Source: Acetohalobium arabaticum DSM 5501 (lineage in GTDB: Bacteria > Bacillota > Halanaerobiia > Halobacteroidales > Acetohalobiaceae). From it: a stretch of DNA of 64,000 nt. Below are positions 1 to 64,000 of this stretch, piece after piece. The translations under genes and the position numbers were made by a program. Position 1 is the stretch's first letter. The number at the start of each line of letters is the position of its first letter. The notes under the pieces were generated by a model. The model had not been told where the DNA came from, made no database searches, and worked only from the letters and a program-made list of their open reading frames with translations. Location: contig NC_014378.1 in NCBI RefSeq assembly GCF_000144695.1, positions 470,781 through 534,780 of the forward strand, read 5' to 3'.

Positions 1-2
1 TG

Positions 3-341
3 ACTTTAGCTAGAGCTATTAATGGTGAAGCTAGAGGAGAGTCATTCCGCGGTCAGGTTGGTGTTGGAGCAGTAATTTTAAATCGAGTTAGAAATGATGA
101 GTTTGCTAATAGTATTAAAGAAGTGATTTATGAGGATGGACAATTCACTTCAGTAGTTGATGGCCAGGTTAATTTACCCCCTACGGAATTATCTATTAAA
201 GCAGCCAAAGCGGCATTAATAGGCTACGATCCAACAGGTAATGCTCGATTCTTTTATAATCCCAAAATTGCTACCAAATTAGAATGGATTTCCTCTCGGC
301 CAAAGATAGTTAAGATTGATAATCATATATTTGCAGATTAA
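3..341 (+). CDS. Cell wall hydrolase, SleB family (3' end only)
   Basis: The window opens inside this gene; 112 C-terminal codons remain, in the frame that starts at base 3. The visible part carries the Hydrolase_2 (SleB/CwlJ) signature: ARAINGEARGE near its beginning, where the first Glu of GEA is the family's catalytic residue, followed by QVGVGAVILNRV, and later a GYDPTGNARFFYNP block. Family members cut the spore cortex peptidoglycan at germination as lytic transglycosylases, or act as general wall hydrolases. The signal peptide and any peptidoglycan-binding repeats lie outside the window. A strong terminator follows the stop codon directly. The family assignment is secure; whether it is SleB itself is not. 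Confidence 0.9.
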   Translation, partial: TLARAINGEARGESFRGQVGVGAVILNRVRNDEFANSIKEVIYEDGQFTSVVDGQVNLPPTELSIKAAKAALIGYDPTGNARFFYNPKIATKLEWISSRPKIVKIDNHIFAD

Positions 342-370
342 AGATCCCATTTGGGGGATCTTTTTATTTT
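340..370 (+). terminator. Rho-independent terminator after the cortex hydrolase
   Basis: The 9-bp stem AAAGATCCC / GGGATCTTT with a short ATTTGG loop runs directly into a T-rich tract. It overlaps the stop codon of the hydrolase gene. Confidence 0.9.
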
Positions 371-479
371 TGATTTTTGGAGAACTTATGTTAGAATTAA
401 GAGGAAGTAAATTTAATTAAAGGATAATTTAGACTGGTATCGAAAACAAATAATGATGAAATTTATAAAGGATGATAAT

Positions 480-896
480 ATGTTCCAGAAATTAAGAGGC
501 ATTTTGACAACTTATGATAAAATATTAATTATATCTATTTTATTGTTTACGATTGTAGGTATTGGTTGGTCAGTGTTTAATTTAGCTGAAGATAATCAAA
601 GTGCTAAGTATGTAGTAATTGAGCATAAAAATCAGGTGTTAAATAAATTTAGGTTAACTTCTGATTTCCAAAAAAGAATTACAATTGATTTAGACCATGG
701 AACAGCAGAGATTATGGTCGAGAATGGAGAAGTGAGAATGATGGAGATGCCAAGAGAGATCTGTCCACTAGGAATCTGTTCTGATACAGGATGGGTTAGT
801 AATGTAGGGGAGACAATTGTCTGTATTCCTAACCAAATAGTAATTGCTGTTGAGGCCCAAGATTCTGAAGATAAAATAGATGGTATCTCGTACTAA
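480..896 (+). CDS. NusG domain II-containing membrane-anchored protein
   Basis: A 138-residue protein with one N-terminal membrane helix (about residues 12-32, ILIISILLFTIVGIGWSVF) and a C-terminal extracytoplasmic domain of the NusG_II (Lin0431-like) type, recognisable by the MEMPREICPLGICSDTGWVS block and the following GETIVCIPNQIVI strand. The family is of unknown function and in clostridia often sits beside electron-transport or isoprenoid genes. I chose the ATG at 480 because AAAGGATG lies 8 bases upstream; an in-frame ATG at 453 has no visible ribosome site. It is 24 bases from the flavoprotein gene that follows and probably cotranscribed with it. Confidence 0.75.
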   Translation: MFQKLRGILTTYDKILIISILLFTIVGIGWSVFNLAEDNQSAKYVVIEHKNQVLNKFRLTSDFQKRITIDLDHGTAEIMVENGEVRMMEMPREICPLGICSDTGWVSNVGETIVCIPNQIVIAVEAQDSEDKIDGISY

Positions 897-920
897 ATTA
901 AATGAATGGTGGTGAATCTA

Positions 921-2045
921 ATGAAATATGATATTTTAATAGTAGGAGCAGGACCAGCTGGGGCTTATACTGCCTATAGATTAGCCCAGGCAGATTTAGA
1001 TGTATTATTATTGGAAAAGGAAGAATTACCCAGATATAAGCCCTGTGGGGGAGGTCTGACTTCAAAAGTTTTTGGAATTATACCTGAATTTAATTTAGAT
1101 CATGTTATTGAGGATAAAATCTCTACTGTGGTCTTTACTCATAATGTAGAAGCTCCTATTAAGCTTGATTTCATAGAGCCTTTTACCTATATGACTATGA
1201 GAGATAAGTTTGATTATTTCTTAGTTCAGCAGGCTAAAGAGGTAGGAGTAAAAGTGATTGATAATACTCCAGTAGTAGACATAAGATGTATGTCGGATAG
1301 AGTTCGTGTCTGTACTACAGGAAGTGAGTATACTGCTAAATATATCATTGGAGCTGATGGAGCCAGGAGTTTAGTTGCGCAGCAATTAGGCTTAATGGAT
1401 GGGGTGGAGTCTGCTATTGCTTATGAAAAAGAGATAAAGGTGTCTTCACAGTTACTTGAAGCCCAGCGGGGAATTATGAATCTTGATTATGGAATTATTC
1501 ATGGCGGTTATAGCTGGATTTTTCCTAAGGTCGATCATTTTTCTGTAGGTGTTGGTACCTTTGCTGAAGGAGTAAGCTTAAAAAAGAGTTTAGAAGATTA
1601 TTTAGCTAAAGGTAAAATAGATGATTATAAGGAACTTAAAGCTAAAGGCCATCCTCTGCCAGTTGGAGGGTCTAAACGGGAATTAACATACAAACGAGCA
1701 GTATTAATTGGCGATGCTGCTGGCTTAGTTGATCCATTGTCAGGAGAGGGAATTTTTTATGCTTTAAAGAGTGCTGATTTAGCCAGCCGGATACTTCTTG
1801 ATGTTATACGGAGAGGCAAATCCTTAAGCAGATATACTACTTTAATTAATCAGGAAATACTACCTGAATTTCGCAAAGCAGAATTAATCAAAAAAATCTT
1901 TTTTAAGTTTTCTGATTTATTACATAAGTTATTTATGAAAGAAAATTGGATTTTAAAGAAGTTAATACAGGTTATCTATGGTGATGATACTTATTCAAAT
2001 CTGTATGATAATATTCAAAATCAAATTCCTTTATTAAAATTTTAA
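921..2045 (+). CDS. Geranylgeranyl reductase family FAD-dependent oxidoreductase
   Basis: A 374-residue flavoprotein. The N-terminal dinucleotide-binding motif GAGPAGAYTAYRL (residues ~9-21), the PRYKPCGGGL block (~40-49) and the second FAD motif LIGDAAGLVDPLSGEG (~255-270) are all typical of the geranylgeranyl / digeranylgeranylglycerophospholipid reductase family, which saturates isoprenoid chains. In bacteria the substrate is often unknown (quinone side chains or polyprenols are possible). The start at 921 is supported by GGTGGTGA seven bases upstream; an in-frame ATG at 906 is less likely. It follows the NusG-II gene closely and ends at a shared hairpin facing abrB. Confidence 0.8.
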   Translation: MKYDILIVGAGPAGAYTAYRLAQADLDVLLLEKEELPRYKPCGGGLTSKVFGIIPEFNLDHVIEDKISTVVFTHNVEAPIKLDFIEPFTYMTMRDKFDYFLVQQAKEVGVKVIDNTPVVDIRCMSDRVRVCTTGSEYTAKYIIGADGARSLVAQQLGLMDGVESAIAYEKEIKVSSQLLEAQRGIMNLDYGIIHGGYSWIFPKVDHFSVGVGTFAEGVSLKKSLEDYLAKGKIDDYKELKAKGHPLPVGGSKRELTYKRAVLIGDAAGLVDPLSGEGIFYALKSADLASRILLDVIRRGKSLSRYTTLINQEILPEFRKAELIKKIFFKFSDLLHKLFMKENWILKKLIQVIYGDDTYSNLYDNIQNQIPLLKF

Positions 2046-2052
2046 ATAAAAT

Positions 2053-2082
2053 AACCAGGATTAGGGGGCCCTAATCCTGGTT
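2053..2082. terminator. Bidirectional terminator between the flavoprotein gene and abrB
   Basis: A 14-bp perfect inverted repeat, AACCAGGATTAGGG / CCCTAATCCTGGTT, separated by GG and flanked by T-rich DNA on the right and A-rich DNA on the left. It lies between two converging genes and can serve both. Confidence 0.85.
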
Positions 2083-2105
2083 TAATTTGATTGAATCTTA
2101 AGTAA

Positions 2106-2366
2106 TTAAGCAGGCTTTTCTTCTGATTTCTCTACCATTTTATCTAAGCATTCAGAACAGATAATTTTATTTTTAAAATCGATAGTATTTTCTGCATTAC
2201 CACAAAAGATGCAAGCAGGTTCATACTTTTTAAAGATTATTTTGTCATTGTCTACGTAGATTTCTAAAGAATCTTTAGTCTCAAGCCCTAAAGTTCTACG
2301 CAGTTCAATTGGAATTACTATTCTTCCTAAATCATCTACTTTTCTAACAATACCTGTTGATTTCAT
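2106..2366 (-). CDS. abrB: AbrB/SpoVT family transcriptional regulator
   Basis: An 86-residue protein. Residues ~3-47 form the swapped-hairpin AbrB DNA-binding domain (VRKVDDLGRIVIPIELRRTL). The C-terminal half has two CxxC pairs (CIFC and CSEC), as in the AbrB-like regulators of clostridia and Bacillus Abh/AbrB relatives. The family controls transition-state and sporulation genes. The start at 2366 is chosen because GGGAGGGGAG lies just upstream and the domain begins there; the open frame extends further upstream but would run through the promoter. This is the only convincing minus-strand gene in the window. Confidence 0.92.
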   Translation of the reverse strand: MKSTGIVRKVDDLGRIVIPIELRRTLGLETKDSLEIYVDNDKIIFKKYEPACIFCGNAENTIDFKNKIICSECLDKMVEKSEEKPA

Positions 2367-2412
2367 TTCTTTCTCCCCTCCCTTTACATAATTCGACAAA
2401 AACTCTAAATTA

Positions 2413-2441
2413 ATTATATATAAGAAGAATAAACTTGTCAA
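2413..2441 (-). promoter_or_regulatory. SigmaA promoter of abrB
   Basis: On the minus strand a perfect -35 TTGACA (2436-2441) and perfect -10 TATAAT (2413-2418) are separated by exactly 17 bases, and lie about 47 bases upstream of the abrB start codon. Confidence 0.85.
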
Positions 2442-2551
2442 GTTTATTGGCAAGTTTTTTCAAGGCAAATTTGGGTTATCTTTCTTTAAATCCCAGTTAA
2501 AATTTAACAGGTTAAATAGTTTGGAATTATTTTTAAAGTTTGGTTTATAGT

Positions 2552-2580
2552 TTGACAAACCTGATTATATGTTATATTAT
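2552..2580 (+). promoter_or_regulatory. SigmaA-type promoter of the first betaine ABC operon
   Basis: TTGACA at 2552-2557 and TATTAT at 2575-2580, with 17 bases between. It leaves a leader of about 150 bases before the ATPase start codon. The rest of the gap between abrB and this operon holds the abrB promoter and the leader hairpin listed separately. Confidence 0.7.
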
Positions 2581-2658
2581 TTATAAACGAGATTTGCGGG
2601 GAGTAAATTTTTAGTCAGGATAGAAGATGTTTATTATCAATTAATAGTCTACAGTGAT

Positions 2659-2699
2659 AATCTTTGGAATAAAAGTTAACTTTATTTCAAAGATTTTTT
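2659..2699 (+). terminator. Terminator-like hairpin in the 5' leader of opuAA (possible attenuator)
   Basis: A 15-bp stem (AATCTTTGGAATAAA / TTTATTTCAAAGATT, one G-U) is followed by six Ts. It lies between the promoter at 2552-2580 and the start codon at 2737, so it would stop transcription before the gene. GATAAT at 2655-2660 can also pair with an upstream ATTATC, giving a simple alternative fold. Confidence 0.6.
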
Positions 2700-2736
2700 G
2701 TTTACAGTGAATAAAATAACCTGGGAGGTTGAATTA

Positions 2737-3921
2737 ATGAAAGAGATAGAAGTAAATAATCTTTCAAAGATATTTGGAAATAATCCTCAAGAAGGTATTG
2801 AGTTATTAAAAGAAGGATATTCTAAAGATGAGATATTAGAGAAGACGGGCTTGACAGTAGGTGTGAATGATGTTAGTTTTAAAGTTAATACAGAAGAAAT
2901 ATTTGTGATTATGGGGCTGTCAGGCAGCGGTAAGTCGACTTTATTGAGGTGTTTAAATAGGTTAATTGAACCAACAGCTGGAGAATTGAAATTAAAGGAT
3001 CAGAATCTAATGGATTTGGATCAACAGAGTTTACGCCAGATGAGAAGAGATAAATTTGGAATGGTCTTTCAGAATTTTGCTCTTTTTCCTAATAGGACTG
3101 TACTAGAGAATGCTGAATTTGGATTAGAGATTCAGGATGTACCTAAAGAAGAAAGAGAAGTACAAGCTAAAGAGGCATTAAAAAGAGTAGGTCTGGATGG
3201 ATGGGAGGACCAATATCCTGAGCAATTAAGTGGTGGAATGCAGCAAAGAGTTGGTTTGGCTCGAGCTCTAGCAGTTGATCCTGAGATTCTTCTTATGGAT
3301 GAACCTTTTAGTGCTTTAGATCCTTTAATCAAAAAAGAAATGCAGGATGAATTACTGGATATTTATCAAGATTTAGATAAAACAATTCTATTTATTACTC
3401 ATGATTTAGATGAAGCTCTTAAACTAGGTGATCGAATTGCTATTATGAATGATGGAAAAATTGTTCAGATAGGAACTCCAGAAGAGATTTTGACTGATGC
3501 TGAAAATGATTATGTTAAGGAATTTGTACAGGATGTAAATCGTTCTCGTATCTTAACTGCTGAAGATATTATGACTAAACCTCTAGCTTTATTATATGAT
3601 CAGGACGGTCCTCATACTGCTATGCATAAAATGAGGCAGAATGAAATTTCCAGTATTTTTGTAGTAGATAAAGAACGAAAACTTAAGGGAATAGTAGAAA
3701 TTGAAGATGCTGTTGAAGGAGTTAATAAAGGACAAAAGGATTTAGAAGGTATAATGAAGGAGACTCCTACTACCAATCCAGATGAAAACTTAGATGAGTT
3801 ATTTTCTGAGATTGCTGATTTAGATATTCCTCTACCAGTGATTAATGATGAAGGGAAGTTATTGGGGCTGATTATTAAGAGTAATGTCTTAGCTAATTTA
3901 GCTAGTGAGGAGAGGGTATAA
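2737..3921 (+). CDS. opuAA: Glycine betaine/proline ABC transporter ATP-binding protein with CBS domains
   Basis: A 394-residue cytoplasmic ATPase that would power quaternary-amine uptake. It has the ProV/OpuAA N-terminal extension, Walker A GLSGSGKST (~60-68), the signature LSGGMQQR, Walker B ILLMDEP, and a C-terminal tandem CBS pair (from about residue 280), which in OpuA senses ionic strength or c-di-AMP. The ATG at 2737 follows GGGAGG; an in-frame ATG 39 bases upstream overlaps the leader terminator. It overlaps the permease gene by one base. No second ATPase gene is visible for the paralogous permease and binding protein downstream, so it may serve both. Confidence 0.92.
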   Translation: MKEIEVNNLSKIFGNNPQEGIELLKEGYSKDEILEKTGLTVGVNDVSFKVNTEEIFVIMGLSGSGKSTLLRCLNRLIEPTAGELKLKDQNLMDLDQQSLRQMRRDKFGMVFQNFALFPNRTVLENAEFGLEIQDVPKEEREVQAKEALKRVGLDGWEDQYPEQLSGGMQQRVGLARALAVDPEILLMDEPFSALDPLIKKEMQDELLDIYQDLDKTILFITHDLDEALKLGDRIAIMNDGKIVQIGTPEEILTDAENDYVKEFVQDVNRSRILTAEDIMTKPLALLYDQDGPHTAMHKMRQNEISSIFVVDKERKLKGIVEIEDAVEGVNKGQKDLEGIMKETPTTNPDENLDELFSEIADLDIPLPVINDEGKLLGLIIKSNVLANLASEERV

Positions 3922-4748
3922 TGAATTTGCCTATAGGCAAAGGAGTAGAATTATTATTAGATGTACTTTTGAATAATTTTGGACCTTTCTTTGAAATAGT
4001 ATCAAATTTAGTGGAGCAATTTATGACTGGATTTACAAATTTACTTTTAGTAGCTCCACCTTTAGTTGTTATTTTAGCTTTAACCGGTTTAGCTTTATTA
4101 ATAGCCGATAAGAAGGTAGCTTTCTTCAGTTTTATTGGTCTTTTTGTAGTATTTGGTATGGGATTGTGGGTAGCTACTATACGTACTTTTGTCTTAGTTT
4201 TTGTTGCAGCTGTAATTGCGCTAGCTTTAGGAATTCCAACAGGAATTTTGATTAATAAGAGTCAATTATTGAATAGAATAATTACCCCCATTTTAGACTT
4301 TATGCAGACTATGCCTCCGTTTGTTTACTTAATCCCAGCCACTATGTTCTTTGGAATTGGTAATGTTCCTGGAGTAATGGCTACAGTTATTTTTGCAATG
4401 CCTCCAGCGATTAGATTAACTGATTTGGGCCTAAAACAAGTACCAGATGAACTAGAAGAAGTAGGATTTGCTTTTGGGTCTACTCCATGGCAGATGTTGT
4501 TTAAAGTTAGGTTACCTCTAGCATTACCTTCAATTATGGCGGGGATTAATCAATGTATTATGCTTTCCTTATCTATGGTTGTTATAGCTTCTATGATTGG
4601 AGCTAAAGGTCTAGGAGCTGAAGTGTTGAATGGAATTCAAAGGATGCAGATTGGAGTTGGATTTGAAGCTGGATTAGGAGTAGTTATTTTGGCTATTATT
4701 TTAGATAGAATTACTAAGGGATTGAATCAGGTTAACGCGGAGCAATAA
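3921..4748 (+). CDS. opuAB: Glycine betaine ABC transporter permease
   Basis: A 275-residue inner-membrane permease of the ProW/OpuAB type with six or seven hydrophobic segments. The cytoplasmic EAA-type loop is at about residues 170-200 (ELEEVGFAFGSTPWQMLFKVRLP), preceded by the family block DFMQTMPPFVYLIPA. It starts on the ATG overlapping the ATPase stop codon. A paralogue lies at 6854 with the same loop and block. Confidence 0.92.
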   Translation: MNLPIGKGVELLLDVLLNNFGPFFEIVSNLVEQFMTGFTNLLLVAPPLVVILALTGLALLIADKKVAFFSFIGLFVVFGMGLWVATIRTFVLVFVAAVIALALGIPTGILINKSQLLNRIITPILDFMQTMPPFVYLIPATMFFGIGNVPGVMATVIFAMPPAIRLTDLGLKQVPDELEEVGFAFGSTPWQMLFKVRLPLALPSIMAGINQCIMLSLSMVVIASMIGAKGLGAEVLNGIQRMQIGVGFEAGLGVVILAIILDRITKGLNQVNAEQ

Positions 4749-4774
4749 ATTAAAATAAATTAGGAGGGGTTATT

Positions 4775-5695
4775 ATTTTTAACAGTAAAACTAAAAGCTT
4801 TACGTTAGTAGCTTTAGCTTTATTGTTAGCAGTGACGGTGACAGGATGTGGTATGCTTCAAAGTCCGCAGCAGACAAGCCAAGATGAATCAGTTGAGCAG
4901 AAAGGAAAGGTTAAGATTGGTTATGTGCAGTGGGCATCAGCAGAGGCTTCTACATATGTTGTTCGTGAAGTTTTAGAGAGAATGGGCTATGAGGTGGAAA
5001 CACCGGTAACGCAATCTGGACCAATGTTTCAAGGGACAGCTAATGGTGAGTTAGATGCTTTCGTTTGTGCATGGTTACCTAATACAGATAAGACGCGTTG
5101 GGAAGAATATGGTGATGAATTAGTTGATTTAGGGAGTAATTATGATTCAGCTCAGATAGGCCTTGTAGTTCCTGAATATGTCAAAGCTGATACTATCCCT
5201 GAACTTAAAAAATATGCCGATAAATTTAATAAAGCAATAGTAGGAATTGATCCTGGCGCTACGGAAATGACAGTAATTGAGAATAAGACTATGCCTAAAT
5301 ATGGTTTAAAAGATTGGGAATTAACTAGTAGTAGTGGACCGGCTATGACTGCTGAATTAGGTAAAGCAATTAAAAATGATGAATGGATTGTAGTAGCTGG
5401 TTGGAAACCGCACTGGAAATGGTCTAAATGGGATCTTAAATTCTTAGAAGATCCAGAGTTAACTATGGGTGAAGGCGAATATATTAAGAGTATAGGTAGA
5501 CCAGAGATTAAAGAAGATATGCCTACAGTAGCTAAGTTCTTACAGAATTATAAGCTGACTACAGAACAGTTAGGTTCTATAATGTTAAAAATTCAAAATG
5601 GAATGGAACCGAAGAAAGCTGCTGAAGAGTTTGTCAGTAATAATCCGGAAGCTGTTAATAGCTGGGTACCGGGAGATAAAGAAGTTGTAAAATAA
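4775..5695 (+). CDS. opuAC: Glycine betaine-binding lipoprotein, apparent ATT start
   Basis: The OpuAC-type substrate-binding domain begins about 40 residues in, with KVKIGYVQWASAEA and later WKPHWKWSKWDLKFLEDP, the aromatic region used to bind the trimethylammonium group. The reading frame from the upstream stop (4751) to a TTG at 4823 holds no ATG, GTG or TTG. Starting at TTG would leave only a ten-residue stub before the lipobox. Starting at ATT 4775, six bases after AGGAGGGG, gives a normal lipoprotein signal: two Lys, a hydrophobic stretch, then VTGC. I therefore take ATT (4775, or 4772) as the start. The protein would be 306 residues and membrane-anchored. Confidence 0.85.
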   Translation: MFNSKTKSFTLVALALLLAVTVTGCGMLQSPQQTSQDESVEQKGKVKIGYVQWASAEASTYVVREVLERMGYEVETPVTQSGPMFQGTANGELDAFVCAWLPNTDKTRWEEYGDELVDLGSNYDSAQIGLVVPEYVKADTIPELKKYADKFNKAIVGIDPGATEMTVIENKTMPKYGLKDWELTSSSGPAMTAELGKAIKNDEWIVVAGWKPHWKWSKWDLKFLEDPELTMGEGEYIKSIGRPEIKEDMPTVAKFLQNYKLTTEQLGSIMLKIQNGMEPKKAAEEFVSNNPEAVNSWVPGDKEVVK

Positions 5696-5707
5696 TTAGA
5701 TTAAATT

Positions 5708-5750
5708 AATTAAAGTATCAGATTAAATAAACTAATCTGATACTTTAATT
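5708..5750 (+). terminator. Hairpin after the first betaine-binding protein
   Basis: An 18-bp perfect inverted repeat (AATTAAAGTATCAGATTA and its complement, loop AATAAAC) lies between the two binding-protein genes. The downstream tract is only moderately T-rich, so it may cause partial termination or protect mRNA 3' ends. Confidence 0.7.
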
Positions 5751-5781
5751 ACTGTTTTATTATCGATAAGGGGGTTATTAA

Positions 5782-6735
5782 ATGATTTCTAAAAAGGGAC
5801 GGATAATTTTAGCTGTATGTTTAGTTTTAACACTTACGGTAGTAGGATGTACACAGCAAAAACAGGCTTCTAATCAGGCTGAACAGACTGAAGAGATTAA
5901 GTTTGGATATGTAAATTGGCCGGGTGTTACTGTTAAGACAGAGGTAGTTAAACAGGTTTTGGAAACTATAGGTTATAAGGTTACAACTGAAAGTTTAGGC
6001 CAGCAGGTATTATTTAAAGGAATGGACAATGATGAAATTGATGCCTTTTTGGGTAACTGGATGCCTACAATGATGACTAATTTCAAACCTTATAAGGAAA
6101 AAGGAACGATTGTAAATATCAAACCAAATGTTGAAAAAGCGGTTTATAAGCTTGCTGTACCTGAATATGTCTGGGAAGCAGGAGTTAAATCTATTAGTGA
6201 TCTGCATAAGCATGCTGATAAATTTGATCATGAAATAGTTGGGCTGGAAGCCGGTAATGATGGTAATGAAATCATGAAAGAAGCTATTGAAAATAACACT
6301 TATAACTTAGAAGATTGGAAGGTAGTAGCAAGCAGTACTGGAGGAATGTTATCAGCAGTAGAACGAGCTACTAAGACAGGAGAATGGATTGCTTTTCCAG
6401 GTTGGGAGCCGCATTGGATGAATGTTAAATATGACATTAAGTATCTAGAGGATCCAGAAAATATCTGGGGAGAGAGTAGTACAATTTATACTGCTGCTCG
6501 ACCAGAACTGGAAGAAGAGAGTCCTAATTTCTATAAGTTTTTAGAGAACTTTGAAATTACATCTCAAATTCAAAGTAAGTGGATTTTAGAGTATCAGAAG
6601 AAAGAACGTCCAGCTGAAGAAGCAGCTGAAGAATGGATTAAGAATAATATTGATGTTATTAGTAGCTGGCTTGACGGTGTAAAGACTGTTGACGGCAAAG
6701 ATGCTGTTAAAGTAATTAAGAATAAATTTAAGTAG
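5782..6735 (+). CDS. Second glycine betaine/quaternary amine-binding lipoprotein
   Basis: A 317-residue OpuAC-family protein. The signal peptide MISKKGRIILAVCLVLTLTV ends in the lipobox VVGC (Cys ~23). The mature domain has KFGYVNWPGVTVKTEV and WEPHWMNVKYDIKYLEDP, matching the corresponding blocks of the paralogue at 4775, but the two proteins are clearly diverged and may prefer different betaines. GGGGG six bases before the ATG is a good ribosome site. It is followed by a palindromic hairpin and then a second permease gene. Confidence 0.9.
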   Translation: MISKKGRIILAVCLVLTLTVVGCTQQKQASNQAEQTEEIKFGYVNWPGVTVKTEVVKQVLETIGYKVTTESLGQQVLFKGMDNDEIDAFLGNWMPTMMTNFKPYKEKGTIVNIKPNVEKAVYKLAVPEYVWEAGVKSISDLHKHADKFDHEIVGLEAGNDGNEIMKEAIENNTYNLEDWKVVASSTGGMLSAVERATKTGEWIAFPGWEPHWMNVKYDIKYLEDPENIWGESSTIYTAARPELEEESPNFYKFLENFEITSQIQSKWILEYQKKERPAEEAAEEWIKNNIDVISSWLDGVKTVDGKDAVKVIKNKFK

Positions 6736-6748
6736 TTTTTAACAGAAT

Positions 6749-6782
6749 CTTAGCGATATTCGTGATCACGAATATTGCTAAG
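6749..6782 (+). terminator. Intergenic 34-base palindrome
   Basis: Two 17-base arms meet at GTGATCAC with a single G-U pair (CTTAGCGATATTCGTGA / TCACGAATATTGCTAAG). No T-run follows. It sits between the second binding-protein gene and its permease and could be an operator or an mRNA processing or stabilising hairpin rather than a terminator. Confidence 0.5.
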
Positions 6783-6853
6783 ACAAATAACTCGGTGATA
6801 AATTAAGTTAAGATTAGCTAAAGTTTTATATCTTAAGGAGGTAATACTTTCTA

Positions 6854-7717
6854 ATGAATCTTATTCCTTTAGTCTCAACACTGGATAAGTTAATCAACTT
6901 TTTATCTACTAAAATTCCTTTAGGTAATGCAGTAGAGGCTATAGTTGATTTTATTATTTCGAATTTTAGTGTTCCGCTAAATACCTTTTCTGAAATAATT
7001 AGTTCATTGATTGGTGGATTTGAGGCTGTTTTATCTTATGGTCATCCCTTTCTATTAATTGCTGTTTTTGCTATTGCCGCTTGGAAACTCAAGGGAAAAA
7101 ATATGGCTGTCTTTGTTGCTTTAGGATTAATGTTAGTCTTAAATCTTAGAATGTGGGACCCGTTAGTAACTACTATGGCTTCAATAATTACTTCGGTGGT
7201 TGTCTGTTTAATTTTGGGAATCCCAATTGGAATTTTAAAAGCCCGTAGCAGAATTATTGATCTTATTACTCGTCCTATGCTAGACTTTATGCAGACTATA
7301 CCTCCCTTTGTTTATTTAATTCCAGCCTTAATGTTCTTTGGTTTAGGTAATGTTTCTGGAGTTATAGCTACTGTAGTCTTTGCTATTGCTCCTCCAATTC
7401 GTTTAACTTATTTAGGAATTAAACAGGTATCAGATGAGTTAAAAGAAGCTGGGAGAGCCTTTGGTTGTACCCCATGGCAGATGTTATATAAGATAGAGCT
7501 ACCGTTAGCATTACCATCGATTATGATGGGCGTTAACCAATGTATTATGCTTTCTTTATCTATGGTAGTAATTGCAGCGATGATCGGAGCTGGAGGATTA
7601 GGAAAGCCAGTACTGCGTTCCTTATCAACAGTAGATATCGGTTTAGGTTTTGAAGCTGGTTTAGGAGTAGTTATTTTAGCTATGATTTTAGACCGGATCT
7701 TTGGGCGGGAGCAGTAA
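6854..7717 (+). CDS. Second glycine betaine ABC transporter permease
   Basis: A 287-residue ProW/OpuAB-type permease paralogous to the one at 3921: it shares the block DFMQTIPPFVYLIPA, the loop ELKEAGRAFGCTPWQMLYKIELP and the C-terminal GFEAGLGVVILAMILDR. It has an N-terminal extension of about 60 residues with an amphipathic segment. AAGGAGG lies 11 bases before the ATG. With the binding protein at 5782 it makes a second transporter half-set that lacks its own ATPase in this window. Confidence 0.9.
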   Translation: MNLIPLVSTLDKLINFLSTKIPLGNAVEAIVDFIISNFSVPLNTFSEIISSLIGGFEAVLSYGHPFLLIAVFAIAAWKLKGKNMAVFVALGLMLVLNLRMWDPLVTTMASIITSVVVCLILGIPIGILKARSRIIDLITRPMLDFMQTIPPFVYLIPALMFFGLGNVSGVIATVVFAIAPPIRLTYLGIKQVSDELKEAGRAFGCTPWQMLYKIELPLALPSIMMGVNQCIMLSLSMVVIAAMIGAGGLGKPVLRSLSTVDIGLGFEAGLGVVILAMILDRIFGREQ

Positions 7718-7736
7718 AAAATAATAACTAAAAAAG

Positions 7737-7768
7737 ACTAGAATGCCCTTGTATTGGGGCATTTTAGT
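7737..7768 (+). terminator. Terminator of the betaine ABC region
   Basis: A 12-bp stem (ACTAGAATGCCC / GGGCATTTTAGT, one G-U) with an 8-base loop, followed by a T-rich segment. Confidence 0.7.
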
Positions 7769-7928
7769 TAGTTAAAAGATAAATTTTTCTTCCTTATTGT
7801 GATCTATATTATTTCCAGTGGGAATTGATTCCTTTACTGATAGGTATATTGATCCTGGAAAGCAGTATGTTAAATCATGGAAGGGATTTCAGTCTCAATA
7901 AATAAGATAGTAATAAGGGGGAATCAAA

Positions 7929-8582
7929 ATGACAGAGTTTGAAGCTATCAGTAATCATATAATTAATGGTAATGAAGATAAAGTAGCTGAGTTGACTCAA
8001 AAAGCTATAGATGAAGGATTAGAACCTAATGATATTATACAGAAGGGTTTAATTAATGGTATGAATCAGGTTAGCCAGAAATTTAAAGATGAGGATATGT
8101 TTGTACCTGAGGTTATGATATCGGCTCAAGCAATGAAAACAGGTATAGAATTGGTTAATCCTTTACTTACTAAGGAAGAAACTTCTTTAAAAGGTAGAGT
8201 GTTGTTAGGTACAGTTGCTGGTGACTTACATAATATTGGTAAGAATCTGGTTCGAATAATGATGGAGAGTGCTGGTTTTGAGGTTATAGATTTAGGAACA
8301 GATGTAGAACCCAAAGAATTTGCAGAGGCAGTTAAAGAATATAAACCGGATATTTTAGGGATGAGTGCTCTGTTGACTACAACTATTCAGCAGATGCAGA
8401 AGACAATGGGGGCTTTAAAGAAAGAAGAACTTAGGGATTCTGTGAAGATTATGGTTGGTGGAGGGCCTGTAACTCCGGATTTTGCTGAAGAAATTAATGC
8501 TGATTTTTGGGCTCAGGATGCTGTTGCTGCTAAGAGTGCTGCTTTGGAATTGGTTGAGTCATCTCCTCCACCCAAATTATAG
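7929..8582 (+). CDS. Corrinoid (methyl-carrier) protein, MtbC/MttC family
   Basis: A 217-residue two-domain corrinoid protein: N-terminal helical cap (about 1-85), then a Rossmann B12-binding domain with the lower-ligand motif DLHNIG (~98-103) and the GMSALLTTT and GGGPVTPDFAEEI segments. Such proteins accept a methyl group from an MttB-type methyltransferase on Co(I) and hand it to a tetrahydrofolate methyltransferase. It is closely similar to the protein at 14318. It lies apart from the methyltransferase gene, upstream of the sigma54 activator, with GGGGG seven bases before the ATG. It may serve a different methyl donor. Confidence 0.9.
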   Translation: MTEFEAISNHIINGNEDKVAELTQKAIDEGLEPNDIIQKGLINGMNQVSQKFKDEDMFVPEVMISAQAMKTGIELVNPLLTKEETSLKGRVLLGTVAGDLHNIGKNLVRIMMESAGFEVIDLGTDVEPKEFAEAVKEYKPDILGMSALLTTTIQQMQKTMGALKKEELRDSVKIMVGGGPVTPDFAEEINADFWAQDAVAAKSAALELVESSPPPKL

Positions 8583-8588
8583 ATTTGG

Positions 8589-8888
8589 ATGGAGCTTGCT
8601 AAGTTCAGATACGACTTATTGAATAGCCTACTACTTTTTCTCAATCTTAGTACCTCCATTGCTTTTATTATACAACTTAATTGGATGTCTAACAAATTGG
8701 GCGAAGGGGAACTTAGAGTTTTTAAGTATAATGAAGGAGATAAGGATGAATTACAGGAATTAATAGTAAATAAAAAAAGAGAATTAGACAGGAAAGAGAA
8801 AGCATTGTCTAGAATTGATTCAAAGGTGGTTAACAGTAAATTAGAGAAAAGCACAGGACTATTTAAGGCGTTAAAATCATTTAGGTAG
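8589..8888 (+). CDS. Hypothetical 99-residue protein
   Basis: I do not recognise this protein. The N-terminal third is hydrophobic and the C-terminal half is a charged Lys/Glu-rich, coiled-coil-like segment (DELQELIVNKKRELDRKEKALSRI at about 52-75 is broken here only by listing). It starts seven bases after the corrinoid gene stop, with GGATGG overlapping the start rather than a proper ribosome site. It may be a true small gene, a decayed fragment, or chance. The opposite strand also has a long open frame here, which lowers confidence in both. Confidence 0.3.
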   Translation: MELAKFRYDLLNSLLLFLNLSTSIAFIIQLNWMSNKLGEGELRVFKYNEGDKDELQELIVNKKRELDRKEKALSRIDSKVVNSKLEKSTGLFKALKSFR

Positions 8889-9061
8889 AAATTACTCTTT
8901 TTAGTTTTGCTCATCTAATAAATTATAGAGAGGTAACAACTTTTTTTAAATGATTTTTACTATATTTAATTTAAAAATTTACAGAATTTTTAATATAATT
9001 TGATTTAATTTATTTTTTTATATTAATCAATTTACTATTAAATCAAGATAGGGGGGAGTAG

Positions 9062-10846
9062 ATGACTAAACTAAAAGAACTTAAGAAATTCATTCAGCAA
9101 ATAGCAAATGCATTTGCAGCAGTTATGGATTACGAAATAGGAATTTTGGATGATGAGGTAGAAATTGTTGCTGGAACTGGAAAGTATAAAGAAATTGTAA
9201 ACTCCCGAGTTGGTTCAGGCTGTATAACTGATAGACTTATTTCTAATTCTAATTCTAAAAGTTTTTTTGTTGAAGATACTGATAGTAATGATTTATGTAA
9301 TAGGTGTCAGTTTAAAAAAGAATGTCCTGTTTTAGCAGTAGTTATTTCGCCTATTAAATTTTCAGGACAAGTGGTAGGAACTTTTGCTTTGATGGCTTTT
9401 GATGAAACACAGCGTCAAAATCTTATTACTAATAGATCAAATTTGATAACTTTTTCAGAAAAAGTAGCAGATTTTCTATCTAGTACTTTGGCTGAAAAAG
9501 AGATGAGAAAGCAGATGGGAATTTTAGCGGATCAGTTTAAAGCAGTGATTAATTCTGTTCATGAAGGTATTATTGCTATTAATGCTCAGGGTAATATTAC
9601 TCACATTAATCAGTCAGCAACTGAGGTTTTAAAACTCAATCAGGTACAAACTGGTAAAAATATTAAAAGTTTTTTTCCTGAACTAAATCTAGAGAGAATT
9701 TTTAGTGATAGTATAATGAAGAATGATTATTGTGAAACAAAACTTAAGTATAAACAGGGTGAAGAAGAATTTGAATTACTCTGCAATATTACTTTAATTA
9801 AGAATAATGAGCAAGTTATAGGTGCTACTATTTCATTTAGAGGGTTAGAAGAGATGAAGCAGTTAGCTACTAAGATTATTGCGGAAGACCAACAATCTGC
9901 TTTTGATAAAATTAAAGGTACTAGTAATGAAATTATTAATCTTAAAAAACAGATGCATAAGGTGGCTCAGACTTCTTCGACAGTCTTAATTTGTGGTGAA
10001 AGTGGTACTGGAAAGGGTATGTTTGCCCGAGCGATTCATGAAGAGAGTGATAGAAAAGAAGAAGCTTTTATTTCTGTTAATTGCGCAGCTATTCCTGAAA
10101 ATTTGCTGGAATCTGAATTATTTGGTTATGAAGAAGGGGCATTTACTGGAGCTAAGAAGGGTGGTAAGCCGGGTAAATTTGAACTTGCTCATAAAGGAAC
10201 TATCTTTTTAGATGAGATTGGTGATATGCCGCTGCATTTTCAAGTTAAATTGTTAAAAGTAATTGAGGATAAAAAATTAGAGAGGGTAGGAGGAGTTGAA
10301 TCAATTGATATTGATGTACGAATTATTGCTGCTACTCATCAAGACTTAAAAAAGATGGTTAAAGAAGGTAAATTTAGAAAGGATTTATTTTATCGATTGA
10401 ATGTAATTCCTTTTTCGATTCCGCCTTTGCGAGAACGAAAGGAAGACATACTATTATTATCACACTTTTTTTTACAGAGATATTCTCATTTATTAGGTAA
10501 AGATATTGAAGGATTTACGGAAGGAGCTAAACAGAAGTTGCTTAATTATTCATGGCCGGGTAATATTCGTGAGTTAGAAAATAGTATTGAATATGCTGTC
10601 AATATTGCTACTTCTAATTACATTACTGAAAAATATCTGCCAGAAACAATTTTAGAATCTTTTTCAGGAAATGAAGAGACATCTGTAGTTCCTACTCTTA
10701 ATGAAGTAGAAAGAAAAACAATTATTAAGGCGTTACAGGAGTTTGGAACGAGTGGTAAGGGAAAAGAAAAGGCTGCTGAGGCTTTAGGAATTGGTAGGTC
10801 TACTCTTTATCGAAAGCTGGATGATTATAATATTGAGCTATCCTAA
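9062..10846 (+). CDS. Sigma54-dependent transcriptional activator (GAF-like, PAS, AAA+, Fis)
   Basis: A 594-residue enhancer-binding protein. N-terminal ~150 residues look like a GAF-type sensory domain with a cysteine cluster CNRCQFKKEC (~80-89); a PAS domain follows (~155-260); the AAA+ domain (~285-515) has Walker A GESGTGKG, the sigma54-contact loop GAFTGA (359-364) and ELFGYEEG; the C-terminus is a Fis helix-turn-helix (EKAAEALGIGRSTLYRKL). It lies directly upstream of a sigma54 promoter and of three palindromes, one of which overlaps its stop codon. It most likely activates the betaine methyltransferase operon and, by shared sites, two others. The ligand is not deducible; the cysteines could bind metal or sense redox. 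Confidence 0.93.
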   Translation: MTKLKELKKFIQQIANAFAAVMDYEIGILDDEVEIVAGTGKYKEIVNSRVGSGCITDRLISNSNSKSFFVEDTDSNDLCNRCQFKKECPVLAVVISPIKFSGQVVGTFALMAFDETQRQNLITNRSNLITFSEKVADFLSSTLAEKEMRKQMGILADQFKAVINSVHEGIIAINAQGNITHINQSATEVLKLNQVQTGKNIKSFFPELNLERIFSDSIMKNDYCETKLKYKQGEEEFELLCNITLIKNNEQVIGATISFRGLEEMKQLATKIIAEDQQSAFDKIKGTSNEIINLKKQMHKVAQTSSTVLICGESGTGKGMFARAIHEESDRKEEAFISVNCAAIPENLLESELFGYEEGAFTGAKKGGKPGKFELAHKGTIFLDEIGDMPLHFQVKLLKVIEDKKLERVGGVESIDIDVRIIAATHQDLKKMVKEGKFRKDLFYRLNVIPFSIPPLRERKEDILLLSHFFLQRYSHLLGKDIEGFTEGAKQKLLNYSWPGNIRELENSIEYAVNIATSNYITEKYLPETILESFSGNEETSVVPTLNEVERKTIIKALQEFGTSGKGKEKAAEALGIGRSTLYRKLDDYNIELS

Positions 10847-10876
10847 AGTGGGATAAACTGTCCTAAAATGGTATAA
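10839..10876 (+). promoter_or_regulatory. Two imperfect activator sites overlapping the end of the activator gene
   Basis: TATCCTAAAGTGGGATA (10839-10855) and TGTCCTAAAATGGTATAAA (10858-10876) are imperfect palindromes of the TCC-N6-GGA type. They resemble the perfect site at 10921 and stand about 190-230 bases before the sigma54 promoter, a typical distance for upstream activating sites. The 377-base gap after the activator gene otherwise holds only the listed site and promoter. Confidence 0.5.
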
Positions 10877-10920
10877 ATTAATTAAGGCTTGGTATGTAAG
10901 GAATAATCAAATAATTTTTA

Positions 10921-10951
10921 AAAATATTGTCCCATTATGGGACAATATTTT
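10921..10951 (+). promoter_or_regulatory. Perfect palindromic upstream activating site (also a possible terminator hairpin)
   Basis: Arms AAAATATTGTCCCA and TGGGACAATATTTT flank a TTA centre. The inverted repeat extends outward (AATCAAATAATT / AATTATTTGATT) with a small bulge, so the RNA could also end the activator transcript. The core TCCCATTATGGGA recurs before two other sigma54 operons. Confidence 0.7.
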
Positions 10952-11066
10952 TAATTATTTGATTTTATTGAATTGTAAAACTTTAAATATTTAAAAAATA
11001 AAACTTTATTTCCTAATATTATAGTATTTGTCGTAATATATATTATAATTTTTAAATAATTCAATT

Positions 11067-11083
11067 TTGGCATAATATTTGCA
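11067..11083 (+). promoter_or_regulatory. Sigma54 (-24/-12) promoter of the betaine methyltransferase operon
   Basis: TTGGCATAATATTTGCA has the invariant GG (11069-11070) and GC (11081-11082) exactly 10 bases apart, close to the TGGCAC-N5-TTGC consensus. It is followed by a leader of about 140 bases. Confidence 0.9.
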
Positions 11084-11232
11084 ACTTAATATAAGTAGAG
11101 TAAACAATGTTAGTAAAATTAGAACTGGGAGGCGATAAAGGAGAATAGAGATAAAAATAAAATATTGTAGTTGTTTAAGTATAGTTATTTAATAATAAAT
11201 TAACCTAAAATTATTGTAAAGGAGTGGAAATT

Positions 11233-12636
11233 ATGAGACCAAAGTTAAATTTCTTTTCTGAAGAAGAGATAGAAAGAATCCATAATATGTCTTTAGATAT
11301 TTTGGAGTCAATGGGTATGAAAATACCTTCTGAAGAAGCATTAGGGATTCTTGAAGAAGCCGGTGCAGATATTGATGGGGAAATTGCTAAGTTTACTCCT
11401 GAATTAATAGAAAATGCTGTTGAAACTGCCCCTAAAAGAGATGAACTGACATTATATGCTCGGGATGAAGAATATGATATTAATTTGAGTGAAGATGCAC
11501 CTGTATTAGCCGGCATGACACAGGCGACTAATGTAATTGATGTAGATACACGGGAGAAACGACCGGCAACTAATGAAGATGTTGGTTTGATGTTAAGAGT
11601 CTTAGATCAGTTAGATAATGTTTCGATTGCTTCTACGCTTGCTACTCCGCAGGATGTGCCTGAGGAAAGGATGGATCAGTATACGTGGGCTACAGCTATT
11701 AAAAATACTAAAAAGCATATTACTGCTCCATCATTTAACGATCAGTGTGTAAAAGATGCAGTCAAGATGGGATCTATAGCAGTAGGTGGAGAAGATAAAT
11801 TTCAGGAACGTCCTTTCTTTTCTACCTGGGTTTTAACTTCACCTCCTCTGGAGTTAGATGCTGAAACTGCAAGTACACTAATGGAAGCTAGCCGTCATAA
11901 TATTCCTACTCTCGTCAGTTCTGGACCTATTCTTGGTGTTTCTGCACCAGTTACTATTGCTGGAGGTGTTGCTCAAGCCCATGCAGAGAACATGGCTTGT
12001 TTAGTATTATCACAGGCAGTTAACCCTGGTGCGCCATTTATCTATACTAGTTTTGCCCGAATTATGGATATGAAGGTAACTAATATATCAATGGCTAGTC
12101 CAGAGTTTGCTATTATGAAGGGGTGTATGGCGGAATTAGGTCACTTACTGGATTTGCCTACTAGAATGCCTTCTATGTTGCGTGATTCTAAGAAAGTAGA
12201 TGCTCAGGCAGGATTTGAAGTCGGTATGGGGCTAGTAGGTGCTTTAGAATCTGAGATTATTGGTGGACTTCAATTAGATATGGATATCGTTATTGATTTT
12301 GCTGATTTAGTCTTCAGTAATGAATGTATGGGACAATTAAAGAGGATAGCTCGAGGTGTAGAGGTGAATGATAATAATTTAGCTCGGGAGTTGATTTCTG
12401 AAGTTGGACATGGTGGAGATTTTTTAAAGACTCTTCATACAGCTCAGAATTTTAAAGATGAATTATGGGATGCAGACCTTGTTGAACGGCGAATGTGGGA
12501 ATATTGGGAAGATGACGGCTGTTTGGATATGGAAGAAAGAGCTTTAGCTAGAGTAAAAGAGATGATTGAAGAAGATACTGGTCCTTTATTAGATGAAGAA
12601 CTACAGAAAGAAATTGATGCTATAGCTAAAGACTAG
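11233..12636 (+). CDS. mtgB: MttB-family (non-pyrrolysine) methyltransferase, probably glycine betaine:corrinoid
   Basis: A 467-residue member of the trimethylamine methyltransferase (MttB) superfamily, soluble, TIM-barrel. True MttB carries an in-frame amber codon read as pyrrolysine; this gene is open throughout without any in-frame TAG, as in MtgB, which demethylates glycine betaine to dimethylglycine. Recognisable blocks include the N-terminal LNFFSEEEIERIHNMSLDILE and the C-terminal EVGHGGDFL..HT region. The start at 11233 follows AAGGAGTGG; an in-frame GTG nine bases upstream overlaps that site. A BCCT transporter, a corrinoid protein and an MtgA-like methyltransferase follow. Related enzymes use proline betaine or carnitine, so the exact substrate is inferred. 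Confidence 0.85.
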   Translation: MRPKLNFFSEEEIERIHNMSLDILESMGMKIPSEEALGILEEAGADIDGEIAKFTPELIENAVETAPKRDELTLYARDEEYDINLSEDAPVLAGMTQATNVIDVDTREKRPATNEDVGLMLRVLDQLDNVSIASTLATPQDVPEERMDQYTWATAIKNTKKHITAPSFNDQCVKDAVKMGSIAVGGEDKFQERPFFSTWVLTSPPLELDAETASTLMEASRHNIPTLVSSGPILGVSAPVTIAGGVAQAHAENMACLVLSQAVNPGAPFIYTSFARIMDMKVTNISMASPEFAIMKGCMAELGHLLDLPTRMPSMLRDSKKVDAQAGFEVGMGLVGALESEIIGGLQLDMDIVIDFADLVFSNECMGQLKRIARGVEVNDNNLARELISEVGHGGDFLKTLHTAQNFKDELWDADLVERRMWEYWEDDGCLDMEERALARVKEMIEEDTGPLLDEELQKEIDAIAKD

Positions 12637-12682
12637 ACCACAGATAGCAGATTTTAGGCTTAAAAAACAAGGGGGGGAAACA

Positions 12683-14290
12683 ATGGCAGATGAAGTTAGT
12701 GTTGAGGAAAAGAGTGAAATAAACTGGAGAGTATTTGGACTAAGTGGAGGTTTCTTTGTTCTATTTGTAATTGCTTCTATTATTAACTTAGATGCTGTTT
12801 CTAGTGTTGTAGATGCCTGTTTTAATTGGAGTATTAGCTGGTTTGGAGCATTTTGGCAGGTATTAGTCCTACTAACATTTATAATAGCAGTATTATTAGG
12901 AATTAGTAAATATGGAAGCGTACGCTTAGGCGGAGATGAACCGGAGATTAATACTTTTAATTGGATAGCTATGATTATGTGTGCATTATTGGCTGGTGGT
13001 GGAGTATTCTGGTCAGCAGCTGAACCGATGTATCACTTTTTAGATACTCCAGCTTTCTTTTCAGGTTCAGGTGTAGAATCAGCTACTGCAGCGGCAGTTA
13101 ATCCAGCCTTCTCTTATTCTTTTTTACATTGGGGATTTTTAGCTTGGGCTATCTTAGGAACACTTGGTACTATAGTTTTGATGGATGGAGTCTATAGAAA
13201 AGAATTACCACTACAGCCCCGGTCTTTATTATATCCTGTAGTAGGTGAAAATGGAGTATTTGGACTATTGGGAGATTTAGCGGATATAACTTCTATTCTT
13301 GCGGTTGCAGCTGGAACTATCGGACCAATTGGATTTTTAGGATTACAGTTGAGTTATGCTTTAGAAAAAGTTTTGGGAATTCCTGATGTTTTTATGACTC
13401 AACTTGGTGTTATACTTGCTTTTACTGCTTTTTATACTATAACTGCTATTTTGGGATTAGAAGATGGAATTCAGAAGTTAAGTGATTTTACTGCTAGGTT
13501 TACTCTGCTCTGTGGTTTAGTTATCTTAATATTTGGACCAGGTAGCTTTATTATTAATCATTTTCTAAGCGGTTACGGAACTTACTTAGATAACTTCTTT
13601 AGTATTAGCCTATTTAGAGGAGATGCTAACTGGTTATCATGGTGGACTTCATTCTTCTGGGCTTGGTTTATTGGGTATGCACCGATGATGGCTATATTTG
13701 TGGCTAGAATTTCACGTGGTAGAACTATTAGGGAGATTATATTAGCTGTAGCTGTAATTTCTCCAGTAGTAACTAATTTCTGGTTTAGTATAGTCGGAGG
13801 TACCGGTATCTTCTATGAATTACAGAATCCAGGTGTTATATCAGAGTCTTTGAATTCTAGTGGTATGGCAGCAGCTTTACTGGATATAATTGAAATGGTA
13901 CCATACATTGGACCTAATATTTTAATGGCAGCAATTCTGTATTTGATTGTTGGTTTTTTAGCTACTACCGGAAATTCAATGGCTTATACTATGTCTATGG
14001 TTGTTACAGCAGAAGATGTTCCTCCTAAATGGGTACGTGCTTTTTGGTCAATTGCGATGGGAGCCGTTGCTGCTATTTTGATGAAAATAGGTGGAGTTAA
14101 TGCTTTACAAAGATTCATTGTTGTTACTGCTGTTCCAGTTTCGGTATTTATGATACCAACTTTATGGGCAGCACCTAAAACAGCAGCAGAATTATATGAG
14201 AAACAAAATAATACAGTAACTACTTCTTCAGTTCCAAAAGATTCTCTAGATGTAGAATTAACAGAAGAAACTGAAGAAGTGACTAATTAA
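12683..14290 (+). CDS. BCCT-family betaine/choline/carnitine transporter
   Basis: A 535-residue, about 12-helix secondary transporter. Family hallmarks are GGGVFWSAAEPMYHF (~95-110, Trp box precursor) and the WAWFIGYAPMMAIFVARISRGRTIREI segment of TM8 and the adjoining amphipathic loop (~325-350). It lacks long N- or C-terminal osmosensory tails. Its place between the methyltransferase and its corrinoid protein indicates import of the betaine as a growth substrate rather than only as an osmolyte. GGGGGG lies seven bases before the ATG. Confidence 0.93.
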   Translation: MADEVSVEEKSEINWRVFGLSGGFFVLFVIASIINLDAVSSVVDACFNWSISWFGAFWQVLVLLTFIIAVLLGISKYGSVRLGGDEPEINTFNWIAMIMCALLAGGGVFWSAAEPMYHFLDTPAFFSGSGVESATAAAVNPAFSYSFLHWGFLAWAILGTLGTIVLMDGVYRKELPLQPRSLLYPVVGENGVFGLLGDLADITSILAVAAGTIGPIGFLGLQLSYALEKVLGIPDVFMTQLGVILAFTAFYTITAILGLEDGIQKLSDFTARFTLLCGLVILIFGPGSFIINHFLSGYGTYLDNFFSISLFRGDANWLSWWTSFFWAWFIGYAPMMAIFVARISRGRTIREIILAVAVISPVVTNFWFSIVGGTGIFYELQNPGVISESLNSSGMAAALLDIIEMVPYIGPNILMAAILYLIVGFLATTGNSMAYTMSMVVTAEDVPPKWVRAFWSIAMGAVAAILMKIGGVNALQRFIVVTAVPVSVFMIPTLWAAPKTAAELYEKQNNTVTTSSVPKDSLDVELTEETEEVTN

Positions 14291-14317
14291 TATAACTTAA
14301 TGAAATAGGGGGTAATT

Positions 14318-14956
14318 ATGAGAATGGGTGAATTTAAAGAGATAACAGAAGCAGTAATTAATGGAGAAATTGAAAAAGTAGGTGAATTAGCCCAGGAGCT
14401 TGTAGATGCAGGAAAGGAACCAAGTAAGATTATTAAAGAAGGATTTGTAGCCGGAATGGATATTGTTGGTGAGAGGTTTAAGAATCAAGATATGTTTGTA
14501 CCTGAAGTATTACTTTCAGCTAAGTCCATGCATGCTGGCATGGATATAGTTAAGCCATTATTATCTGATGCCGATTCTTCTTCAGAAGGAACAGTAGTTA
14601 TCGGTACTGTTGAGGGTGACTTACATGATATAGGTAAAAATTTAGTTATTATGATGATAGAGGGAGCAGGTTATGAAGTAATAGACTTAGGAATAGATCT
14701 ACCAGCAGAGGAAATTGTAGAAGCAGTAAAGGAACATCAACCAGATGTTATAGGTTTGTCTGCCCTCTTAACTACTACTATGCCTGCCATGGAGAATACA
14801 GTTGAAGCTTTAGAAGAAGCAGGCGTTAAAGATGATATTAAAGTTATTGTTGGCGGAGCACCAGTAAATCAGGAGTTTGCTGATGAAATCGGTGCTGATG
14901 GTTATGCTCCTGATGGAAGTACTGCTACTGATTTAGTGCGGGAAATGACTAATTAA
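14318..14956 (+). CDS. Corrinoid (methyl-carrier) protein of the methyltransferase operon
   Basis: A 212-residue protein with the same two-domain plan as the one at 7929: helical cap, then B12 domain with DLHDIG (~105-110), GLSALLTTT and GGAPVNQEFADEIGADGYAPD. It is the likely methyl acceptor for the MttB-family enzyme two genes upstream. GGGGG precedes the ATG by seven bases. A hairpin with a T-run follows, so the operon may partly end here. Confidence 0.93.
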   Translation: MRMGEFKEITEAVINGEIEKVGELAQELVDAGKEPSKIIKEGFVAGMDIVGERFKNQDMFVPEVLLSAKSMHAGMDIVKPLLSDADSSSEGTVVIGTVEGDLHDIGKNLVIMMIEGAGYEVIDLGIDLPAEEIVEAVKEHQPDVIGLSALLTTTMPAMENTVEALEEAGVKDDIKVIVGGAPVNQEFADEIGADGYAPDGSTATDLVREMTN

Positions 14957-14976
14957 GAAGTGATATAGTTTGAATA

Positions 14977-15016
14977 TTAGGAGAGTTCTGTTAGTGGAGA
15001 GCTCTCCTAATTTTTA
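14977..15016 (+). terminator. Terminator-like hairpin between corrinoid and MtgA-like genes
   Basis: TTAGGAGAG / CTCTCCTAA, a 9-bp stem closing a 16-base loop, is followed directly by five Ts. Read-through would be needed for the next gene to be in the operon. Confidence 0.8.
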
Positions 15017-15042
15017 CTTGATAATAGTAAGGGAGTGAAAAT

Positions 15043-15843
15043 TTGATGATAGTAATTGGAGAATTAATTAATACTAGTCGCGAAGAAGTAGAACCAGCAG
15101 TTAAAAATAGAAATGTAGACTTTATTCAAGAGTTAGCTAAAAAGCAGGAAGAAGCAGGTGCCGACTATATTGATGTTAATTGTGGAACATTAATTAAAGA
15201 AGAAGTAGAGGCAATGGAATGGTTAGTTAAGACGGTACAAGAAGTAGTAGATGTACCACTCTGTATAGATAGTCCTGATCCGAAAGCACTGAAAAAAGGT
15301 CTAGAAACTTGTGAAAAGAGACCTATGATTAACTCCATTACTGCTGAGAAAGAAAGATATGAAGAAATTCTACCACTAATTCAGGAGTATGATGCAGAAA
15401 TCGTTGCTTTAGCTATGGATGAAAGCGGTATGCCAGAAGATGATCAAGATAGAATTAATGTAGCTACTAAATTAATTGATGACTTAGTAGCAGATGGAGT
15501 TGAATTAGAAGATATTTATCTTGATCCGATTATTCAGCCAATTGGAACTGATGAAGAAATGGGAGAATATATCCTAGCTGCTATTGATGAGATTATCACA
15601 AAGTATGAAGATGTACATATTACTTGTGGTTTAAGCAATATTTCCCATGGATTACCTAAAAGACAACTATTAAATCAGGCTTTTGTAGTTTTGGCGATGA
15701 GCAGAGGTATGGATAGTGCTATTATGGATCCATTAGATGAAAAAATCATGTCTTTAACGATAGCCTCTGATACTCTATTAGGTGAGGACCAGTATTGTGC
15801 TAATTATATTAAAGCGGCAAAGGGTGATAAGTTAGTTATTTAG
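15043..15843 (+). CDS. mtgA: Methylcorrinoid:tetrahydrofolate methyltransferase (MtgA-like)
   Basis: A 266-residue pterin-binding TIM-barrel protein of the AcsE/MtgA/MtvA group. It starts IVIGELINTSREEV, has the pterin-pocket blocks DYIDVNCGT (~45) and LCIDSPDP (~75), NSITAEKERY (~97) and the late CGLSNISHGLP block (~198-208). It would move the methyl group from the methyl-corrinoid protein to tetrahydrofolate, feeding the Wood-Ljungdahl methyl branch. It lies downstream of the corrinoid gene across a partial terminator. ATG codons at 15043 and 15046 are both possible. Confidence 0.9.
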   Translation: MMIVIGELINTSREEVEPAVKNRNVDFIQELAKKQEEAGADYIDVNCGTLIKEEVEAMEWLVKTVQEVVDVPLCIDSPDPKALKKGLETCEKRPMINSITAEKERYEEILPLIQEYDAEIVALAMDESGMPEDDQDRINVATKLIDDLVADGVELEDIYLDPIIQPIGTDEEMGEYILAAIDEIITKYEDVHITCGLSNISHGLPKRQLLNQAFVVLAMSRGMDSAIMDPLDEKIMSLTIASDTLLGEDQYCANYIKAAKGDKLVI

Positions 15844-15876
15844 TTGTTAAATAAATATTGAACTTGATTAAAAAGA

Positions 15877-15930
15877 AGTCGCCCCTTGATTCTGGTTTGA
15901 AATATTAGTCAGAGGGGGCGACTATTATGT
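15877..15930 (+). terminator. Terminator of the methyltransferase operon
   Basis: AGTCGCCCC / GGGGCGACT, a strong 9-bp GC-rich stem with a 29-base loop, followed by a mixed T-rich sequence. Confidence 0.75.
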
Positions 15931-15951
15931 TTTAAACTTAGGGGGGAAGTT

Positions 15952-17907
15952 ATGGAAGACATTATGGAAAAAATACGCCAGTCATTAAACAGTCTCAGTA
16001 CTAAATTAATTATATTATTTTTATTAATAGGTTTAGCACCGATGGTTATATTAAGTTATTTTCAGATTCAAGAGACTGAAGAGGAATTAAGGCAGAGTTT
16101 TATTCGTTCAAGTACAAGTGAGATTAAGCATGTAGATAACACAATTAATATGTACTTTAAAAAGATAAAGGAAGACTGTAAGATGTTGGCAGAAAATGCT
16201 AATGTGAAGAAAGCTGATAAGACTATTACTAGTTATGTAGATAAAACCAAAGATGAAGAATTACAGATGACGCCTTCTCAAAATAGTGGTATTGAAGCAG
16301 ATATATATCAAGTATATTCAAATTATGCAGAAAATCATTCTAATTTAGTCTATACCTATCTTGCGACTAAACACGGTGGCTTTATTCAGTGGCCTGAGGG
16401 ACCGATTACTGCCAATTATGATCCTCGGGTTAGGCCTTTTTATAAGGCGGCAATGAATAATAAAGATAAAGTTATAAGGACTAAACCTTATTATTGGGAA
16501 GGCGATGATGTATCTTTAATGAGCACAGCTACAGTAGTTAGAGATGATGTTGGTGAAATTATAGGAGTTCAGGTTGTTGATATTGGTTTGGAAAACTTAA
16601 CAGATATGATTGAGAATATACATATCAAAAAGAAAGGTTATATTATTATGACGACTAATGATGGAACTATTTTAGCCCATCCAAAGAATAGAAATCTAAA
16701 CTTTAAAAATATAAATGAACTCGGTGTTGATAAATTGAATAATTTAACTAATCTCAAAGAAGAAAGCTTTACGGCACGGATGAATAATAAAGATTATTTA
16801 ATGAATATTTACACTTCGCCTCAAACAGGATGGAAATTTATAGCTGTAATTGAAAAAGAAGTATTAAATGAACGGGTCAGCAGTTTATATAATAAAACAT
16901 TGTGGATGGGATTAATAGCAGCAGTTATTATTATTATTATAACTCTATTTGTTTCCCGACGATTTTCACAGCCGATAGTGGCAGCAACTGAATTTGCTCA
17001 ACAAATTGCTCAAGGGAATCTGGACATAAAGTTGTTGAATAATAAATCCACAGGAGAAATTGGAGATTTAATTCAAGCTTTAAATAAAATGCGAGATGAT
17101 TTAAAAGAAATGTTGCTTAATTTAATGGATGTCATTGAGGATCTATCCGCTTATAGTCAAGAATTATCAGCTTCATCTGAAGAAGGTAATGCGGTAATTG
17201 AACAGAATACGGAAAATATTGAGGAGATGACAACAAGTATTCAGCAGATTTCAGCTAGTAGTCAAGAAGTGACTAATTTAGCTCAGGAAACTAATGCTCA
17301 ATCAGAAGTGGGTAAAGAAAAGATAGAAGAAATAGCTAATGTAGAAGAGGTCAGTAGGGTAGTAAATAATGCTGTAGAAAGTATTGAGGAACTAGATACT
17401 AATTCTAAAGAAATTGGAAAGATAGTAGAGTTAATTTCTAATATAGCTGAGCAAACTAATATGTTAGCGTTAAATGCTGCTATTGAAGCAGCTAGAGCGG
17501 GAGAGCAGGGTCAAGGCTTTGCAGTGGTAGCTGACGAAATTCGACAATTAGCTGAGGAAACTACTCAGGCTACTACAGAAATAGATGAATTAATTAAGGA
17601 CACTCAGAATAAATCAAAAATTAGTCTTAAAACTGTTCAGCAGATGGAGGATAAAGTTAAAAATAGAAAACAGGCTTTAGAAGAAACTAATGAAGTTTTC
17701 ACAAAAATCAAACAAAGAATTGAAGATACTTCAGCTCATATTCAACAAACCGCTGCTTCAGCTCAAAATTTAGCTGAAAATAGTGACCAAGTGCAACAAG
17801 CTTCTGAAGATATGCGAAATATGTCTCAGGAAGTAACTAATTCTTCTCAGGAACTGGCTAATATGGCACAAAAGCTACAAGAATTAATTACAGATTTTAA
17901 CATTTAG
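15952..17907 (+). CDS. Methyl-accepting chemotaxis protein with dCache sensor
   Basis: A 651-residue receptor. A membrane helix at ~20-40 ([18 protein letters not shown]), a large extracellular double-Cache domain ([18 protein letters not shown] and [12 protein letters not shown] are typical), a second helix at ~318-338, a HAMP domain, and a cytoplasmic coiled coil with the conserved tip [36 protein letters not shown] (broken over residues ~500-535). No CheR-binding pentapeptide is seen at the C-terminus. Its position after the betaine genes suggests, without proving, taxis to a quaternary amine. GGGGGG precedes the ATG. Confidence 0.92.
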
Positions 17908-17914
17908 GCAGATG

Positions 17915-17935
17915 TTAATCCTATTATGAGATTAA
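17915..17935 (+). promoter_or_regulatory. Distal activator site of the PfkB/CBS/antiporter operon
   Basis: TTAATCCTATTATGAGATTAA is a near-palindrome corresponding in position and sequence to the site at 21319 before the next sigma54 operon. The 408-base gap holds this site, the one at 18000, a conserved block near 18072-18102 and the promoter. Confidence 0.5.
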
Positions 17936-17999
17936 TTATCTTTAAAAAGGAAAAAAGCCCTGAGGCTTGCTATATAAGCATTAATCAAATGAAATTTAG

Positions 18000-18030
18000 A
18001 AACAATCATTCCATTATGGGATAATTGTTT
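18000..18030 (+). promoter_or_regulatory. Proximal activator site of the PfkB/CBS/antiporter operon
   Basis: AAACAATCATTCCA-TTA-TGGGATAATTGTTT is a 31-base palindrome with two mismatches. The core TTCCATTATGGGA matches the perfect site before the methyltransferase operon (10921). Confidence 0.65.
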
Positions 18031-18148
18031 TATTATAGTTGATTTTTAAAGATTAATTGTAGGGAAAGTAATTCTTAAAATTAGCTTAAGTGTTAGTATT
18101 ATAGAGGATTATATAAAATATATTAATATATTTTATATAATTAAAGCA

Positions 18149-18165
18149 TTGGCATAAAATTTGCA
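18149..18165 (+). promoter_or_regulatory. Sigma54 promoter of the PfkB/CBS/antiporter operon
   Basis: TTGGCATAAAATTTGCA with GG at 18151-18152 and GC at 18163-18164, 10 bases apart. The start codon is 150 bases downstream. Confidence 0.88.
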
Positions 18166-18315
18166 TTTTAAAGTAGATCAAATACAAGTAATATTTAATT
18201 ATATCATTAATAGGATAAGAAAAATATAATATTTTTTTGTTTTTCCTATAATATTTTTAGATTTAAGTTATATTAGATCTACCTAATATAAATTAATCAA
18301 AAGAGGTGAATTTAG

Positions 18316-19263
18316 ATGATTACAACAGTGACTTTGAATCCAGCGATTGACCGGGAATATTTTGTAAAAAATAATACTCCAGGCTACCACCAGTATATTT
18401 ATGAAAATCAACAAATTAATGTTTCTCCCGGAGGTAAAGGATTAGTAAGTGCTATTGACCTAAAGTATTTAGGTTATTCAGATGTTCAGAATATCGGTTT
18501 CGTCGGTGGTCAGCAGGGGCTATTTTTTGAAAAGATGGTACAAGAATATAAAATTACAACCAATTATATTTATACTGAAGAGGAAATGAGAAATAATATC
18601 TATATTATTGGTAAAGAACCAGTAACATACACCCATTATAATGATTATACCTACCGAGTTGAATCCTCTGATGTAGAGCGATTATTAAAACGATTTAAAC
18701 GGAGCATTACTGATAGTGACCTGATAATAATCTCCGGTTCTATTCCAGAAGGGGTTAGTTTCAGCATTTATCAAGACTTAATTAGTATTTGTCAGCAGAA
18801 AGGGAAAAAAGTTTATTTATTTGCTAGCGGAAAAGCACTGAATCGGGCTCTGCAAGAAAGCCCACACTTTGTAGTCCCTTATTTTAAACATTCTAATAAA
18901 ATTTTAGAAGAAAAAGTAGAATTGCTTGAAGATTATATTAGAGTAGGAAAGAAACTGCAGGAGATGGGGGTTAAGCATGTTTCAATTCCATTTCATGGTA
19001 AACGATTAATATTTGGTGAAAATAAGGTTTATTCTATTTCAGCAGAATATTTCCGTCTAATGAACTGGTTAGGAGCCGGCGAAGCATATAATGCTGCTTT
19101 CTTTGATCATATGCTTCGAGAAGGATTTGATATTATAGAAACTAACCGGTATGCGGGAGCAGCTGCTTTAGCTGTATCAGAAAAAAAAGAGGTATTCTTG
19201 AAAAGTAGATCTGAGATTGAAGATAAGTTAGAACTAATTAATATCAAGGAGGTGACACTGTAA
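18316..19263 (+). CDS. PfkB-family carbohydrate kinase-like protein, active site altered
   Basis: A 315-residue ribokinase-fold protein most like 1-phosphofructokinase/tagatose-6-phosphate kinase: LNPAID at 8-12, the substrate motif SPGGKG at 37-42, ISGSIPEG at ~139-146. The usual C-terminal GAGD catalytic motif reads GAGE (253-256), so the catalytic Asp is replaced by Glu, and the expected KPN nucleotide-site motif is not visible in the corresponding stretch (VVPYFKHSNK). It may be a weak or non-enzymatic ligand sensor. First gene of a sigma54-driven operon with a CBS protein five bases downstream and a CPA2 antiporter, which is odd company for a sugar kinase. Confidence 0.75.
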   Translation: MITTVTLNPAIDREYFVKNNTPGYHQYIYENQQINVSPGGKGLVSAIDLKYLGYSDVQNIGFVGGQQGLFFEKMVQEYKITTNYIYTEEEMRNNIYIIGKEPVTYTHYNDYTYRVESSDVERLLKRFKRSITDSDLIIISGSIPEGVSFSIYQDLISICQQKGKKVYLFASGKALNRALQESPHFVVPYFKHSNKILEEKVELLEDYIRVGKKLQEMGVKHVSIPFHGKRLIFGENKVYSISAEYFRLMNWLGAGEAYNAAFFDHMLREGFDIIETNRYAGAAALAVSEKKEVFLKSRSEIEDKLELINIKEVTL

Positions 19264-19267
19264 CAAA

Positions 19268-19720
19268 ATGAGTACAGTAAAAAAGTATATGATGCGGTCA
19301 TTAAATTCAGTTTCTAAAGAAGATACTGTCAAAGAGGTAATCAGAGCTATGCATAAAATAGAAATGTCTGTTCTGCCTGTAGTTGATGAAGAGAATACAT
19401 TTTTAGGTAGTATCTATAGCGAAAATATTTTAAGAAATATTATTCCTGAACAGTACGGTATGTTAGAAAGCCACCGCTTACTGCATGAAATCAACCAGGC
19501 AGCAGAAAACTTAAAAGAAATTAAGGATAATAAAATAAAAGAATATATGTTGACTAATACTTCTGTAGTTAAAGAAATGGATAATATGGATAATCTGGCT
19601 GATATCATGTTACATAATGAAGAGTCATACTTATTCGTAGTAAATGAAGAAGGAAAGTTAAGAGGATATATTTCCCGTGGTGATCTGCTTTACTATTTAT
19701 CTGAGGTAGAGGAAAATTGA
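19268..19720 (+). CDS. Tandem CBS-domain protein
   Basis: A 150-residue stand-alone CBS pair: first repeat ~1-60 (KKYMMRSLNSVSKEDTVKEV..MHKIEMSVLPVVDEE), second ~95-148 (KEYMLTNTSVVKEMDNMDNLADIML..YLFVVNEEGKLRGYISRGDLL). Such modules bind adenine nucleotides, S-adenosylmethionine or c-di-AMP and regulate partner proteins. Its place before the antiporter gene suggests it gates that transporter. AAGGAGGTGA lies about 10-14 bases before the ATG, inside the end of the upstream gene. Confidence 0.85.
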   Translation: MSTVKKYMMRSLNSVSKEDTVKEVIRAMHKIEMSVLPVVDEENTFLGSIYSENILRNIIPEQYGMLESHRLLHEINQAAENLKEIKDNKIKEYMLTNTSVVKEMDNMDNLADIMLHNEESYLFVVNEEGKLRGYISRGDLLYYLSEVEEN

Positions 19721-19772
19721 TACTAGTATTAGTTTTCTAACACATAAAATTACAGTAATAGGAGTTGATAAA

Positions 19773-21077
19773 ATGACAGGTGAAATAATAGAAGGATTAC
19801 ATCAGATTCAGGAATGGTTTGTTCTTAATCAGGTAGGCGACAAAGTAATCTACTTAATCGGTTTATTGATCTTTCTGGCATGGTTAGTAGTTCTAATTGC
19901 TAAAAAAACAAAGATTCCTATTGTAGTAGGCTATGTATTCTTAGGAATTATATTAAGTGTGGAATTAATAAACCAGCTACCTTTCTTAACTGAAGCTCAA
20001 AAATCATGGTATGAATTCTTGATTGAAAGCTTTGATTATATTCCTCAGTTAGCATTGGCCTTTATAGCCTTTACTATCGGTAGTGAATTATCAATTAAAG
20101 TATTGAAGAACCTAGGAAAGAAGATTCTTTATGTAGTAGTCTTAGAAGCCTTTGGAGCTTTTATACTAGTTACTTTAGGAATATTAGCAATTGGTCAACC
20201 GCTCTATTTGGCTTTGTTATTTGGATCAATTGCTTCAGCTACTGCACCGGCAGCTACAGTAATGGTCCTTAAAGAATATGATGCAGAAGGTGTATTGACT
20301 TCAATGATTTTAGCTGTAGTAGGAATAGACGATGCTGTAGCTTTAATAATCTTTAGCTTAATAAAGCCTATTGCTTTAATGCTATATTCAGGCAACAGTA
20401 ATTTATCGCTAGTCAACTCCATTCTGTTGCCTTTAATAGAAATTGGAGGTTCAATAGGAATAGGACTGCTACTTGGCTATCTTTCTCAGAAAGTACTGGT
20501 TGGTTTTGAAGATAAAACAAAAAAGGTAATGACTGTAATAACAACAATTGTCGGCGGTTCTGCTGTAGCAATCCTGATAGAATTATCACCATTAATTACT
20601 AATATGGCAATCGGCTTTGCCTATCGAAACTTTACTCACAAAAACTTGGGGGTAACGGATTATCTGGATACACTAACTATTCCCCTTTATGCATTATTCT
20701 TTATTCTGGCTGGAACGGAAATTAGATTTACAGGAATTGCTTCTGTTGGCTTTCTAATAGTTGCCTTCACCTATACAATAGCCCGACTGATTGGAAAGAT
20801 AGGAGGAGCCTCTTTAGGAGCCTCACTGTCCAATGCCCCTGAAAAAATTAAGAAATATGTAGGATTTGGTCTATTACCCCAGAGTGGAGTAGCAATTGCT
20901 CTAGCCTATACTGTCCAGAAGAGTTTTTCTGAAGCACCTGAAGTCGGCTTATTGGTATTTAACACTCTATTATTCACATCAGCTTTAACAGAAGTATTTG
21001 GCCCCTTAGCTACAAAGTATGCTATTTCCCAGGCTGGAGAAGCTCAGCAAGAAGTTAAACATGACCAATCAACTTAA
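19773..21077 (+). CDS. CPA2-family Na+(K+)/H+ antiporter
   Basis: A 434-residue membrane protein with about 12-13 helices, of the NapA/KefB type. The unwound-helix region SATAPAATVMVLKEYDAEG (~148-166) and the ion-binding helix AVVGIDDAVALIIFSL (~175-190), with paired Asp, are present. There is no C-terminal RCK/TrkA domain, so regulation by the neighbouring CBS protein is plausible. It fits a salt-adapted anaerobe that uses sodium gradients. A 64-bp perfect palindrome follows. Confidence 0.9.
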   Translation: MTGEIIEGLHQIQEWFVLNQVGDKVIYLIGLLIFLAWLVVLIAKKTKIPIVVGYVFLGIILSVELINQLPFLTEAQKSWYEFLIESFDYIPQLALAFIAFTIGSELSIKVLKNLGKKILYVVVLEAFGAFILVTLGILAIGQPLYLALLFGSIASATAPAATVMVLKEYDAEGVLTSMILAVVGIDDAVALIIFSLIKPIALMLYSGNSNLSLVNSILLPLIEIGGSIGIGLLLGYLSQKVLVGFEDKTKKVMTVITTIVGGSAVAILIELSPLITNMAIGFAYRNFTHKNLGVTDYLDTLTIPLYALFFILAGTEIRFTGIASVGFLIVAFTYTIARLIGKIGGASLGASLSNAPEKIKKYVGFGLLPQSGVAIALAYTVQKSFSEAPEVGLLVFNTLLFTSALTEVFGPLATKYAISQAGEAQQEVKHDQST

Positions 21078-21085
21078 TAAACCCC

Positions 21086-21149
21086 AATTATCCATAAAAT
21101 ACACTTAGTGGTTGCTTAAGCAACCACTAAGTGTATTTTATGGATAATT
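21086..21149. repeat. 64-bp perfect palindrome
   Basis: Two 32-base arms meet at GCTTAAGC with no spacer and no mismatch. It begins nine bases after the antiporter stop codon. As RNA it would be a very stable hairpin and may end the operon, though no long T-run follows. The remaining gap to 21819 contains activator sites, the sigma54 promoter and a long leader; I see no gene in it. Confidence 0.9.
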
Positions 21150-21318
21150 ATAGAGCAATCTAAAGTTCTATTAAACTATATAAAAAACTTGTTATAAGTT
21201 TAAATGATGCTACTCCTTTATAACGCTAGTGTCACTATGTCTTAAAAAATAACTAATTTTGTTAATATTGCATAGAAATTCAAGGCACTAATTAAATATT
21301 ATACTATTTAAGCAAATT

Positions 21319-21339
21319 TTAATCCCATTATAGGATTAG
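21319..21339 (+). promoter_or_regulatory. Distal activator site of the SLC13-buk-ptb operon
   Basis: TTAATCCCATTATAGGATTAG is a near-palindrome matching the CCATTATGGGA core and aligned with the site at 17915 in the duplicated upstream block. Confidence 0.55.
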
Positions 21340-21399
21340 GCATTTTAAAAAGAGAAAACATGCTAAGCCTTGTTATATAAGTATTAATCAAATAAGTTT

Positions 21400-21436
21400 A
21401 AACAATCATTATCTCATAATGGGATAATGATTGTTT
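21400..21436 (+). promoter_or_regulatory. Proximal activator site of the SLC13-buk-ptb operon
   Basis: Fourteen-base perfect arms (AAACAATCATTATC and its complement) flank TCATAATGG. The centre reads TCTCATAATGGGA, a variant of the shared activator core. Confidence 0.65.
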
Positions 21437-21555
21437 TTATAATCGATGTTTAAAAATTTGATTAGTCAATAAAGTATTTCTTAAAATTAGCTTAAGTGTT
21501 GATATTATAGGGATTTAAATAAATATATTAAAATTATTTTTAAATAATCATAATC

Positions 21556-21572
21556 TTGGCAGAAAAATTGCA
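21556..21572 (+). promoter_or_regulatory. Sigma54 promoter of the SLC13-buk-ptb-oxidoreductase operon
   Basis: TTGGCAGAAAAATTGCA with GG at 21558-21559 and GC at 21570-21571, 10 bases apart. About 245 bases of untranslated leader follow. Confidence 0.88.
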
Positions 21573-21819
21573 TTATTATAATAGTGAATATAATTATTAT
21601 TATGATAATTATGAATTTTAGTTTTTAGACTTAATTGAAAGGAGGAAAAAGAAAATTCATATTTCAGATGATTTTGAATATTAACTTATAAAATTTATAA
21701 ATAGAAATTGGAGGGTTAAAACACTTTATTTTACTAGGAGACAAAAATAATAATGTCGTTACAGTTAATTATTATATCATTGTATTTAAATAATATTCCA
21801 AGTGAGGAGTTGATGGATT

Positions 21820-23253
21820 ATGGAAGCGGTGTATGATTCAATGACCAAGATGTTCAACAAGAAAAATATTAAGAATATTATAGTTTATTTGATCTGTATA
21901 TCAATTTTATTTATTGTTCATGTAACGTCACCAGCAGGGTTATCTCAAGTTGGATTTAAGATGCTCGGTATAGCAGTTATTTCTGCTTTATTATGGTCGA
22001 CTGATGCAGCTCCAATTCCTATAACAGCACTAATTATTATATTTTTGCAGACTATTTTAGGTGTGGCTGACTTAAATGAGGTATTAAAATATATAGCTCA
22101 TCCAGTTAATGCACTACTGTTTGTCGGTTTTTCTCTATCAGCTGGTTTACAGAAGTATAATTTAGATAAAAAAATTAGTATTAAGATTATAGAATATGCA
22201 GGTACTAATGTAAAGAAGCTAATTTTGAGTGTGATGTGTGTAGTTGCTGTGCTTTCGATGTGGATGTCTAATACTTCTACAACAGCAATTATGATTCCGA
22301 TTGCAGCTAGTATTCTAAGAATGGCAAAGGGAGAGCATAAAAATATTGGCAAAGCGTTTATGATCGGTATTGCCTATGCTGGGACTATTGGTGGAATGGC
22401 TACTCCAGTAGGCACAACTCCTAATCCGATTACAATCGGTTTTTTACAGGAGATGGCTGGTATAAGTCTTACATTTCTTGATTGGGTTGCTATTGGGCTT
22501 CCTTTTGCGGTTGTTTTGGTTCCTTTGGCTTGGTTTCTGTTAACCTGGATTTATCCTCCGGAAGTTGAGGAAGTAGATGTAGTTGATATTAGTTCATTAG
22601 ACGATGACCAGGGAGAGACAGATCAATTAGGAGTTAATAAATTTCTATTTTATTTTGGGTTAATTGTAGTCTTGTGGCTTAGTGGTTCATTTCTACCGGT
22701 ACCTGATGGTTGGCTTTATATTGTTTCATTAGGTGGTTCAATAGTACTCTACCTTCCTTTGTTTGGAGTATTGGAATGGAAGGATGCAGAAGAAAGTGTA
22801 GATTGGGGAGTGTTGATTTTAATAGGAGGTGGATTGGCTTTAGGGTCAGGGTTATCTAGCACTGGAGTTATTAGTTGGATAATAGGATTCTTTGAACAGG
22901 GGATTCAGGGTTTACCTATATCTTTAGTAGCAATTCTCGTTGCTGCTTTAACTAGTATTAGTATTCTCTTTTTCTGTAGCATAACGGCAACTTCTACTGC
23001 TTTTGTTCCTCTGGCTATTACTCTAGCTATGCAGATAGATGCCAATCCGATAATTTTAGCAGCAGCGGCGGGGTTGGCTTCTTCATTTGCCTATCTTTTA
23101 CCTGCCAATACACCGCCTAATGCGATTGCTTATACTGAAGGTTACTTTGAGACTAAGGATATGATTAAGTCTGGGGTAATTTTATTAGTCTTATCGATTA
23201 TTGTATTTGCAGTTATTTCTCAGGTATTATGGCCTTTTATGTTTCAATTTTAA
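21820..23253 (+). CDS. SLC13/DASS-family sodium:dicarboxylate-type transporter
   Basis: A 477-residue membrane protein with 11-12 helices. The family's two substrate/Na+ motifs are present: SNTSTTAIMIPIAASILR (~149-166) in the first repeat and SITATSTAFVPLAITLA (~388-404) in the second, and MATPVGTTPNPITIGFL. Relatives import di- or tricarboxylates with sodium. Leading an operon with acyl kinase and oxoacid oxidoreductase genes, it probably brings in an acidic fermentation substrate. The start is chosen at 21820 after GAGGAG; the spacing is a little long. Confidence 0.88.
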   Translation: MEAVYDSMTKMFNKKNIKNIIVYLICISILFIVHVTSPAGLSQVGFKMLGIAVISALLWSTDAAPIPITALIIIFLQTILGVADLNEVLKYIAHPVNALLFVGFSLSAGLQKYNLDKKISIKIIEYAGTNVKKLILSVMCVVAVLSMWMSNTSTTAIMIPIAASILRMAKGEHKNIGKAFMIGIAYAGTIGGMATPVGTTPNPITIGFLQEMAGISLTFLDWVAIGLPFAVVLVPLAWFLLTWIYPPEVEEVDVVDISSLDDDQGETDQLGVNKFLFYFGLIVVLWLSGSFLPVPDGWLYIVSLGGSIVLYLPLFGVLEWKDAEESVDWGVLILIGGGLALGSGLSSTGVISWIIGFFEQGIQGLPISLVAILVAALTSISILFFCSITATSTAFVPLAITLAMQIDANPIILAAAAGLASSFAYLLPANTPPNAIAYTEGYFETKDMIKSGVILLVLSIIVFAVISQVLWPFMFQF

Positions 23254-23283
23254 ATAGTAAAACACAAAGAGAGGGAGGATATA

Positions 23284-24381
23284 ATGGAAAATATAGAGAT
23301 TATCTTTACAGTTAATCCAGGAGCTACATCAACTAAGTGTGCTCTGTATCAACTAGTAGATAATGAAATAGATTGTATTGCTGAAGAAGCAATTAATCAC
23401 CCTGATGAAGAGATAGTGGAATTTGATAGTGTTTCTGACCAAGTTGATTATCGTGAAGAGTTAGTACGGCAATTTATCGATCAGTCGCTTCCTCAACAGG
23501 GAGAGATTATAGCCTGTGCTGGCCGCGGTGGGATGTTAACACCTGTGCCTAGCGGAGCAATTAAAGTAAATGATGAGTTAGTTGACTTTTGTTTAAATGA
23601 TCCAGTTTACTACCATGCTTCTAATCTAGGAGCTCCGTTGGCCTATCGTGTAGCTAATACTTATGGAATTGAGGCTTTTATAGTAGATCCTGTTGCTGTA
23701 GATGAATTGACAGAGGTAGCTCGGGTTTCAGGTTGTAAAGACTTTCCCCGTTTTAGCTTTGTCCATGCTCTTAATGTTCGAGCTACAGTGAGGAAGTTAG
23801 CTGAAAAGTTAGGTAAGGACTTTGAAGATATGAAGTGTGTAACAGCTCACTTAGGTGGAGGTTTTTCCATTGCCGCTATCGACCAAGGTAGAATAGTTGA
23901 TAACGATAACCGGATGGAAGGCGGTCCATTTACTCCTGAAAGAGCTGGAGGTGTTCCTCCGATTCCTTTAGTTGAAGCTTGTTTTTCTGGTGACTATACA
24001 AAAGAAGAGTTGATGAAGAAATTATATGGGGAAGGAGGAGTTTATGGTTACTTAGGAACTAAAGATATGAGAGAAGTAGTCAAGAGAGTAGAAGATGGAG
24101 ATGAGTATGCGACCTTAATTTATGATGCAATGATCTATCAGATCTGTAAAGAGATTGCTGCTATGGCTTCAGTAGTAAGCTTTGATTTGGATGGAATTGT
24201 TGTTACTGGTGGATTAGCATATAGTGACAAGATAATTGCTGATATTAAAGCCAAAGTTAGTAAATTGGGGCAGGTTTATGTATATCCTGGTAGTAATGAA
24301 AGTGAAGCATTGGCTGCAACAGCAGCAAGAGTAATTAATGGAGAAGAGTATAGAGAATGGCCTGTAGAAGTGAGTAATTAA
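23284..24381 (+). CDS. buk: Butyrate kinase (acyl kinase)
   Basis: A 365-residue ASKHA-fold kinase. It begins with the phosphate-1 motif FTVNPGATSTKCALY (9-23) and has AHLGGGFSIAAIDQGRIVDNDN (~194-215) and the adenosine motif DGIVVTGGLAYS (~302-313), as in Buk. It would make ATP from butyryl- or branched-chain acyl-phosphate. The length and motif spacing are normal. GGGAGG precedes the ATG. Branched-chain acyl substrates are as likely as butyrate. Confidence 0.93.
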   Translation: MENIEIIFTVNPGATSTKCALYQLVDNEIDCIAEEAINHPDEEIVEFDSVSDQVDYREELVRQFIDQSLPQQGEIIACAGRGGMLTPVPSGAIKVNDELVDFCLNDPVYYHASNLGAPLAYRVANTYGIEAFIVDPVAVDELTEVARVSGCKDFPRFSFVHALNVRATVRKLAEKLGKDFEDMKCVTAHLGGGFSIAAIDQGRIVDNDNRMEGGPFTPERAGGVPPIPLVEACFSGDYTKEELMKKLYGEGGVYGYLGTKDMREVVKRVEDGDEYATLIYDAMIYQICKEIAAMASVVSFDLDGIVVTGGLAYSDKIIADIKAKVSKLGQVYVYPGSNESEALAATAARVINGEEYREWPVEVSN

Positions 24382-24415
24382 ATTAATCTAGATAGGGAGA
24401 GGTGAGTAGGAATTA

Positions 24416-25339
24416 ATGGCTATTAAAACCTTTGAAGAATTAAAAGAAGCAGTAGTTAAGTTAGAACCGATTAGAGTAGCAGTAGCTGCTGCTGGAGATG
24501 AGAAAGTAGTCGGTGGAGTTAAGCTAGCTCAAGAATTAGGAATTATTAAAGAACCGGTTTTAACGGGAGATGCTGAGAAGATAAAAGAGATTGTGGATGC
24601 TCAGGAAGCAGAAGTAACAGCAGATAATATTCGTGATGCTGTAGACGATAGTCAAGCAGCTCGGTTGGCAGTAAAGGCTGTTAATGATGGTGAAGTGCAG
24701 GCTTTAGCTAAAGGTAGATTGGAGACACTGCACTATTTAAGAGCTATTCTTGATAAAGAGACAGGAATTAGAGCAGCTAAAGTTTTGAATAATCTTACGT
24801 TATTTGAAATGGATAGCTACCATAAGTTAGTCGGTGTCAGTGATAATGCAATTATGCCCAATCCCGATTTAGAAGATAAGAAGGCAATTATCGAAAATAC
24901 TAAGCCGCTATGGACGGCATTAGGAATTGAGCAGCCGAAAGCGGCAGTGTTAGCGGCTGTGGAAATAGTTAATGATAAGATGCAGGCGACCGTAGATGGT
25001 TGCTGTTTAACAAGGATGGTAGATCGGGGACAGATAAAAGATTTTATTGTAGATGGCCCCCTATCCTATGATATTGCAATGAGCTTAGAATGCGCTAAAG
25101 GTAAAAATCTAGCAGATTCCAAGGTGGCTGGAGATCCTGATTTATTGGTACTTCCTAATTTAGAATCAGCTAATATGCTAGGTAAGAGTTATAAATTGCA
25201 TGGTAAAGCTGAATCTGGTGGATTAGTATTTGGAGCTGAAGTTCCAGTAATGTTAAATTCTCGTTCTGATTCTGCTGAAAGGCGATTGAATGCTATTTTA
25301 ATGGCCCGAGCGATTGCTGAAAAAACTTCTCTAGTTTAA
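24416..25339 (+). CDS. ptb: Phosphate butyryltransferase
   Basis: A 307-residue PTA/PTB-family enzyme that converts acyl-CoA and phosphate to acyl-phosphate. Typical segments are RVAVAAAGDEKVVGGVKLAQELG (near residue 20), ALAKGRLETLHYLRAIL (~95-111) and the late LVLPNLESANMLGKSYK (~240-256). With the kinase upstream it completes acyl-CoA to acid plus ATP. A similar ptb-buk pairing with oxoacid oxidation and sigma54 control is known from the Bacillus bkd operon, which is a useful analogy. Confidence 0.92.
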   Translation: MAIKTFEELKEAVVKLEPIRVAVAAAGDEKVVGGVKLAQELGIIKEPVLTGDAEKIKEIVDAQEAEVTADNIRDAVDDSQAARLAVKAVNDGEVQALAKGRLETLHYLRAILDKETGIRAAKVLNNLTLFEMDSYHKLVGVSDNAIMPNPDLEDKKAIIENTKPLWTALGIEQPKAAVLAAVEIVNDKMQATVDGCCLTRMVDRGQIKDFIVDGPLSYDIAMSLECAKGKNLADSKVAGDPDLLVLPNLESANMLGKSYKLHGKAESGGLVFGAEVPVMLNSRSDSAERRLNAILMARAIAEKTSLV

Positions 25340-25372
25340 AAATTATGAGGAGGGAACGGAGGTAAATATAAA

Positions 25373-25573
25373 ATGGCTAAAGTATTGATTGATCATGAGT
25401 TATGCAAAAAATGCAAGATTTGCGTGGAGTTTTGTCCTATGGATGTCTATTCGTTTAATGAGTTGGAAGGCCCTAAAGTAGAGCAGGAAGAGAAATGTAT
25501 TGGTTGTGATAAGTGTGTAATTATGTGTCCAGATTTTGCAGTTGAAGTAATTGAGGGAGAGGAGGTTAAATAA
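25373..25573 (+). CDS. vorD: 2-oxoacid:ferredoxin oxidoreductase, ferredoxin-like delta subunit
   Basis: A 66-residue protein with two 4Fe-4S clusters: CKKCKICVEFCPMD and CIGCDKCVIMCPD. It carries electrons from the thiamine enzyme to ferredoxin. It overlaps the alpha-subunit gene by one base. The delta-alpha-beta-gamma order is that of Kor/Vor-type enzymes for 2-oxoglutarate or branched-chain oxoacids. Confidence 0.9.
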   Translation: MAKVLIDHELCKKCKICVEFCPMDVYSFNELEGPKVEQEEKCIGCDKCVIMCPDFAVEVIEGEEVK

Positions 25574-26697
25574 TGAGTAATAAATCACAGGAAAAGCAGG
25601 CGTTTATGCAGGGGAATATTGCAGCAGGTGAAGGAGCGATTGCAGCCGGAGCAGATGTGTTTGCTGGTTATCCGATTACACCATCATCAGAGATTGCTCA
25701 GCATGCTTCAGTTAATCTACCTAAGTTGGGTGGAATGTATGTCCAGATGGAAGATGAAATTGGTAGTATCAGTGCTGTAGTTGGCGCTAGTATGGCTGGA
25801 GCTAAAACTTATACAGCAACTAGTGGTCCTGGTATATCATTGATGAATGAGAATATTGGGTTAGCCTGTATGGTTGAGGCACCGTGTGTAATAATTAATG
25901 TGCAGCGTGTGGGTCCGAGTACAGGATTAGCTACAAAGCCGGCTCAGGGAGATTTGATGCAGACTCGTTGGGGAACTCATGGTGATCATGGAGTAATTGC
26001 TGTATCTCCAGCTTCAGTTCAGGAATGCTTTGATTTAACTGTTCAAGCCTTTAATTTTGCTGAACGGTTTAGAACACCAGTATTTGTTTTAATGGATGGT
26101 TTGGTAGGACAGATGTATGAAACGATTACTATACCAGAAGAAGTAGAAATTGAGGATCGTAAATTGGCTGATTGTCCACCAGAAGAATTTGAACCTTATG
26201 CTTATGATGAAGACTTGGTTCCTTCTTTTGCACCATATGGAGGAGAGCGGATCAATAAGGCTAATGGTTCAGGCCATGGATTAGATGGATATCCTGATAA
26301 TTCACCAGAAAATTACGATATGTTAGTCAACCGTTTAGTCGATAAGATCGAAAATAAGAAAGAAGAGATCTGTCTTTATGAAACTTATCAATGTGAAGAT
26401 GCTGAAGTGTTAATTATTACTTATGGTTGTAGTGTTCGCTCAGGTCTAACTGCAGTAGAGAAAGCGAGAGAAGAAGGGATTAAAGCCGGATTGCTACAAT
26501 TGAAGACGGTTTGGCCTTTTCCTGATCATTTAGTCAAAGAGTATAGTGCACAGGTTGATAAGGTAATTGTACCGGAATTAAGCTTAGGACAATTGAAAGC
26601 AGAAGTAAATAAATATGTTAATGATGTTCCTGTTATAGGAGTTAATAAGAATGTTGGGCTACCTATAACACCACAAGAAATTATTGCAGAAATGTAA
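25573..26697 (+). CDS. vorA: 2-oxoacid:ferredoxin oxidoreductase alpha subunit
   Basis: A 374-residue subunit with GNIAAGEGAIAAGADVFAGYPITPSSE at the start (pyrimidine-binding domain of thiamine diphosphate enzymes) and TATSGPGISLMNENIG (~77-92). The GYPITPSSEIA form is usual for KorA/VorA. It decarboxylates 2-oxoacids oxidatively to acyl-CoA with beta, gamma and delta. The neighbouring ptb-buk genes favour branched-chain or 2-oxobutyrate substrates over 2-oxoglutarate. Confidence 0.92.
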   Translation: MSNKSQEKQAFMQGNIAAGEGAIAAGADVFAGYPITPSSEIAQHASVNLPKLGGMYVQMEDEIGSISAVVGASMAGAKTYTATSGPGISLMNENIGLACMVEAPCVIINVQRVGPSTGLATKPAQGDLMQTRWGTHGDHGVIAVSPASVQECFDLTVQAFNFAERFRTPVFVLMDGLVGQMYETITIPEEVEIEDRKLADCPPEEFEPYAYDEDLVPSFAPYGGERINKANGSGHGLDGYPDNSPENYDMLVNRLVDKIENKKEEICLYETYQCEDAEVLIITYGCSVRSGLTAVEKAREEGIKAGLLQLKTVWPFPDHLVKEYSAQVDKVIVPELSLGQLKAEVNKYVNDVPVIGVNKNVGLPITPQEIIAEM

Positions 26698-26712
26698 ACG
26701 GAGGTGAAAAGA

Positions 26713-27531
26713 ATGGAATATACAGGTGAAGAATTTTTAAAAAGTGAAGATCTACCTCTTTTTTGGTGTGCTGGCTGTGGACATGGTATTTTATTAGGTA
26801 GTATCGTTAGAGCACTGGAAGAAAGTGGTTTATCAAGAGAAAATACAGTAGTAGTAACAGGTATAGGCTGTTGGGGTAAAGCTGATGATTACTTAACAAC
26901 CCATGCTTTTCATGGAACGCATGGTAGAGCAATTGGAGTTGCTACTGGAGTTAAATTTGCTAATCCTGATTTAAATGTAATTGCATTAGTAGGAGATGGT
27001 GATGGAGTAACAATTGGTGGTAACCATCTAATTCATGCAGCAAGAAGAAATACAGATATTACTGTTATTATGTCTAATAATCTCAATTATGGTATGACAG
27101 GAGGACAGTATTCAGGTTCTACACCTAATGAAGCAATTACGTCTACTTCTCCTTATGGTCATGTGGAAGACCAATTTGATATTTCAGAATTAGTTAAAGA
27201 GAGTGGTGCCGGTTATGTAGCTAAAGAGACTGTAGCTAAACCCCTAAAACTTCAGAAATATATCAGTAAGGCATTACAGAAAGATGCTGGTTTTCGTTTT
27301 GTAGAAGCATTGAGCGTCTGTCCTACCCACTTTGGTAAGAATAATAAATTGGGAGGAGCAGTAGAAATGATTAATCATTTAGATTCAAATACTGTAAAAT
27401 TAAAAGCTGCTCAGGAAATGAATTCGGAAGAATTAGAAGATAAATATGTGATAGGAGAATATGCAGACCGTGATGTTGATGGTTACATTAAACGTTATCA
27501 AGAAGTCCAGAAAAATGCTGCTAATGCTTAA
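26713..27531 (+). CDS. vorB: 2-oxoacid:ferredoxin oxidoreductase beta subunit
   Basis: A 272-residue thiamine-diphosphate-binding subunit: WCAGCGHGILLG (~17-28), TGIGCWGKADDYL (~50-62), GDGDGVTIGGNHLIHAARRN (split around ~96-115) with the Mg2+-binding GDGD, and NNLNYGMTGGQYS. The start at 26713 is set by CGGAGGTG eight bases upstream; an in-frame GTG at 26704 overlaps that site. Confidence 0.92.
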   Translation: MEYTGEEFLKSEDLPLFWCAGCGHGILLGSIVRALEESGLSRENTVVVTGIGCWGKADDYLTTHAFHGTHGRAIGVATGVKFANPDLNVIALVGDGDGVTIGGNHLIHAARRNTDITVIMSNNLNYGMTGGQYSGSTPNEAITSTSPYGHVEDQFDISELVKESGAGYVAKETVAKPLKLQKYISKALQKDAGFRFVEALSVCPTHFGKNNKLGGAVEMINHLDSNTVKLKAAQEMNSEELEDKYVIGEYADRDVDGYIKRYQEVQKNAANA

Positions 27532-27553
27532 CTTGAGAAGGAGGTAGGGTATT

Positions 27554-28090
27554 ATGAGTAAGGAACAATGTGAAATTATTTTAAGTGGTGTAGGTGGCCA
27601 GGGTTTGATTTCAAGTGGGGCCATCTTGGGTGAAGCAGCTAGTGTTTATGAAGATAAATTTACTACTATGACCAAGACTTATGGTGTTTCTGCTCGGGGT
27701 GGCTTTTCTAAATCTGATGTATTGATTAGTGATGAATTTGTATCTTACTTTAAAGCTTTAAATCCAGATGTAATTTTAATACTTGACAATAAAGCATATC
27801 CTGAAGTTAAGGATAAGATAAGTGAAGAGACACTAGTAATTATTAATTCTAATGAGGTAGATAATTATAATCCAGATTTAGGAAATGTATATTCGTTTCC
27901 ATTATCAGAAATGGCTTTTGAAATTGGATCTTTATTAACCTTAAATATTATTGCTTTAGGCTTTATTGCTGGAAAGACTAATATTATTAGTAAAGAAGCG
28001 CTAAAGAAAGTTGTTAAAAAGAAGTATCCGGCTGAAAAGGCCGTTGAATTAAATATGAAGGCTATAGAAAAGGGATTTAGCTTAGTATAG
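27554..28090 (+). CDS. vorC: 2-oxoacid:ferredoxin oxidoreductase gamma subunit
   Basis: A 178-residue subunit with the family start IILSGVGGQGLISSGAILGEA (divided at ~8-28), TKTYGVSARGGFSKSDVLIS and a C-terminal helical end. GAGAAGGAGG precedes the ATG. No terminator is visible in the 53 bases before the molybdenum-hydroxylase genes, so transcription may continue into them. Confidence 0.9.
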   Translation: MSKEQCEIILSGVGGQGLISSGAILGEAASVYEDKFTTMTKTYGVSARGGFSKSDVLISDEFVSYFKALNPDVILILDNKAYPEVKDKISEETLVIINSNEVDNYNPDLGNVYSFPLSEMAFEIGSLLTLNIIALGFIAGKTNIISKEALKKVVKKKYPAEKAVELNMKAIEKGFSLV

Positions 28091-28143
28091 ATTTTTAGAG
28101 ATAGTAAGTGTTTAACAAACTAAATAACAAGGGGGGGATTTAA

Positions 28144-28620
28144 GTGGTTAATGAGATTGCTTTAACAGTAAATGGTACAAAATATGAGTTGGCTGTAAAA
28201 GGTCACCAGACTCTTGCTGACGTTCTAAGAGATGAGCTAGGATTAATCGGAACTAAGGTTGGATGCGGCGAGGGAGAATGCGGAGCCTGCACAGTTATGG
28301 TAGATGGTAGAACCGTGACCTCCTGTTTAATGCTTGCTGCGCAGGCTGATGGATGTGAAATAATAACTATTGAAGGATTAGCTGAAGATGCTGAAGGCGA
28401 GTTACATCCAGTACAAGAGGCTTTTGTAGAAGCAGGAGCTATTCAGTGTGGTTTCTGTACTCCAGGATTTGTAATGTCAACAGTAGCCTTATTGGAAGAA
28501 TATCCTGATCCAACAGAAGAACAAATTAGGGAAGGTTTAGCTGGTAATTTGTGTAGATGCACTGGATACCAGCAGATATTCGATGCAGTAGAGTTAGCTA
28601 AAGAAAAAAGGGAGGTGTAA
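28144..28620 (+). CDS. Molybdenum hydroxylase small (2Fe-2S) subunit
   Basis: A 158-residue xanthine dehydrogenase-family iron-sulfur subunit. The plant-type cluster motif GCGEGECGACTV is at ~40-51 and the second cluster motifs QCGFCTPG (~100) and LCRCTGY (~138) are intact. It starts at GTG after GGGGGGG. Electrons pass from the Mo subunit through its clusters to FAD. It is four bases from the large-subunit gene. Confidence 0.93.
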   Translation: MVNEIALTVNGTKYELAVKGHQTLADVLRDELGLIGTKVGCGEGECGACTVMVDGRTVTSCLMLAAQADGCEIITIEGLAEDAEGELHPVQEAFVEAGAIQCGFCTPGFVMSTVALLEEYPDPTEEQIREGLAGNLCRCTGYQQIFDAVELAKEKREV

Positions 28621-28623
28621 CTA

Positions 28624-30981
28624 ATGAGAGAAATTAGTGATGAATTAAAAGAATATAGAGAAGATTATGAAAAAGTAGGGAAAGATAGGCCTCTTGTTGA
28701 TGCTAAAGACAAGGTTACAGGAAAGGCTAGATATGTAAGTGATGTAGAATTACCGGGGATGCTAACAGCTAAAGCCTTAAGAAGTCCTTATCCTCATGCT
28801 AAAGTATTGAATATTGATAAGAGTAAGGCAGAAAAAGTACCGGGGGTTAAGAGTATTTTAACTCCTGAAGATGTAGAACAGCAGAAGTGGGGGCCAATAA
28901 CTCAAGACAGGAATCTTTTATCTAGGAAGGCTCGGTTTACTGGTGATGAAATTGGATTAGTTGTTGCAGTTGACGAAGCAGCGTGTGATGAAGCTTTAAG
29001 TAAAATCAAAGTTGATTATGAACAACTTCCTCCAGTTTTAGATATGCTTGAAGCAATGGATGAAGATGCACCAACAATCCATGAAGAATTTCCTAATAAT
29101 GTAAACCACCATGTAGAAGTAGAGAGAGTTTCTGAAGAAGAGATGGAACGAATCTTTGATGAAGCTTATTTAGTCTGTGAAGATGAATTTGTTACTAATA
29201 GAGTACATCAAAGTTATATGGAACCCAATGGAGTAGTTGCTGAGCAAGATGAAAATGGTTATTTAACAATGTATGCTGGTGCGCAATCTCCTACCTGGTG
29301 TCGACGAGACTATGCTGAATCACTTAAAATGCCGGTAGATAAAACTAAAGTTGTCCAGACGTTATATGGTGGAGGTTTTGGTGCGAAGATAGAACCGCAA
29401 TTTCCTCCTTTGGGAGCATTAGGTGCTAAGTATGTAGGGCAACCAGTGAAGTTATTATTAAATAGAAAAGAAGATTTTGAAAGTGCTTTACCAAGGGTTC
29501 CGATGACCATTAGACTTAAGACTGCCTGGAGTAAAGAAGGAGAATTGCTAGCCAAAGATGTATATGTAATAGCTGATCAGGGTGCATATGCAGATTATGG
29601 ATTAGCAATTGCTAAGACTGCAATGAAAAGGATTGATACTCTATATCAGCTTGAGAATGTAAGAGCAGTGAGTGATGTGGTATATACTAATAAGGTTCCT
29701 ACAGGCTGTTTTAGAGGTTTTGGAAATTCTCAGTCACATATAGCTTTAGAAAATCAAGTTGATGAAGCAGCTGAAAAGCTTGGTATTGCTCCTGATGAAC
29801 TTAGATTAAAGAATTGTGCTAGACCAGGTTATGATAACCCACATGGTTGGGAAGTAAATAGTTGTGAAGTAGATCAATGTATTGAAGAAGCAACACAGCA
29901 GTCTAATTTTAAGGAAAAAAGAGATGAATATAAAGGTGCTCAAAAAGACAATGCAAAGATTAAACGTGGCATTGGATTATCAGCTTCGATGCATGTTTCA
30001 GGTAATAGGAGCTTTTTAAAAGCCTTTGATGGGGCATCAGCTTTATTAAGAATGAATGAAGACGGAAGATTGTATATTTATTCCAATGAACCAGATATGG
30101 GACAAGGAATCCGGACAGTTACTACTGTTTGTGCAGCTGAAGTGTTAGATATGCCGATAGAAGATATTAGAGTACCCGAAGTGGATACTGATGTAGTTCC
30201 TTTTGGAACTGGTTGTTGGGCTAGTAGAGGTACTTATCTTGCAAGTTCAGCGGTAAAAGAAGCAGCACTTAAATTAAAAAGGAAATTGCTTGCAAAAGCT
30301 GGAGAAATGATGAATATATCAGCGGAACAGTTAAAAGTAAAAGACGGAACAGTAGTCTGGAAAAGGGATGAAAATAGAAAACGTACTTTCAAAGAAATTG
30401 CCTGGCAGTATGTATGTGAAAATTCTGGAGAAATGTTGATGGCTCAGGGTTCATTTATGCCTGATGTTGAGTATCCTGATGAAGACGGTTATGGTAATGT
30501 GTCTGGTGGCTATGCTTATGCATGTAATGTTGCAGAAGTAGAGATAAATACTGAGACTGGTGAAATAAATGTTACAGATATTTGGGCTGCTTATGATGTT
30601 GGCCAACCAATTAATCCTATGGCCGTCAAAGGACAGATCTGTGGTGGTGTTGGCATGGGCTTTGGTTGGGCTATATTAGAAGATATGAAGTATGATGAAG
30701 ATGGTGTATTGATGAATCCTAACTTCCTTGATTATCAAATTCCTACTACTAAAGATATTCCCAATATCCATCCTATAATAGCGGATAGTTATGAATGGAC
30801 TTCAGGATATGGTGCTAAATCTATTGGAGAGAATGCATTAAATCCAGTTGCACCTGCTATAAGTAATGCTATTTATAATGCTATTGGTGTAAGGTTTAAA
30901 GAAGTCCCTATAACTTCCGAAAAAGTTCTCGAAAAATTGCAAGAAGAAGATGCTGCTGTGGAAAAGGAGGGTAATCAATAA
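28624..30981 (+). CDS. Molybdenum hydroxylase large (molybdopterin) subunit
   Basis: A 785-residue xanthine dehydrogenase-family catalytic subunit. Seen: the hammerhead domain (VTGKARYVSDVELPGMLTAK), GGGFGAKIEPQFP (~250), GCFRGFGNSQ (~362), DMGQGIRTV (~490), and the catalytic-Glu region KSIGENALNPVAPAI near the C-terminus (Glu ~735). The family hydroxylates carbons next to nitrogen in heteroaromatic rings or acts on aldehydes; the substrate cannot be read from the motifs. Maturation genes for selenium-dependent Mo hydroxylases lie downstream. The last base of its stop codon is the first of the FAD-subunit start. Confidence 0.92.
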   Translation: MREISDELKEYREDYEKVGKDRPLVDAKDKVTGKARYVSDVELPGMLTAKALRSPYPHAKVLNIDKSKAEKVPGVKSILTPEDVEQQKWGPITQDRNLLSRKARFTGDEIGLVVAVDEAACDEALSKIKVDYEQLPPVLDMLEAMDEDAPTIHEEFPNNVNHHVEVERVSEEEMERIFDEAYLVCEDEFVTNRVHQSYMEPNGVVAEQDENGYLTMYAGAQSPTWCRRDYAESLKMPVDKTKVVQTLYGGGFGAKIEPQFPPLGALGAKYVGQPVKLLLNRKEDFESALPRVPMTIRLKTAWSKEGELLAKDVYVIADQGAYADYGLAIAKTAMKRIDTLYQLENVRAVSDVVYTNKVPTGCFRGFGNSQSHIALENQVDEAAEKLGIAPDELRLKNCARPGYDNPHGWEVNSCEVDQCIEEATQQSNFKEKRDEYKGAQKDNAKIKRGIGLSASMHVSGNRSFLKAFDGASALLRMNEDGRLYIYSNEPDMGQGIRTVTTVCAAEVLDMPIEDIRVPEVDTDVVPFGTGCWASRGTYLASSAVKEAALKLKRKLLAKAGEMMNISAEQLKVKDGTVVWKRDENRKRTFKEIAWQYVCENSGEMLMAQGSFMPDVEYPDEDGYGNVSGGYAYACNVAEVEINTETGEINVTDIWAAYDVGQPINPMAVKGQICGGVGMGFGWAILEDMKYDEDGVLMNPNFLDYQIPTTKDIPNIHPIIADSYEWTSGYGAKSIGENALNPVAPAISNAIYNAIGVRFKEVPITSEKVLEKLQEEDAAVEKEGNQ

Positions 30982-31847
30982 TGAGGTCATTTGATTACTA
31001 TAGGGCTGATACGGTTGATGAAGCAATAAGTTTATTACAAAAGTTTAATGGTGAAGCTGTTTTATTAGCTGGAGGAACAGATGTTATAGTAGAAGCGAAA
31101 GAAGAGGGTGTCGAGTTTGAACGAGTTGTTGATATTAGTAGGACCGATGAATTAAGAGGAATTTCGTTAGAGGGAGATAAAATTCATATTGGAGCAGCAA
31201 CTAAGTTCTATGAAATTGTTGATTCTGAAATAGTGAGAGAAAATGCAGGAGTTTTAGCTCGGGCTGCTAATAAAGTAGGATCAGTGCAGACGAGAAATAT
31301 GGGAACAATAGGTGGAAATGTAGGAAATGCGGCTCCATCAGCAGACTCCCTACCTTCTTTATTAATATTAGATGCTCAAGTAGTAGTAGCTGATCCAGAA
31401 GGAGAAAAATGTGTGCCAGTAAATGAAATCTTTGAAGGGCCAGGAGAAACAGTATTGAATTCACTACAGATGATTAAAGAAATTATAATTCCCTGTGTAC
31501 CTGAAAATACGGGAATGAAATATATAAAACATATGCGTAGAAAAGCAATGGATGTTGCAACGGTAGGATGTGCAGTTAGAGTTGGTATTAATCCGCAGAG
31601 TAAAAAGATGACAGATGTTTATATTGCTTTAGGATCTGTAGCTCCAACACCGATCTTAGTTGAAGGAATAACAGATAAAGCTCAAGGAAAGAAGCTTGAT
31701 CAAGATTTAGCTCAAGAAATTGGAGAATTTGCTATGAATCAAGTTTCTCCGATTACTGATGTAAGAAGTACTAAAGAATATAGGAATGAAATGGTTAAAA
31801 CGTTAGTGAAAAATGCTTTAATGGAAGCTTATGATAATGTAATTTAG
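30981..31847 (+). CDS. Molybdenum hydroxylase FAD-binding subunit
   Basis: A 288-residue CoxM/XdhB-type subunit. FAD-binding segments LLAGGTDVIVEAKE (~28-41) and TIGGNVGNAAPSADSLP (~107-123) are intact, and the C-terminal CO-dehydrogenase flavoprotein domain follows. It passes electrons to NAD+ or to another carrier. A hairpin with Ts follows. Confidence 0.92.
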   Translation: MRSFDYYRADTVDEAISLLQKFNGEAVLLAGGTDVIVEAKEEGVEFERVVDISRTDELRGISLEGDKIHIGAATKFYEIVDSEIVRENAGVLARAANKVGSVQTRNMGTIGGNVGNAAPSADSLPSLLILDAQVVVADPEGEKCVPVNEIFEGPGETVLNSLQMIKEIIIPCVPENTGMKYIKHMRRKAMDVATVGCAVRVGINPQSKKMTDVYIALGSVAPTPILVEGITDKAQGKKLDQDLAQEIGEFAMNQVSPITDVRSTKEYRNEMVKTLVKNALMEAYDNVI

Positions 31848-31855
31848 CTAAAATA

Positions 31856-31903
31856 ATTGGAGTATCAAGATTAAACTTATTTTTCTATGATACTTCAATT
31901 TTA
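31856..31903 (+). terminator. Hairpin between the Mo hydroxylase and preA-like genes
   Basis: ATTGGAGTATCA / TGATACTTCAAT, a 12-bp stem with one G-U, followed by TTTT. The short T-run suggests partial termination, so downstream genes may be expressed at a lower level from the same promoter. Confidence 0.6.
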
Positions 31904-31932
31904 AATAACTAAAAAAGGAGTGGAGATAAACA

Positions 31933-33162
31933 ATGAAACCAGATTTAAGTACAGAAGTATGTGGAGTTGAATTCAAAAATCCAATTGTAGTAGCATCGGC
32001 AACACCGACTCACGATGCTGAAGCTATGCGTAAGTGTGTAGAGGCAGGAGCAGGTGGCTTAGTAGCGAAGACTTTCAGTCCTGAACCATTAACTAAGGAG
32101 TATGTATCGCCGCGTTTTACAGTGCTGCATAAAGAAGGATGGCCAGATGTATACTCTAATTATTCCTGTGAATTTTTAGCTACTTTTGCAACAGATGAGT
32201 GGATGAAGCAGATGGAAGAAGCGGCTGAATATTGTCATGAGCATGATGTACGGTTAATCGGTAGTATTTCTGGTACTACAATGGAGAGTTGGCAAGACTT
32301 AGCTCAGAGGATAGAAGCAACCGGTATAGATATGTTGGAGTTAAACTTCGGCTGTCCTCATCCTCGTGATTTAGACTATAAGAGTGGACAGGTACTTGGT
32401 AGTTCTCCTGAAGCAGCAGCAGAGGTAACTGAAGCAGTAGTTGAGGTAGTAGATATTCCAGTATTTATTAAAGTGACTCCTGAAGCAGTTAGTCCGGTAG
32501 AAGTAACTAAGCGGGTAACAGAAGCAGGAGCTGCTGGAGTAACAGCAATCAATAGATATCCAGCTTTAGATATTGATATTGAGGATGGGCGTCCTCTTTT
32601 ACACTCAACTTATGCTGGTGTAGGCGGCCCTTGGATGAGACCGATTACTCTCAAATGGTTATCGAAGATTTCTAAAGAAGTTGGAGCTCCTATTTCTGCA
32701 ACTAATGGTATTAGCACTTGGAAAGATATTGTAAAGTGTATTATGGTTGGAGCTTCTACTGTACAGACCTGTACTGCCTTAATGTATGGTCAGAATCAGT
32801 ATGGAAAAATTGAAGACTTCATTGAAGGATTAGAAGATTATATGGAAGATAAGGGTTATGATTCTCTAGATGAGCTAAGGGGTATTACTCTACCACAGAT
32901 CAAGACGTGGGATGAGGTTGATCGTGAAAGTAAAGCGACTCCAGAGGTTATTCCTGAAGAGTGTATAGGCTGCGGCATGTGTCTCAATTGGTGTTTCTAT
33001 GATGCTATTTCGCTGTATGAAGAAGATGGTGAGACTAAGGCTAAAGTTGATCCTGATAAGTGTGACCATTGCGGTTTATGTGTGTCACTTTGTCCAAAGG
33101 AAGCGCTTAATATGGAGTATGAAGATAAAGATGAAAAGGTATATCTCGGTGACTTTGAATAA
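31933..33162 (+). CDS. preA: Dihydropyrimidine dehydrogenase catalytic subunit-like protein (PreA family)
   Basis: A 409-residue protein: a dihydroorotate/dihydropyrimidine dehydrogenase FMN barrel ([12 protein letters not shown] ~140-151 at the catalytic loop, [10 protein letters not shown] ~264) followed by a C-terminal ferredoxin domain with [11 protein letters not shown] and [12 protein letters not shown]. PreA normally pairs with PreT, which supplies NAD(P)H electrons; no preT is nearby, so electrons may come from ferredoxin. It could reduce a ring double bond in a pyrimidine-like or other heterocycle, in line with the adjacent Mo hydroxylase. Confidence 0.85.
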
Positions 33163-33196
33163 TTAAATTTATTCATTTAAAAGGAGGATACTAAAG

Positions 33197-33595
33197 ATGG
33201 GAAAACAAGAGATTGAGATTACAGATCCAGTATGCATCAATGAATGGCGTCTAGTAAAAGGGGCAGAAGATCAAGGAATTATGGAGAAAATATTAAGTTA
33301 TGATTCCGAAACCGGAAACTATACAAGATTATTGAAGTTCCCTCCGGGTACGCGAACTGACGAAGTTCTAAAGCATGACTTCTGTGAAGAAATCTATGTG
33401 TTAGAAGGATATCTAACCGATGTAAATAAGGAACTTACTATGAAAGCAGGAGACTACGGCTGTCGTCCGGTAGGGATGCCGCATGGTCCTTACGATATTC
33501 CCAATGGCTGTATGACTTTAGAGATGAGATACCAGGATCCGAATAAAGAGATTGATGAAGACTGTTCATTAATGAAGATGGATTTTGAAAGATAA
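33197..33595 (+). CDS. Cupin-domain protein
   Basis: A 132-residue single cupin. The first motif KHDFCEEIYVLEG (~68-80) and the second MPHGPYDIPNG (~93-103) contain the His and Glu metal ligands; the first motif has one His where many cupins have two. It could be a metal-dependent isomerase, hydrolase or dioxygenase; in an anaerobe a non-oxygen reaction is more likely. AAAGGAGG precedes the ATG. A CCCGGG-based hairpin at about 33609-33641 separates it from the next gene. Confidence 0.8.
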   Translation: MGKQEIEITDPVCINEWRLVKGAEDQGIMEKILSYDSETGNYTRLLKFPPGTRTDEVLKHDFCEEIYVLEGYLTDVNKELTMKAGDYGCRPVGMPHGPYDIPNGCMTLEMRYQDPNKEIDEDCSLMKMDFER

Positions 33596-33669
33596 TTACT
33601 TAAATATATTCCCGGGTTACTCTATTAAGGAGCGCCCGGGAAAACAGTCTACTTTTGGAGGTGAGAGAA

Positions 33670-34446
33670 TTGAAAGTAGCTTCTTTACAGTTGAATATTT
33701 CTGATGACATGACTAAGCAAGATCGAATTCAATATACTTTAAATCAGATGGAGCAAGCTAGTGATGCAGATTTGATATTACTACCGGAGGTTTGGAATAT
33801 CGGCTATTTTTCTTTCAATCAATATGGAGAACAGAGCGAGACATTAAATGGGCCTTCGATTAGTGCTGTTGCTGAAAAGGCTGACGAATTAAATTCATAT
33901 GTGTTTGCCGGGAGTATTGTTGAACGGCTAGAAGGTGAACTCTATAATACTAGTGTTATGTTAGATAATGACGGTGAAATTTTAGATACTTATCGAAAAA
34001 TACATTTGTTTGGCTATGGTTCAGCTGAGACAGAAATATTAACCCCCGGTGAAGAGATAGTTGTTATTGAAACAGAGATCGGAAACTTGGGTTTTTCTAC
34101 CTGTTATGACTTAAGATTTCCAGAATTATTTCGCAAAATGATGAAGAAAGGAGCAGAGATATTTTTAGTTACTTCCGGCTGGCCTTTCCCAAGGTTGACT
34201 AATTGGACAGCACTAAATCAGGCTCGAGCTGCAGAAAATATCTGTTATCTGGTGTCGTGTAATTGTGCCGGAGAAAATCAGGGGACTCAATTTTTAGGAC
34301 ACAGTATGATAGTAGATCCATGGGGGACTCCGATTGCTAGCAGTGACCATCAAGAGCGGATAGTTAGAGCTGAAATCGATGTTTCTAAAGTAAAAGAAAT
34401 CAGACAGGAGTTTCCACCATTGAAGGATAGAGTTTTAGAAGTTTAG
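33670..34446 (+). CDS. Nitrilase-superfamily carbon-nitrogen hydrolase
   Basis: A 258-residue amidase of the nitrilase fold. The catalytic triad is visible: Glu in LLPEVWN (~39), Lys in TYRKIHLF (~108) and Cys in STCYDLRFPELFR (~142). Relatives hydrolyse omega-amides, N-carbamoyl compounds or beta-ureidopropionate. The start is the TTG at 33670, directly after GGAGGTGAG; an in-frame TTG at 33655 overlaps that site. Context (PreA-like, cupin and DUF2848 genes) makes hydrolysis of a ring-opened amide or ureido intermediate plausible. Confidence 0.85.
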   Translation: MKVASLQLNISDDMTKQDRIQYTLNQMEQASDADLILLPEVWNIGYFSFNQYGEQSETLNGPSISAVAEKADELNSYVFAGSIVERLEGELYNTSVMLDNDGEILDTYRKIHLFGYGSAETEILTPGEEIVVIETEIGNLGFSTCYDLRFPELFRKMMKKGAEIFLVTSGWPFPRLTNWTALNQARAAENICYLVSCNCAGENQGTQFLGHSMIVDPWGTPIASSDHQERIVRAEIDVSKVKEIRQEFPPLKDRVLEV

Positions 34447-34470
34447 CTAATATTGAATGGAGGGATTTTA

Positions 34471-35178
34471 GTGGCATATCTAGAGTTTAGAATTAATGGT
34501 AATCCTAATGAGATTTTACAGTTTGAAGTAGAGAAGATGATCAATGCTGGTTATACTGGAAGAAATCAGGAAGAAGTGCAGAAGCATGTTGAGGAGTTGA
34601 AAGCTAAAGGAATACCTGCTCCAGAGGAGGTACCAACTTATTTCCCTGTCTTTAACGATGGTATAGTACAGGATGAAGTTCTCGATGCTCTTGATGAAAC
34701 TGATCACTCTGGAGAAGCGGAGTATGTGTTATTGTGTACCGCGGATGAGATCTATGTAGCAGCAGGCAGCGATCATACTGACCGGAAATTAGAAGAAGAG
34801 AGTATTCCTAAGGCTAAACAGATCTATCCCAATACTATCTCTCGGGATGTCTGGAAACTTTCTGAGGTAGAAGATCACTGGGATGAAATTATGATGCGCA
34901 GTTGGGTAGAAGATGATGGAGAAAAGATACTATTCCAGGAGGCTCCTCTATCAGCTCTACTTCCTCCTAATGAGCTATTAGAGAGGATTAAAGAGATTAT
35001 CGAAGTAGAGAGTATGGAGGGAGTAGTCATCTATTCAGGCACTGTTGGAGCAGAAGTAGATGTCGATTATAGTCCGATATTTGAAATGGAATTAGAAGAT
35101 CCTAAAAAGGATCGCAAGCTGGAGTCTAAGTACCGGATGAAGCCGATGGCTGATTGGTATAAGAAAGAGATAAAGTAG
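34471..35178 (+). CDS. DUF2848 family protein
   Basis: A 235-residue cytoplasmic protein with the DUF2848 pattern: N-terminal VNAGYTGRN-like segment (here INAGYTGRN), VPTYFPV, then EAEYVLL..EIYVAAGSDHTDRKLE and a late EVDVDYSPIFEMELEDP block. DUF2848 has a fold related to fumarylacetoacetate hydrolases and no established function that I know of. The GTG at 34471 follows GGAGGG; an in-frame ATG lies 18 bases upstream. It is close behind the nitrilase-family gene and probably works in the same pathway. Confidence 0.8.
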   Translation: MAYLEFRINGNPNEILQFEVEKMINAGYTGRNQEEVQKHVEELKAKGIPAPEEVPTYFPVFNDGIVQDEVLDALDETDHSGEAEYVLLCTADEIYVAAGSDHTDRKLEEESIPKAKQIYPNTISRDVWKLSEVEDHWDEIMMRSWVEDDGEKILFQEAPLSALLPPNELLERIKEIIEVESMEGVVIYSGTVGAEVDVDYSPIFEMELEDPKKDRKLESKYRMKPMADWYKKEIK

Positions 35179-35340
35179 ATCTAGTAAAGTCAGAATTTTT
35201 TGCAGAAAGGGGGTGGTAGTGATAAGATTGGTTTATTAGAGTAAAGATGATAAGTGTCAGTTAAAAATAGGTAAATTTCAGTTGATCAGTCGTTTCTTAC
35301 TGCAACAATATCTTTAAATTAAAAAAGGGGGAAGTAGAGT

Positions 35341-36600
35341 ATGTTTTTTGAATCTGGATTTGACCTCAAAAAAGGAATTAATGAATTTGGTGAGAAAGCT
35401 AATCTTACCAATATCAGTACTGGGCTAATTGGAGGTTCTACTCTGGCGTTAGTAGCAATTCCACTGGTACTAAAAGCAGGAGAAGCGGCTAATCTCTCAC
35501 AGGAAATTGTTATGTCTTGGTTATTTAGTATTTACTTCTTTGGATCAATTGTAGGTTTGATTTTGGCTTTAGGATATCAGCAGCCGATTGCTGGTGCCTG
35601 GTCGATCCCAGGAATATTTGCTGTAACCCAAGTAATGCATAACTTTAGTATTAATGAAGCTGTAGGAGCCTTTTTAGTATCAGGTGCAATCGTATTATTT
35701 TTAGGCGTGACGGGTTTAATTAAGAAGGCAGTAAATTATATACCGGACTCAATTATGATGGCTATGGTTGCCGGAGTTCTATTTAGTTGGGCTTTAGGTA
35801 TTGTTGATGCTTTTAAGTCTGCTCCCTGGATATGTTTAGTTGGAGCTATTGGGTTCTGGGTTTCCAAAAAAGTATTAAGTAGAATTCCACCAGTGTTAGG
35901 TACTTTTGTTTTCGGAATAGTTATGGCTGGAATTTTAGGTCAACTCAATTATAGTGAGATTAATATTGGAGTTGCTAATCCGATCTTTTTTAAACCAACG
36001 TTTACTATGCAGGCTATTATGTCGATTAGTATTCCTTTAGCAATGTTAGTTATTGGAGCGGAGAATATGCAGGCCTATGGGGTATTAAAGGCTGAAGAGT
36101 ATGATGCTCCAATAAATGCTATGACTATTGCCAGCGGTATTGGAGGATTGATTGCTCCTTGGATGGGTGGACATAATGCTAATATAGCCGGTCCGATGAC
36201 AGGTATCTGTGCCGATAAGGTAGCAGGAGATAAGGATGGGCGTTATGTTGCAGGGGTAGCTAATGGAGCTTCATTTGCTTTATTCGGTCTCTTTGCACCT
36301 CTATCTTTGTCAATGATTGACTTATTACCGGGGGCATTAGTTAGCTTGTTAGTTGGCTTAGTGTTGATGGGTATTATTAATAGTGCATTACAGACAGCCT
36401 TTGGCGACGATAAATTCCTCATCGGTTCCTTTACTGCTTTAGTTATAGCAATTTCTGGTGTTTCAATGTTGAAAATTGGAGCAGCTTTCTGGGCACTAGT
36501 AATCGGTACTCTCGTTTCTTTCATGTTCGAAAGAGAGGACTTCAATGCAATGAGATTGGAGTCTGAAGATGGAGAAGAAAAAGCTGCAGAAAGTGTATAA
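35341..36600 (+). CDS. benE: BenE-family (benzoate/heteroaromatic) permease
   Basis: A 419-residue transporter with about 12 helices. It shows the BenE pattern: QQPIAGAWSIPGIFAV (~80-95), PDSIMMAMVAGVLF (~140), and APWMGGHNANIAGPMTGICA (~275-294). The family is related in fold to xanthine/uracil permeases and includes benzoate:H+ symporters. In this context the cargo is more likely the heterocyclic substrate of the Mo hydroxylase than benzoate. GGGGGAAG precedes the ATG. It is the last gene before a 339-base gap. Confidence 0.85.
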   Translation: MFFESGFDLKKGINEFGEKANLTNISTGLIGGSTLALVAIPLVLKAGEAANLSQEIVMSWLFSIYFFGSIVGLILALGYQQPIAGAWSIPGIFAVTQVMHNFSINEAVGAFLVSGAIVLFLGVTGLIKKAVNYIPDSIMMAMVAGVLFSWALGIVDAFKSAPWICLVGAIGFWVSKKVLSRIPPVLGTFVFGIVMAGILGQLNYSEINIGVANPIFFKPTFTMQAIMSISIPLAMLVIGAENMQAYGVLKAEEYDAPINAMTIASGIGGLIAPWMGGHNANIAGPMTGICADKVAGDKDGRYVAGVANGASFALFGLFAPLSLSMIDLLPGALVSLLVGLVLMGIINSALQTAFGDDKFLIGSFTALVIAISGVSMLKIGAAFWALVIGTLVSFMFEREDFNAMRLESEDGEEKAAESV

Positions 36601-36673
36601 TTCTTCTATGAGTTATCTTTACGCATAGTGTAACTATTGAAGTTTACGTGTAGCACTCTATTTATAGGAAGGA

Positions 36674-36736
36674 AGCTATTATTATAGAGTATAAAGCTAT
36701 TATTATAGAGTATAAAGCTATTATTATAGAGTATAA
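36674..36736. repeat. Three 21-bp perfect tandem repeats
   Basis: The unit AGCTATTATTATAGAGTATAA is repeated exactly three times with no spacer (36674, 36695, 36716), plus a six-base partial fourth copy. The 21-base period equals two helical turns. It lies between the BenE gene and the Mo-uptake operon and may be an operator array. Apart from this and the ModE box I see nothing in the gap. Confidence 0.9.
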
Positions 36737-36862
36737 AGCTATAACTTAAAAGAAAAGTTACTGCAATAAACCAGAAATGATATATATTAGGAGACATTAG
36801 TCTTCCTCCCTTCCTTTCCCTTTCTTAATAGTAGTGTATTTTAGTGATTTTTTTATTCTAGT

Positions 36863-36886
36863 CGTTATTTGATATTAAGTATAACG
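36863..36886 (+). promoter_or_regulatory. ModE-type operator before the molybdenum operon
   Basis: CGTTAT - 12 bases - ATAACG, the arrangement known for the E. coli modA operator. It lies 54 bases before the modC start codon. A ModE-type DNA-binding protein is encoded at the end of the same gene run (45103). Confidence 0.7.
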
Positions 36887-36939
36887 GTTAAGATACTTTT
36901 TGAAAAAATATGAGTATTGAGAACAGGAGGTGGAAAATT

Positions 36940-37596
36940 ATGTTTTTAGAGGTGAACTTAGAAAAAGAGATGAAGGATTTTAATATTTCTCAAAAGTTTA
37001 CTGTAAATAATGAGATTTTAATTTTATTTGGTCCTTCAGGAGCAGGTAAAACTACTATTTTAGATTGTGTTGCAGGCTTGCAAACTCCTGATAAAGGTGC
37101 AATTAAATTAAATGGAGAATATTTGTTTTCAACTAAAAAGAAAATTAACTTGCCACCATTTAAAAGAGAGATAGGTTATATTTTTCAAGAGCATGCTCTG
37201 TTTCCTCATCTAAATGTTAAGGAGAATATAAAGTATAGTTTAGATGGATGTAAAAGTGGAAAAGGATATAGATTTAGTGTAAAAGAGGTTTTGGATATGT
37301 GTCGAATTACTCACTTGCAGAAGCGATTGCCTTCTCAATTGTCTGGTGGGGAAAAGCAAAGGGTAGCTTTGGCCCGGGCACTAATGAGGGAACCATCTTT
37401 ATTATTATTAGATGAACCATTGTCAGCTTTAGATTATGAATTAAGAAAACATCTGCAATCTGAAATTAAAAATCTTCATAAGAAATGGCAGATTCCTTTT
37501 ATTTATGTTACTCATAATCGAGACGAAGCTGAATTTTTAGGCGATAGAATTTTACAAATTAATCATGGTAGTTTAAGAAAAATAAGGGCCGTATAA
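36940..37596 (+). CDS. modC: Molybdate/tungstate ABC transporter ATPase, lacking the TOBE domain
   Basis: A 218-residue ATPase: Walker A GPSGAGKTT (~32-40), LSGGEKQRVALARAL (~128-142), Walker B LLLLDEPLSALD, and the H-loop THNRDEAEFLGDR. ModC proteins usually continue into a C-terminal molybdate-binding TOBE domain; here the chain ends right after the ATPase domain. A TOBE piece survives in the wrecked copy at 41514-41953, whose N-terminus matches this one. The ATG at 36940 follows AGGAGGTGG. It leads the Mo operon, apart from modA and modB. Confidence 0.88.
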   Translation: MFLEVNLEKEMKDFNISQKFTVNNEILILFGPSGAGKTTILDCVAGLQTPDKGAIKLNGEYLFSTKKKINLPPFKREIGYIFQEHALFPHLNVKENIKYSLDGCKSGKGYRFSVKEVLDMCRITHLQKRLPSQLSGGEKQRVALARALMREPSLLLLDEPLSALDYELRKHLQSEIKNLHKKWQIPFIYVTHNRDEAEFLGDRILQINHGSLRKIRAV

Positions 37597-37675
37597 TAGG
37601 AATTATTGGTTATCATCTGTTAATGGTACAATTGATGAGTTATTAAATTTGTTTAATAGAAAGGTGTGATTATTA

Positions 37676-38701
37676 ATGGAAATTAAAGAGATACCAGTTG
37701 AAGAGGCAGTTGGTAGAGTAGTAGCTCATGATATGACTCAGATTATCCCTCAAGAATTTAAAGGGGCTAGATTTCAAAAAGGGGATGTGATTGACAGTAA
37801 GGATATATCTACTTTAAAGGATATGGGAAAAGAGCATATATATGTCCTTTCTTTAGATGAAGGAACTATTCATGAAGATGATGCAGCTTGTCAAATTGCT
37901 AAGAAAGTAGTTGGTAAAAATATTGTTTTATCAGAAGCAAATGAGGGTAAAATTAACCTCAAGGCAGAGCAAAAAGGTATTCTTAAGGTAGATAAGGATT
38001 TGCTTTTAGATGTTAACAGTATTGATGAAATTCTTATTACTTCTAGTCATGATAACATTTTTTTACAGGCAGGAGATTCATTAGCTGGAGTAAGAATTAA
38101 TCCTTTAACAATTGAAGAGAGGAAGCTGAAACAATTTGAAGCTATTTTAGGTGACCAAAACCTTTTTGGGATAGAACCCTTTGTTGACAAGAAAGTAGGT
38201 GTAGTAGTTACTGGAAATGAGGTCTATAGTGGACGAATTGAAGATGAATTTGTGCCAACCTTACAGAGAAAGTTTAAACGTTGGGGGGGCGAGTTGTTAG
38301 ATTCAATTATTGTCCCTGATGAAGTAGATGAGATTACAGAGGCATTGTCTAACTTAAAAGAATCTGGAGCAGAAGTATTAATTACCGGAGGAGGAATGTC
38401 AGTTGATCCTGATGATTTGACCCCAAAGGGAATAAGAAATACTGGAGCTGAAATTGTTAAGTATGGTGTGCCAGTATTGCCTGGAAATAAATTAATGTTG
38501 GCTTATTGGGATGGTATACCTGTACTAGGTTTACCGGCTTGTGTTATTTTTGAGGAAATTACTGTCTTTGATCTTATTTATCCCCGTCTTTTAACTGGAG
38601 AAGAATTCACAAGAAATGATTTGATAGAATTAAGTTATGGTGGATATTGTTATCATTGTGATGTATGTCAGTTTCCTCAGTGTTCTTTTGGTAAAATTTA
38701 A
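37676..38701 (+). CDS. MoeA-like molybdopterin-binding protein with cysteine-rich tail
   Basis: A 341-residue protein. A MoCF (MoeA/MogA-type) domain covers ~165-310: VGVVVTGNEVYSGRIEDEF, ITGGGMSVDPDDLTPKGIR, VPVLPGNKLMLAYWDGIPVLGLPA. The N-terminal part is only loosely MoeA-like. The C-terminus ends in CYHCDVCQFPQCSFGKI, four cysteines that could hold a metal or Fe-S cluster. Proteins of this kind accompany genes for selenium-dependent Mo hydroxylases and probably act in late cofactor handling. Confidence 0.8.
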   Translation: MEIKEIPVEEAVGRVVAHDMTQIIPQEFKGARFQKGDVIDSKDISTLKDMGKEHIYVLSLDEGTIHEDDAACQIAKKVVGKNIVLSEANEGKINLKAEQKGILKVDKDLLLDVNSIDEILITSSHDNIFLQAGDSLAGVRINPLTIEERKLKQFEAILGDQNLFGIEPFVDKKVGVVVTGNEVYSGRIEDEFVPTLQRKFKRWGGELLDSIIVPDEVDEITEALSNLKESGAEVLITGGGMSVDPDDLTPKGIRNTGAEIVKYGVPVLPGNKLMLAYWDGIPVLGLPACVIFEEITVFDLIYPRLLTGEEFTRNDLIELSYGGYCYHCDVCQFPQCSFGKI

Positions 38702-38809
38702 ATGAAGTTATAATAATAAAATTTCTGACAAAGGTATTGCTGTTGGTGTGAAGTCGTAGAAGTTGTTTTACATTTGATTAATAAAAAGTTAGCGGAAGGG
38801 GTAGTTAAA

Positions 38810-39580
38810 ATGGAACAGATTGAATTTTACAGAAAAATAGCAACTGCTTATAAGCAGAAGGAACAAGCAATGATAGGTACAATTACTGCTGTCAAAGAAA
38901 ATAATAATTTTGAATTTGATCCGGTAGGTAGTAAAATTCTTCTCCGGCAGGAAGATAGATTAGCTTATCCAGCTAATAGCTTGGAGTTGTGGCAAATAAT
39001 TCTGGATAATATAGATGCTGCTGACCAGTTAATAGACTTGAAACAGCCAGCATTAAACAAGGTAGAAATCGATTCAGGAAGTGAAATGGAAGTTTATTTT
39101 GAGCCAGTTATAGAAGAACCCCGGTTATTAATTTTTGGAGCAGGCCATGTTGCTCAATCTTTAGCTCAGGTAAGTAAGATGGCAGATTTTAAAGTTACGG
39201 TAATGGATGATAGAGAAGATATGGTAAATAGGCAACGTTATCCTCAAGCTGATAAGTTAGTCTGTGCTGAGTTTGATGAATACTTAGAAAATGTACAGAT
39301 TAAAGAAAATGATTATTTAGTTATTGTTACAAGAGGGCATCAACATGATTATGATGTTTTGCGAGAGGTTATTGACAGTAAGGCAAGGTATATAGGAATG
39401 ATTGGTAGTAGTCGCAAAGTAAAGATATTATTTAAGAATCTACAAGAAAAGGAAGGAATTAGCCAAGAATTAATAGATAAGGTTTATGCTCCAATTGGTG
39501 TAGATATTGCTAGTGAAACTCCAGCAGAAATAGCAATATCTATTATTGCAGAAATAATTTCTATAAGGAGGGGGAAGTAA
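38810..39580 (+). CDS. XdhC-family Mo hydroxylase maturation protein (Rossmann part)
   Basis: A 256-residue protein whose C-terminal two thirds is the XdhC Rossmann domain (LLIFGAGHVAQSLAQ ~102-116, ARYIGMIGSSRKVKIL ~190-205, PIGVDIASETPAEIAISI). XdhC binds and sulfurates the molybdenum cofactor before insertion. The N-terminal CoxI/XdhC cysteine domain is missing here and is encoded by the next gene. AAGGGG precedes the ATG at 38810; the stop overlaps the start of the next gene by one base. Confidence 0.85.
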   Translation: MEQIEFYRKIATAYKQKEQAMIGTITAVKENNNFEFDPVGSKILLRQEDRLAYPANSLELWQIILDNIDAADQLIDLKQPALNKVEIDSGSEMEVYFEPVIEEPRLLIFGAGHVAQSLAQVSKMADFKVTVMDDREDMVNRQRYPQADKLVCAEFDEYLENVQIKENDYLVIVTRGHQHDYDVLREVIDSKARYIGMIGSSRKVKILFKNLQEKEGISQELIDKVYAPIGVDIASETPAEIAISIIAEIISIRRGK

Positions 39581-39903
39581 TGGACAGAGAGATAGTAAAT
39601 AAGATTAAAAGTTATGAAGGAGAAGGGGATTATATAGCTCTTGCTACTGTTATTTCAGCTGCAGGTTCTTCACCGAGAAATATTGGAGCACAAATGTTAG
39701 TTTATCCTAATGGTGCTATTAGTGGTACCGTTGGAGGAGGTATATCTGAAGCAGAGACTATTGAAAAAGCACAAGAGTTAATAAAAACAGGAAAGAATAA
39801 AAAATATTTTTTTGATATGAGTAATCAGGAAGTAGCCAAATCTGGTGGAGTCTGTGGTGGACAAGTTGCAATTTTTATTGAAACTATAAAGATAAATAAT
39901 TAA
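39580..39903 (+). CDS. XdhC/CoxI N-terminal domain protein
   Basis: A 107-residue protein with the XdhC_CoxI signature: ATVISAAGSSPRNIGAQMLVYPNGAISGTVGGG (split here only in description, ~22-54) and SGGVCGGQVAIFIE with the conserved Cys. Together with the preceding gene it makes a split XdhC. AGGAGGGGG precedes the ATG. Confidence 0.88.
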   Translation: MDREIVNKIKSYEGEGDYIALATVISAAGSSPRNIGAQMLVYPNGAISGTVGGGISEAETIEKAQELIKTGKNKKYFFDMSNQEVAKSGGVCGGQVAIFIETIKINN

Positions 39904-39955
39904 GAAGTTTTTCAGTGATGTGAAGTAAGTATTTAAAGGAGGTATTTAGTTAACA

Positions 39956-40705
39956 ATGAAAAAAATCATTTGGGGACTAGTTTTAGTTTTGGTTTTGTTG
40001 GTATCTATTACTGTTCAGGCTCAAGAGTCTTTATTTGTATATTGTGGTGCAGGTTTTAAAAAACCTATGCAAGAAATAGGACAATTGTTTGAAAGGAAGT
40101 ATGGTATACAAGTCAATTATCAATTTAATGGTTCCGGAACTTTATTTAATCAAATTAAAACTGTTAAAAGTGGAGATTTATATATACCTGGTGATATTTG
40201 GTATATTAATAAGTTAAAAAATGGAGACCAAGGTAATTATATTTATACTCAAGCTCCAGTTGGTTATCATACGCCGGTAGTTATAACTTCTAATAGTAAC
40301 TCATCTAAAATTAAAGAATTTAATGATTTAAACCAAGCAAAAGTCCAAGCAGTTTTAGGAAATAAGAGTGCAGCTATTGGTCGGGTTACAAATAAAATTT
40401 TGGCTAAAGCTGATCTTACTTTAAATACAGTTGCTAAAATGGGGACAGTTAATCAAATAGCTATGGCTATTGCTATGGGCCAAGGTAATGTAGGAGTAGT
40501 TTGGAGAGCTAATTACAAAGAATTTGAAGATCAATTACAAATGATTAAAATACCTGAAGAAGTTAATATTGTTAAAGATTTAGCTATAGGAGTACTTGAA
40601 TTTTCAGATCATAAGAAAAAAGCAGTTAAGTTTATGAATTTTGTTTCTTCAAAGAAAGGACAGAAAATTTTTAATAAATATGGATATAAAACAACCAAAA
40701 ATTAA
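39956..40705 (+). CDS. modA: Molybdate/tungstate-binding protein
   Basis: A 249-residue exported protein: signal peptide MKKIIWGLVLVLVLLVSITVQA with a type I cleavage site after AQA, then a type II periplasmic-binding fold (SLFVYCGAGFKKPMQEIGQLF, YQFNGSGTLFNQI, GVVWRANYKEF). No lipobox Cys is present, which is unusual for a Gram-positive binding protein. Which of molybdate and tungstate is preferred cannot be read from the sequence. AAAGGAGG precedes the ATG. Confidence 0.85.
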   Translation: MKKIIWGLVLVLVLLVSITVQAQESLFVYCGAGFKKPMQEIGQLFERKYGIQVNYQFNGSGTLFNQIKTVKSGDLYIPGDIWYINKLKNGDQGNYIYTQAPVGYHTPVVITSNSNSSKIKEFNDLNQAKVQAVLGNKSAAIGRVTNKILAKADLTLNTVAKMGTVNQIAMAIAMGQGNVGVVWRANYKEFEDQLQMIKIPEEVNIVKDLAIGVLEFSDHKKKAVKFMNFVSSKKGQKIFNKYGYKTTKN

Positions 40706-40735
40706 GTTAAATAATAAATTAATGAGGGGAGACAG

Positions 40736-41527
40736 ATGAAATTTAATTATTTTAAAGTAATAATGTTTATTGTTTTTATTGTTTTTATAGTTTTTTTAAC
40801 TACTGTATTATTTACTCCCTTGATATATATCAAGGGAGCAACATTATTATCAGTTTTAGTTAATAATCAAGAAGTTTATTATGCTTTATCTTTAAGCTTG
40901 CTTACATCATTAATTTCTATTTTGTTAGCTACTATAATCTCCTTACCTGTTGGTTATGTATTAGCTAGATATGATTTTAGAGGTAAAAAAGTATTTGATA
41001 TTTTGCTAGATTTACCAATTATTCTGCCCCCTTTAGTGATGGGACTGAGTTTATTAATCTTGTTAGGGCCAGTATTAGGAGATCAATTAGCTAAATTAGG
41101 AATTAAATTTGTTTTTACGCCCTTGGGAGTAGTAATGGCCCAGTTTATAGTGGCTACGCCTTTTACTATTCGAAGTTTTAAGACAGCTTTTATTGAGATT
41201 GATCCTAACTTAGAAAAGGCAGCAATGACTTTAGGTGATTCTTATTTTCAAGTATTTAGAAGAATTACTCTTCCCTTAGCTAAAAATGGTATTGTATCAG
41301 GGATTACTTTAGCCTGGGCTAGGGCAATGGGAGAATTTGGAGCTACAGTAATGTTAGCTGGAGCGACTCGGTTGAAGACTGAGACGTTGCCTATTGCTAT
41401 TTTTTTAAATATTTCAACTGGTGATATGGATGTGGCTATTTCTATTTCTTTAATTATGATTATTTTTTCTATTATTGTTTTAGGAGTATTAAAGACTTTT
41501 GATAAAGGAGTTGATGAAAGATTTTAA
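40736..41527 (+). CDS. modB: Molybdate/tungstate ABC transporter permease
   Basis: A 263-residue permease with about five or six helices. The EAA loop is ITLPLAKNGIVSGITLAWARAMGEFGATVML (~180-210), with the ModB-typical ARAMGEFGAT. It follows modA by 30 bases. Its last codons overlap the start of the decayed modC copy, as in an ancestral modABC operon. Confidence 0.9.
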   Translation: MKFNYFKVIMFIVFIVFIVFLTTVLFTPLIYIKGATLLSVLVNNQEVYYALSLSLLTSLISILLATIISLPVGYVLARYDFRGKKVFDILLDLPIILPPLVMGLSLLILLGPVLGDQLAKLGIKFVFTPLGVVMAQFIVATPFTIRSFKTAFIEIDPNLEKAAMTLGDSYFQVFRRITLPLAKNGIVSGITLAWARAMGEFGATVMLAGATRLKTETLPIAIFLNISTGDMDVAISISLIMIIFSIIVLGVLKTFDKGVDERF

Positions 41528-41953
41528 TATTCTTCAAGAGTTTAATGTGAATAATGAAGCTAAGTTCTATATATGTTAATCAATTCCCTAAAGAATCTTC
41601 AAAAATTGTAGCAGCGAAGCTTCAGGCTACCGAAAGGGAGGTTTTGCTCCTAAAGATAGGTGACATCTCAGGTAGTACCAAGTGAGGAGAATTGGATAGA
41701 AAAGATTGCTATTCTACCTGAAGATATATATATTTCTGATACTAAGCCACCTGGACCGAACATAAATAGAATCAAAGGTAAGTTAACTAGAGTCGAAGAA
41801 GATTCTGCTTATGTTAACTGTATTGTCAAAACGGACAGAGAGATAAAGATTAAAGTTTTGCCGGAAGTCTTTAACAGTATGAACTTAAGTATTAATGACC
41901 AAGTTTGGTTAGTTTTCAATTTAAGGAAAATTAAAGTCTTAAATGGAAGTTAA
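41514..41953 (+). pseudogene. modC: Decayed modC: N-terminal stub and TOBE-domain remnant
   Basis: ATG at 41514 begins MKDFNILQEFNVNNEA, which matches residues of the intact modC (MKDFNISQKFTVNNE), then hits a stop. Bases ~41572-41672 in a second frame read YVNQFPKESSKIVA..LKIGDISGSTK, and 41660-41953 in a third frame reads KIAILPEDIYISDTKPP and a C-terminal TOBE strand set (GKLTRVEEDSAYVNCIV..VWLVFNLRKIKVL). The ATPase body is gone and frames are shifted, so this is a relic in the canonical modA-modB-modC position. The last part might still be expressed as a small molybdate-binding TOBE protein. Confidence 0.7.
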
Positions 41954-42004
41954 AAGTATAAATAGATTATTTTTCAGTAAAATAATAAATTATGGAGTGA
42001 TATA

Positions 42005-42754
42005 ATGAAGGTTTTAGAAAAGATTAAAGAAGAATTCAGTGATTTGGTTATAGAAAATGGTTTCAGTAAGTATGAAATTAAAATTCAAGCTCGCGGCCTT
42101 TCATCTGAAGAGGCTATAGGGAATCCTAAAAGAGATGATTTTCCTTTAATAATTGGTGATGAAGTTATGATTCAGGCTCAGTTTAAGGATAGCTTAGGGC
42201 AGGCTTTTACAGACCATCCAGGGAATTTTCAGGGGTCTTTATCAAAAATACTTGATCTTTCTTTTGATAGTAATTATCATAGAGCTTTATTTATTGCTTC
42301 TGTAAATGCAGTTCTTAGAAGTTTATCTGCAGCAGATAAGACAGTTCATTGTAAAGATGAAGAACCTCATAAATGTGCTAAAGAAATGGCAGAATGGATT
42401 AGTAATAATACAGACGCAGTACAAATAGGTATTGTTGGATATCAGCCGGCCATTGTAGAAGAGTGTAGCCATATATTCGGTTCAGATAACATTATGGTAA
42501 CTGATTTAAATCCGACTGTAATTGGTGAAATTAAAGCAGGAGTTGAGATTTGGGACGGCAGTAGGGATACAGAAAGCCTAATAAAAAATTCAGATGTAGT
42601 ACTAGCTACTGGTTCTTCAATTATAAATAATACAATTGATCAGATTATTCGGCTTGTTAAAAAATATGAAAAAGAATATTATTTCTTTGGAAATACTATT
42701 GCTGGTCCAGCGGCATTACTTGACCTACCTCGATTATGTTTTTATGGGCATTGA
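42005..42754 (+). CDS. DUF364 family protein (Rossmann-like)
   Basis: A 249-residue protein with the two-part DUF364 layout: an N-terminal enolase-like cap (~1-95, IIGDEVMIQAQFKDSLGQAFTDHPGNF) and a C-terminal Rossmann-like domain (~135-245, VGIVGYQPAIVEECSH, DVVLATGSSIINNTIDQII). The family is found with metal and molybdenum genes and has been suggested to act as a chelatase; the function is not proven. Here it sits between the Mo transporter and the Mo-hydroxylase maturation genes. Confidence 0.75.
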   Translation: MKVLEKIKEEFSDLVIENGFSKYEIKIQARGLSSEEAIGNPKRDDFPLIIGDEVMIQAQFKDSLGQAFTDHPGNFQGSLSKILDLSFDSNYHRALFIASVNAVLRSLSAADKTVHCKDEEPHKCAKEMAEWISNNTDAVQIGIVGYQPAIVEECSHIFGSDNIMVTDLNPTVIGEIKAGVEIWDGSRDTESLIKNSDVVLATGSSIINNTIDQIIRLVKKYEKEYYFFGNTIAGPAALLDLPRLCFYGH

Positions 42755-42781
42755 ATTAAAAAATTTAGGAGGAGATAAGAG

Positions 42782-43600
42782 ATGATTAAAGAGATTAGTA
42801 ATATATCAGATATTAAGGTTTTGATTAAAGGGGGAGGAGATTTAGCTACTGGAATTGCTTATAGGCTTTTTCAAAGCGGTTTTACTGTAGCTTGTAGTGA
42901 ATTAGATGAACCATCAATGGTAAGGAGAACTGTTTCTTTTGGAGAAGCAGTCTATCAAGGTGAGTGGGAAGTAGAAGGAATTAAGGCTAGGCTTATTAAT
43001 AATAAAAGAGAGTTTGAACAAACGGTAAATGATAGGAATATTCCAGTCTTTATTGCTGATAAAATGTCATTATTTAAAGAAGTTTTGTCCCCGCAGGTAA
43101 TAGTTGATGCTAGAATGTTAAAAAGAGTAAATGATACAGTCATAAATGAGGCACCAATTGTGATTGGTTGTGGTCCAGGTTTTAGTGCTAATAGTGATGT
43201 TGATGCTGTGGTTGAAACTAACCGAGGACATTATTTAGGACGGGTGATTTATTCAGGTAGTGCTCAGGATAATACTGGTGTTCCTGGTGAAATCATGGGA
43301 TATGCACGAGAACGAGTACTGTTTGCTCCTGGTAGTGGGGTTTTCACTAGCAGTAAAAAAATTGGAGATGAAATTAAAGCAGGAGAAGAGTTTGGGAAAG
43401 TAAATGATAAAGTTGTTAGTGCAGCTATTAGTGGGGTTATTCGTGGACAAATATATCCCGGTATTAAAGTAAAGGAAGGGATGAAGATTGGTGATATTGA
43501 TCCACGAAATAAGAATGACCATTGTTATACAATTTCTGATAAAGCCTTAGCAATTGGTGGTGGAGTCCTGGAAGCAATTTTGAATTTGTTAAATAGATAG
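42782..43600 (+). CDS. yqeB: Selenium-dependent molybdenum hydroxylase maturation protein YqeB
   Basis: A 272-residue protein of the EF2563/YqeB family: VLIKGGGDLATGIAYRLFQSGF (split ~13-34) near the start, IVIGCGPGFSANSDVDAVVETNRGHYLGRVI, and a C-terminal barrel-like region. Family members occur in genomes with selenium-dependent Mo hydroxylases, together with yqeC and mocA, which is exactly the set here. GGAGGAG precedes the ATG. Confidence 0.85.
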   Translation: MIKEISNISDIKVLIKGGGDLATGIAYRLFQSGFTVACSELDEPSMVRRTVSFGEAVYQGEWEVEGIKARLINNKREFEQTVNDRNIPVFIADKMSLFKEVLSPQVIVDARMLKRVNDTVINEAPIVIGCGPGFSANSDVDAVVETNRGHYLGRVIYSGSAQDNTGVPGEIMGYARERVLFAPGSGVFTSSKKIGDEIKAGEEFGKVNDKVVSAAISGVIRGQIYPGIKVKEGMKIGDIDPRNKNDHCYTISDKALAIGGGVLEAILNLLNR

Positions 43601-43682
43601 GATTAAATTAAGAGATGAAAATAGGATTATTGCCGACAATGCTGTATACGGATAGATATAAAATATATCAGGAGTTGATTCT

Positions 43683-44444
43683 GTGTTAGCTGAAGTTTTA
43701 GGCATAAGGTTTGGTGCAGCAATTTCTCTAATAGGTGGTGGGGGAAAGACTACTACCATGTTTAGATTGGCTGAGGAATTGAGTCTAGAGAATAGAGTAA
43801 TTACTACTACGACTACAAAGATTTTTAAGCCACCAACTAATAAGATAGATGATCTAATTATTTGTAAAGATTTTGATCTATTATTAGAACGATTGGAGTT
43901 GAGTCAAGCTCAGTTATTAACAGTAGCAAAAAAAATTACAGTCAAAGATAAGTTAATTGGTATTGATTCTTGTTGGGTTGATAAATTGAAGGGGGCCGGA
44001 TTAAGTTATGCCCCTATTATTATAGTAGAAGCTGATGGAGCAGCCTGCAAGGATTTTAAAATTCCTAATCAAACTGAACCTGTTGTGCCAGTAAGCACTA
44101 ATTTATTACTACCGGTGGTAGGTAGTAGATTAGTTGGACAACAATTAAACTCTCATAATTTACATCGTGCTTCCTTAATAAATACTATTAATTCTCAGTT
44201 TGATATTGGCCAATTAATTACTCCAGAGTTAGTAGTTGAAATTTTATTAGGTAAAGCCGGATATGATTTATTGACTAAACAACAAAATTATGAGGTGATT
44301 CCCTTGATTAATCAAGTGGATACTGATCCTAGATATAATTTTGCTTTAGAAATAGCACATAAATTAGTAGCAGCGGGGATAAAGAAAGTCTTATTAACAG
44401 CAGTTAAGCGAAAAGAACCTGTGGTAGGGGTTGTTAAAAGATGA
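43683..44444 (+). CDS. yqeC: Selenium cofactor biosynthesis protein YqeC
   Basis: A 253-residue P-loop protein. The nucleotide motif GGGGKTT (~21-27) is followed by ITTTTTKIFKP and IIVEADGAACKDFKIPNQTEPVVP, the typical YqeC block. It starts at GTG after AGGAG. It overlaps mocA by four bases, indicating translational coupling. The family's role in the labile selenium cofactor is known mainly by association. Confidence 0.85.
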   Translation: MLAEVLGIRFGAAISLIGGGGKTTTMFRLAEELSLENRVITTTTTKIFKPPTNKIDDLIICKDFDLLLERLELSQAQLLTVAKKITVKDKLIGIDSCWVDKLKGAGLSYAPIIIVEADGAACKDFKIPNQTEPVVPVSTNLLLPVVGSRLVGQQLNSHNLHRASLINTINSQFDIGQLITPELVVEILLGKAGYDLLTKQQNYEVIPLINQVDTDPRYNFALEIAHKLVAAGIKKVLLTAVKRKEPVVGVVKR

Positions 44445-45028
44445 TTTCAGCTATAGTGTTGGCAGCTGGGATGTCTACTAGATTAGGCAAGACAAAGCAG
44501 TTGCTTTCAATTGGGGAACAGACGATAATAGAAAGAGTAATAGATAATTTATTAGCAGTTGATTTAGATGAAGTTGTAGTTGTAGTAGGACATGAGGCTC
44601 CTAAAGTAAAAAAAGTATTAAATAATAGAGACATTAAGATTAGCTATAATCCTGATTATAGATCAGGGCAGAGTACTTCTTTAATTAGAGGATTACAGTC
44701 AATTAATAATAAGTGTAGTGGTATTCTCTGTGCTTTAGGAGATCAGCCGTTAGTGAAAGCAAAGACTTTGAATCGATTAATTGTTGAATTTAAAAGGGGA
44801 CAAGATTTAATAGTAGTTCCTGAATATAAAGAACAGAGAGGAAATCCGGTTATTTTTGATTCTCAATTGAAGCCAGAGATGTTAAAGCTTGAAGGAGATC
44901 AAGGTGCAAGGACTTTAATCAAGAAATATCATGTTCAAAGTAAGAGAGTGCGAGTTTCTGACCGGGGAGTTGTTTTTGATATTGATACTAAAGTAGATTA
45001 TCATCAATTATTGAAACAATTAGACTAA
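44441..45028 (+). CDS. mocA: Molybdenum cofactor cytidylyltransferase-like protein
   Basis: A 195-residue nucleotidyltransferase: LAAGMSTRLGKTKQLL (~6-21) with the NTP-binding LAAGxSxRxGxxK pattern, CALGDQPLVKAKTL (~92-105) and GNPVIFD. MocA makes molybdopterin cytosine dinucleotide, the cofactor form used by many bacterial xanthine dehydrogenase-family enzymes, consistent with the Mo hydroxylase at 28144-31847. Confidence 0.87.
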   Translation: MISAIVLAAGMSTRLGKTKQLLSIGEQTIIERVIDNLLAVDLDEVVVVVGHEAPKVKKVLNNRDIKISYNPDYRSGQSTSLIRGLQSINNKCSGILCALGDQPLVKAKTLNRLIVEFKRGQDLIVVPEYKEQRGNPVIFDSQLKPEMLKLEGDQGARTLIKKYHVQSKRVRVSDRGVVFDIDTKVDYHQLLKQLD

Positions 45029-45102
45029 GTATAAAATCTATGCTTCCAGTGATGTCATTTTAATAGTAATTTTTTCCTGGTATAAAGGAAGGGGAAGTTG
45101 AA

Positions 45103-45438
45103 ATGGAAATAAAGTGGAAAATTTGGTTAGAAGAAGATGACGGCAAAGTATTTGGGGATGGTCCCAGAGAATTACTAAGTAAAGTTAAGGAGTTAGGTTC
45201 TTTACGACAGGCTGCTAAAGCTATGGATATGTCCTATAGTAAGGCCTGGAGCATAATTTCTATGATAGAAAAAAATTTAGATGTTGAGTTATTACAAAGA
45301 CAGATTGGAGGTAGCAATGGTGGTGGATCAGAGTTAACTGAGGAAGGTAAGGAAATTTTAATTAAGTATCATAAGATGGAACAGGAAGTTGATCATACAT
45401 TGCAGAAAATATTTCAAAATTTTTTTAACTGCTGTTAA
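45103..45438 (+). CDS. ModE-type winged-helix DNA-binding protein without molybdate domain
   Basis: A 111-residue protein equal to the N-terminal domain of ModE: IKWKIWLEEDDGKVFGDGPRELL, then the helix-turn-helix SLRQAAKAMDMSYSKAWSIISMIEKNL and GSNGGGSELTEEGKEIL wing. The molybdate-binding domains of full ModE are absent, as in many clostridial short forms; ligand sensing would need another protein or metal-free regulation. It closes the Mo gene run, whose first gene has a ModE-type operator (36863). Confidence 0.85.
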   Translation: MEIKWKIWLEEDDGKVFGDGPRELLSKVKELGSLRQAAKAMDMSYSKAWSIISMIEKNLDVELLQRQIGGSNGGGSELTEEGKEILIKYHKMEQEVDHTLQKIFQNFFNCC

Positions 45439-45556
45439 ACTTCATTAAATTAGTTAATTGGCACCAATTTTATCTACCACTTTATCCAACAAAGTTTATA
45501 TCAATTACTTCTAGTAACTTGTTCAAAAGTATGGTACAATTATTTATAAATTTTAG

Positions 45557-45622
45557 CTCCTTTGATTTGTGGATTTTGTGCTTGTGGGGTACTCTTCCAT
45601 TTATCAAAGGAGTTTTCTTTTT
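45557..45622 (+). terminator. Terminator-like hairpin with a large loop after the modE-like gene
   Basis: CTCCTTTGAT / ATCAAAGGAG, a 10-bp perfect stem closing a 36-base loop, then TTTTCTTTTT. A small RNA ending here is possible. The 590-base gap to 46032 also holds tandem repeats, a palindrome and a sigma54 promoter, listed separately. Confidence 0.75.
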
Positions 45623-45680
45623 GTAAGGGTAGTTTTAGCTAAAATTTCGATGCAACGCTAGTGACCAAAAAATGATTAAT

Positions 45681-45704
45681 GGGATATCGGGTTATCGGGG
45701 TATA
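45681..45704 (+). promoter_or_regulatory. Tandem 8-bp activator repeats before the glutamate mutase operon
   Basis: GGGATATC, GGGTTATC, GGGGTATA in direct succession with 8-base spacing. A similar pair occurs at 54617. They stand about 250 bases before the sigma54 promoter. Confidence 0.55.
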
Positions 45705-45728
45705 AAAATAAAAGAATTCTTTTATTTT
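45705..45728. repeat. 24-bp perfect AT-rich palindrome
   Basis: AAAATAAAAGAATTCTTTTATTTT is its own reverse complement. It directly abuts the tandem activator repeats and may be part of the same control region. Confidence 0.7.
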
Positions 45729-45953
45729 AACCCAATCATTAATTATTAATGGGAAGAAGTTAAATTAAATGATGATGAAATAGGAGAAATTAGATAAAGT
45801 TGTCGATAAGGTGATCCTTTAAGTTACATTTAATTAAAATTAATGGTAAAGAACGTTTGTTATAGCGGTATAAATTGTTAAAGAAGGATTACTCCCCCTT
45901 TTTGTTAGTTGATGAATAAATAATAATGATTTTTTGTTGATTTATTGAGCTTT

Positions 45954-45970
45954 TTGGAATAGAATTTGCA
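45954..45970 (+). promoter_or_regulatory. Sigma54 promoter of the glutamate mutase operon
   Basis: TTGGAATAGAATTTGCA with GG at 45956-45957 and GC at 45968-45969, 10 bases apart. The start codon of glmS is about 60 bases downstream. Confidence 0.82.
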
Positions 45971-46031
45971 GTATAAAGTAAGTGAAATCTAATAAGCCAA
46001 TTTTAAATTTTAAGTAAAGGTGGGATATATA

Positions 46032-46448
46032 ATGGAAGATAAGACAATAGTAATGGGAGTTATAGGTTCGGATGTACATGCAGTAGGCAATAGAATCTTA
46101 CAGGAAGCATTTGAGAAAGCGGGATTTGAAGTGATTAATATCGGGGTGTTAGCACCTCAGGAAGATTTCATTAATGCTGCAGTGGAGACAGATGCTGATG
46201 CTATTTTGGTTTCTTCACTCTACGGCCATGGAGAGATGGACTGTAAAGGCTTTAAAGAGAAGTGTGTAGAGGCAGGATTAGAGGATATTGTTCTTTATGT
46301 TGGCGGTAACTTAGTTGTTGGAAAACAGGACTGGGAACCGGTAAAAGAGAAATTCTTGGATATGGGCTTTGACCGTGTCTACCCACCAGGAACATTACCA
46401 GAAGAACCGATTGCTGATTTAAAAGAAGATTTAGGTATTGAAGAGTAG
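46032..46448 (+). CDS. glmS: Glutamate mutase (methylaspartate mutase) small subunit
   Basis: A 138-residue B12-binding subunit, the usual size. The cobalamin motif DVHAVG (~15-20), where His replaces the lower cobalt ligand, is followed by [19 protein letters not shown] and [13 protein letters not shown], all GlmS/MutS hallmarks. It binds adenosylcobalamin with GlmE and rearranges L-glutamate to 3-methylaspartate. The ATG at 46032 follows AAGGTGGG; an in-frame GTG at 46020 overlaps it. Confidence 0.95.
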
Positions 46449-46475
46449 TAAATCTGAAATTAGTGGGGTGAGGTT

Positions 46476-47894
46476 ATGGAATTAGCCTTATTATTGGATA
46501 TTGGCAGTACTTATACTAAAGCTACTGTAGTCGATGTAGAGAATATAGAGCTTAAAGCAAAGGCTAAAGCTTCAACTACTGTCTGGAATGATGTGAATGT
46601 AGGAATTGAAAATGCCCTAAATAAGATAGAAGAACAGGGAATTGATTTGGATAAGATCGAACATCGTTTGGCCTGCAGTAGTGCTGCTGGTGGCTTGAAG
46701 CTAGTAGCCATCGGTTTAGTTCCGGATTTGACTGCTGAAGCAGCTAAGAGAGCAGCATTAGGAGCTGGAGCCAAGGTTGCTAATGTCTATTCCTATGAGA
46801 TAACTGATACTGAATTAGAAGAGATTATTGACCAAGAGTCAGATGTAATTTTATTAGCTGGCGGAACAGACGGCGGTAATCAAGAGATAATATTGAAGAA
46901 TGCCAGAACATTAGCTGATTCTAAGCTTGCTGCACCAGTTATAGTAGCAGGTAATAAAGTAGCAACTAATGAAGTAACAGAAGTTTTAGAAGAAGGCGGT
47001 AAAGAAGTCTATGTAACTGAAAATGTAATGCCTAAACTGGAAGAGTTAAATATAGAACCGGCTCGTAAGACTATAAGACAGGTTTTTCTGGATAAGATTA
47101 TTTATGCTAAAGGTTTATCCCAAGCAAAAGAGCATATTGATCGCTTAATTATGCCGACGCCTTCGGCAGTAATGACAGCAGCAGAATTGATTGCAGAAGG
47201 AACACATGATGAAGGTGGATTAGGTGAATTGATTATTGTCGATATCGGCGGTGCTACTACTGATATTCATTCAGTAGCTGCTGGTAATCCGACAAAAGGC
47301 GGAGTAAATGTTAAAGGACTAGAAGAACCTTATGTTAAACGGACAGTTGAGGGTGATCTGGGAATGCGCTACAGCGCTCCCTCGCTATTAAAAGCTGTTG
47401 GAGAAAGAGAGCTATTAACTTATCTTTCAGATGACATAGATAAAGAACAGGTTATAGATTATGTTAGCAAAGTAAGAGAAGATGTAGAGTATGTTCCTTC
47501 TAATAAGGAAGAAAAGGATTTAGATTCTGGTTTAGCCAAAGTAGCTACTAAGCTAGCAATTCAAAGACATGTGGGGCGGATTGAAACAGTCTACAGTCCC
47601 TTTGGAGAGACTCAGGTTCAGTATGGAAAGGATTTGACTGATCTGGATTTGATTATAGGTACCGGCGGAGTCTTGGTTCATAATGATAAGCCTGCTAAAG
47701 TACTACAGGCAGGTTTATTTGATGAAGCAGAACCTACAATTTTAGCTCCAATGGAGCCTGGTTTCTTGTTAGATCAGGATTATCTATTAGCATCGATCGG
47801 ATTATTATCTGAAATCTCTGCTACTAAAGCTTTAAAGTTAGCTAAAAAACATTTTAAACAAATAGGAGGCGAAATAAATGGAATTAAAGAATGA
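46476..47894 (+). CDS. glmL: Glutamate mutase reactivation protein MutL/GlmL
   Basis: A 472-residue actin-like ATPase: phosphate motif [17 protein letters not shown] (~6-22), [15 protein letters not shown] (~124-138), [16 protein letters not shown] (~252-267) and GTGGVLVHN. The family is thought to reactivate the cobalamin mutase by ATP-driven exchange of damaged cofactor. The glmS-glmL-glmE order is standard. Its end overlaps glmE by 17 bases. Confidence 0.94.
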
Positions 47895-49326
47895 AAAGTG
47901 GAGCCTAGATAAATTTAAAGAAATTCGGGAAGAAGTACTACAGCAGTGGCCGACAGGTAAGGATGTGGACTTTGAAGAAGCGATAGAGTATCATAATAAT
48001 CTACCGGAAGAACAGATTATGGCTGAAAAATTAGCAGAAGCAAAAGAAGAAGATGTAACTTTAATTCAGCCTAGAGCTGGTGTAGCATTGATTGATGAGC
48101 ATATTGAACTATTGAAGTTCTTAAGAGAAGAAGGCCAAGCAGATTTACTGCCTAGCACAATAGACAGCTATACTCGTCAGAATAATTATGAAGAAGCAGA
48201 AGCCGGAATTGAAGAAAGTAGAGAAGAAGGAAGATCAATGTTAAATGGTTTTCCAGCCGTTAATCACGGAGTTAAAGCCTGTAGAGAAGTAGTGGAAGCT
48301 CTGGATGCACCGTTGCAGGTTCGCCACGGGACACCTGATGCTAGACTACTGGCTGAAATTACTTTAGCCGGTGGATTTACTGATTATGAGGGCGGCGGAC
48401 TATCCTATAATATTCCGTATGCTAAAAATGTATCCATCGAACAGACACTACTTGACTGGCAGTATGTTGATAGATTAATAGGTTATTATGAAGAGAATGG
48501 GATTAAGATCAATCGTGAGCCTTTTGGTCCATTAACTGGAACTTTAGTTCCTCCATCCGTATCACACAGTGTAGCAATTATTGAGGGGCTTCTAGCAGCA
48601 GAACAGGGTGTTAAGAATATTACTTTAGGCTATGGACAATGCGGTAACTTAGTCCAGGATGTAGCTGCATTACAGTCGTTAGAAGAGTTAGCCGAAGAGT
48701 ATTTAGCAGATTATGAAGATGTAATGTTAACTACTGTATTCCACCAGTGGATGGGCGGCTTCCCCCAGGATGAAGCACAGGCTTTTGGTGTTATTTCTTG
48801 GGGAGCAGCAACAGCTGCATTAGGTAAAGCAACTAAAGTAATTACCAAAACGCCTCATGAAGCTATGGGAGTGCCGACTAAAGAAGCAAATGCGGAAGGC
48901 TTAAGATCTACTAAGCAGGTTATTAATATGCTGCGGGACCAGAGCCTTCTTTCTAATGATAAGTTAGAAGAGGAAAAAGAAATGATCAAACAGGAAACTA
49001 AACAGATTCTTGACCGCGTATTTGAATTAGGAAATGGAGATGTGGCTCAGGGAACAGTTAGAGCCTTTGAAGCAGGAGTATTGGATGTACCGTTTGCTCC
49101 AAGTAAGTATAATGCTGGAAATCTATTACCGGCTCGTGATGATGATGGAGCAGTGAGATTCTTAAACCACGGTAATCTACCATTCTCCGATGAAGTAGTT
49201 GAGTTTCACCAAGAGAAATTAGAAGCCCGCGGTAAATCTGAGGGAAGAGAGCCTAACTTCCAGATGGTAATTGATGATATCTATGCTATCGGTAAAGGAA
49301 GATTAGTAGGCAGACCTCGTTCTTAA
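47878..49326 (+). CDS. glmE: Glutamate mutase (methylaspartate mutase) epsilon subunit
   Basis: A 482-residue TIM-barrel subunit, the normal length. Typical segments are [37 protein letters not shown] (divided, ~146-183), [18 protein letters not shown] (~220-237), [25 protein letters not shown]. Arg in VRHGTPD binds the glutamate carboxylate in known structures. AGGAGG lies in the end of glmL. Confidence 0.95.
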
Positions 49327-49373
49327 TTGATCAGATAATGATAATATAAAATTCTTTGGGGAGGAAATCCGTA

Positions 49374-50615
49374 ATGAAGATAGAAAAGATAGTAACTTCA
49401 CCAGGACTGACAGGTTTTTATTTTGATGATCAGCGAGCAATCAAAGAAGATGCTGAACATGATGGACTAGCTTATCTTGGAGATCCTGTAACTGAGGGCT
49501 TTAGCAGTATTCGACAAGCAGGCGAATCAATTTCCGTGATGATTATCTTAGAAGATGGTCAGGTAGCTTATGGTGACTGTGCTGCTGTGCAGTATTCTGG
49601 AGCAGGAGGACGGGATCCACTATTTTTAGCCGAAGAATTTATTCCCATTATCGAAGAAGATATTGCCCCTAAGTTAGTAGGGAGAGAGATGGATAGCTTC
49701 AAGGAATTAGCTGAAGAATTTGATAACTTAAAGGTAGACGGTGAGCGGCTCCATACAGCAATTAGATATGGAATTACTCAGGCATTATTGGATGCTGTAG
49801 CAAAATCTAAGAATAAAACAATGACAGAGGTAGTAGCAGAAGAATACGGTCTAGACCTAGTTTCTAAGCCGGTACCTATCTTTGCTCAAACAGGTGATGA
49901 TAGATACCTAAATGCTGATAAAATGATTATCAAGCATGCTGACGTAATTCCTCATGCTTTAATCAATAATGTTAAAGATAAATTGGGTGAAGATGGAGAT
50001 AAATTATTGGATTATGTTGAATGGTTGAAGAATAGAGTAAGCCAGCTAAGAACAGAAGAGGATTATGAGCCTATCTTCCATATTGATGTCTATGGAACTA
50101 TCGGACTGGCTTTTGATAATGATCCTGAAGCAATGGCTGATTACTTAGAAAAGTTAGCTGCAATGGCAAAGCCGCATACATTAAGAATTGAAGGACCAAT
50201 GGATTCTGGTAGTCGTGCTGATCAGGTTGCAGATATGAAGGCTTTAAGAGACGAAGTAAAAGAGCGCGGCATTGATGTAGAGTTAGTAGCAGATGAATGG
50301 TGTAATACCTTTGCAGATATTAAGAAATTTGTAGATGAAGAAGCAGCCGATGTAGTTCAGATTAAGACACCTGACCTAGGCGGTATCAATAATACAATCG
50401 AAGCTGTATTATACTGCAAAGAGAACGGTGTTGGTGCTTATCAAGGCGGAACCTGTAATGAAACAGATCGTTCAGCCCAGGTATGTGTGAATCTAGCCTT
50501 AGCTACAAGACCGGATCAGATGCTGGCTAAGCCGGGCATGGGTGTTGATGAAGGATTAATGATTGTCAATAATGAAATGAATAGAGTATTAAGTCTAATT
50601 GAGGCATGTAACTAA
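49374..50615 (+). CDS. mal: Methylaspartate ammonia-lyase
   Basis: A 413-residue enolase-superfamily enzyme, the same length as the Clostridium tetanomorphum enzyme. Seen: GDCAAVQYSGAGGRDP (~67-82), FAQTGDDRYLNADKMI (~172-187), HIDVYG, VADEWCNTFADI with metal ligands, and VVQIKTPDLGG (~327-337) with the catalytic Lys, then YQGGTCNETDRSA. It removes ammonia from 3-methylaspartate to give mesaconate. The ATG at 49374 follows GGGGAGG. Confidence 0.95.
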   Translation: MKIEKIVTSPGLTGFYFDDQRAIKEDAEHDGLAYLGDPVTEGFSSIRQAGESISVMIILEDGQVAYGDCAAVQYSGAGGRDPLFLAEEFIPIIEEDIAPKLVGREMDSFKELAEEFDNLKVDGERLHTAIRYGITQALLDAVAKSKNKTMTEVVAEEYGLDLVSKPVPIFAQTGDDRYLNADKMIIKHADVIPHALINNVKDKLGEDGDKLLDYVEWLKNRVSQLRTEEDYEPIFHIDVYGTIGLAFDNDPEAMADYLEKLAAMAKPHTLRIEGPMDSGSRADQVADMKALRDEVKERGIDVELVADEWCNTFADIKKFVDEEAADVVQIKTPDLGGINNTIEAVLYCKENGVGAYQGGTCNETDRSAQVCVNLALATRPDQMLAKPGMGVDEGLMIVNNEMNRVLSLIEACN

Positions 50616-50632
50616 ATATTGGAGGGATAGAA

Positions 50633-51991
50633 ATGGAAGAATTAAGAATATTATCTCCGACAGCGATTCTGGGTTATGGTTTTCCTAGAGAATCGTTCGA
50701 AAGAGGTTTAGAAAAAGAACCTGATTTGATTGCAGTAGATGCTGGTTCTACTGACCCAGGGCCTTATTATTTAGGAGCAGGTATTTCCTTTACTGATAAA
50801 ACAGCAGTTAAGAGAGATCTTAAATTAATGATTAAAGCAGGTCAAGAAAGGGATATTCCGGTCATTTTAGGAAGTGCCGGTGGTGCTGGTGGAGCACCAC
50901 ATCTAGAATGGTGTACAGAAATAGTAAAAGAGATTGCTGAGGAAGAAGACTTAAACTTTAAGTTAGCAACAATTCAGTCTGAACAGGATCCAGATTATAT
51001 TTTGGATAAATTTGAAGCCGGAGGAGTTTCAGCTTTACCTCCTGCCGAAGAAACAACAAGAGCAGAACTGGAAGCCAGTACAAGAATTGTAGGTCAGATG
51101 GGTGTAGAGCCTATTATTAAGGCTTTAGAAAAGGATGCTGAAGTAATTGTAGCCGGTCGCGCCTATGATCCAACAGTTTTTGCTGGTTACTGTATTAAGG
51201 AAGGATTTCCAGCTGGTTTAGCACTTCATATGGGTAAGATTATGGAATGTGCATCTATTGCTGCTAATCCTGGTAGCGGTAGTGACAGTATGTTTGGAAT
51301 TCTGAGAGATGATCACTTTGTTCTGGAACCGCTAAATAAAGATCGAAGATGTACTACAACTTCAGTAGCGGCCCACACGCTTTATGAAAAAGCAAATCCG
51401 CTGGAATTACATGGGCCGGGTGGAGTTATTGATCTATCAGAAGCCGATTTTGAACAGTTAGATGATAGAAGAGTTAAAGTTACTGGTAGTAAATTCATTG
51501 AAGATGAAGAATATACAGTTAAATTAGAAGGAGCCAAAAAAGTAGGATATAGAACGTTATCTATTGCTGGAACTAGAGATCCAATTATGATTAATGAATT
51601 AGATCATATAAAAGAGGTAGTTAGAGAGACAGTAAGGGATAACTTTGATGATCTATCCGAAGATGATTATCAATTACTCTTTAGAATCTATGGTGAAGAT
51701 GCAGTTATGGGCGATCTAGAGCCTAACGAAGAAATTACATCCCATGAGGTAGGGATTGTTATTGAAGTAGTAGCCAAGACTCAGGAATTGGCCAATACTA
51801 TCTGCAGCTTTGCTCGATCTACAATGCTGCATTACGGCTATCCAGGCCGGGTAGCAACAGCAGGGAACTTAGCTTTTCCTTATTCACCGTCTGATCTGAA
51901 AGCAGGCGAGGTTTATGAATTTAATCTACATCATCTGATTACAGTTGATGATCCGTGTGAGCCATTTCCAATGGAGATAGAAGAGTTATAA
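50633..51991 (+). CDS. DUF1446/AtuA-like protein in the glutamate fermentation operon
   Basis: A 452-residue protein with the N-terminal half of the AtuA (acyclic terpene utilisation) family: LSPTAILGYGFPRESFERGL, DLIAVDAGSTDPGPYYLG (~33-50), ILGSAGGAGGAPHLEW, VIVAGRAYDPTVFAG. The family has no agreed reaction. A DUF4387 gene follows by 13 bases; this pair recurs beside methylaspartate ammonia-lyase genes. The pair may act in the mesaconate/citramalate part of the pathway or in a shunt; this is inference from context. Confidence 0.82.
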   Translation: MEELRILSPTAILGYGFPRESFERGLEKEPDLIAVDAGSTDPGPYYLGAGISFTDKTAVKRDLKLMIKAGQERDIPVILGSAGGAGGAPHLEWCTEIVKEIAEEEDLNFKLATIQSEQDPDYILDKFEAGGVSALPPAEETTRAELEASTRIVGQMGVEPIIKALEKDAEVIVAGRAYDPTVFAGYCIKEGFPAGLALHMGKIMECASIAANPGSGSDSMFGILRDDHFVLEPLNKDRRCTTTSVAAHTLYEKANPLELHGPGGVIDLSEADFEQLDDRRVKVTGSKFIEDEEYTVKLEGAKKVGYRTLSIAGTRDPIMINELDHIKEVVRETVRDNFDDLSEDDYQLLFRIYGEDAVMGDLEPNEEITSHEVGIVIEVVAKTQELANTICSFARSTMLHYGYPGRVATAGNLAFPYSPSDLKAGEVYEFNLHHLITVDDPCEPFPMEIEEL

Positions 51992-52013
51992 AACGGGAAA
52001 GAAGGTGATTTTA

Positions 52014-52337
52014 ATGTCAGAAACTAAAAATATTAGAGAATTGATAGATGTAATTAGAAGTAAGAATGCAGGTCCTTACGAATTAACATTTGACTTTATC
52101 TTTAAAAGCTTTGAAATCTATGATAAAGTCAAAGAATCCGGTGTAGTTAATAAAGAGTTAATTGCAGACTTGTATGATATACCAGTAGATGATGTAATTT
52201 CGGTTATTAATTATGACCCTGCAAAAGCAATTAAGGCAACGATTGTTCGTCCTTGTTCTTCAGGAGCAGTAGGAGAGACAGATGTCTATGGAGCTCAGCA
52301 GCATGCACCGCTATTAAGCATTGAAATTCCTATGTAA
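52014..52337 (+). CDS. DUF4387 family protein
   Basis: A 107-residue protein with the DUF4387 signature: IRELIDVIRSKNAGPYELTFDFIF (~9-32), FEIYDKVKESGV and the end VRPCSSGAVGETDVYGAQQHAPLL. It is the usual partner of AtuA/DUF1446 proteins and in some bacteria is fused to them, which points to a complex. The ATG at 52014 follows AAGGTGA. Last gene of the glm operon before a hairpin. Confidence 0.82.
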   Translation: MSETKNIRELIDVIRSKNAGPYELTFDFIFKSFEIYDKVKESGVVNKELIADLYDIPVDDVISVINYDPAKAIKATIVRPCSSGAVGETDVYGAQQHAPLLSIEIPM

Positions 52338-52421
52338 CTAGGAAAATTTAACTGAAATAGAAGTCATTATTATAGCTAAAAGGCTTGAATTATAAGCATA
52401 ACATAATTATTTATAGAAACT

Positions 52422-52460
52422 AATGGGTTATGAAGTGGGATTTTCACTTTATAACCCATT
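52422..52460 (+). terminator. Hairpin at the end of the glm operon
   Basis: AATGGGTTATGAAGTG / CACTTTATAACCCATT, a 16-bp stem with one G-U and a 7-base loop. Only a weak T-rich stretch follows. The arms contain GGGTTAT, the half-site seen in the activator repeats at 45689 and 54617, so it may also be an autoregulatory operator for the next gene. Confidence 0.65.
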
Positions 52461-52557
52461 TGGTTATTTATGGGAACTGTTTAGTTTAAAAGGAAAATTG
52501 GATTTTATGTCGAAAAATATAGTTGGAGATTATAATTTCTTATCAGGGGGGACTTTA

Positions 52558-54609
52558 GTGGGAATTACAAAAAAAGAACTGGTAATTATAACTATTAGTA
52601 AAGAAACTAATGAATTATTTAAACAGCAGTTGGAGAAAGTATTGAAAAATAAAGTAAATATAAAGAGTTATATAATAGAAGAGATTGATGATCAGTTTGT
52701 TGAAGCAGATCTAATTTTATCAACTAAGTCTTTGATGGGAGAGATAGATAATTATGTAGCTGATCCAAGTAAAATTATATTTGCCAGAAGATCACTAGAT
52801 ATTTCTTTCCTCGAGCAGTTAATCAAGCTTCCAGCTAATAAGAAGGCATTATTAATTAACAATACTCAATTGGCTGCTTTTGAAGCCAAGGATTTATTAA
52901 CAGAAGTAGGAATTGATCATATTGATTTGATCCCCTTTTATCCCGGCAAAGGAACAGTTGATAAGGTTGATTTAGCAATTAATCTAGGTGAAGATAAGTA
53001 TGTACCTGATAATATTGATCAGGTTATCAATATTGGAAGTAGAGTTCTTGATTTAACAACGATTATAGAGATTTTAATAGAGCTGAATCTACTAGATGAT
53101 AAGTCTAATCTTTTATCATCAAGATATATAAGAGAATTAGTAGAGTTAAGCCGTAGATTGGAAATTAATATGAAGAATAAAGCTAGAATCAATAAGAAGC
53201 TGGATGCTATAATTAATCATGTTCATGATGGAATAATTTATATTAATCAGCAAGAAGAGATTAAAGTATTTAACGAAATGGCAGAAGAAATCTTTGAAAT
53301 GGATGCTGAAGATGTCATTGGCAATAAAGTGAATGAAACTATTCCTAATACTAAATTGGATGAAGTCTTAAAAGAAGATATTAAACATATAAATGCTGTT
53401 CAGAATATAGGTAGTAAGAAGATAGTAAGTACCAGAGTTCCGGTTAAAGAAGAAGGAGAGACTGTTGGAGCTTTGGCTACTTTTAAGGATGTAACTGATG
53501 TAAAGGAATTAGAAGAGGATTTAAGAAGAAAATTAAAGAAAAAAGGTCATATAGCTAAGTATAATTTTTCTGATATAGTTGGAAAAAGCCAGGAATTAAA
53601 GAAGGGTATAAAGAAGGCCAAAAAATTATCTAAAAGTGAGTCTACTGTTCTAATCCAGGGAGAGAGCGGAACAGGAAAAGAGTTATTTGCTCATTCGATA
53701 CATAATTATTCTGAGCGAAATAAAGCACCGTTTGTAGTTATTAACTGTGCTGCTCTGCCGGATAATCTGTTGGAAAGCGAACTCTTTGGTTATGAAGAAG
53801 GAGCCTTTACTGGAGCTAAGAAGGGCGGTAAACCGGGAGTCTTTGAACAGGCCCATACAGGAACTATCTTTCTGGATGAGATAGGAGATATTTCTCCTAG
53901 TATTCAATCGCGGCTTTTGCGGGTGCTGCAGGAAAAGGAAGTAATGAGAGTCGGCGGTACTAAGGTGATTCCTATAGATATTAGGGTTATTACAGCTACT
54001 AATAAGAATATACAGCAGTTAGTCAGCGAAGGTAAATTCAGAGAAGATCTCTATTATAGATTGAATGTTTTATCACTACAGCTTCCTCCTCTCCGCCGCA
54101 GAAGAGAAGATATACCTCTGTTAATCGATTACTTTTTAGAAAAGTTTGATAGAGAAGATCTATCTCTATCAAAGGAGGTAATAAGTAGATTATATAATTA
54201 TAACTGGAAAGGTAATATTAGAGAGTTAGAAAACTGTATTGAATATATTGTTCAGATCTGTGAAGATGAGGTAGAGATTGATAATCTCCCCTCTCATTTT
54301 AATCCCAAACAGAATAATCAGAAACAGGAACAGGTGAATATGGATTTTGAATTGGATGAGCTAGGAGATATAGAGGAGTATATATTTATTCTGAATGAAC
54401 TTTATTTAGCCAAGCAGTTAGATGAGAATATAGGTAGAAGAGAGATAGCTAAAAATGCAGAGATTAATAATCTATATCTCTCTCCACAGATGGTAAGAAG
54501 TAGATTGAATAAATTAGAAGAACATGGTTTAGTAGATATAGGCAAAGGTAGACAGGGGACAACGATTACTAATAAAGGAATTAAAGTATTAAAAGAATTA
54601 GGCAATTGA
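52558..54609 (+). CDS. Sigma54-dependent activator with PAS, AAA+ and C-terminal winged helix
   Basis: A 683-residue enhancer-binding protein. The first ~180 residues are a two-lobed sensory region I cannot name; a PAS domain spans ~220-320; the AAA+ domain (~340-570) has Walker [22 protein letters not shown] (GAFTGA 415-420) and [19 protein letters not shown]. Instead of the usual Fis helix-turn-helix the C-terminus looks like a winged helix ([38 protein letters not shown], ~620-660). The GTG at 52558 follows AGGGGGG; longer in-frame starts run through the upstream hairpin and lack a ribosome site. It lies between the two operons it probably controls. Confidence 0.88.
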
Positions 54610-54616
54610 TATTATT

Positions 54617-54632
54617 GGGTTATTGGGTTGTT
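54617..54632 (+). promoter_or_regulatory. Tandem activator repeats before the mesaconase operon
   Basis: GGGTTATT GGGTTGTT in direct tandem, like the repeats at 45681. They start seven bases after the activator gene and about 210 bases before the sigma54 promoter. The rest of the 327-base gap shows only the promoter. Confidence 0.5.
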
Positions 54633-54841
54633 TTAGGTAGGTGGTTTCTGATTAATATCGCCCATTCAATGTCGATAATACAATTAATTCCTCGAAAAAT
54701 AATTATAGAAGTATAAGCTTAATTAAAATATTGATCCGAAAATTATATTTTTAGTTAATTAATTCCAGATTAATACAGCAGAATTAAAGTTGAAAAGTTA
54801 TATATTGAGAAAATAAATATTTTTTAGGTTTGCTGCTAAGT

Positions 54842-54858
54842 TTGGTATAGAAATTGCA
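54842..54858 (+). promoter_or_regulatory. Sigma54 promoter of the fumarase-type (mesaconase) operon
   Basis: TTGGTATAGAAATTGCA with GG at 54844-54845 and GC at 54856-54857, 10 bases apart, 79 bases before the start codon. Confidence 0.82.
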
Positions 54859-54936
54859 TTTAAAATAATAGTGAGAAATGAATGAAAATTAAAGTATAAA
54901 TAAGAGTCCGGTTTCGAAAAAGGAGGCAGGATAGTA

Positions 54937-55779
54937 GTGTCAATTAATGTGAATGAGATTACAGATGCAGTAGCAGAAATGTGTATGGAAGCAAATTTTA
55001 TTCTCGGTGATGATATAATTGAAAGTTATCATCAGGCACTTGAGAGAGAAGATTCTCCAGTGGCCCAGGAAATATTAGAAAGATTAATTGAAAATGCTGA
55101 AATTGCTAAAGAAGAGAAGATGCCTATCTGTCAAGATACAGGCATGACTGTTGTATTTGCTGAGTTGGGTCAGGATGCTGAGATAGAAGGTGGAGATCTA
55201 ACAGAAGCTATCAATAAAGGTGTAAGCAAAGGATATAAAGAAGGCTATTTGCGCAAATCTGTAGTAGATGGCCCGCTAGAGCGGGAGAATACTGGTGATA
55301 ATACTCCGGCAGTAATCCATACGGAGATAGTACCTGGCGATAAATTGAAGCTGACAGTAGCCCCTAAAGGCTTTGGCAGTGAGAATATGAGCCAGATTAA
55401 GATGTTAAAGCCTGCCGATGGAGTTGAGGGAGTTAAAGACTTTGTAGTTCAGGCAGTTAAAGAAGCCGGGCCTAATCCTTGTCCGCCGGTAGTAGTAGGC
55501 GTAGGAATCGGCGGTACCTTCGAAAAAGCGGCATTCCTAGCCAAGAAGTCGCTATTGAGACCGGTTGGAGAAGCCAGTCAAGAAGAAAATATATCAGAAT
55601 TAGAAGAAGAGCTGTTGGAGAAAGTAAATGAATTGAATATCGGCCCGCAGGGCTTTGGCGGTAAGACGACGGCCTTAGCAGTTAATGTTGAGACCTATCC
55701 GACGCATATTGCTGGCTTGCCGGTAGCAGTTAATATAAACTGTCATGTAACTAGACATAAAGAACGGACCTTGGGTTAA
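54937..55779 (+). CDS. Class I fumarase-type hydratase alpha subunit, probably mesaconate hydratase
   Basis: A 280-residue subunit of the two-subunit fumarase/tartrate dehydratase family. The 4Fe-4S ligands are in MPICQDTGMTVVFAELGQ (~63-80), PNPCPPVVVGVGIGGTFEKAAFLAKK (divided, ~178-203) and INCHVTRHKER near the end. In glutamate fermenters a class I fumarase-like enzyme hydrates mesaconate to citramalate; sigma54 control shared with the glm operon favours this over fumarase or tartrate dehydratase. It starts at GTG after AGGAGG with rather long spacing. Confidence 0.85.
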   Translation: MSINVNEITDAVAEMCMEANFILGDDIIESYHQALEREDSPVAQEILERLIENAEIAKEEKMPICQDTGMTVVFAELGQDAEIEGGDLTEAINKGVSKGYKEGYLRKSVVDGPLERENTGDNTPAVIHTEIVPGDKLKLTVAPKGFGSENMSQIKMLKPADGVEGVKDFVVQAVKEAGPNPCPPVVVGVGIGGTFEKAAFLAKKSLLRPVGEASQEENISELEEELLEKVNELNIGPQGFGGKTTALAVNVETYPTHIAGLPVAVNINCHVTRHKERTLG

Positions 55780-55794
55780 AAGGAGGCTAAAAAG

Positions 55795-56328
55795 ATGAGC
55801 GAGATTCGATTAGAAACTCCATTGACAGAAGAGAAAGTAAGAGAGTTAGAAGCAGGAGATACAGTGCTTATTTCAGGAACAGTCTATACAGCCCGCGATG
55901 CAGCCCATGCTCGTTTAATAGATGCTCTAGACTCAGAGAAGGATATGCCTTTTGAAATAGACGGTCAGGTTATCTATTATGTAGGTCCTGCACCGGCTAA
56001 GCCGGGTAAGCCTATCGGTTCTGCTGGACCGACGACAAGTTATCGCATGGATCCCTTTGCTCCAAGATTAATCAAAGAGGGACTGCGGGGAATGATCGGT
56101 AAAGGATACCGCAATAACGAGGTAGTAGAAGCTATGAAAGAAGAAGGAGCAGTCTATTTTGGGGCAATTGGCGGAGCAGCAGCTTTGATAGCCCAGAGGA
56201 TTAAAGAAGCAGAAGTAATAGCCTATGATGACTTGGGAACAGAGGCGGTAAGAAGGCTAGAAGTAGAAGACCTACCAGTCTTAGTGGTAATAGATGCCGA
56301 AGGCAATAGCCTTTATGAGACTGAATAA
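55795..56328 (+). CDS. Class I fumarase-type hydratase beta subunit
   Basis: A 177-residue partner subunit: GDTVLISGTVYTARDAAHARL (divided, ~22-42), YYVGPAPAKPGKPIGSAGPTTS (~61-82), GMIGKGYRN and GAVYFGAIGGAAAL, with the catalytic region of the family. It follows the alpha gene by 15 bases with AAAGGAGG. No citramalate lyase gene is present in the window, so the route to pyruvate and acetate must finish elsewhere. Confidence 0.87.
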   Translation: MSEIRLETPLTEEKVRELEAGDTVLISGTVYTARDAAHARLIDALDSEKDMPFEIDGQVIYYVGPAPAKPGKPIGSAGPTTSYRMDPFAPRLIKEGLRGMIGKGYRNNEVVEAMKEEGAVYFGAIGGAAALIAQRIKEAEVIAYDDLGTEAVRRLEVEDLPVLVVIDAEGNSLYETE

Positions 56329-56357
56329 CTGAAGGTTTAATTAGAAGATATATATAT

Positions 56358-56387
56358 ATAGGAATAGATTTCAAAATCTATTCCTAT
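56358..56387 (+). terminator. Terminator of the mesaconase operon
   Basis: ATAGGAATAGATTT / AAATCTATTCCTAT, a 14-bp perfect stem with a two-base spacer. The following 420 bases to the nhaC gene are AT-rich and hold no recognisable gene; a weak -12/-24-like sequence (CTGAATAGAACTTGCA, 56683-56698) lacks the GG. Confidence 0.7.
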
Positions 56388-56809
56388 TTAGCACTCCAAA
56401 TTTTATAATTATATTCTGAATATTATAAAATTTAATAAAATGATTGATATTATAATGACAAACATATGTAATAATTTAAAGATATCAATTATGAAAATAT
56501 AAAGAACTTAAATTATAGACAAATTAGATAAATATAAACTACATTTTAAATTTATTTAAGGAGGTGATGTGACAAAAGGAAGGTACTAAAACCTACAATT
56601 TAGGGGATGAAAATTAATTCAACTAGTCAGATTACGTTATTAAATTCTAAATTTGCTACACTATAATGATGAACTGGTGTAACTGAATAGAACTTGCAGA
56701 AATATCCGTTTATTAACATTTATTTAGATTATTCTTTGTACTTAATATTGAACAAAATTTCAAATCTGTATTAATAAATTATTATAAATAGGAGGAGGAA
56801 ATATTAATA

Positions 56810-58318
56810 ATGAATAAAAATATGAAGAAACAGATGAAGAAGTGGTTATTGCTTACTGTAGGAGTAGTGGCATTTACTTTTATGCTTAGTAGTGTCGGCT
56901 TTGCTGGCGGCGAAAGTGCAGAGAATTATGGAATTCTTTCAATTGTACCTCCCATTTTGGCTTTAACATTAGCTTTTGTTACACGCCAGGTAGTACCTGC
57001 CTTGTTTTTAGGTGTTGTTGCTGGTGGAATTATTACCGGTAACTTTGATATTGTAGGAGAGTACTTGATACCTTCTTTAGGTTCTGAGGGTTATGCCCAA
57101 ATATTATTGGTATATCTCTGGTGTCTTGGCGGCTTAATCGGTATCTGGACTAAAACAGGTGGAGCCCAGAAATTTGCTAAATGGGCTGGAAAGAAGATGG
57201 TTCGTGGTAGAAGATCAGCTAAGTTCTTTGCCTGGATTATGGGGGTTGTCTTCCATCAGGGAGGAACTATCAGTACAATCCTGGCTGGTTCTACTGTTCG
57301 TCCTATCTGTGATGAAGCTGGAGTATCCCACGAAGAGTTATCTTATATCGTAGACTCTACAGCATCACCGATTGCTACTTTAATTCCATTTAATGCTTGG
57401 CCGCTATATATTGCAGGTCTAGTAGCAGGAACAATTCCATTGATTCCTGATGAAAGTGCAGGACTTGATTTATTCTTTAGTGCTATTCCATATAACTTTT
57501 ATGCCTGGATAGCTATCCTCTTTACTTTCCTATTAGCTATGGAGAAATTACCTTTTATTGGTAGTAAAATGAAGAAGGCAATTAAGAGAGTTAAGGAGAC
57601 AGGCAAATTAAATAGAGATGGTGCTGATCCGCTCGCTTCTGAAGAACTTACTGACCTGGATGTTCCAGAAGACTATAACACTACTTTAATAGACTTTATT
57701 GTTCCGATTGGAACCTTATTAGGAGTAGGTGTTATTCCCAAGTTTATAGTAGGTGATATGTATATTCCACAGGCTTTTATGTTGAGTGTACTGTCAGCTA
57801 TGGTGTTAGCATTATTTAAAGGAATGGAGTTAGACAATGTAATAGATGGATTTGTTGATGGTGCTAAAGGTGTAACAATCGGTGCTATTATTCTGGGATT
57901 AGCTGTTACTTTAGGAAATGTATCTGACAGTTTAGGAACTGCCTCTTATATAGTAGGAGCCACAGAATCAATTATTATTCCTGTGCTTTTACCAGCCATC
58001 TACATGGTATTATGTATGTTCATTGCTTTCTCTGTAGGAAGTTCCTGGGGTACTTATGCAGTAATGTTCCCGATTGCTATGCCGCTGGCTTATGCAGTCA
58101 ATCCTGATCCAACCTTTATTACTCTCTGTTTTGCTGCTGTAACTGGAGGTTCAATCTACGGTGATCAGGTTTCTCCGATCTCCGATACAACGATTATGTC
58201 TTCACTTGCTTGTGGTGCTGACTTGATGGATCATGTTTATTCTCAGATTCCGCAGGCCAGTGTGGCAGCCGGTATTTCAATGGTTCTATATACTATTCTG
58301 ACTGCTATCTTATGCTAG
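56810..58318 (+). CDS. nhaC: NhaC-family Na+/H+ antiporter
   Basis: A 502-residue membrane protein with about 11-12 helices. It starts with a basic signal-like segment (MNKNMKKQMKKWLLLTVGVV) and has the NhaC/NhaD-like blocks VFHQGGTISTILAGSTVRPICD (~147-168), DSTASPIATLIPFNAWP (~182-198), GSSWGTYAVMFPIAMPLAY (~406-424) and GDQVSPISDTTIMSSLACGADL. The family also includes malate/lactate antiporters (MleN), so exchange of a fermentation product is possible. AGGAGGAGG precedes the ATG. Confidence 0.88.
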   Translation: MNKNMKKQMKKWLLLTVGVVAFTFMLSSVGFAGGESAENYGILSIVPPILALTLAFVTRQVVPALFLGVVAGGIITGNFDIVGEYLIPSLGSEGYAQILLVYLWCLGGLIGIWTKTGGAQKFAKWAGKKMVRGRRSAKFFAWIMGVVFHQGGTISTILAGSTVRPICDEAGVSHEELSYIVDSTASPIATLIPFNAWPLYIAGLVAGTIPLIPDESAGLDLFFSAIPYNFYAWIAILFTFLLAMEKLPFIGSKMKKAIKRVKETGKLNRDGADPLASEELTDLDVPEDYNTTLIDFIVPIGTLLGVGVIPKFIVGDMYIPQAFMLSVLSAMVLALFKGMELDNVIDGFVDGAKGVTIGAIILGLAVTLGNVSDSLGTASYIVGATESIIIPVLLPAIYMVLCMFIAFSVGSSWGTYAVMFPIAMPLAYAVNPDPTFITLCFAAVTGGSIYGDQVSPISDTTIMSSLACGADLMDHVYSQIPQASVAAGISMVLYTILTAILC

Positions 58319-58340
58319 TAATTTAAATAAGTAAGAAAGA

Positions 58341-58381
58341 GAGGCGCTAGAGCTTTCTAGTGCCTCTTCTTTTTTTTTTTT
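58341..58381 (+). terminator. Strong terminator after nhaC
   Basis: GAGGCGCTAGA / TCTAGTGCCTC, an 11-bp stem with one G-U and a four-base loop, followed closely by a run of 13 Ts. Confidence 0.92.
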
Positions 58382-58515
58382 AAAAAAAAAGAGTATAAAT
58401 ATGTAAATGAATTTGATTATTAGTTTGACAAAATCATAAAATTCATTAATAATATAACATATAAGTGACACTTGACTAACATTTTATAAAATAATTAATT
58501 TAAGGAGTGATTATA

Positions 58516-59286
58516 ATGTATAAAGTTGATTTAAATAGTGATATTGGGGAAAGTTTTGGGAATTATAAATTAGGTTTTGATGAAGAAATTGTTCCGCATA
58601 TTACTTCTGCTAATATTGCTTGTGGCTGGCATGCTGGAGATCCAACTGTAATGGCCCATACAGTAGATATTGCAATTCAAAATAATACTGCTATTGGTGC
58701 TCATCCTGGTCTCCCAGATCTAATGGGGTTTGGAAGAAGGAGAATGGAGGTATCACCACAAGAAGTAAAATCATATGTCAAATACCAATTAGGTGCTTTG
58801 ACAGCTTTTGCAGAAGCAAAGGGAAATAAAATACAGCATGTAAAACCTCATGGGGGATTATATAATATGGCAGCTGAGGACAGAGATTTAGCTAGAGCAA
58901 TTGCTAAGGGAATTTATGAGGTAGATAAAGATATTATTTTGGTTGGTTTAGCTAATAGCGAACTGATTCACATGGGTAAAGAAGTAGGGGTGAGAGTTGC
59001 AAATGAAGTCTTTGCAGATAGAGCATATAATCCTGATGGAACTTTAGTTTCTAGAAAAAGAGAAGGAGCGGTGATTCATGATCCAGATCTTGCTTTTTCC
59101 AGAATAGCAAAAATGGTTTTAGACGGGAAAGTAGAGGCTATAAATGGAGAAGAAATAGAAATTACTGCGGATACTATTTGCGTACATGGTGATAATCCAG
59201 AAGCAGTAGAATTTGTAAGTAAAATAAATACTAAATTAAAAGCAGAAGGTATTGAGGTCGCTCCGATTAGCCAAATAGTAGCATAA
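58516..59286 (+). CDS. pxpA: 5-Oxoprolinase subunit A (LamB/YcsF family)
   Basis: A 256-residue protein beginning [12 protein letters not shown], followed by [15 protein letters not shown] (~36-50), [15 protein letters not shown] (~65-79), [11 protein letters not shown] (~118) and [11 protein letters not shown]. PxpA with PxpB and PxpC hydrolyses 5-oxoproline (pyroglutamate) to glutamate using ATP. The ATG at 58516 follows AAGGAGTG. It is the first gene of a ycsF-ycsG-ycsI-kipI-kipA-type operon, and its product, glutamate, would feed the mutase pathway upstream. Confidence 0.93.
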
Positions 59287-59383
59287 TAGACTAACATAAA
59301 TAAGAATAATATGAAATTTGTGTTAAATTTATATTTTTATCATAATAGTTGAGTTTAGTGTTGACAAAACTGACATAGTATAT

Positions 59384-59414
59384 TAACATATATCTAACAT
59401 ATAGTTTACATATA
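59384..59414. repeat. TAACATATA direct repeats at 11-base spacing before the NRAMP-like gene
   Basis: TAACATATA (59384), TAACATATA (59395) and TTACATATA (59406) repeat every 11 bases just after a TTGACA at 59361. Two TAACAT copies 22 bases apart (58455, 58477) occur before pxpA after another TTGACA (58425). They may be operators shared by the two transcription units. Confidence 0.5.
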
Positions 59415-59478
59415 CTGATTTAAAGTATATATAACTTTCTAATGCAATTTAAAATTAAAAGGAGGTAGAAGTGAGAAA

Positions 59479-60744
59479 ATGAAAGAGAAGATTAAAGAAG
59501 AAACGCAGCATTGTCAAGGGAAAAAGGGCTTTTTAGCAAAATTAAAGCAAATTGGTCCTGGAGCTTTAGTAGCTGCTGCTTTTATAGGACCTGGAACTGT
59601 AACTACAGCTACAATTTGTGGAGCTAGTTTTGGTTATACTTTATTATGGGCTATGTTATTTTCTATAATTGCTACTATGGTACTACAAGAGATGTCATCT
59701 CGATTAGGAGTTGTAACTAGAAAAGGAATAGGAGAAGCTTTAAGAAATCAATTTGATAGTCCTACTTTAAAATGGATGAGTATAATATTAGTTATCTCTG
59801 CTATTGGAATTGGATGTGCTGCTTATGAAACTGGAAATATATTAGGAGGAGCTTTAGGCTTAGAGACTATTACAGGAATTAGTGGTAATATTTGGGGACC
59901 GGTTATGGGGATAATAGCTTTTCTCTTTTTGTGGACAGGAAGTTATAACATTATAGAAAAAATATTAGTTGGATTAGTTGGGGTAATGAGTGTTACCTTT
60001 ATATTGACAGCCATTATTATTAGACCTGATATAGGAGCAATTTTAAAAGGCTTTTTTGCCCCTACTATTCCTAAAGGTGGTTTAATGTTAGCTGTTTCTT
60101 TAATTGGTACCACAGTAGTACCTTATAATTTATTCCTTCATGCTTCTGCTGTTCAAGAGCGTTGGAATAGTGCAGAAGAGTTATCTAAAAGTCGATTAGA
60201 TACACTCTTATCAATAGGTTTAGGGGGGGCTATTTCTTCTGCAATTATAATAACTGCTGCAGCAACTTTTAAAGATACAGGAATTGTTCCTAACAATGCT
60301 GGTGAAATGGCTATCCAGTTAGAACCGTTATTAGGGACTTGGGCTAAGTGGTTTTTTGGAATTGGACTTTTTGCTGCTGGTTTTTCATCTTCAGTTACTT
60401 CGCCTTTAGCAGCTGCCTATGCTACTGTTGAAGCACTTGGCTGGAAGAATGACTTTAAATCAACTAAGTTTAAGTTAATCTGGGGAATAGTATTAATAGT
60501 TGGAATAATTGGTTCAGGACTAGGGAAGAGTCCGGTAACAATTATATTATTTGCTCAGGCAGCTAATGGAATTTTACTTCCTATAATAGCTTTATTCTTA
60601 ATGATTTTAATGAATAACGAAGACCGATTAGGAGAATATGCCAATAGTAAATTTCAAAATTTATTAGGCTGGATAGTAACAGCAGTAGCTTTTGGCTTGG
60701 GAATAAAATCATTATATTCAGTTTTACAAAAGTTAATTGGTTAA
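59479..60744 (+). CDS. NRAMP-like transporter (YcsG type) lacking metal-ligand motifs
   Basis: A 421-residue, 11-helix protein of the NRAMP fold. In metal transporters TM1 carries DPGN; here the aligned segment is GPGT (37-40), so both metal ligands are replaced. TM6 has VPYN where MPHN is expected. This is the pattern of divergent relatives found in 5-oxoprolinase operons (Bacillus ycsG). It is therefore more likely to import an organic substrate such as pyroglutamate than Mn2+ or Fe2+, but that is inference. AAGGAGG lies 12 bases before the ATG. Confidence 0.85.
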   Translation: MKEKIKEETQHCQGKKGFLAKLKQIGPGALVAAAFIGPGTVTTATICGASFGYTLLWAMLFSIIATMVLQEMSSRLGVVTRKGIGEALRNQFDSPTLKWMSIILVISAIGIGCAAYETGNILGGALGLETITGISGNIWGPVMGIIAFLFLWTGSYNIIEKILVGLVGVMSVTFILTAIIIRPDIGAILKGFFAPTIPKGGLMLAVSLIGTTVVPYNLFLHASAVQERWNSAEELSKSRLDTLLSIGLGGAISSAIIITAAATFKDTGIVPNNAGEMAIQLEPLLGTWAKWFFGIGLFAAGFSSSVTSPLAAAYATVEALGWKNDFKSTKFKLIWGIVLIVGIIGSGLGKSPVTIILFAQAANGILLPIIALFLMILMNNEDRLGEYANSKFQNLLGWIVTAVAFGLGIKSLYSVLQKLIG

Positions 60745-60764
60745 TTTGATATGGAGGTAGGATG

Positions 60765-60800
60765 ATGAAAAATTTAAGTGAAGTTTTTCCTTTAGGATAA
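60765..60800 (+). pseudogene. 5' stub of a ycsI (DUF1445) gene cut by the insertion element
   Basis: A good ribosome site (GGAGGTAGG) precedes ATGATG, but the frame ends after eleven codons (MKNLSEVFPLG). The 3' part of a DUF1445 gene lies beyond the insertion at 62503. In the Bacillus operon ycsI occupies this place, so this looks like its truncated start; the last codons belong to or border the element. Confidence 0.5.
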
Positions 60801-60844
60801 ATAGTAAAGAACCCACCCTTATTTATATGGGTGATGAATTTACT

Positions 60845-60886
60845 AACCTATTCTTTGATTCAATATTAAAGAATAGGTTATTTTTT
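60845..60886 (+). terminator. Terminator near the left end of the insertion element
   Basis: AACCTATTCTTT / AAAGAATAGGTT, a 12-bp perfect stem, then A and six Ts. It would stop pxpA-NRAMP transcription before pxpB and pxpC. Confidence 0.85.
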
Positions 60887-60931
60887 ACTTGGTTTTTAAA
60901 CTATGTGTAATCGATTTAACTTTTGATATGC

Positions 60932-60960
60932 TTGATATTAAAAGTAATATATGATATACT
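60932..60960 (+). promoter_or_regulatory. Promoter of the transposon genes
   Basis: TTGATA at 60932-60937 and TATACT at 60955-60960 with exactly 17 bases between, directly before the vestigial tnpA and tnpB. Confidence 0.65.
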
Positions 60961-60981
60961 ATATGTGAGAGGTGATAACAA

Positions 60982-61056
60982 TTGAGCAACCAAAATAATT
61001 TAATTCATGCCAGAACATGTGTTTATAATGTTGGCTATCATAAGGAGGTGAACTAA
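60982..61056 (+). pseudogene. tnpA: Vestigial tnpA (Y1 transposase N-terminus, 24 codons)
   Basis: TTG after AGAGGTGA starts a 24-codon frame whose middle, ARTCVYNVGYH, resembles the RHxVYNLxYH start of IS200 TnpA. The stop lies immediately before the tnpB start. The catalytic Tyr and HUH motif are gone. It may now only serve as a leader peptide for coupled translation of tnpB. Confidence 0.6.
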
Positions 61057-62358
61057 TTGAAGCTAGCTAAGTATTTTATCCATAAACCTAATCAAACCCA
61101 ACAAGTTGTATTAGGTTGTTTAGCCTATGCTAGTGCCAGATTATATAATATCGGCAATTATCAACGTAAAAATTGGTCTAAAGATAGTGATGAAGATTAT
61201 CCTGATTGGTATAAACAAAAAAAGCAATTAAAAACTAACTTTTGGTATAAAAACTTACCCTCCCAGACAGCACAGGAAACACTTAAAATTTTAGCTGATA
61301 ACTGGGATAGTTTTTATCAAAGTATGGAGGATTATCAAGATAATCCTGATAAATATAACGGTAAACCTAATTCACCTAACTATAAACCCAAAGATAGTAA
61401 GTTTAACTTTCGTTATCTCAATAATGGCTTTAAAATTATTGATGGTAAGTTAAGATTATCTATTCCTAAACAATTAAAAGAGTATCTGAAAAAAGAATAC
61501 TCTATTACCAATAAATTTTTATGGATAAGAGTGCCTAATGAACTGTTATCCAGTAATAGAGATATCCTTAACTCAACTACTAGAATTGAGTTTAAGCCTT
61601 TAAGTGATGATACTTATAAGGTAATCTTAACTTATAAAGTAGATACTCCTACTATTAAAGAAGATAACGGTAATTATTTAAGTATTGACCTAGGAATTAA
61701 TAATTTGATGACTTGTTATAGTAATCAAAATCAGGAAAGCTTTATTATTGACGGCGGACAATATTTAGCTATTAATCGTTATTTTGATAAAAAGATTAAA
61801 CATTATCAATCAATTTTGAATGATCAAGGTAAAAAGACTTCTAAACGTATTCAGAACCTATATAAAAAGCGACGAAAACAATTATTTCACCTAATCCATA
61901 GTGCAACTAAAAAAGTTGTTAATTACTGTGTTGAAAATAATATATCTAGAGTAATCGTTGGTGATATAAAAAATATTCGTGATGATGCTGATTTAGGGAA
62001 ACAGAATAATCAAAAACTCCATAAACTACCTTTTGATATTATCTATCACCAGCTAGAGTATAAACTTAATTTACAAGGGATTACTTTAATCAAGAAGAGT
62101 GAAAAATATACCAGCCAATGCAGCCCTTACAGTAAAAAAGTAACTAAGAAATATGCTAATAAATCTAACCGAGTTAAAAGAGGGCTTTATATTGATAAAG
62201 ATAACAATCAAGCTTTTAATGCCGACAGCATAGGTGCATTTAATATCTTACGCAAATACTTACAGCAGCGACGTAAAGGGCCAGATATTACTCTGCAGGT
62301 AAAAGGGTTATCAAATCCGGTTAAATATAACTGGAATAATCATCAATTTGCAGCTTAA
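61057..62358 (+). CDS. tnpB: TnpB (IS200/IS605 OrfB) RNA-guided nuclease-type protein
   Basis: A 433-residue TnpB. RuvC motif I is LSIDLGINNL (Asp211) and motif III FNADSIGAFNI (Asp390). At motif II, where TnpB usually has Glu in IEDL, this protein reads VGDI (302-303). The zinc-ribbon region has only Cys355 (TSQCSPYSK), without the usual four cysteines; this form is known in one branch of the family. It starts at TTG after AAGGAGGTG, right behind the tnpA remnant. Nuclease activity is uncertain because of motif II. Confidence 0.9.
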   Translation: MKLAKYFIHKPNQTQQVVLGCLAYASARLYNIGNYQRKNWSKDSDEDYPDWYKQKKQLKTNFWYKNLPSQTAQETLKILADNWDSFYQSMEDYQDNPDKYNGKPNSPNYKPKDSKFNFRYLNNGFKIIDGKLRLSIPKQLKEYLKKEYSITNKFLWIRVPNELLSSNRDILNSTTRIEFKPLSDDTYKVILTYKVDTPTIKEDNGNYLSIDLGINNLMTCYSNQNQESFIIDGGQYLAINRYFDKKIKHYQSILNDQGKKTSKRIQNLYKKRRKQLFHLIHSATKKVVNYCVENNISRVIVGDIKNIRDDADLGKQNNQKLHKLPFDIIYHQLEYKLNLQGITLIKKSEKYTSQCSPYSKKVTKKYANKSNRVKRGLYIDKDNNQAFNADSIGAFNILRKYLQQRRKGPDITLQVKGLSNPVKYNWNNHQFAA

Positions 62359-62502
62359 AAGTACCTCCAAGTCCAGCCAGTATTAACTGGATAGGAGTAG
62401 TGGCGTTGGACACGCCGAATGGGTAACTTGCTTGATATTACGGGTAACTCCCATAAAAGCAGGCGACCATGAAGCTCGGTATTTCAATGCCGAGTAGTTC
62501 AC
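62359..62502 (+). ncRNA. Putative reRNA (omega RNA) scaffold at the right end of the TnpB element
   Basis: The 144 bases from the tnpB stop to the right end form the region that in TnpB elements is copied as the guide RNA scaffold. It contains several short stems (for example GTTGGACACGCCGAA context, and the 62475-62494 hairpin) and ends in TTCAC. The guide would be the DUF1445 sequence starting at 62503. Inferred from family architecture. Confidence 0.55.
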
Positions 62503-62912
62503 AGGAAAATATTCCAATTAGGCATATAGAAGCTGGAAAAAATGTTCCTATGTATATTACGAATAAACAATGCAAAACTGCAGGAAAATTCAAAGGACCA
62601 ATGGTTGTTTCTATGAGACCTATTCCTAGTGATTTAATTACAGATACGATTCAAATAACTGCTAAATATAAAACGGTTCACGGAACTCCAGTACAGGTAG
62701 GTTCTCCTGAAAAGTTAGGAATAGAAAATATTAATACTCCAGATTTTGGAGACTCTGTAAAGATTAAAGCAGATGAAATTCCTGTTTTTTGGGCTTGTGG
62801 TGTTACTCCTCAAGCAGTAGCAATGAAAGTTAAACTATCAATTATGATCACTCACTCACCTGGTCATATGTTTATAACTGATCTTGAAAATAAAGAGTTA
62901 AAAAATTATTAA
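62503..62912 (+). pseudogene. 3' part of a DUF1445 (YcsI, putative hydro-lyase) gene truncated by the element
   Basis: The sequence right after the element reads QENIPIRHIEAGKNVPMY, then MVVSMRPIPSD, TVHGTPVQVGSPEKLGI, VPVFWACGVTPQAVAM and THSPGHMFITDL, the C-terminal half of DUF1445 proteins (full length about 260; about 135 remain). The N-terminal half (about 110 codons with the GPTAGLAPGY-like region) is absent on both sides of the element. A frame from ATG 62469 inside the element reads into it in phase, so a 147-residue fusion could be made. Related proteins include D-glutamate cyclase; this copy is probably inactive. Confidence 0.8.
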
Positions 62913-62989
62913 GGAGTATTATCACAATTGATGGTCTTAATGATGGGGATTTCTCATAGATGTTGTATTAGAATAAGGGGGGAGTTGTT

Positions 62990-63706
62990 TTGTGTCTGCA
63001 AGCAAAATATAAGCCTGCAGGAGATAAGGCTGTAGTTATTGAGCTTGAAAATGTAGTTTCGAAAGAGATAAATCAACGAATAAGAGCTCTGATGATAGCT
63101 ATAGAAGAGAAAGAAATTGATGGGGTTTTAGAAGTTGTACCGACATATTCTTCTTTAATGGTTCATTATGAGGTTCAAAAGATAAGTTATGATCAACTTA
63201 TAAAAAAACTTAAAGTTTTAGAAGAACAGCTTGAAGATTTAGAGTTATCAGAACCTAAAACTATAAAGATACCTACAGTTTATGGTGGTGAGTATGGGCC
63301 AGATATTGAAAAGGTGGCAGAATATAATGGATTGACAGTAGATGAAGTAGTTGAGATTCATACTTCAAAGCCTTACCTAATATATATGTTAGGATTTGTT
63401 CCTGGTTTCCCTTATTTGGGCGGAATGGATGAACAAATTGCTACGCCAAGGTTGGAAAATCCTAGAACAAAAATTCCTGCTGGCTCTGTAGGTATTGCTG
63501 GAAAACAGACGGGAATTTATCCTATAGATACTCCTGGAGGTTGGCAGTTAATTGGTAGAACACATATTAAATTATATGAGCCTTATAGTGATGATCCTTT
63601 TTTATTGAAAGCGGGGAATTATGTTAAGTTTGTACAGATAAGTGAGGAAGAATATAAAAGTAAAAATAAGAATGTAGAGAGGGGAAAGCAAAAGTGGGAG
63701 AAATAA
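62990..63706 (+). CDS. pxpB: 5-Oxoprolinase subunit B (KipI family)
   Basis: A 238-residue protein with the KipI/carboxyltransferase C/D domain: KPAGDKAVVIELE at the start, VVPTYSSLMVHY (~48-59), IPTVYGGEYGPDIEKVA, YLIYMLGFVPGFPYLGGMD (divided), RLENPRTKIPAGSVGIAGKQTGIYPIDTPGGWQLIGRT. It starts at TTG after GGGGGGAG. With PxpA and PxpC it opens 5-oxoproline. It overlaps pxpC by 13 bases. It may be poorly expressed because of the upstream element. Confidence 0.93.
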   Translation: MCLQAKYKPAGDKAVVIELENVVSKEINQRIRALMIAIEEKEIDGVLEVVPTYSSLMVHYEVQKISYDQLIKKLKVLEEQLEDLELSEPKTIKIPTVYGGEYGPDIEKVAEYNGLTVDEVVEIHTSKPYLIYMLGFVPGFPYLGGMDEQIATPRLENPRTKIPAGSVGIAGKQTGIYPIDTPGGWQLIGRTHIKLYEPYSDDPFLLKAGNYVKFVQISEEEYKSKNKNVERGKQKWEK

Positions 63707-64000
63707 AAATAATTAAATCGGGGATGCTGACCCTCATTGAAGATGATGGAAGATATGGTTATCAGCAGTATGGAGTTCCCGTCTCTGGAACTATGGATTT
63801 TTTTGCTCATAGATTAGCTAATATTTTAGTTGGTAATGATGAACTGGAAAGTGTATTAGAAACTACGATAATAGGACCTGAAATTGAATTTCATGATGAT
63901 ATGGTAATTGCTATAACAGGAGCAGATTCATCTCCGATTTTAAATGGTAAAAGTATTCCTTTATGGCAGAGTATAAGAGTTCACAGGGGAGATCATCTGA
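63694..64000 (+). CDS. pxpC: 5-Oxoprolinase subunit C (KipA family), 5' part
   Basis: The window ends 102 codons into the gene. The N-terminus is typical: IKIIKSGMLTLIEDDGRYGYQQYGVPVSGTMD (divided, ~4-35), followed by NILVGND and ETTIIGPEIEF and ITGAD. It starts at GTG 63694 inside the end of pxpB, with GAGAGGGG upstream, so translation is coupled. The biotin-independent carboxyltransferase-like C-terminal part is outside the window. Confidence 0.9.
   Translation, partial: MGEIKIIKSGMLTLIEDDGRYGYQQYGVPVSGTMDFFAHRLANILVGNDELESVLETTIIGPEIEFHDDMVIAITGADSSPILNGKSIPLWQSIRVHRGDHL

Follow-up and report, generated by a model that had tools for sequence, protein, structure and literature searches.

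A DUF1446/DUF4387 gene pair in the glutamate mutase operon of Acetohalobium arabaticum very probably encodes a two-subunit citramalate lyase

The glutamate mutase operon of Acetohalobium arabaticum DSM 5501 contains two adjacent genes for proteins of the PF07287 (formerly DUF1446) and DUF4387 families. We conclude that this pair, here called cmlA and cmlB, is very probably a two-subunit citramalate lyase of the CmlAB type. The activity of this copy is predicted from family membership, gene order, a near-complementary distribution of CitF in the sampled genomes, and homology to a deposited enzyme. The window, which is the whole 64,000-nucleotide stretch of DNA analyzed here, is part of a single-contig 2.47-Mb genome. 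On its forward strand, glmS, glmL, glmE, mal, the PF07287 gene, and the DUF4387 gene are followed by a hairpin, a gene for a sigma-54 regulator, and two fumarase genes (Table 1). Pfam and NCBIfam matches, with glmS, glmL, glmE, and mal each exceeding the NCBIfam cutoff, and the stem of the hairpin bear out a sequence-only reading that had placed both genes on the same strand in a glutamate mutase operon ahead of a hairpin. That reading also counted three mutase genes; glmS, glmL, and glmE are all present, but GlmL is the reactivation factor and not a mutase subunit.

Table 1. Features of the glm-cml region and the adjoining fumarase genes (window coordinates)
Feature	Position	Strand	Length	Match or description
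Candidate sigma-54 -24/-12 promoter before glmS	45955..45970	+		1 mismatch
glmS, glutamate mutase B12-binding subunit	46032..46448	+		NF002612, 230 bits
glmL, glutamate mutase reactivation factor	46476..47894	+		NF040745, 649 bits
glmE, glutamate mutase subunit E	47878..49326	+		TIGR01503, 796 bits
mal, methylaspartate ammonia-lyase	49374..50615	+		TIGR01502, 630 bits
cmlA, proposed citramalate lyase large subunit	50633..51991	+	452 aa	PF07287 (formerly DUF1446), 83.6 bits
cmlB, proposed citramalate lyase small subunit	52014..52337	+	107 aa	PF14330 (DUF4387), 134.6 bits
Hairpin after cmlB	52422..52460	+		18-pair stem, weak T-tract/terminator tail
Sigma-54 enhancer-binding regulator	52423..54609	+		PF00158, 240 bits
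Candidate sigma-54 promoter before fumarase genes	54843..54858	+		1 mismatch
Class I fumarase alpha subunit, putative mesaconase	54937..55779	+		PF05681, 414 bits
Class I fumarase beta subunit, putative mesaconase	55795..56328	+		PF05683, 215 bits

The listed open reading frame of cmlB spans 52005 to 52337. As read from the sequence, the ATG at 52014 is the better start, and the GTG at 52005 falls inside the ribosome-binding stretch. The RNA fold of 52335 to 52480, around the hairpin, has a z score of -3.6, and the true start of the sigma-54 regulator gene is probably near 52509, beyond the hairpin. Rfam gave no matches in 44000 to 64000 of the window.

Sequence and structural identity of the pair

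A sequence search of the PDB returned one strong match per protein; the two matches are partner chains in entries 9erq and 9evf. The cmlA product matched 9erq_A over residues 4 to 450 (E value, 1.3e-155; 54.3% identity), and the cmlB product matched 9erq_B over nearly its whole length (E value, 2.2e-28; 55.8% identity). Profile searches recovered 9erq and 9evf, with no other weighty match for either protein. The chains are named "Citramalate lyase, subunit A (cmlA)" and "subunit B (cmlB)" and also, neutrally, "AtuA family protein" and "DUF4387 domain-containing protein"; entry 9evf, released on 2025-10-08, is titled "Citramalate lyase - ADP - pyruvate complex." We assign citramalate lyase function to the pair since the depositors so name these entries.

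AlphaFold2 models of the separate single chains, CmlA and CmlB each alone, had mean pLDDT values of 94.1 and 92.7. The CmlA model superposed on 9evf_A with a Z score of 53.1 over 442 residues (rmsd, 2.2 Å), and the CmlB model superposed on 9evf_B with a Z score of 18.7 over 105 residues (rmsd, 1.1 Å). In Foldseek and VIA, the next-best fold matches were unconvincing for both CmlA (Z score, 9.7 over about 105 residues) and CmlB (Z score, 7.0), which does not make either protein a new fold. The sequence-only reading had stated that the window lacks a citramalate lyase; because both proteins match 9erq and 9evf in sequence and in AlphaFold superposition, the missing lyase is the pair itself. Its suggestion that the pair performs an alternative step on mesaconate or citramalate thereby gains a definite form, a CmlAB type citramalate lyase recognized by homology, fold, and clade. 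No paper on 9erq or 9evf was found in the literature searched. The function of CmlAB is already deposited in the PDB, and its recognition here is an ordinary but useful answer.

The source of 9erq and 9evf is likely an enterobacterium, because the PDB chains share 92.1% and 83.8% identity with ECs_0760 and ECs_0759 of E. coli O157:H7; the E. coli O157 pair lies directly after mal. Among named organisms, Natroniella, Frackibacter, and Fuchsiella have the CmlA proteins closest to that of the window (76 to 82% identity). In an alignment of 64 family members (A1; alignment A2 holds 63), 26 columns are invariant, and the PDB chain of CmlA keeps every one of them, as well as 18 of 20 marker residues of the methylaspartate clade. 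The family-invariant residues of CmlA include R176, D179, K202, E205, Y251, E252, K297, E299, R315, and D316. These are putative active-site residues; most of the active site probably lies in CmlA, and CmlB would complete it.

Phylogeny and distribution of the pair

An IQ-TREE phylogeny of 82 sequences, from which rows shorter than 430 aa, exact duplicates, and loci L132, L133, L165, and L174 had been excluded, contained a fork (support, 98/95) of 28 rows. Every sequence adjoining glmE or mal is in this fork (25 of 25, among them those of the window and of E. coli O157), as are the PDB chain and two sequences from genomes G203 and G151, whose glmE sits elsewhere in the genome. The 54 other tree rows, all unlinked, fall outside it. 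A second quick tree of 56 rows recovered the same fork (SH-aLRT, 98; 30 rows). Eight of the 16 sequences newly added to this tree lay inside the fork and eight outside; the eight inside come from genomes with a GlmE-like gene at a distance or on another contig, the GlmE matches of G267 and G091 being weak. Thus, the window pair belongs to the same clade as the PDB protein, with the small subunit adjoining and the large subunit homologous throughout.

We surveyed 398 genomes of the phylum for GlmE (PF06368), DUF4387 (PF14330), and CitF (PF04223). PF06368 matched 119 genomes, 86 of which were kept at a score of at least 190 bits, and stricter thresholds of 300 bits (80 genomes) and of 690 bits (69 genomes) were then compared. 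All 93 genomes matched by PF14330 were kept, fragments included, as were 30 of the 59 matched by PF04223 (at least 97 bits), the best matches of the others being partial and below 39 bits. Among the 69 genomes with full-length GlmE (at least 690 bits), DUF4387 was found in 60 (in 47 within 15 kb) and CitF in 13. Seven of the 69 had CitF alone, six had both, and two had neither, one of these two (G284) being 61% complete. With GlmE at 300 bits or more, DUF4387 was present in 64 of the 80 genomes and neither DUF4387 nor CitF in 9; DUF4387 lay within 15 kb of GlmE in 48, always on the same strand. The association gave Fisher P values of about 3e-37 (690 bits) to 3e-35 (190 bits), with kinship ignored. 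DUF4387 does not stand next to GlmE by chance.

CitF lay within 15 kb of GlmE in four genomes (G079, G133, G213, and G280), none of which had DUF4387 nearby. In three of these, CitF follows mal, 2.6 kb past GlmE, at about the usual distance of DUF4387. Of the six genomes with both DUF4387 and CitF, G275, G298, and G382 have a linked pair, the DUF4387 partner of G079 and that of G386 branch outside the citramalate lyase clade, and the sixth genome is G346. The citF gene is broken or in pieces in G079 and G171, and in G079 both citF and mal are split. At that locus (L093), mal is divided between two open frames that lie about 4.8 kb from each other, and citF is in two pieces, the picture of a broken glutamate fermentation locus. 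No match to CitF (PF04223) was found in the whole 2.47-Mb genome of A. arabaticum, and neither window protein matched citrate lyase families in the Pfam and NCBIfam scan. The distribution is as expected from nonhomologous replacement of the last enzyme, the cases with CitF being few. All 20 linked loci that were fetched have the order GlmE, Mal, CmlA, CmlB; in some of them other genes stand between Mal and CmlA, over as much as about 7 kb (L088).

Both families extend well beyond the methylaspartate pathway. In a genome-contig set of 45 loci found by CmlA alone, 44 had a CmlB match beside CmlA, and in 41 neither glm nor mal genes turned up within the flanks retrieved (at most 8 kb to either side); the patterns for this neighbor scan were derived from the window's protein, so the scan favors close relatives. 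DUF4387 was also found in 19 of 299 pseudomonadotal genomes, none of the 19 with GlmE, and in 27 of the 312 genomes of the phylum without GlmE (190 bits). The sequence-only reading had counted a pair mostly apart from methylaspartate genes as evidence against its idea. This is what we found for the wide families, but not for the clade of the window, where 25 of 28 rows are linked, one is the PDB chain, and two have GlmE elsewhere. Since both families outreach the pathway, their names alone do not give the reaction; the clade does.

Other roles for the pair were weighed against these data. Presence of the wide family in unrelated settings would suit a different role in the pathway, such as scavenging of a by-product, with another enzyme cleaving citramalate. 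We consider this very unlikely in view of the close homology to a deposited citramalate lyase, the similar place after mal of the pair and of CitF in different genomes, and a genome without CitF in which no citramalyl-CoA-lyase-like HpcH/HpaI enzyme was seen. The removal of a toxic by-product, which the sequence-only reading had offered as its other option, found no support; homology pointed to citramalate lyase instead. We also rejected a citramalyl-CoA lyase route, as the one clear HpcH/HpaI protein of the genome resembles a sugar-acid aldolase and not CitE. This protein scored best on the 2-dehydro-3-deoxyglucarate and 4-hydroxy-2-oxoheptanedioate aldolase models, all below cutoff, and a second HpcH/HpaI match in the genome was under the family cutoff.

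The remaining rival has citramalate converted to citramalyl-CoA, which CmlAB would cleave, the bound ADP mimicking the ADP part of CoA. The ADP in the title of 9evf can be read in this way, and AtuA, a distant relative, has been assigned a CoA-ester substrate (PMC4847356). Against it, there is no gene for a CoA-transferase or ligase from glmS to cmlB, nor in E. coli O157 from ECs_0756 to ECs_0762, save for cmlB, annotated "acyl-CoA synthetase," and the depositors named the enzyme citramalate lyase, not citramalyl-CoA lyase. We therefore regard cleavage of a CoA ester as improbable and retain direct action on citramalate by a CmlAB type lyase.

Proposed pathway, role of the nucleotide, and control

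In the proposed pathway, glutamate would be converted to 3-methylaspartate by GlmSE, kept active by GlmL, and Mal would release ammonia to give mesaconate. The class I fumarase encoded 2.6 kb downstream would act as a mesaconase and form (S)-citramalate, which CmlAB would split into pyruvate and acetate in place of CitDEF, the acyl-carrier-protein citramalate lyase of classical glutamate-fermenting clostridia. We infer the mesaconase role; class I fumarases of E. coli are described as hydrating mesaconate (PMC4682846). In the same source, Kronen and Berg pointed out that a DUF1446 gene lies downstream of mal in Enterobacteriaceae and has a homologue in Dictyoglomus, and they reported the fate of citramalate in E. 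coli O157 as unclear (PMC4682846). CmlAB is likely the answer there, because the O157 copy closely matches the solved enzyme.

The yield of the glutamate pathway is given as 4.75 ATP per 5 glutamate (Buckel review, PMC8473912). One ATP per citramalate, if not returned, would erase this yield; therefore, we think that ATP/ADP acts catalytically. Cleavage of citramalyl-phosphate would give pyruvate and acetyl-phosphate, whose phosphate would pass back to ADP, an acyl-phosphate thus replacing the acyl-carrier thioester of CitDEF. We advance this chemistry as a tentative best guess, more apt to be wrong than right; the bound nucleotide could instead be regulatory, or ADP could take the place of CoA.

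The genome holds a second copy of the fumarase genes: 54920 to 56318 and C1:570296-571694 (L228, 8297 to 9695) are 95% identical in DNA over 1,399 bp, and the alpha subunits share 260 of 267 residues. The second copy stands after a row of asparaginase, malic enzyme, aspartase, and racemase genes. Because it adjoins the asparaginase-aspartase row, we suggest that one promiscuous fumarase may serve both amino acid routes, through either a recent duplication or gene conversion.

Candidate sigma-54 sites flank the sigma-54 regulator gene on both sides, and their positions hint that the regulator may control both the glm-cml and the fumarase operons. The pattern occurs before glmS in 3 of 18 relatives (L070, L074, and L077) and before fumA in none of 8. 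Across the window there were 31 matches with up to two mismatches versus 24 expected, which is no clear enrichment. We did not take these sites as firm evidence, as they are suggestive only by position, occur near expectation, and recur in few relatives.

The end of the window (58507 to 64000) holds the 5-oxoprolinase genes pxpA and pxpB, a further gene that we take to be pxpC, and a gene for an Nramp-family transporter; the pxp genes may feed 5-oxoproline into the glutamate pathway. Within 60783 to 62912, a transposon gene, presumably tnpB-like, with a 90% identical copy in L228, is directly followed by the C-terminal half of a gene for D-glutamate cyclase, which covers positions 131 to 264 of 266 in NF003969. 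No N-terminal half was seen by eye in 60744 to 61060.

Wider families, significance, and comparison with known systems

A profile-profile comparison with nine AtuA-type sequences shows that CmlA is homologous to AtuA-type proteins (E value, 2.6e-20). A CmlA profile scored at most 49 bits on AtuA-type open reading frames and at least 400 bits on CmlA-like ones in the same genomes. In ten loci, a domain of about 110 residues, which Pfam names PF23544 in the four loci scanned, forms the C terminus of the AtuA-type protein or directly follows it; in G623, DUF4387 is fused to a CmlA-like protein (697 aa). PF23544 and DUF4387 align weakly from end to end (hhalign probability, 3 to 18%). Their global score of 22.3 exceeded those of all 200 column shuffles (maximum, 13.4), and their local score of 19.8 was reached by 3 of 200; these values lend weak support to a possible relatedness of DUF4387 to the AtuA C-terminal domain. 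One source places AtuA among "characterized or tentatively identified" enzymes, as the lyase that releases acetate in the acyclic terpene pathway (PMC4847356); another assigns this step to LiuE instead (PMC4097962). We rejected AtuA proper as the identity of the window protein, which scored 83.6 bits on PF07287 and carries no PF23544 (versus 501.5 bits and PF23544 for L175) and has no terpene-pathway neighbor in the ten genes scanned with Pfam between 46020 and 58318.

Some unlinked pairs have neighbors of a different kind. Those of L134, L116, and L138 adjoin aconitase-family genes; the pairs of L134, L116, L111, and L137 have TctC or TctA genes nearby, that of L134 also has an isocitrate/isopropylmalate dehydrogenase gene, and that of L138 has PrpF. 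The DUF1446/DUF4387 pair of L168 was placed in this group by gene layout only. In L116 (G381), a citE-like HpcH/HpaI gene and citF follow the pair at a distance of about 3.5 kb. The neighbors of these six pairs hint at a citrate-like substrate, and loss of free acetate from a tertiary alcohol would fit the aconitase/Tct-neighbored group. A citrate-like substrate is not general, since other unlinked neighborhoods hold different gene types (amidohydrolase, MFS, luciferase-like, DctM, sodium symporter, asparagine synthase, ABC transporter, and Met_gamma_lyase).

We raise, as a speculation that we rate unlikely on balance, that PF07287 proteins and their small partner (DUF4387 or PF23544, separate or fused) form a single acetate-splitting lyase family, with CmlAB working via catalytic ATP/ADP. 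Such enzymes would split acetate off tertiary beta-hydroxy acids with no acyl-carrier protein and no CoA-activated acetyl group. Members would be CmlAB (citramalate), AtuA (3-hydroxy-3-isohexenylglutaryl-CoA), and the pairs near Tct-type transporter, aconitase, PrpF, and isocitrate/isopropylmalate dehydrogenase genes, which, if the idea is true, are a new kind of citrate-type lyase. From this family-wide view, substrates can be proposed and tested for DUF1446/DUF4387 pairs that do not belong to the methylaspartate pathway.

The assignment names a probable lyase for the operon in most of the full-GlmE genomes sampled (60 of 69 with DUF4387) and may also explain what becomes of citramalate in E. 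coli O157, where its fate had been reported as unclear. It also reveals an annotation lag, with a structure in the PDB and family databases without function. NCBIfam has no model matching either gene of the pair, and Pfam names AtuA and DUF4387. The RefSeq names in E. coli O157 (L205, 36934 to 38618; ECs_0759 and ECs_0760) are misleading, with cmlB called acyl-CoA synthetase and cmlA called 3-methylaspartate ammonia-lyase.

CitDEF of Clostridium tetanomorphum is an acyl-carrier-protein type citramalate lyase made up of the subunits CitD, CitE, and CitF. It catalyzes the same overall reaction (PMC8473912) from a similar place in the operon, but the A. arabaticum genome has no CitF and the pair matches no citrate lyase family. 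AtuA is homologous to CmlA, has a small C-terminal or following domain where CmlB stands, and is assigned a chemistry that also frees acetate from a tertiary alcohol; unlike CmlAB, it has a CoA-ester substrate and a partner domain, PF23544, that is weakly like DUF4387. The closest counterpart is CmlAB of 9erq and 9evf, to which both chains match over nearly their full length, with the same fold and all family-invariant residues, and the place after mal is that of the E. coli O157 copy, 92% identical to the PDB chain. The window pair differs in being 54 to 56% identical to CmlAB, in its anaerobic Bacillota host (the PDB source probably being enterobacterial), and in having a two-subunit fumarase and a sigma-54 regulator encoded nearby.
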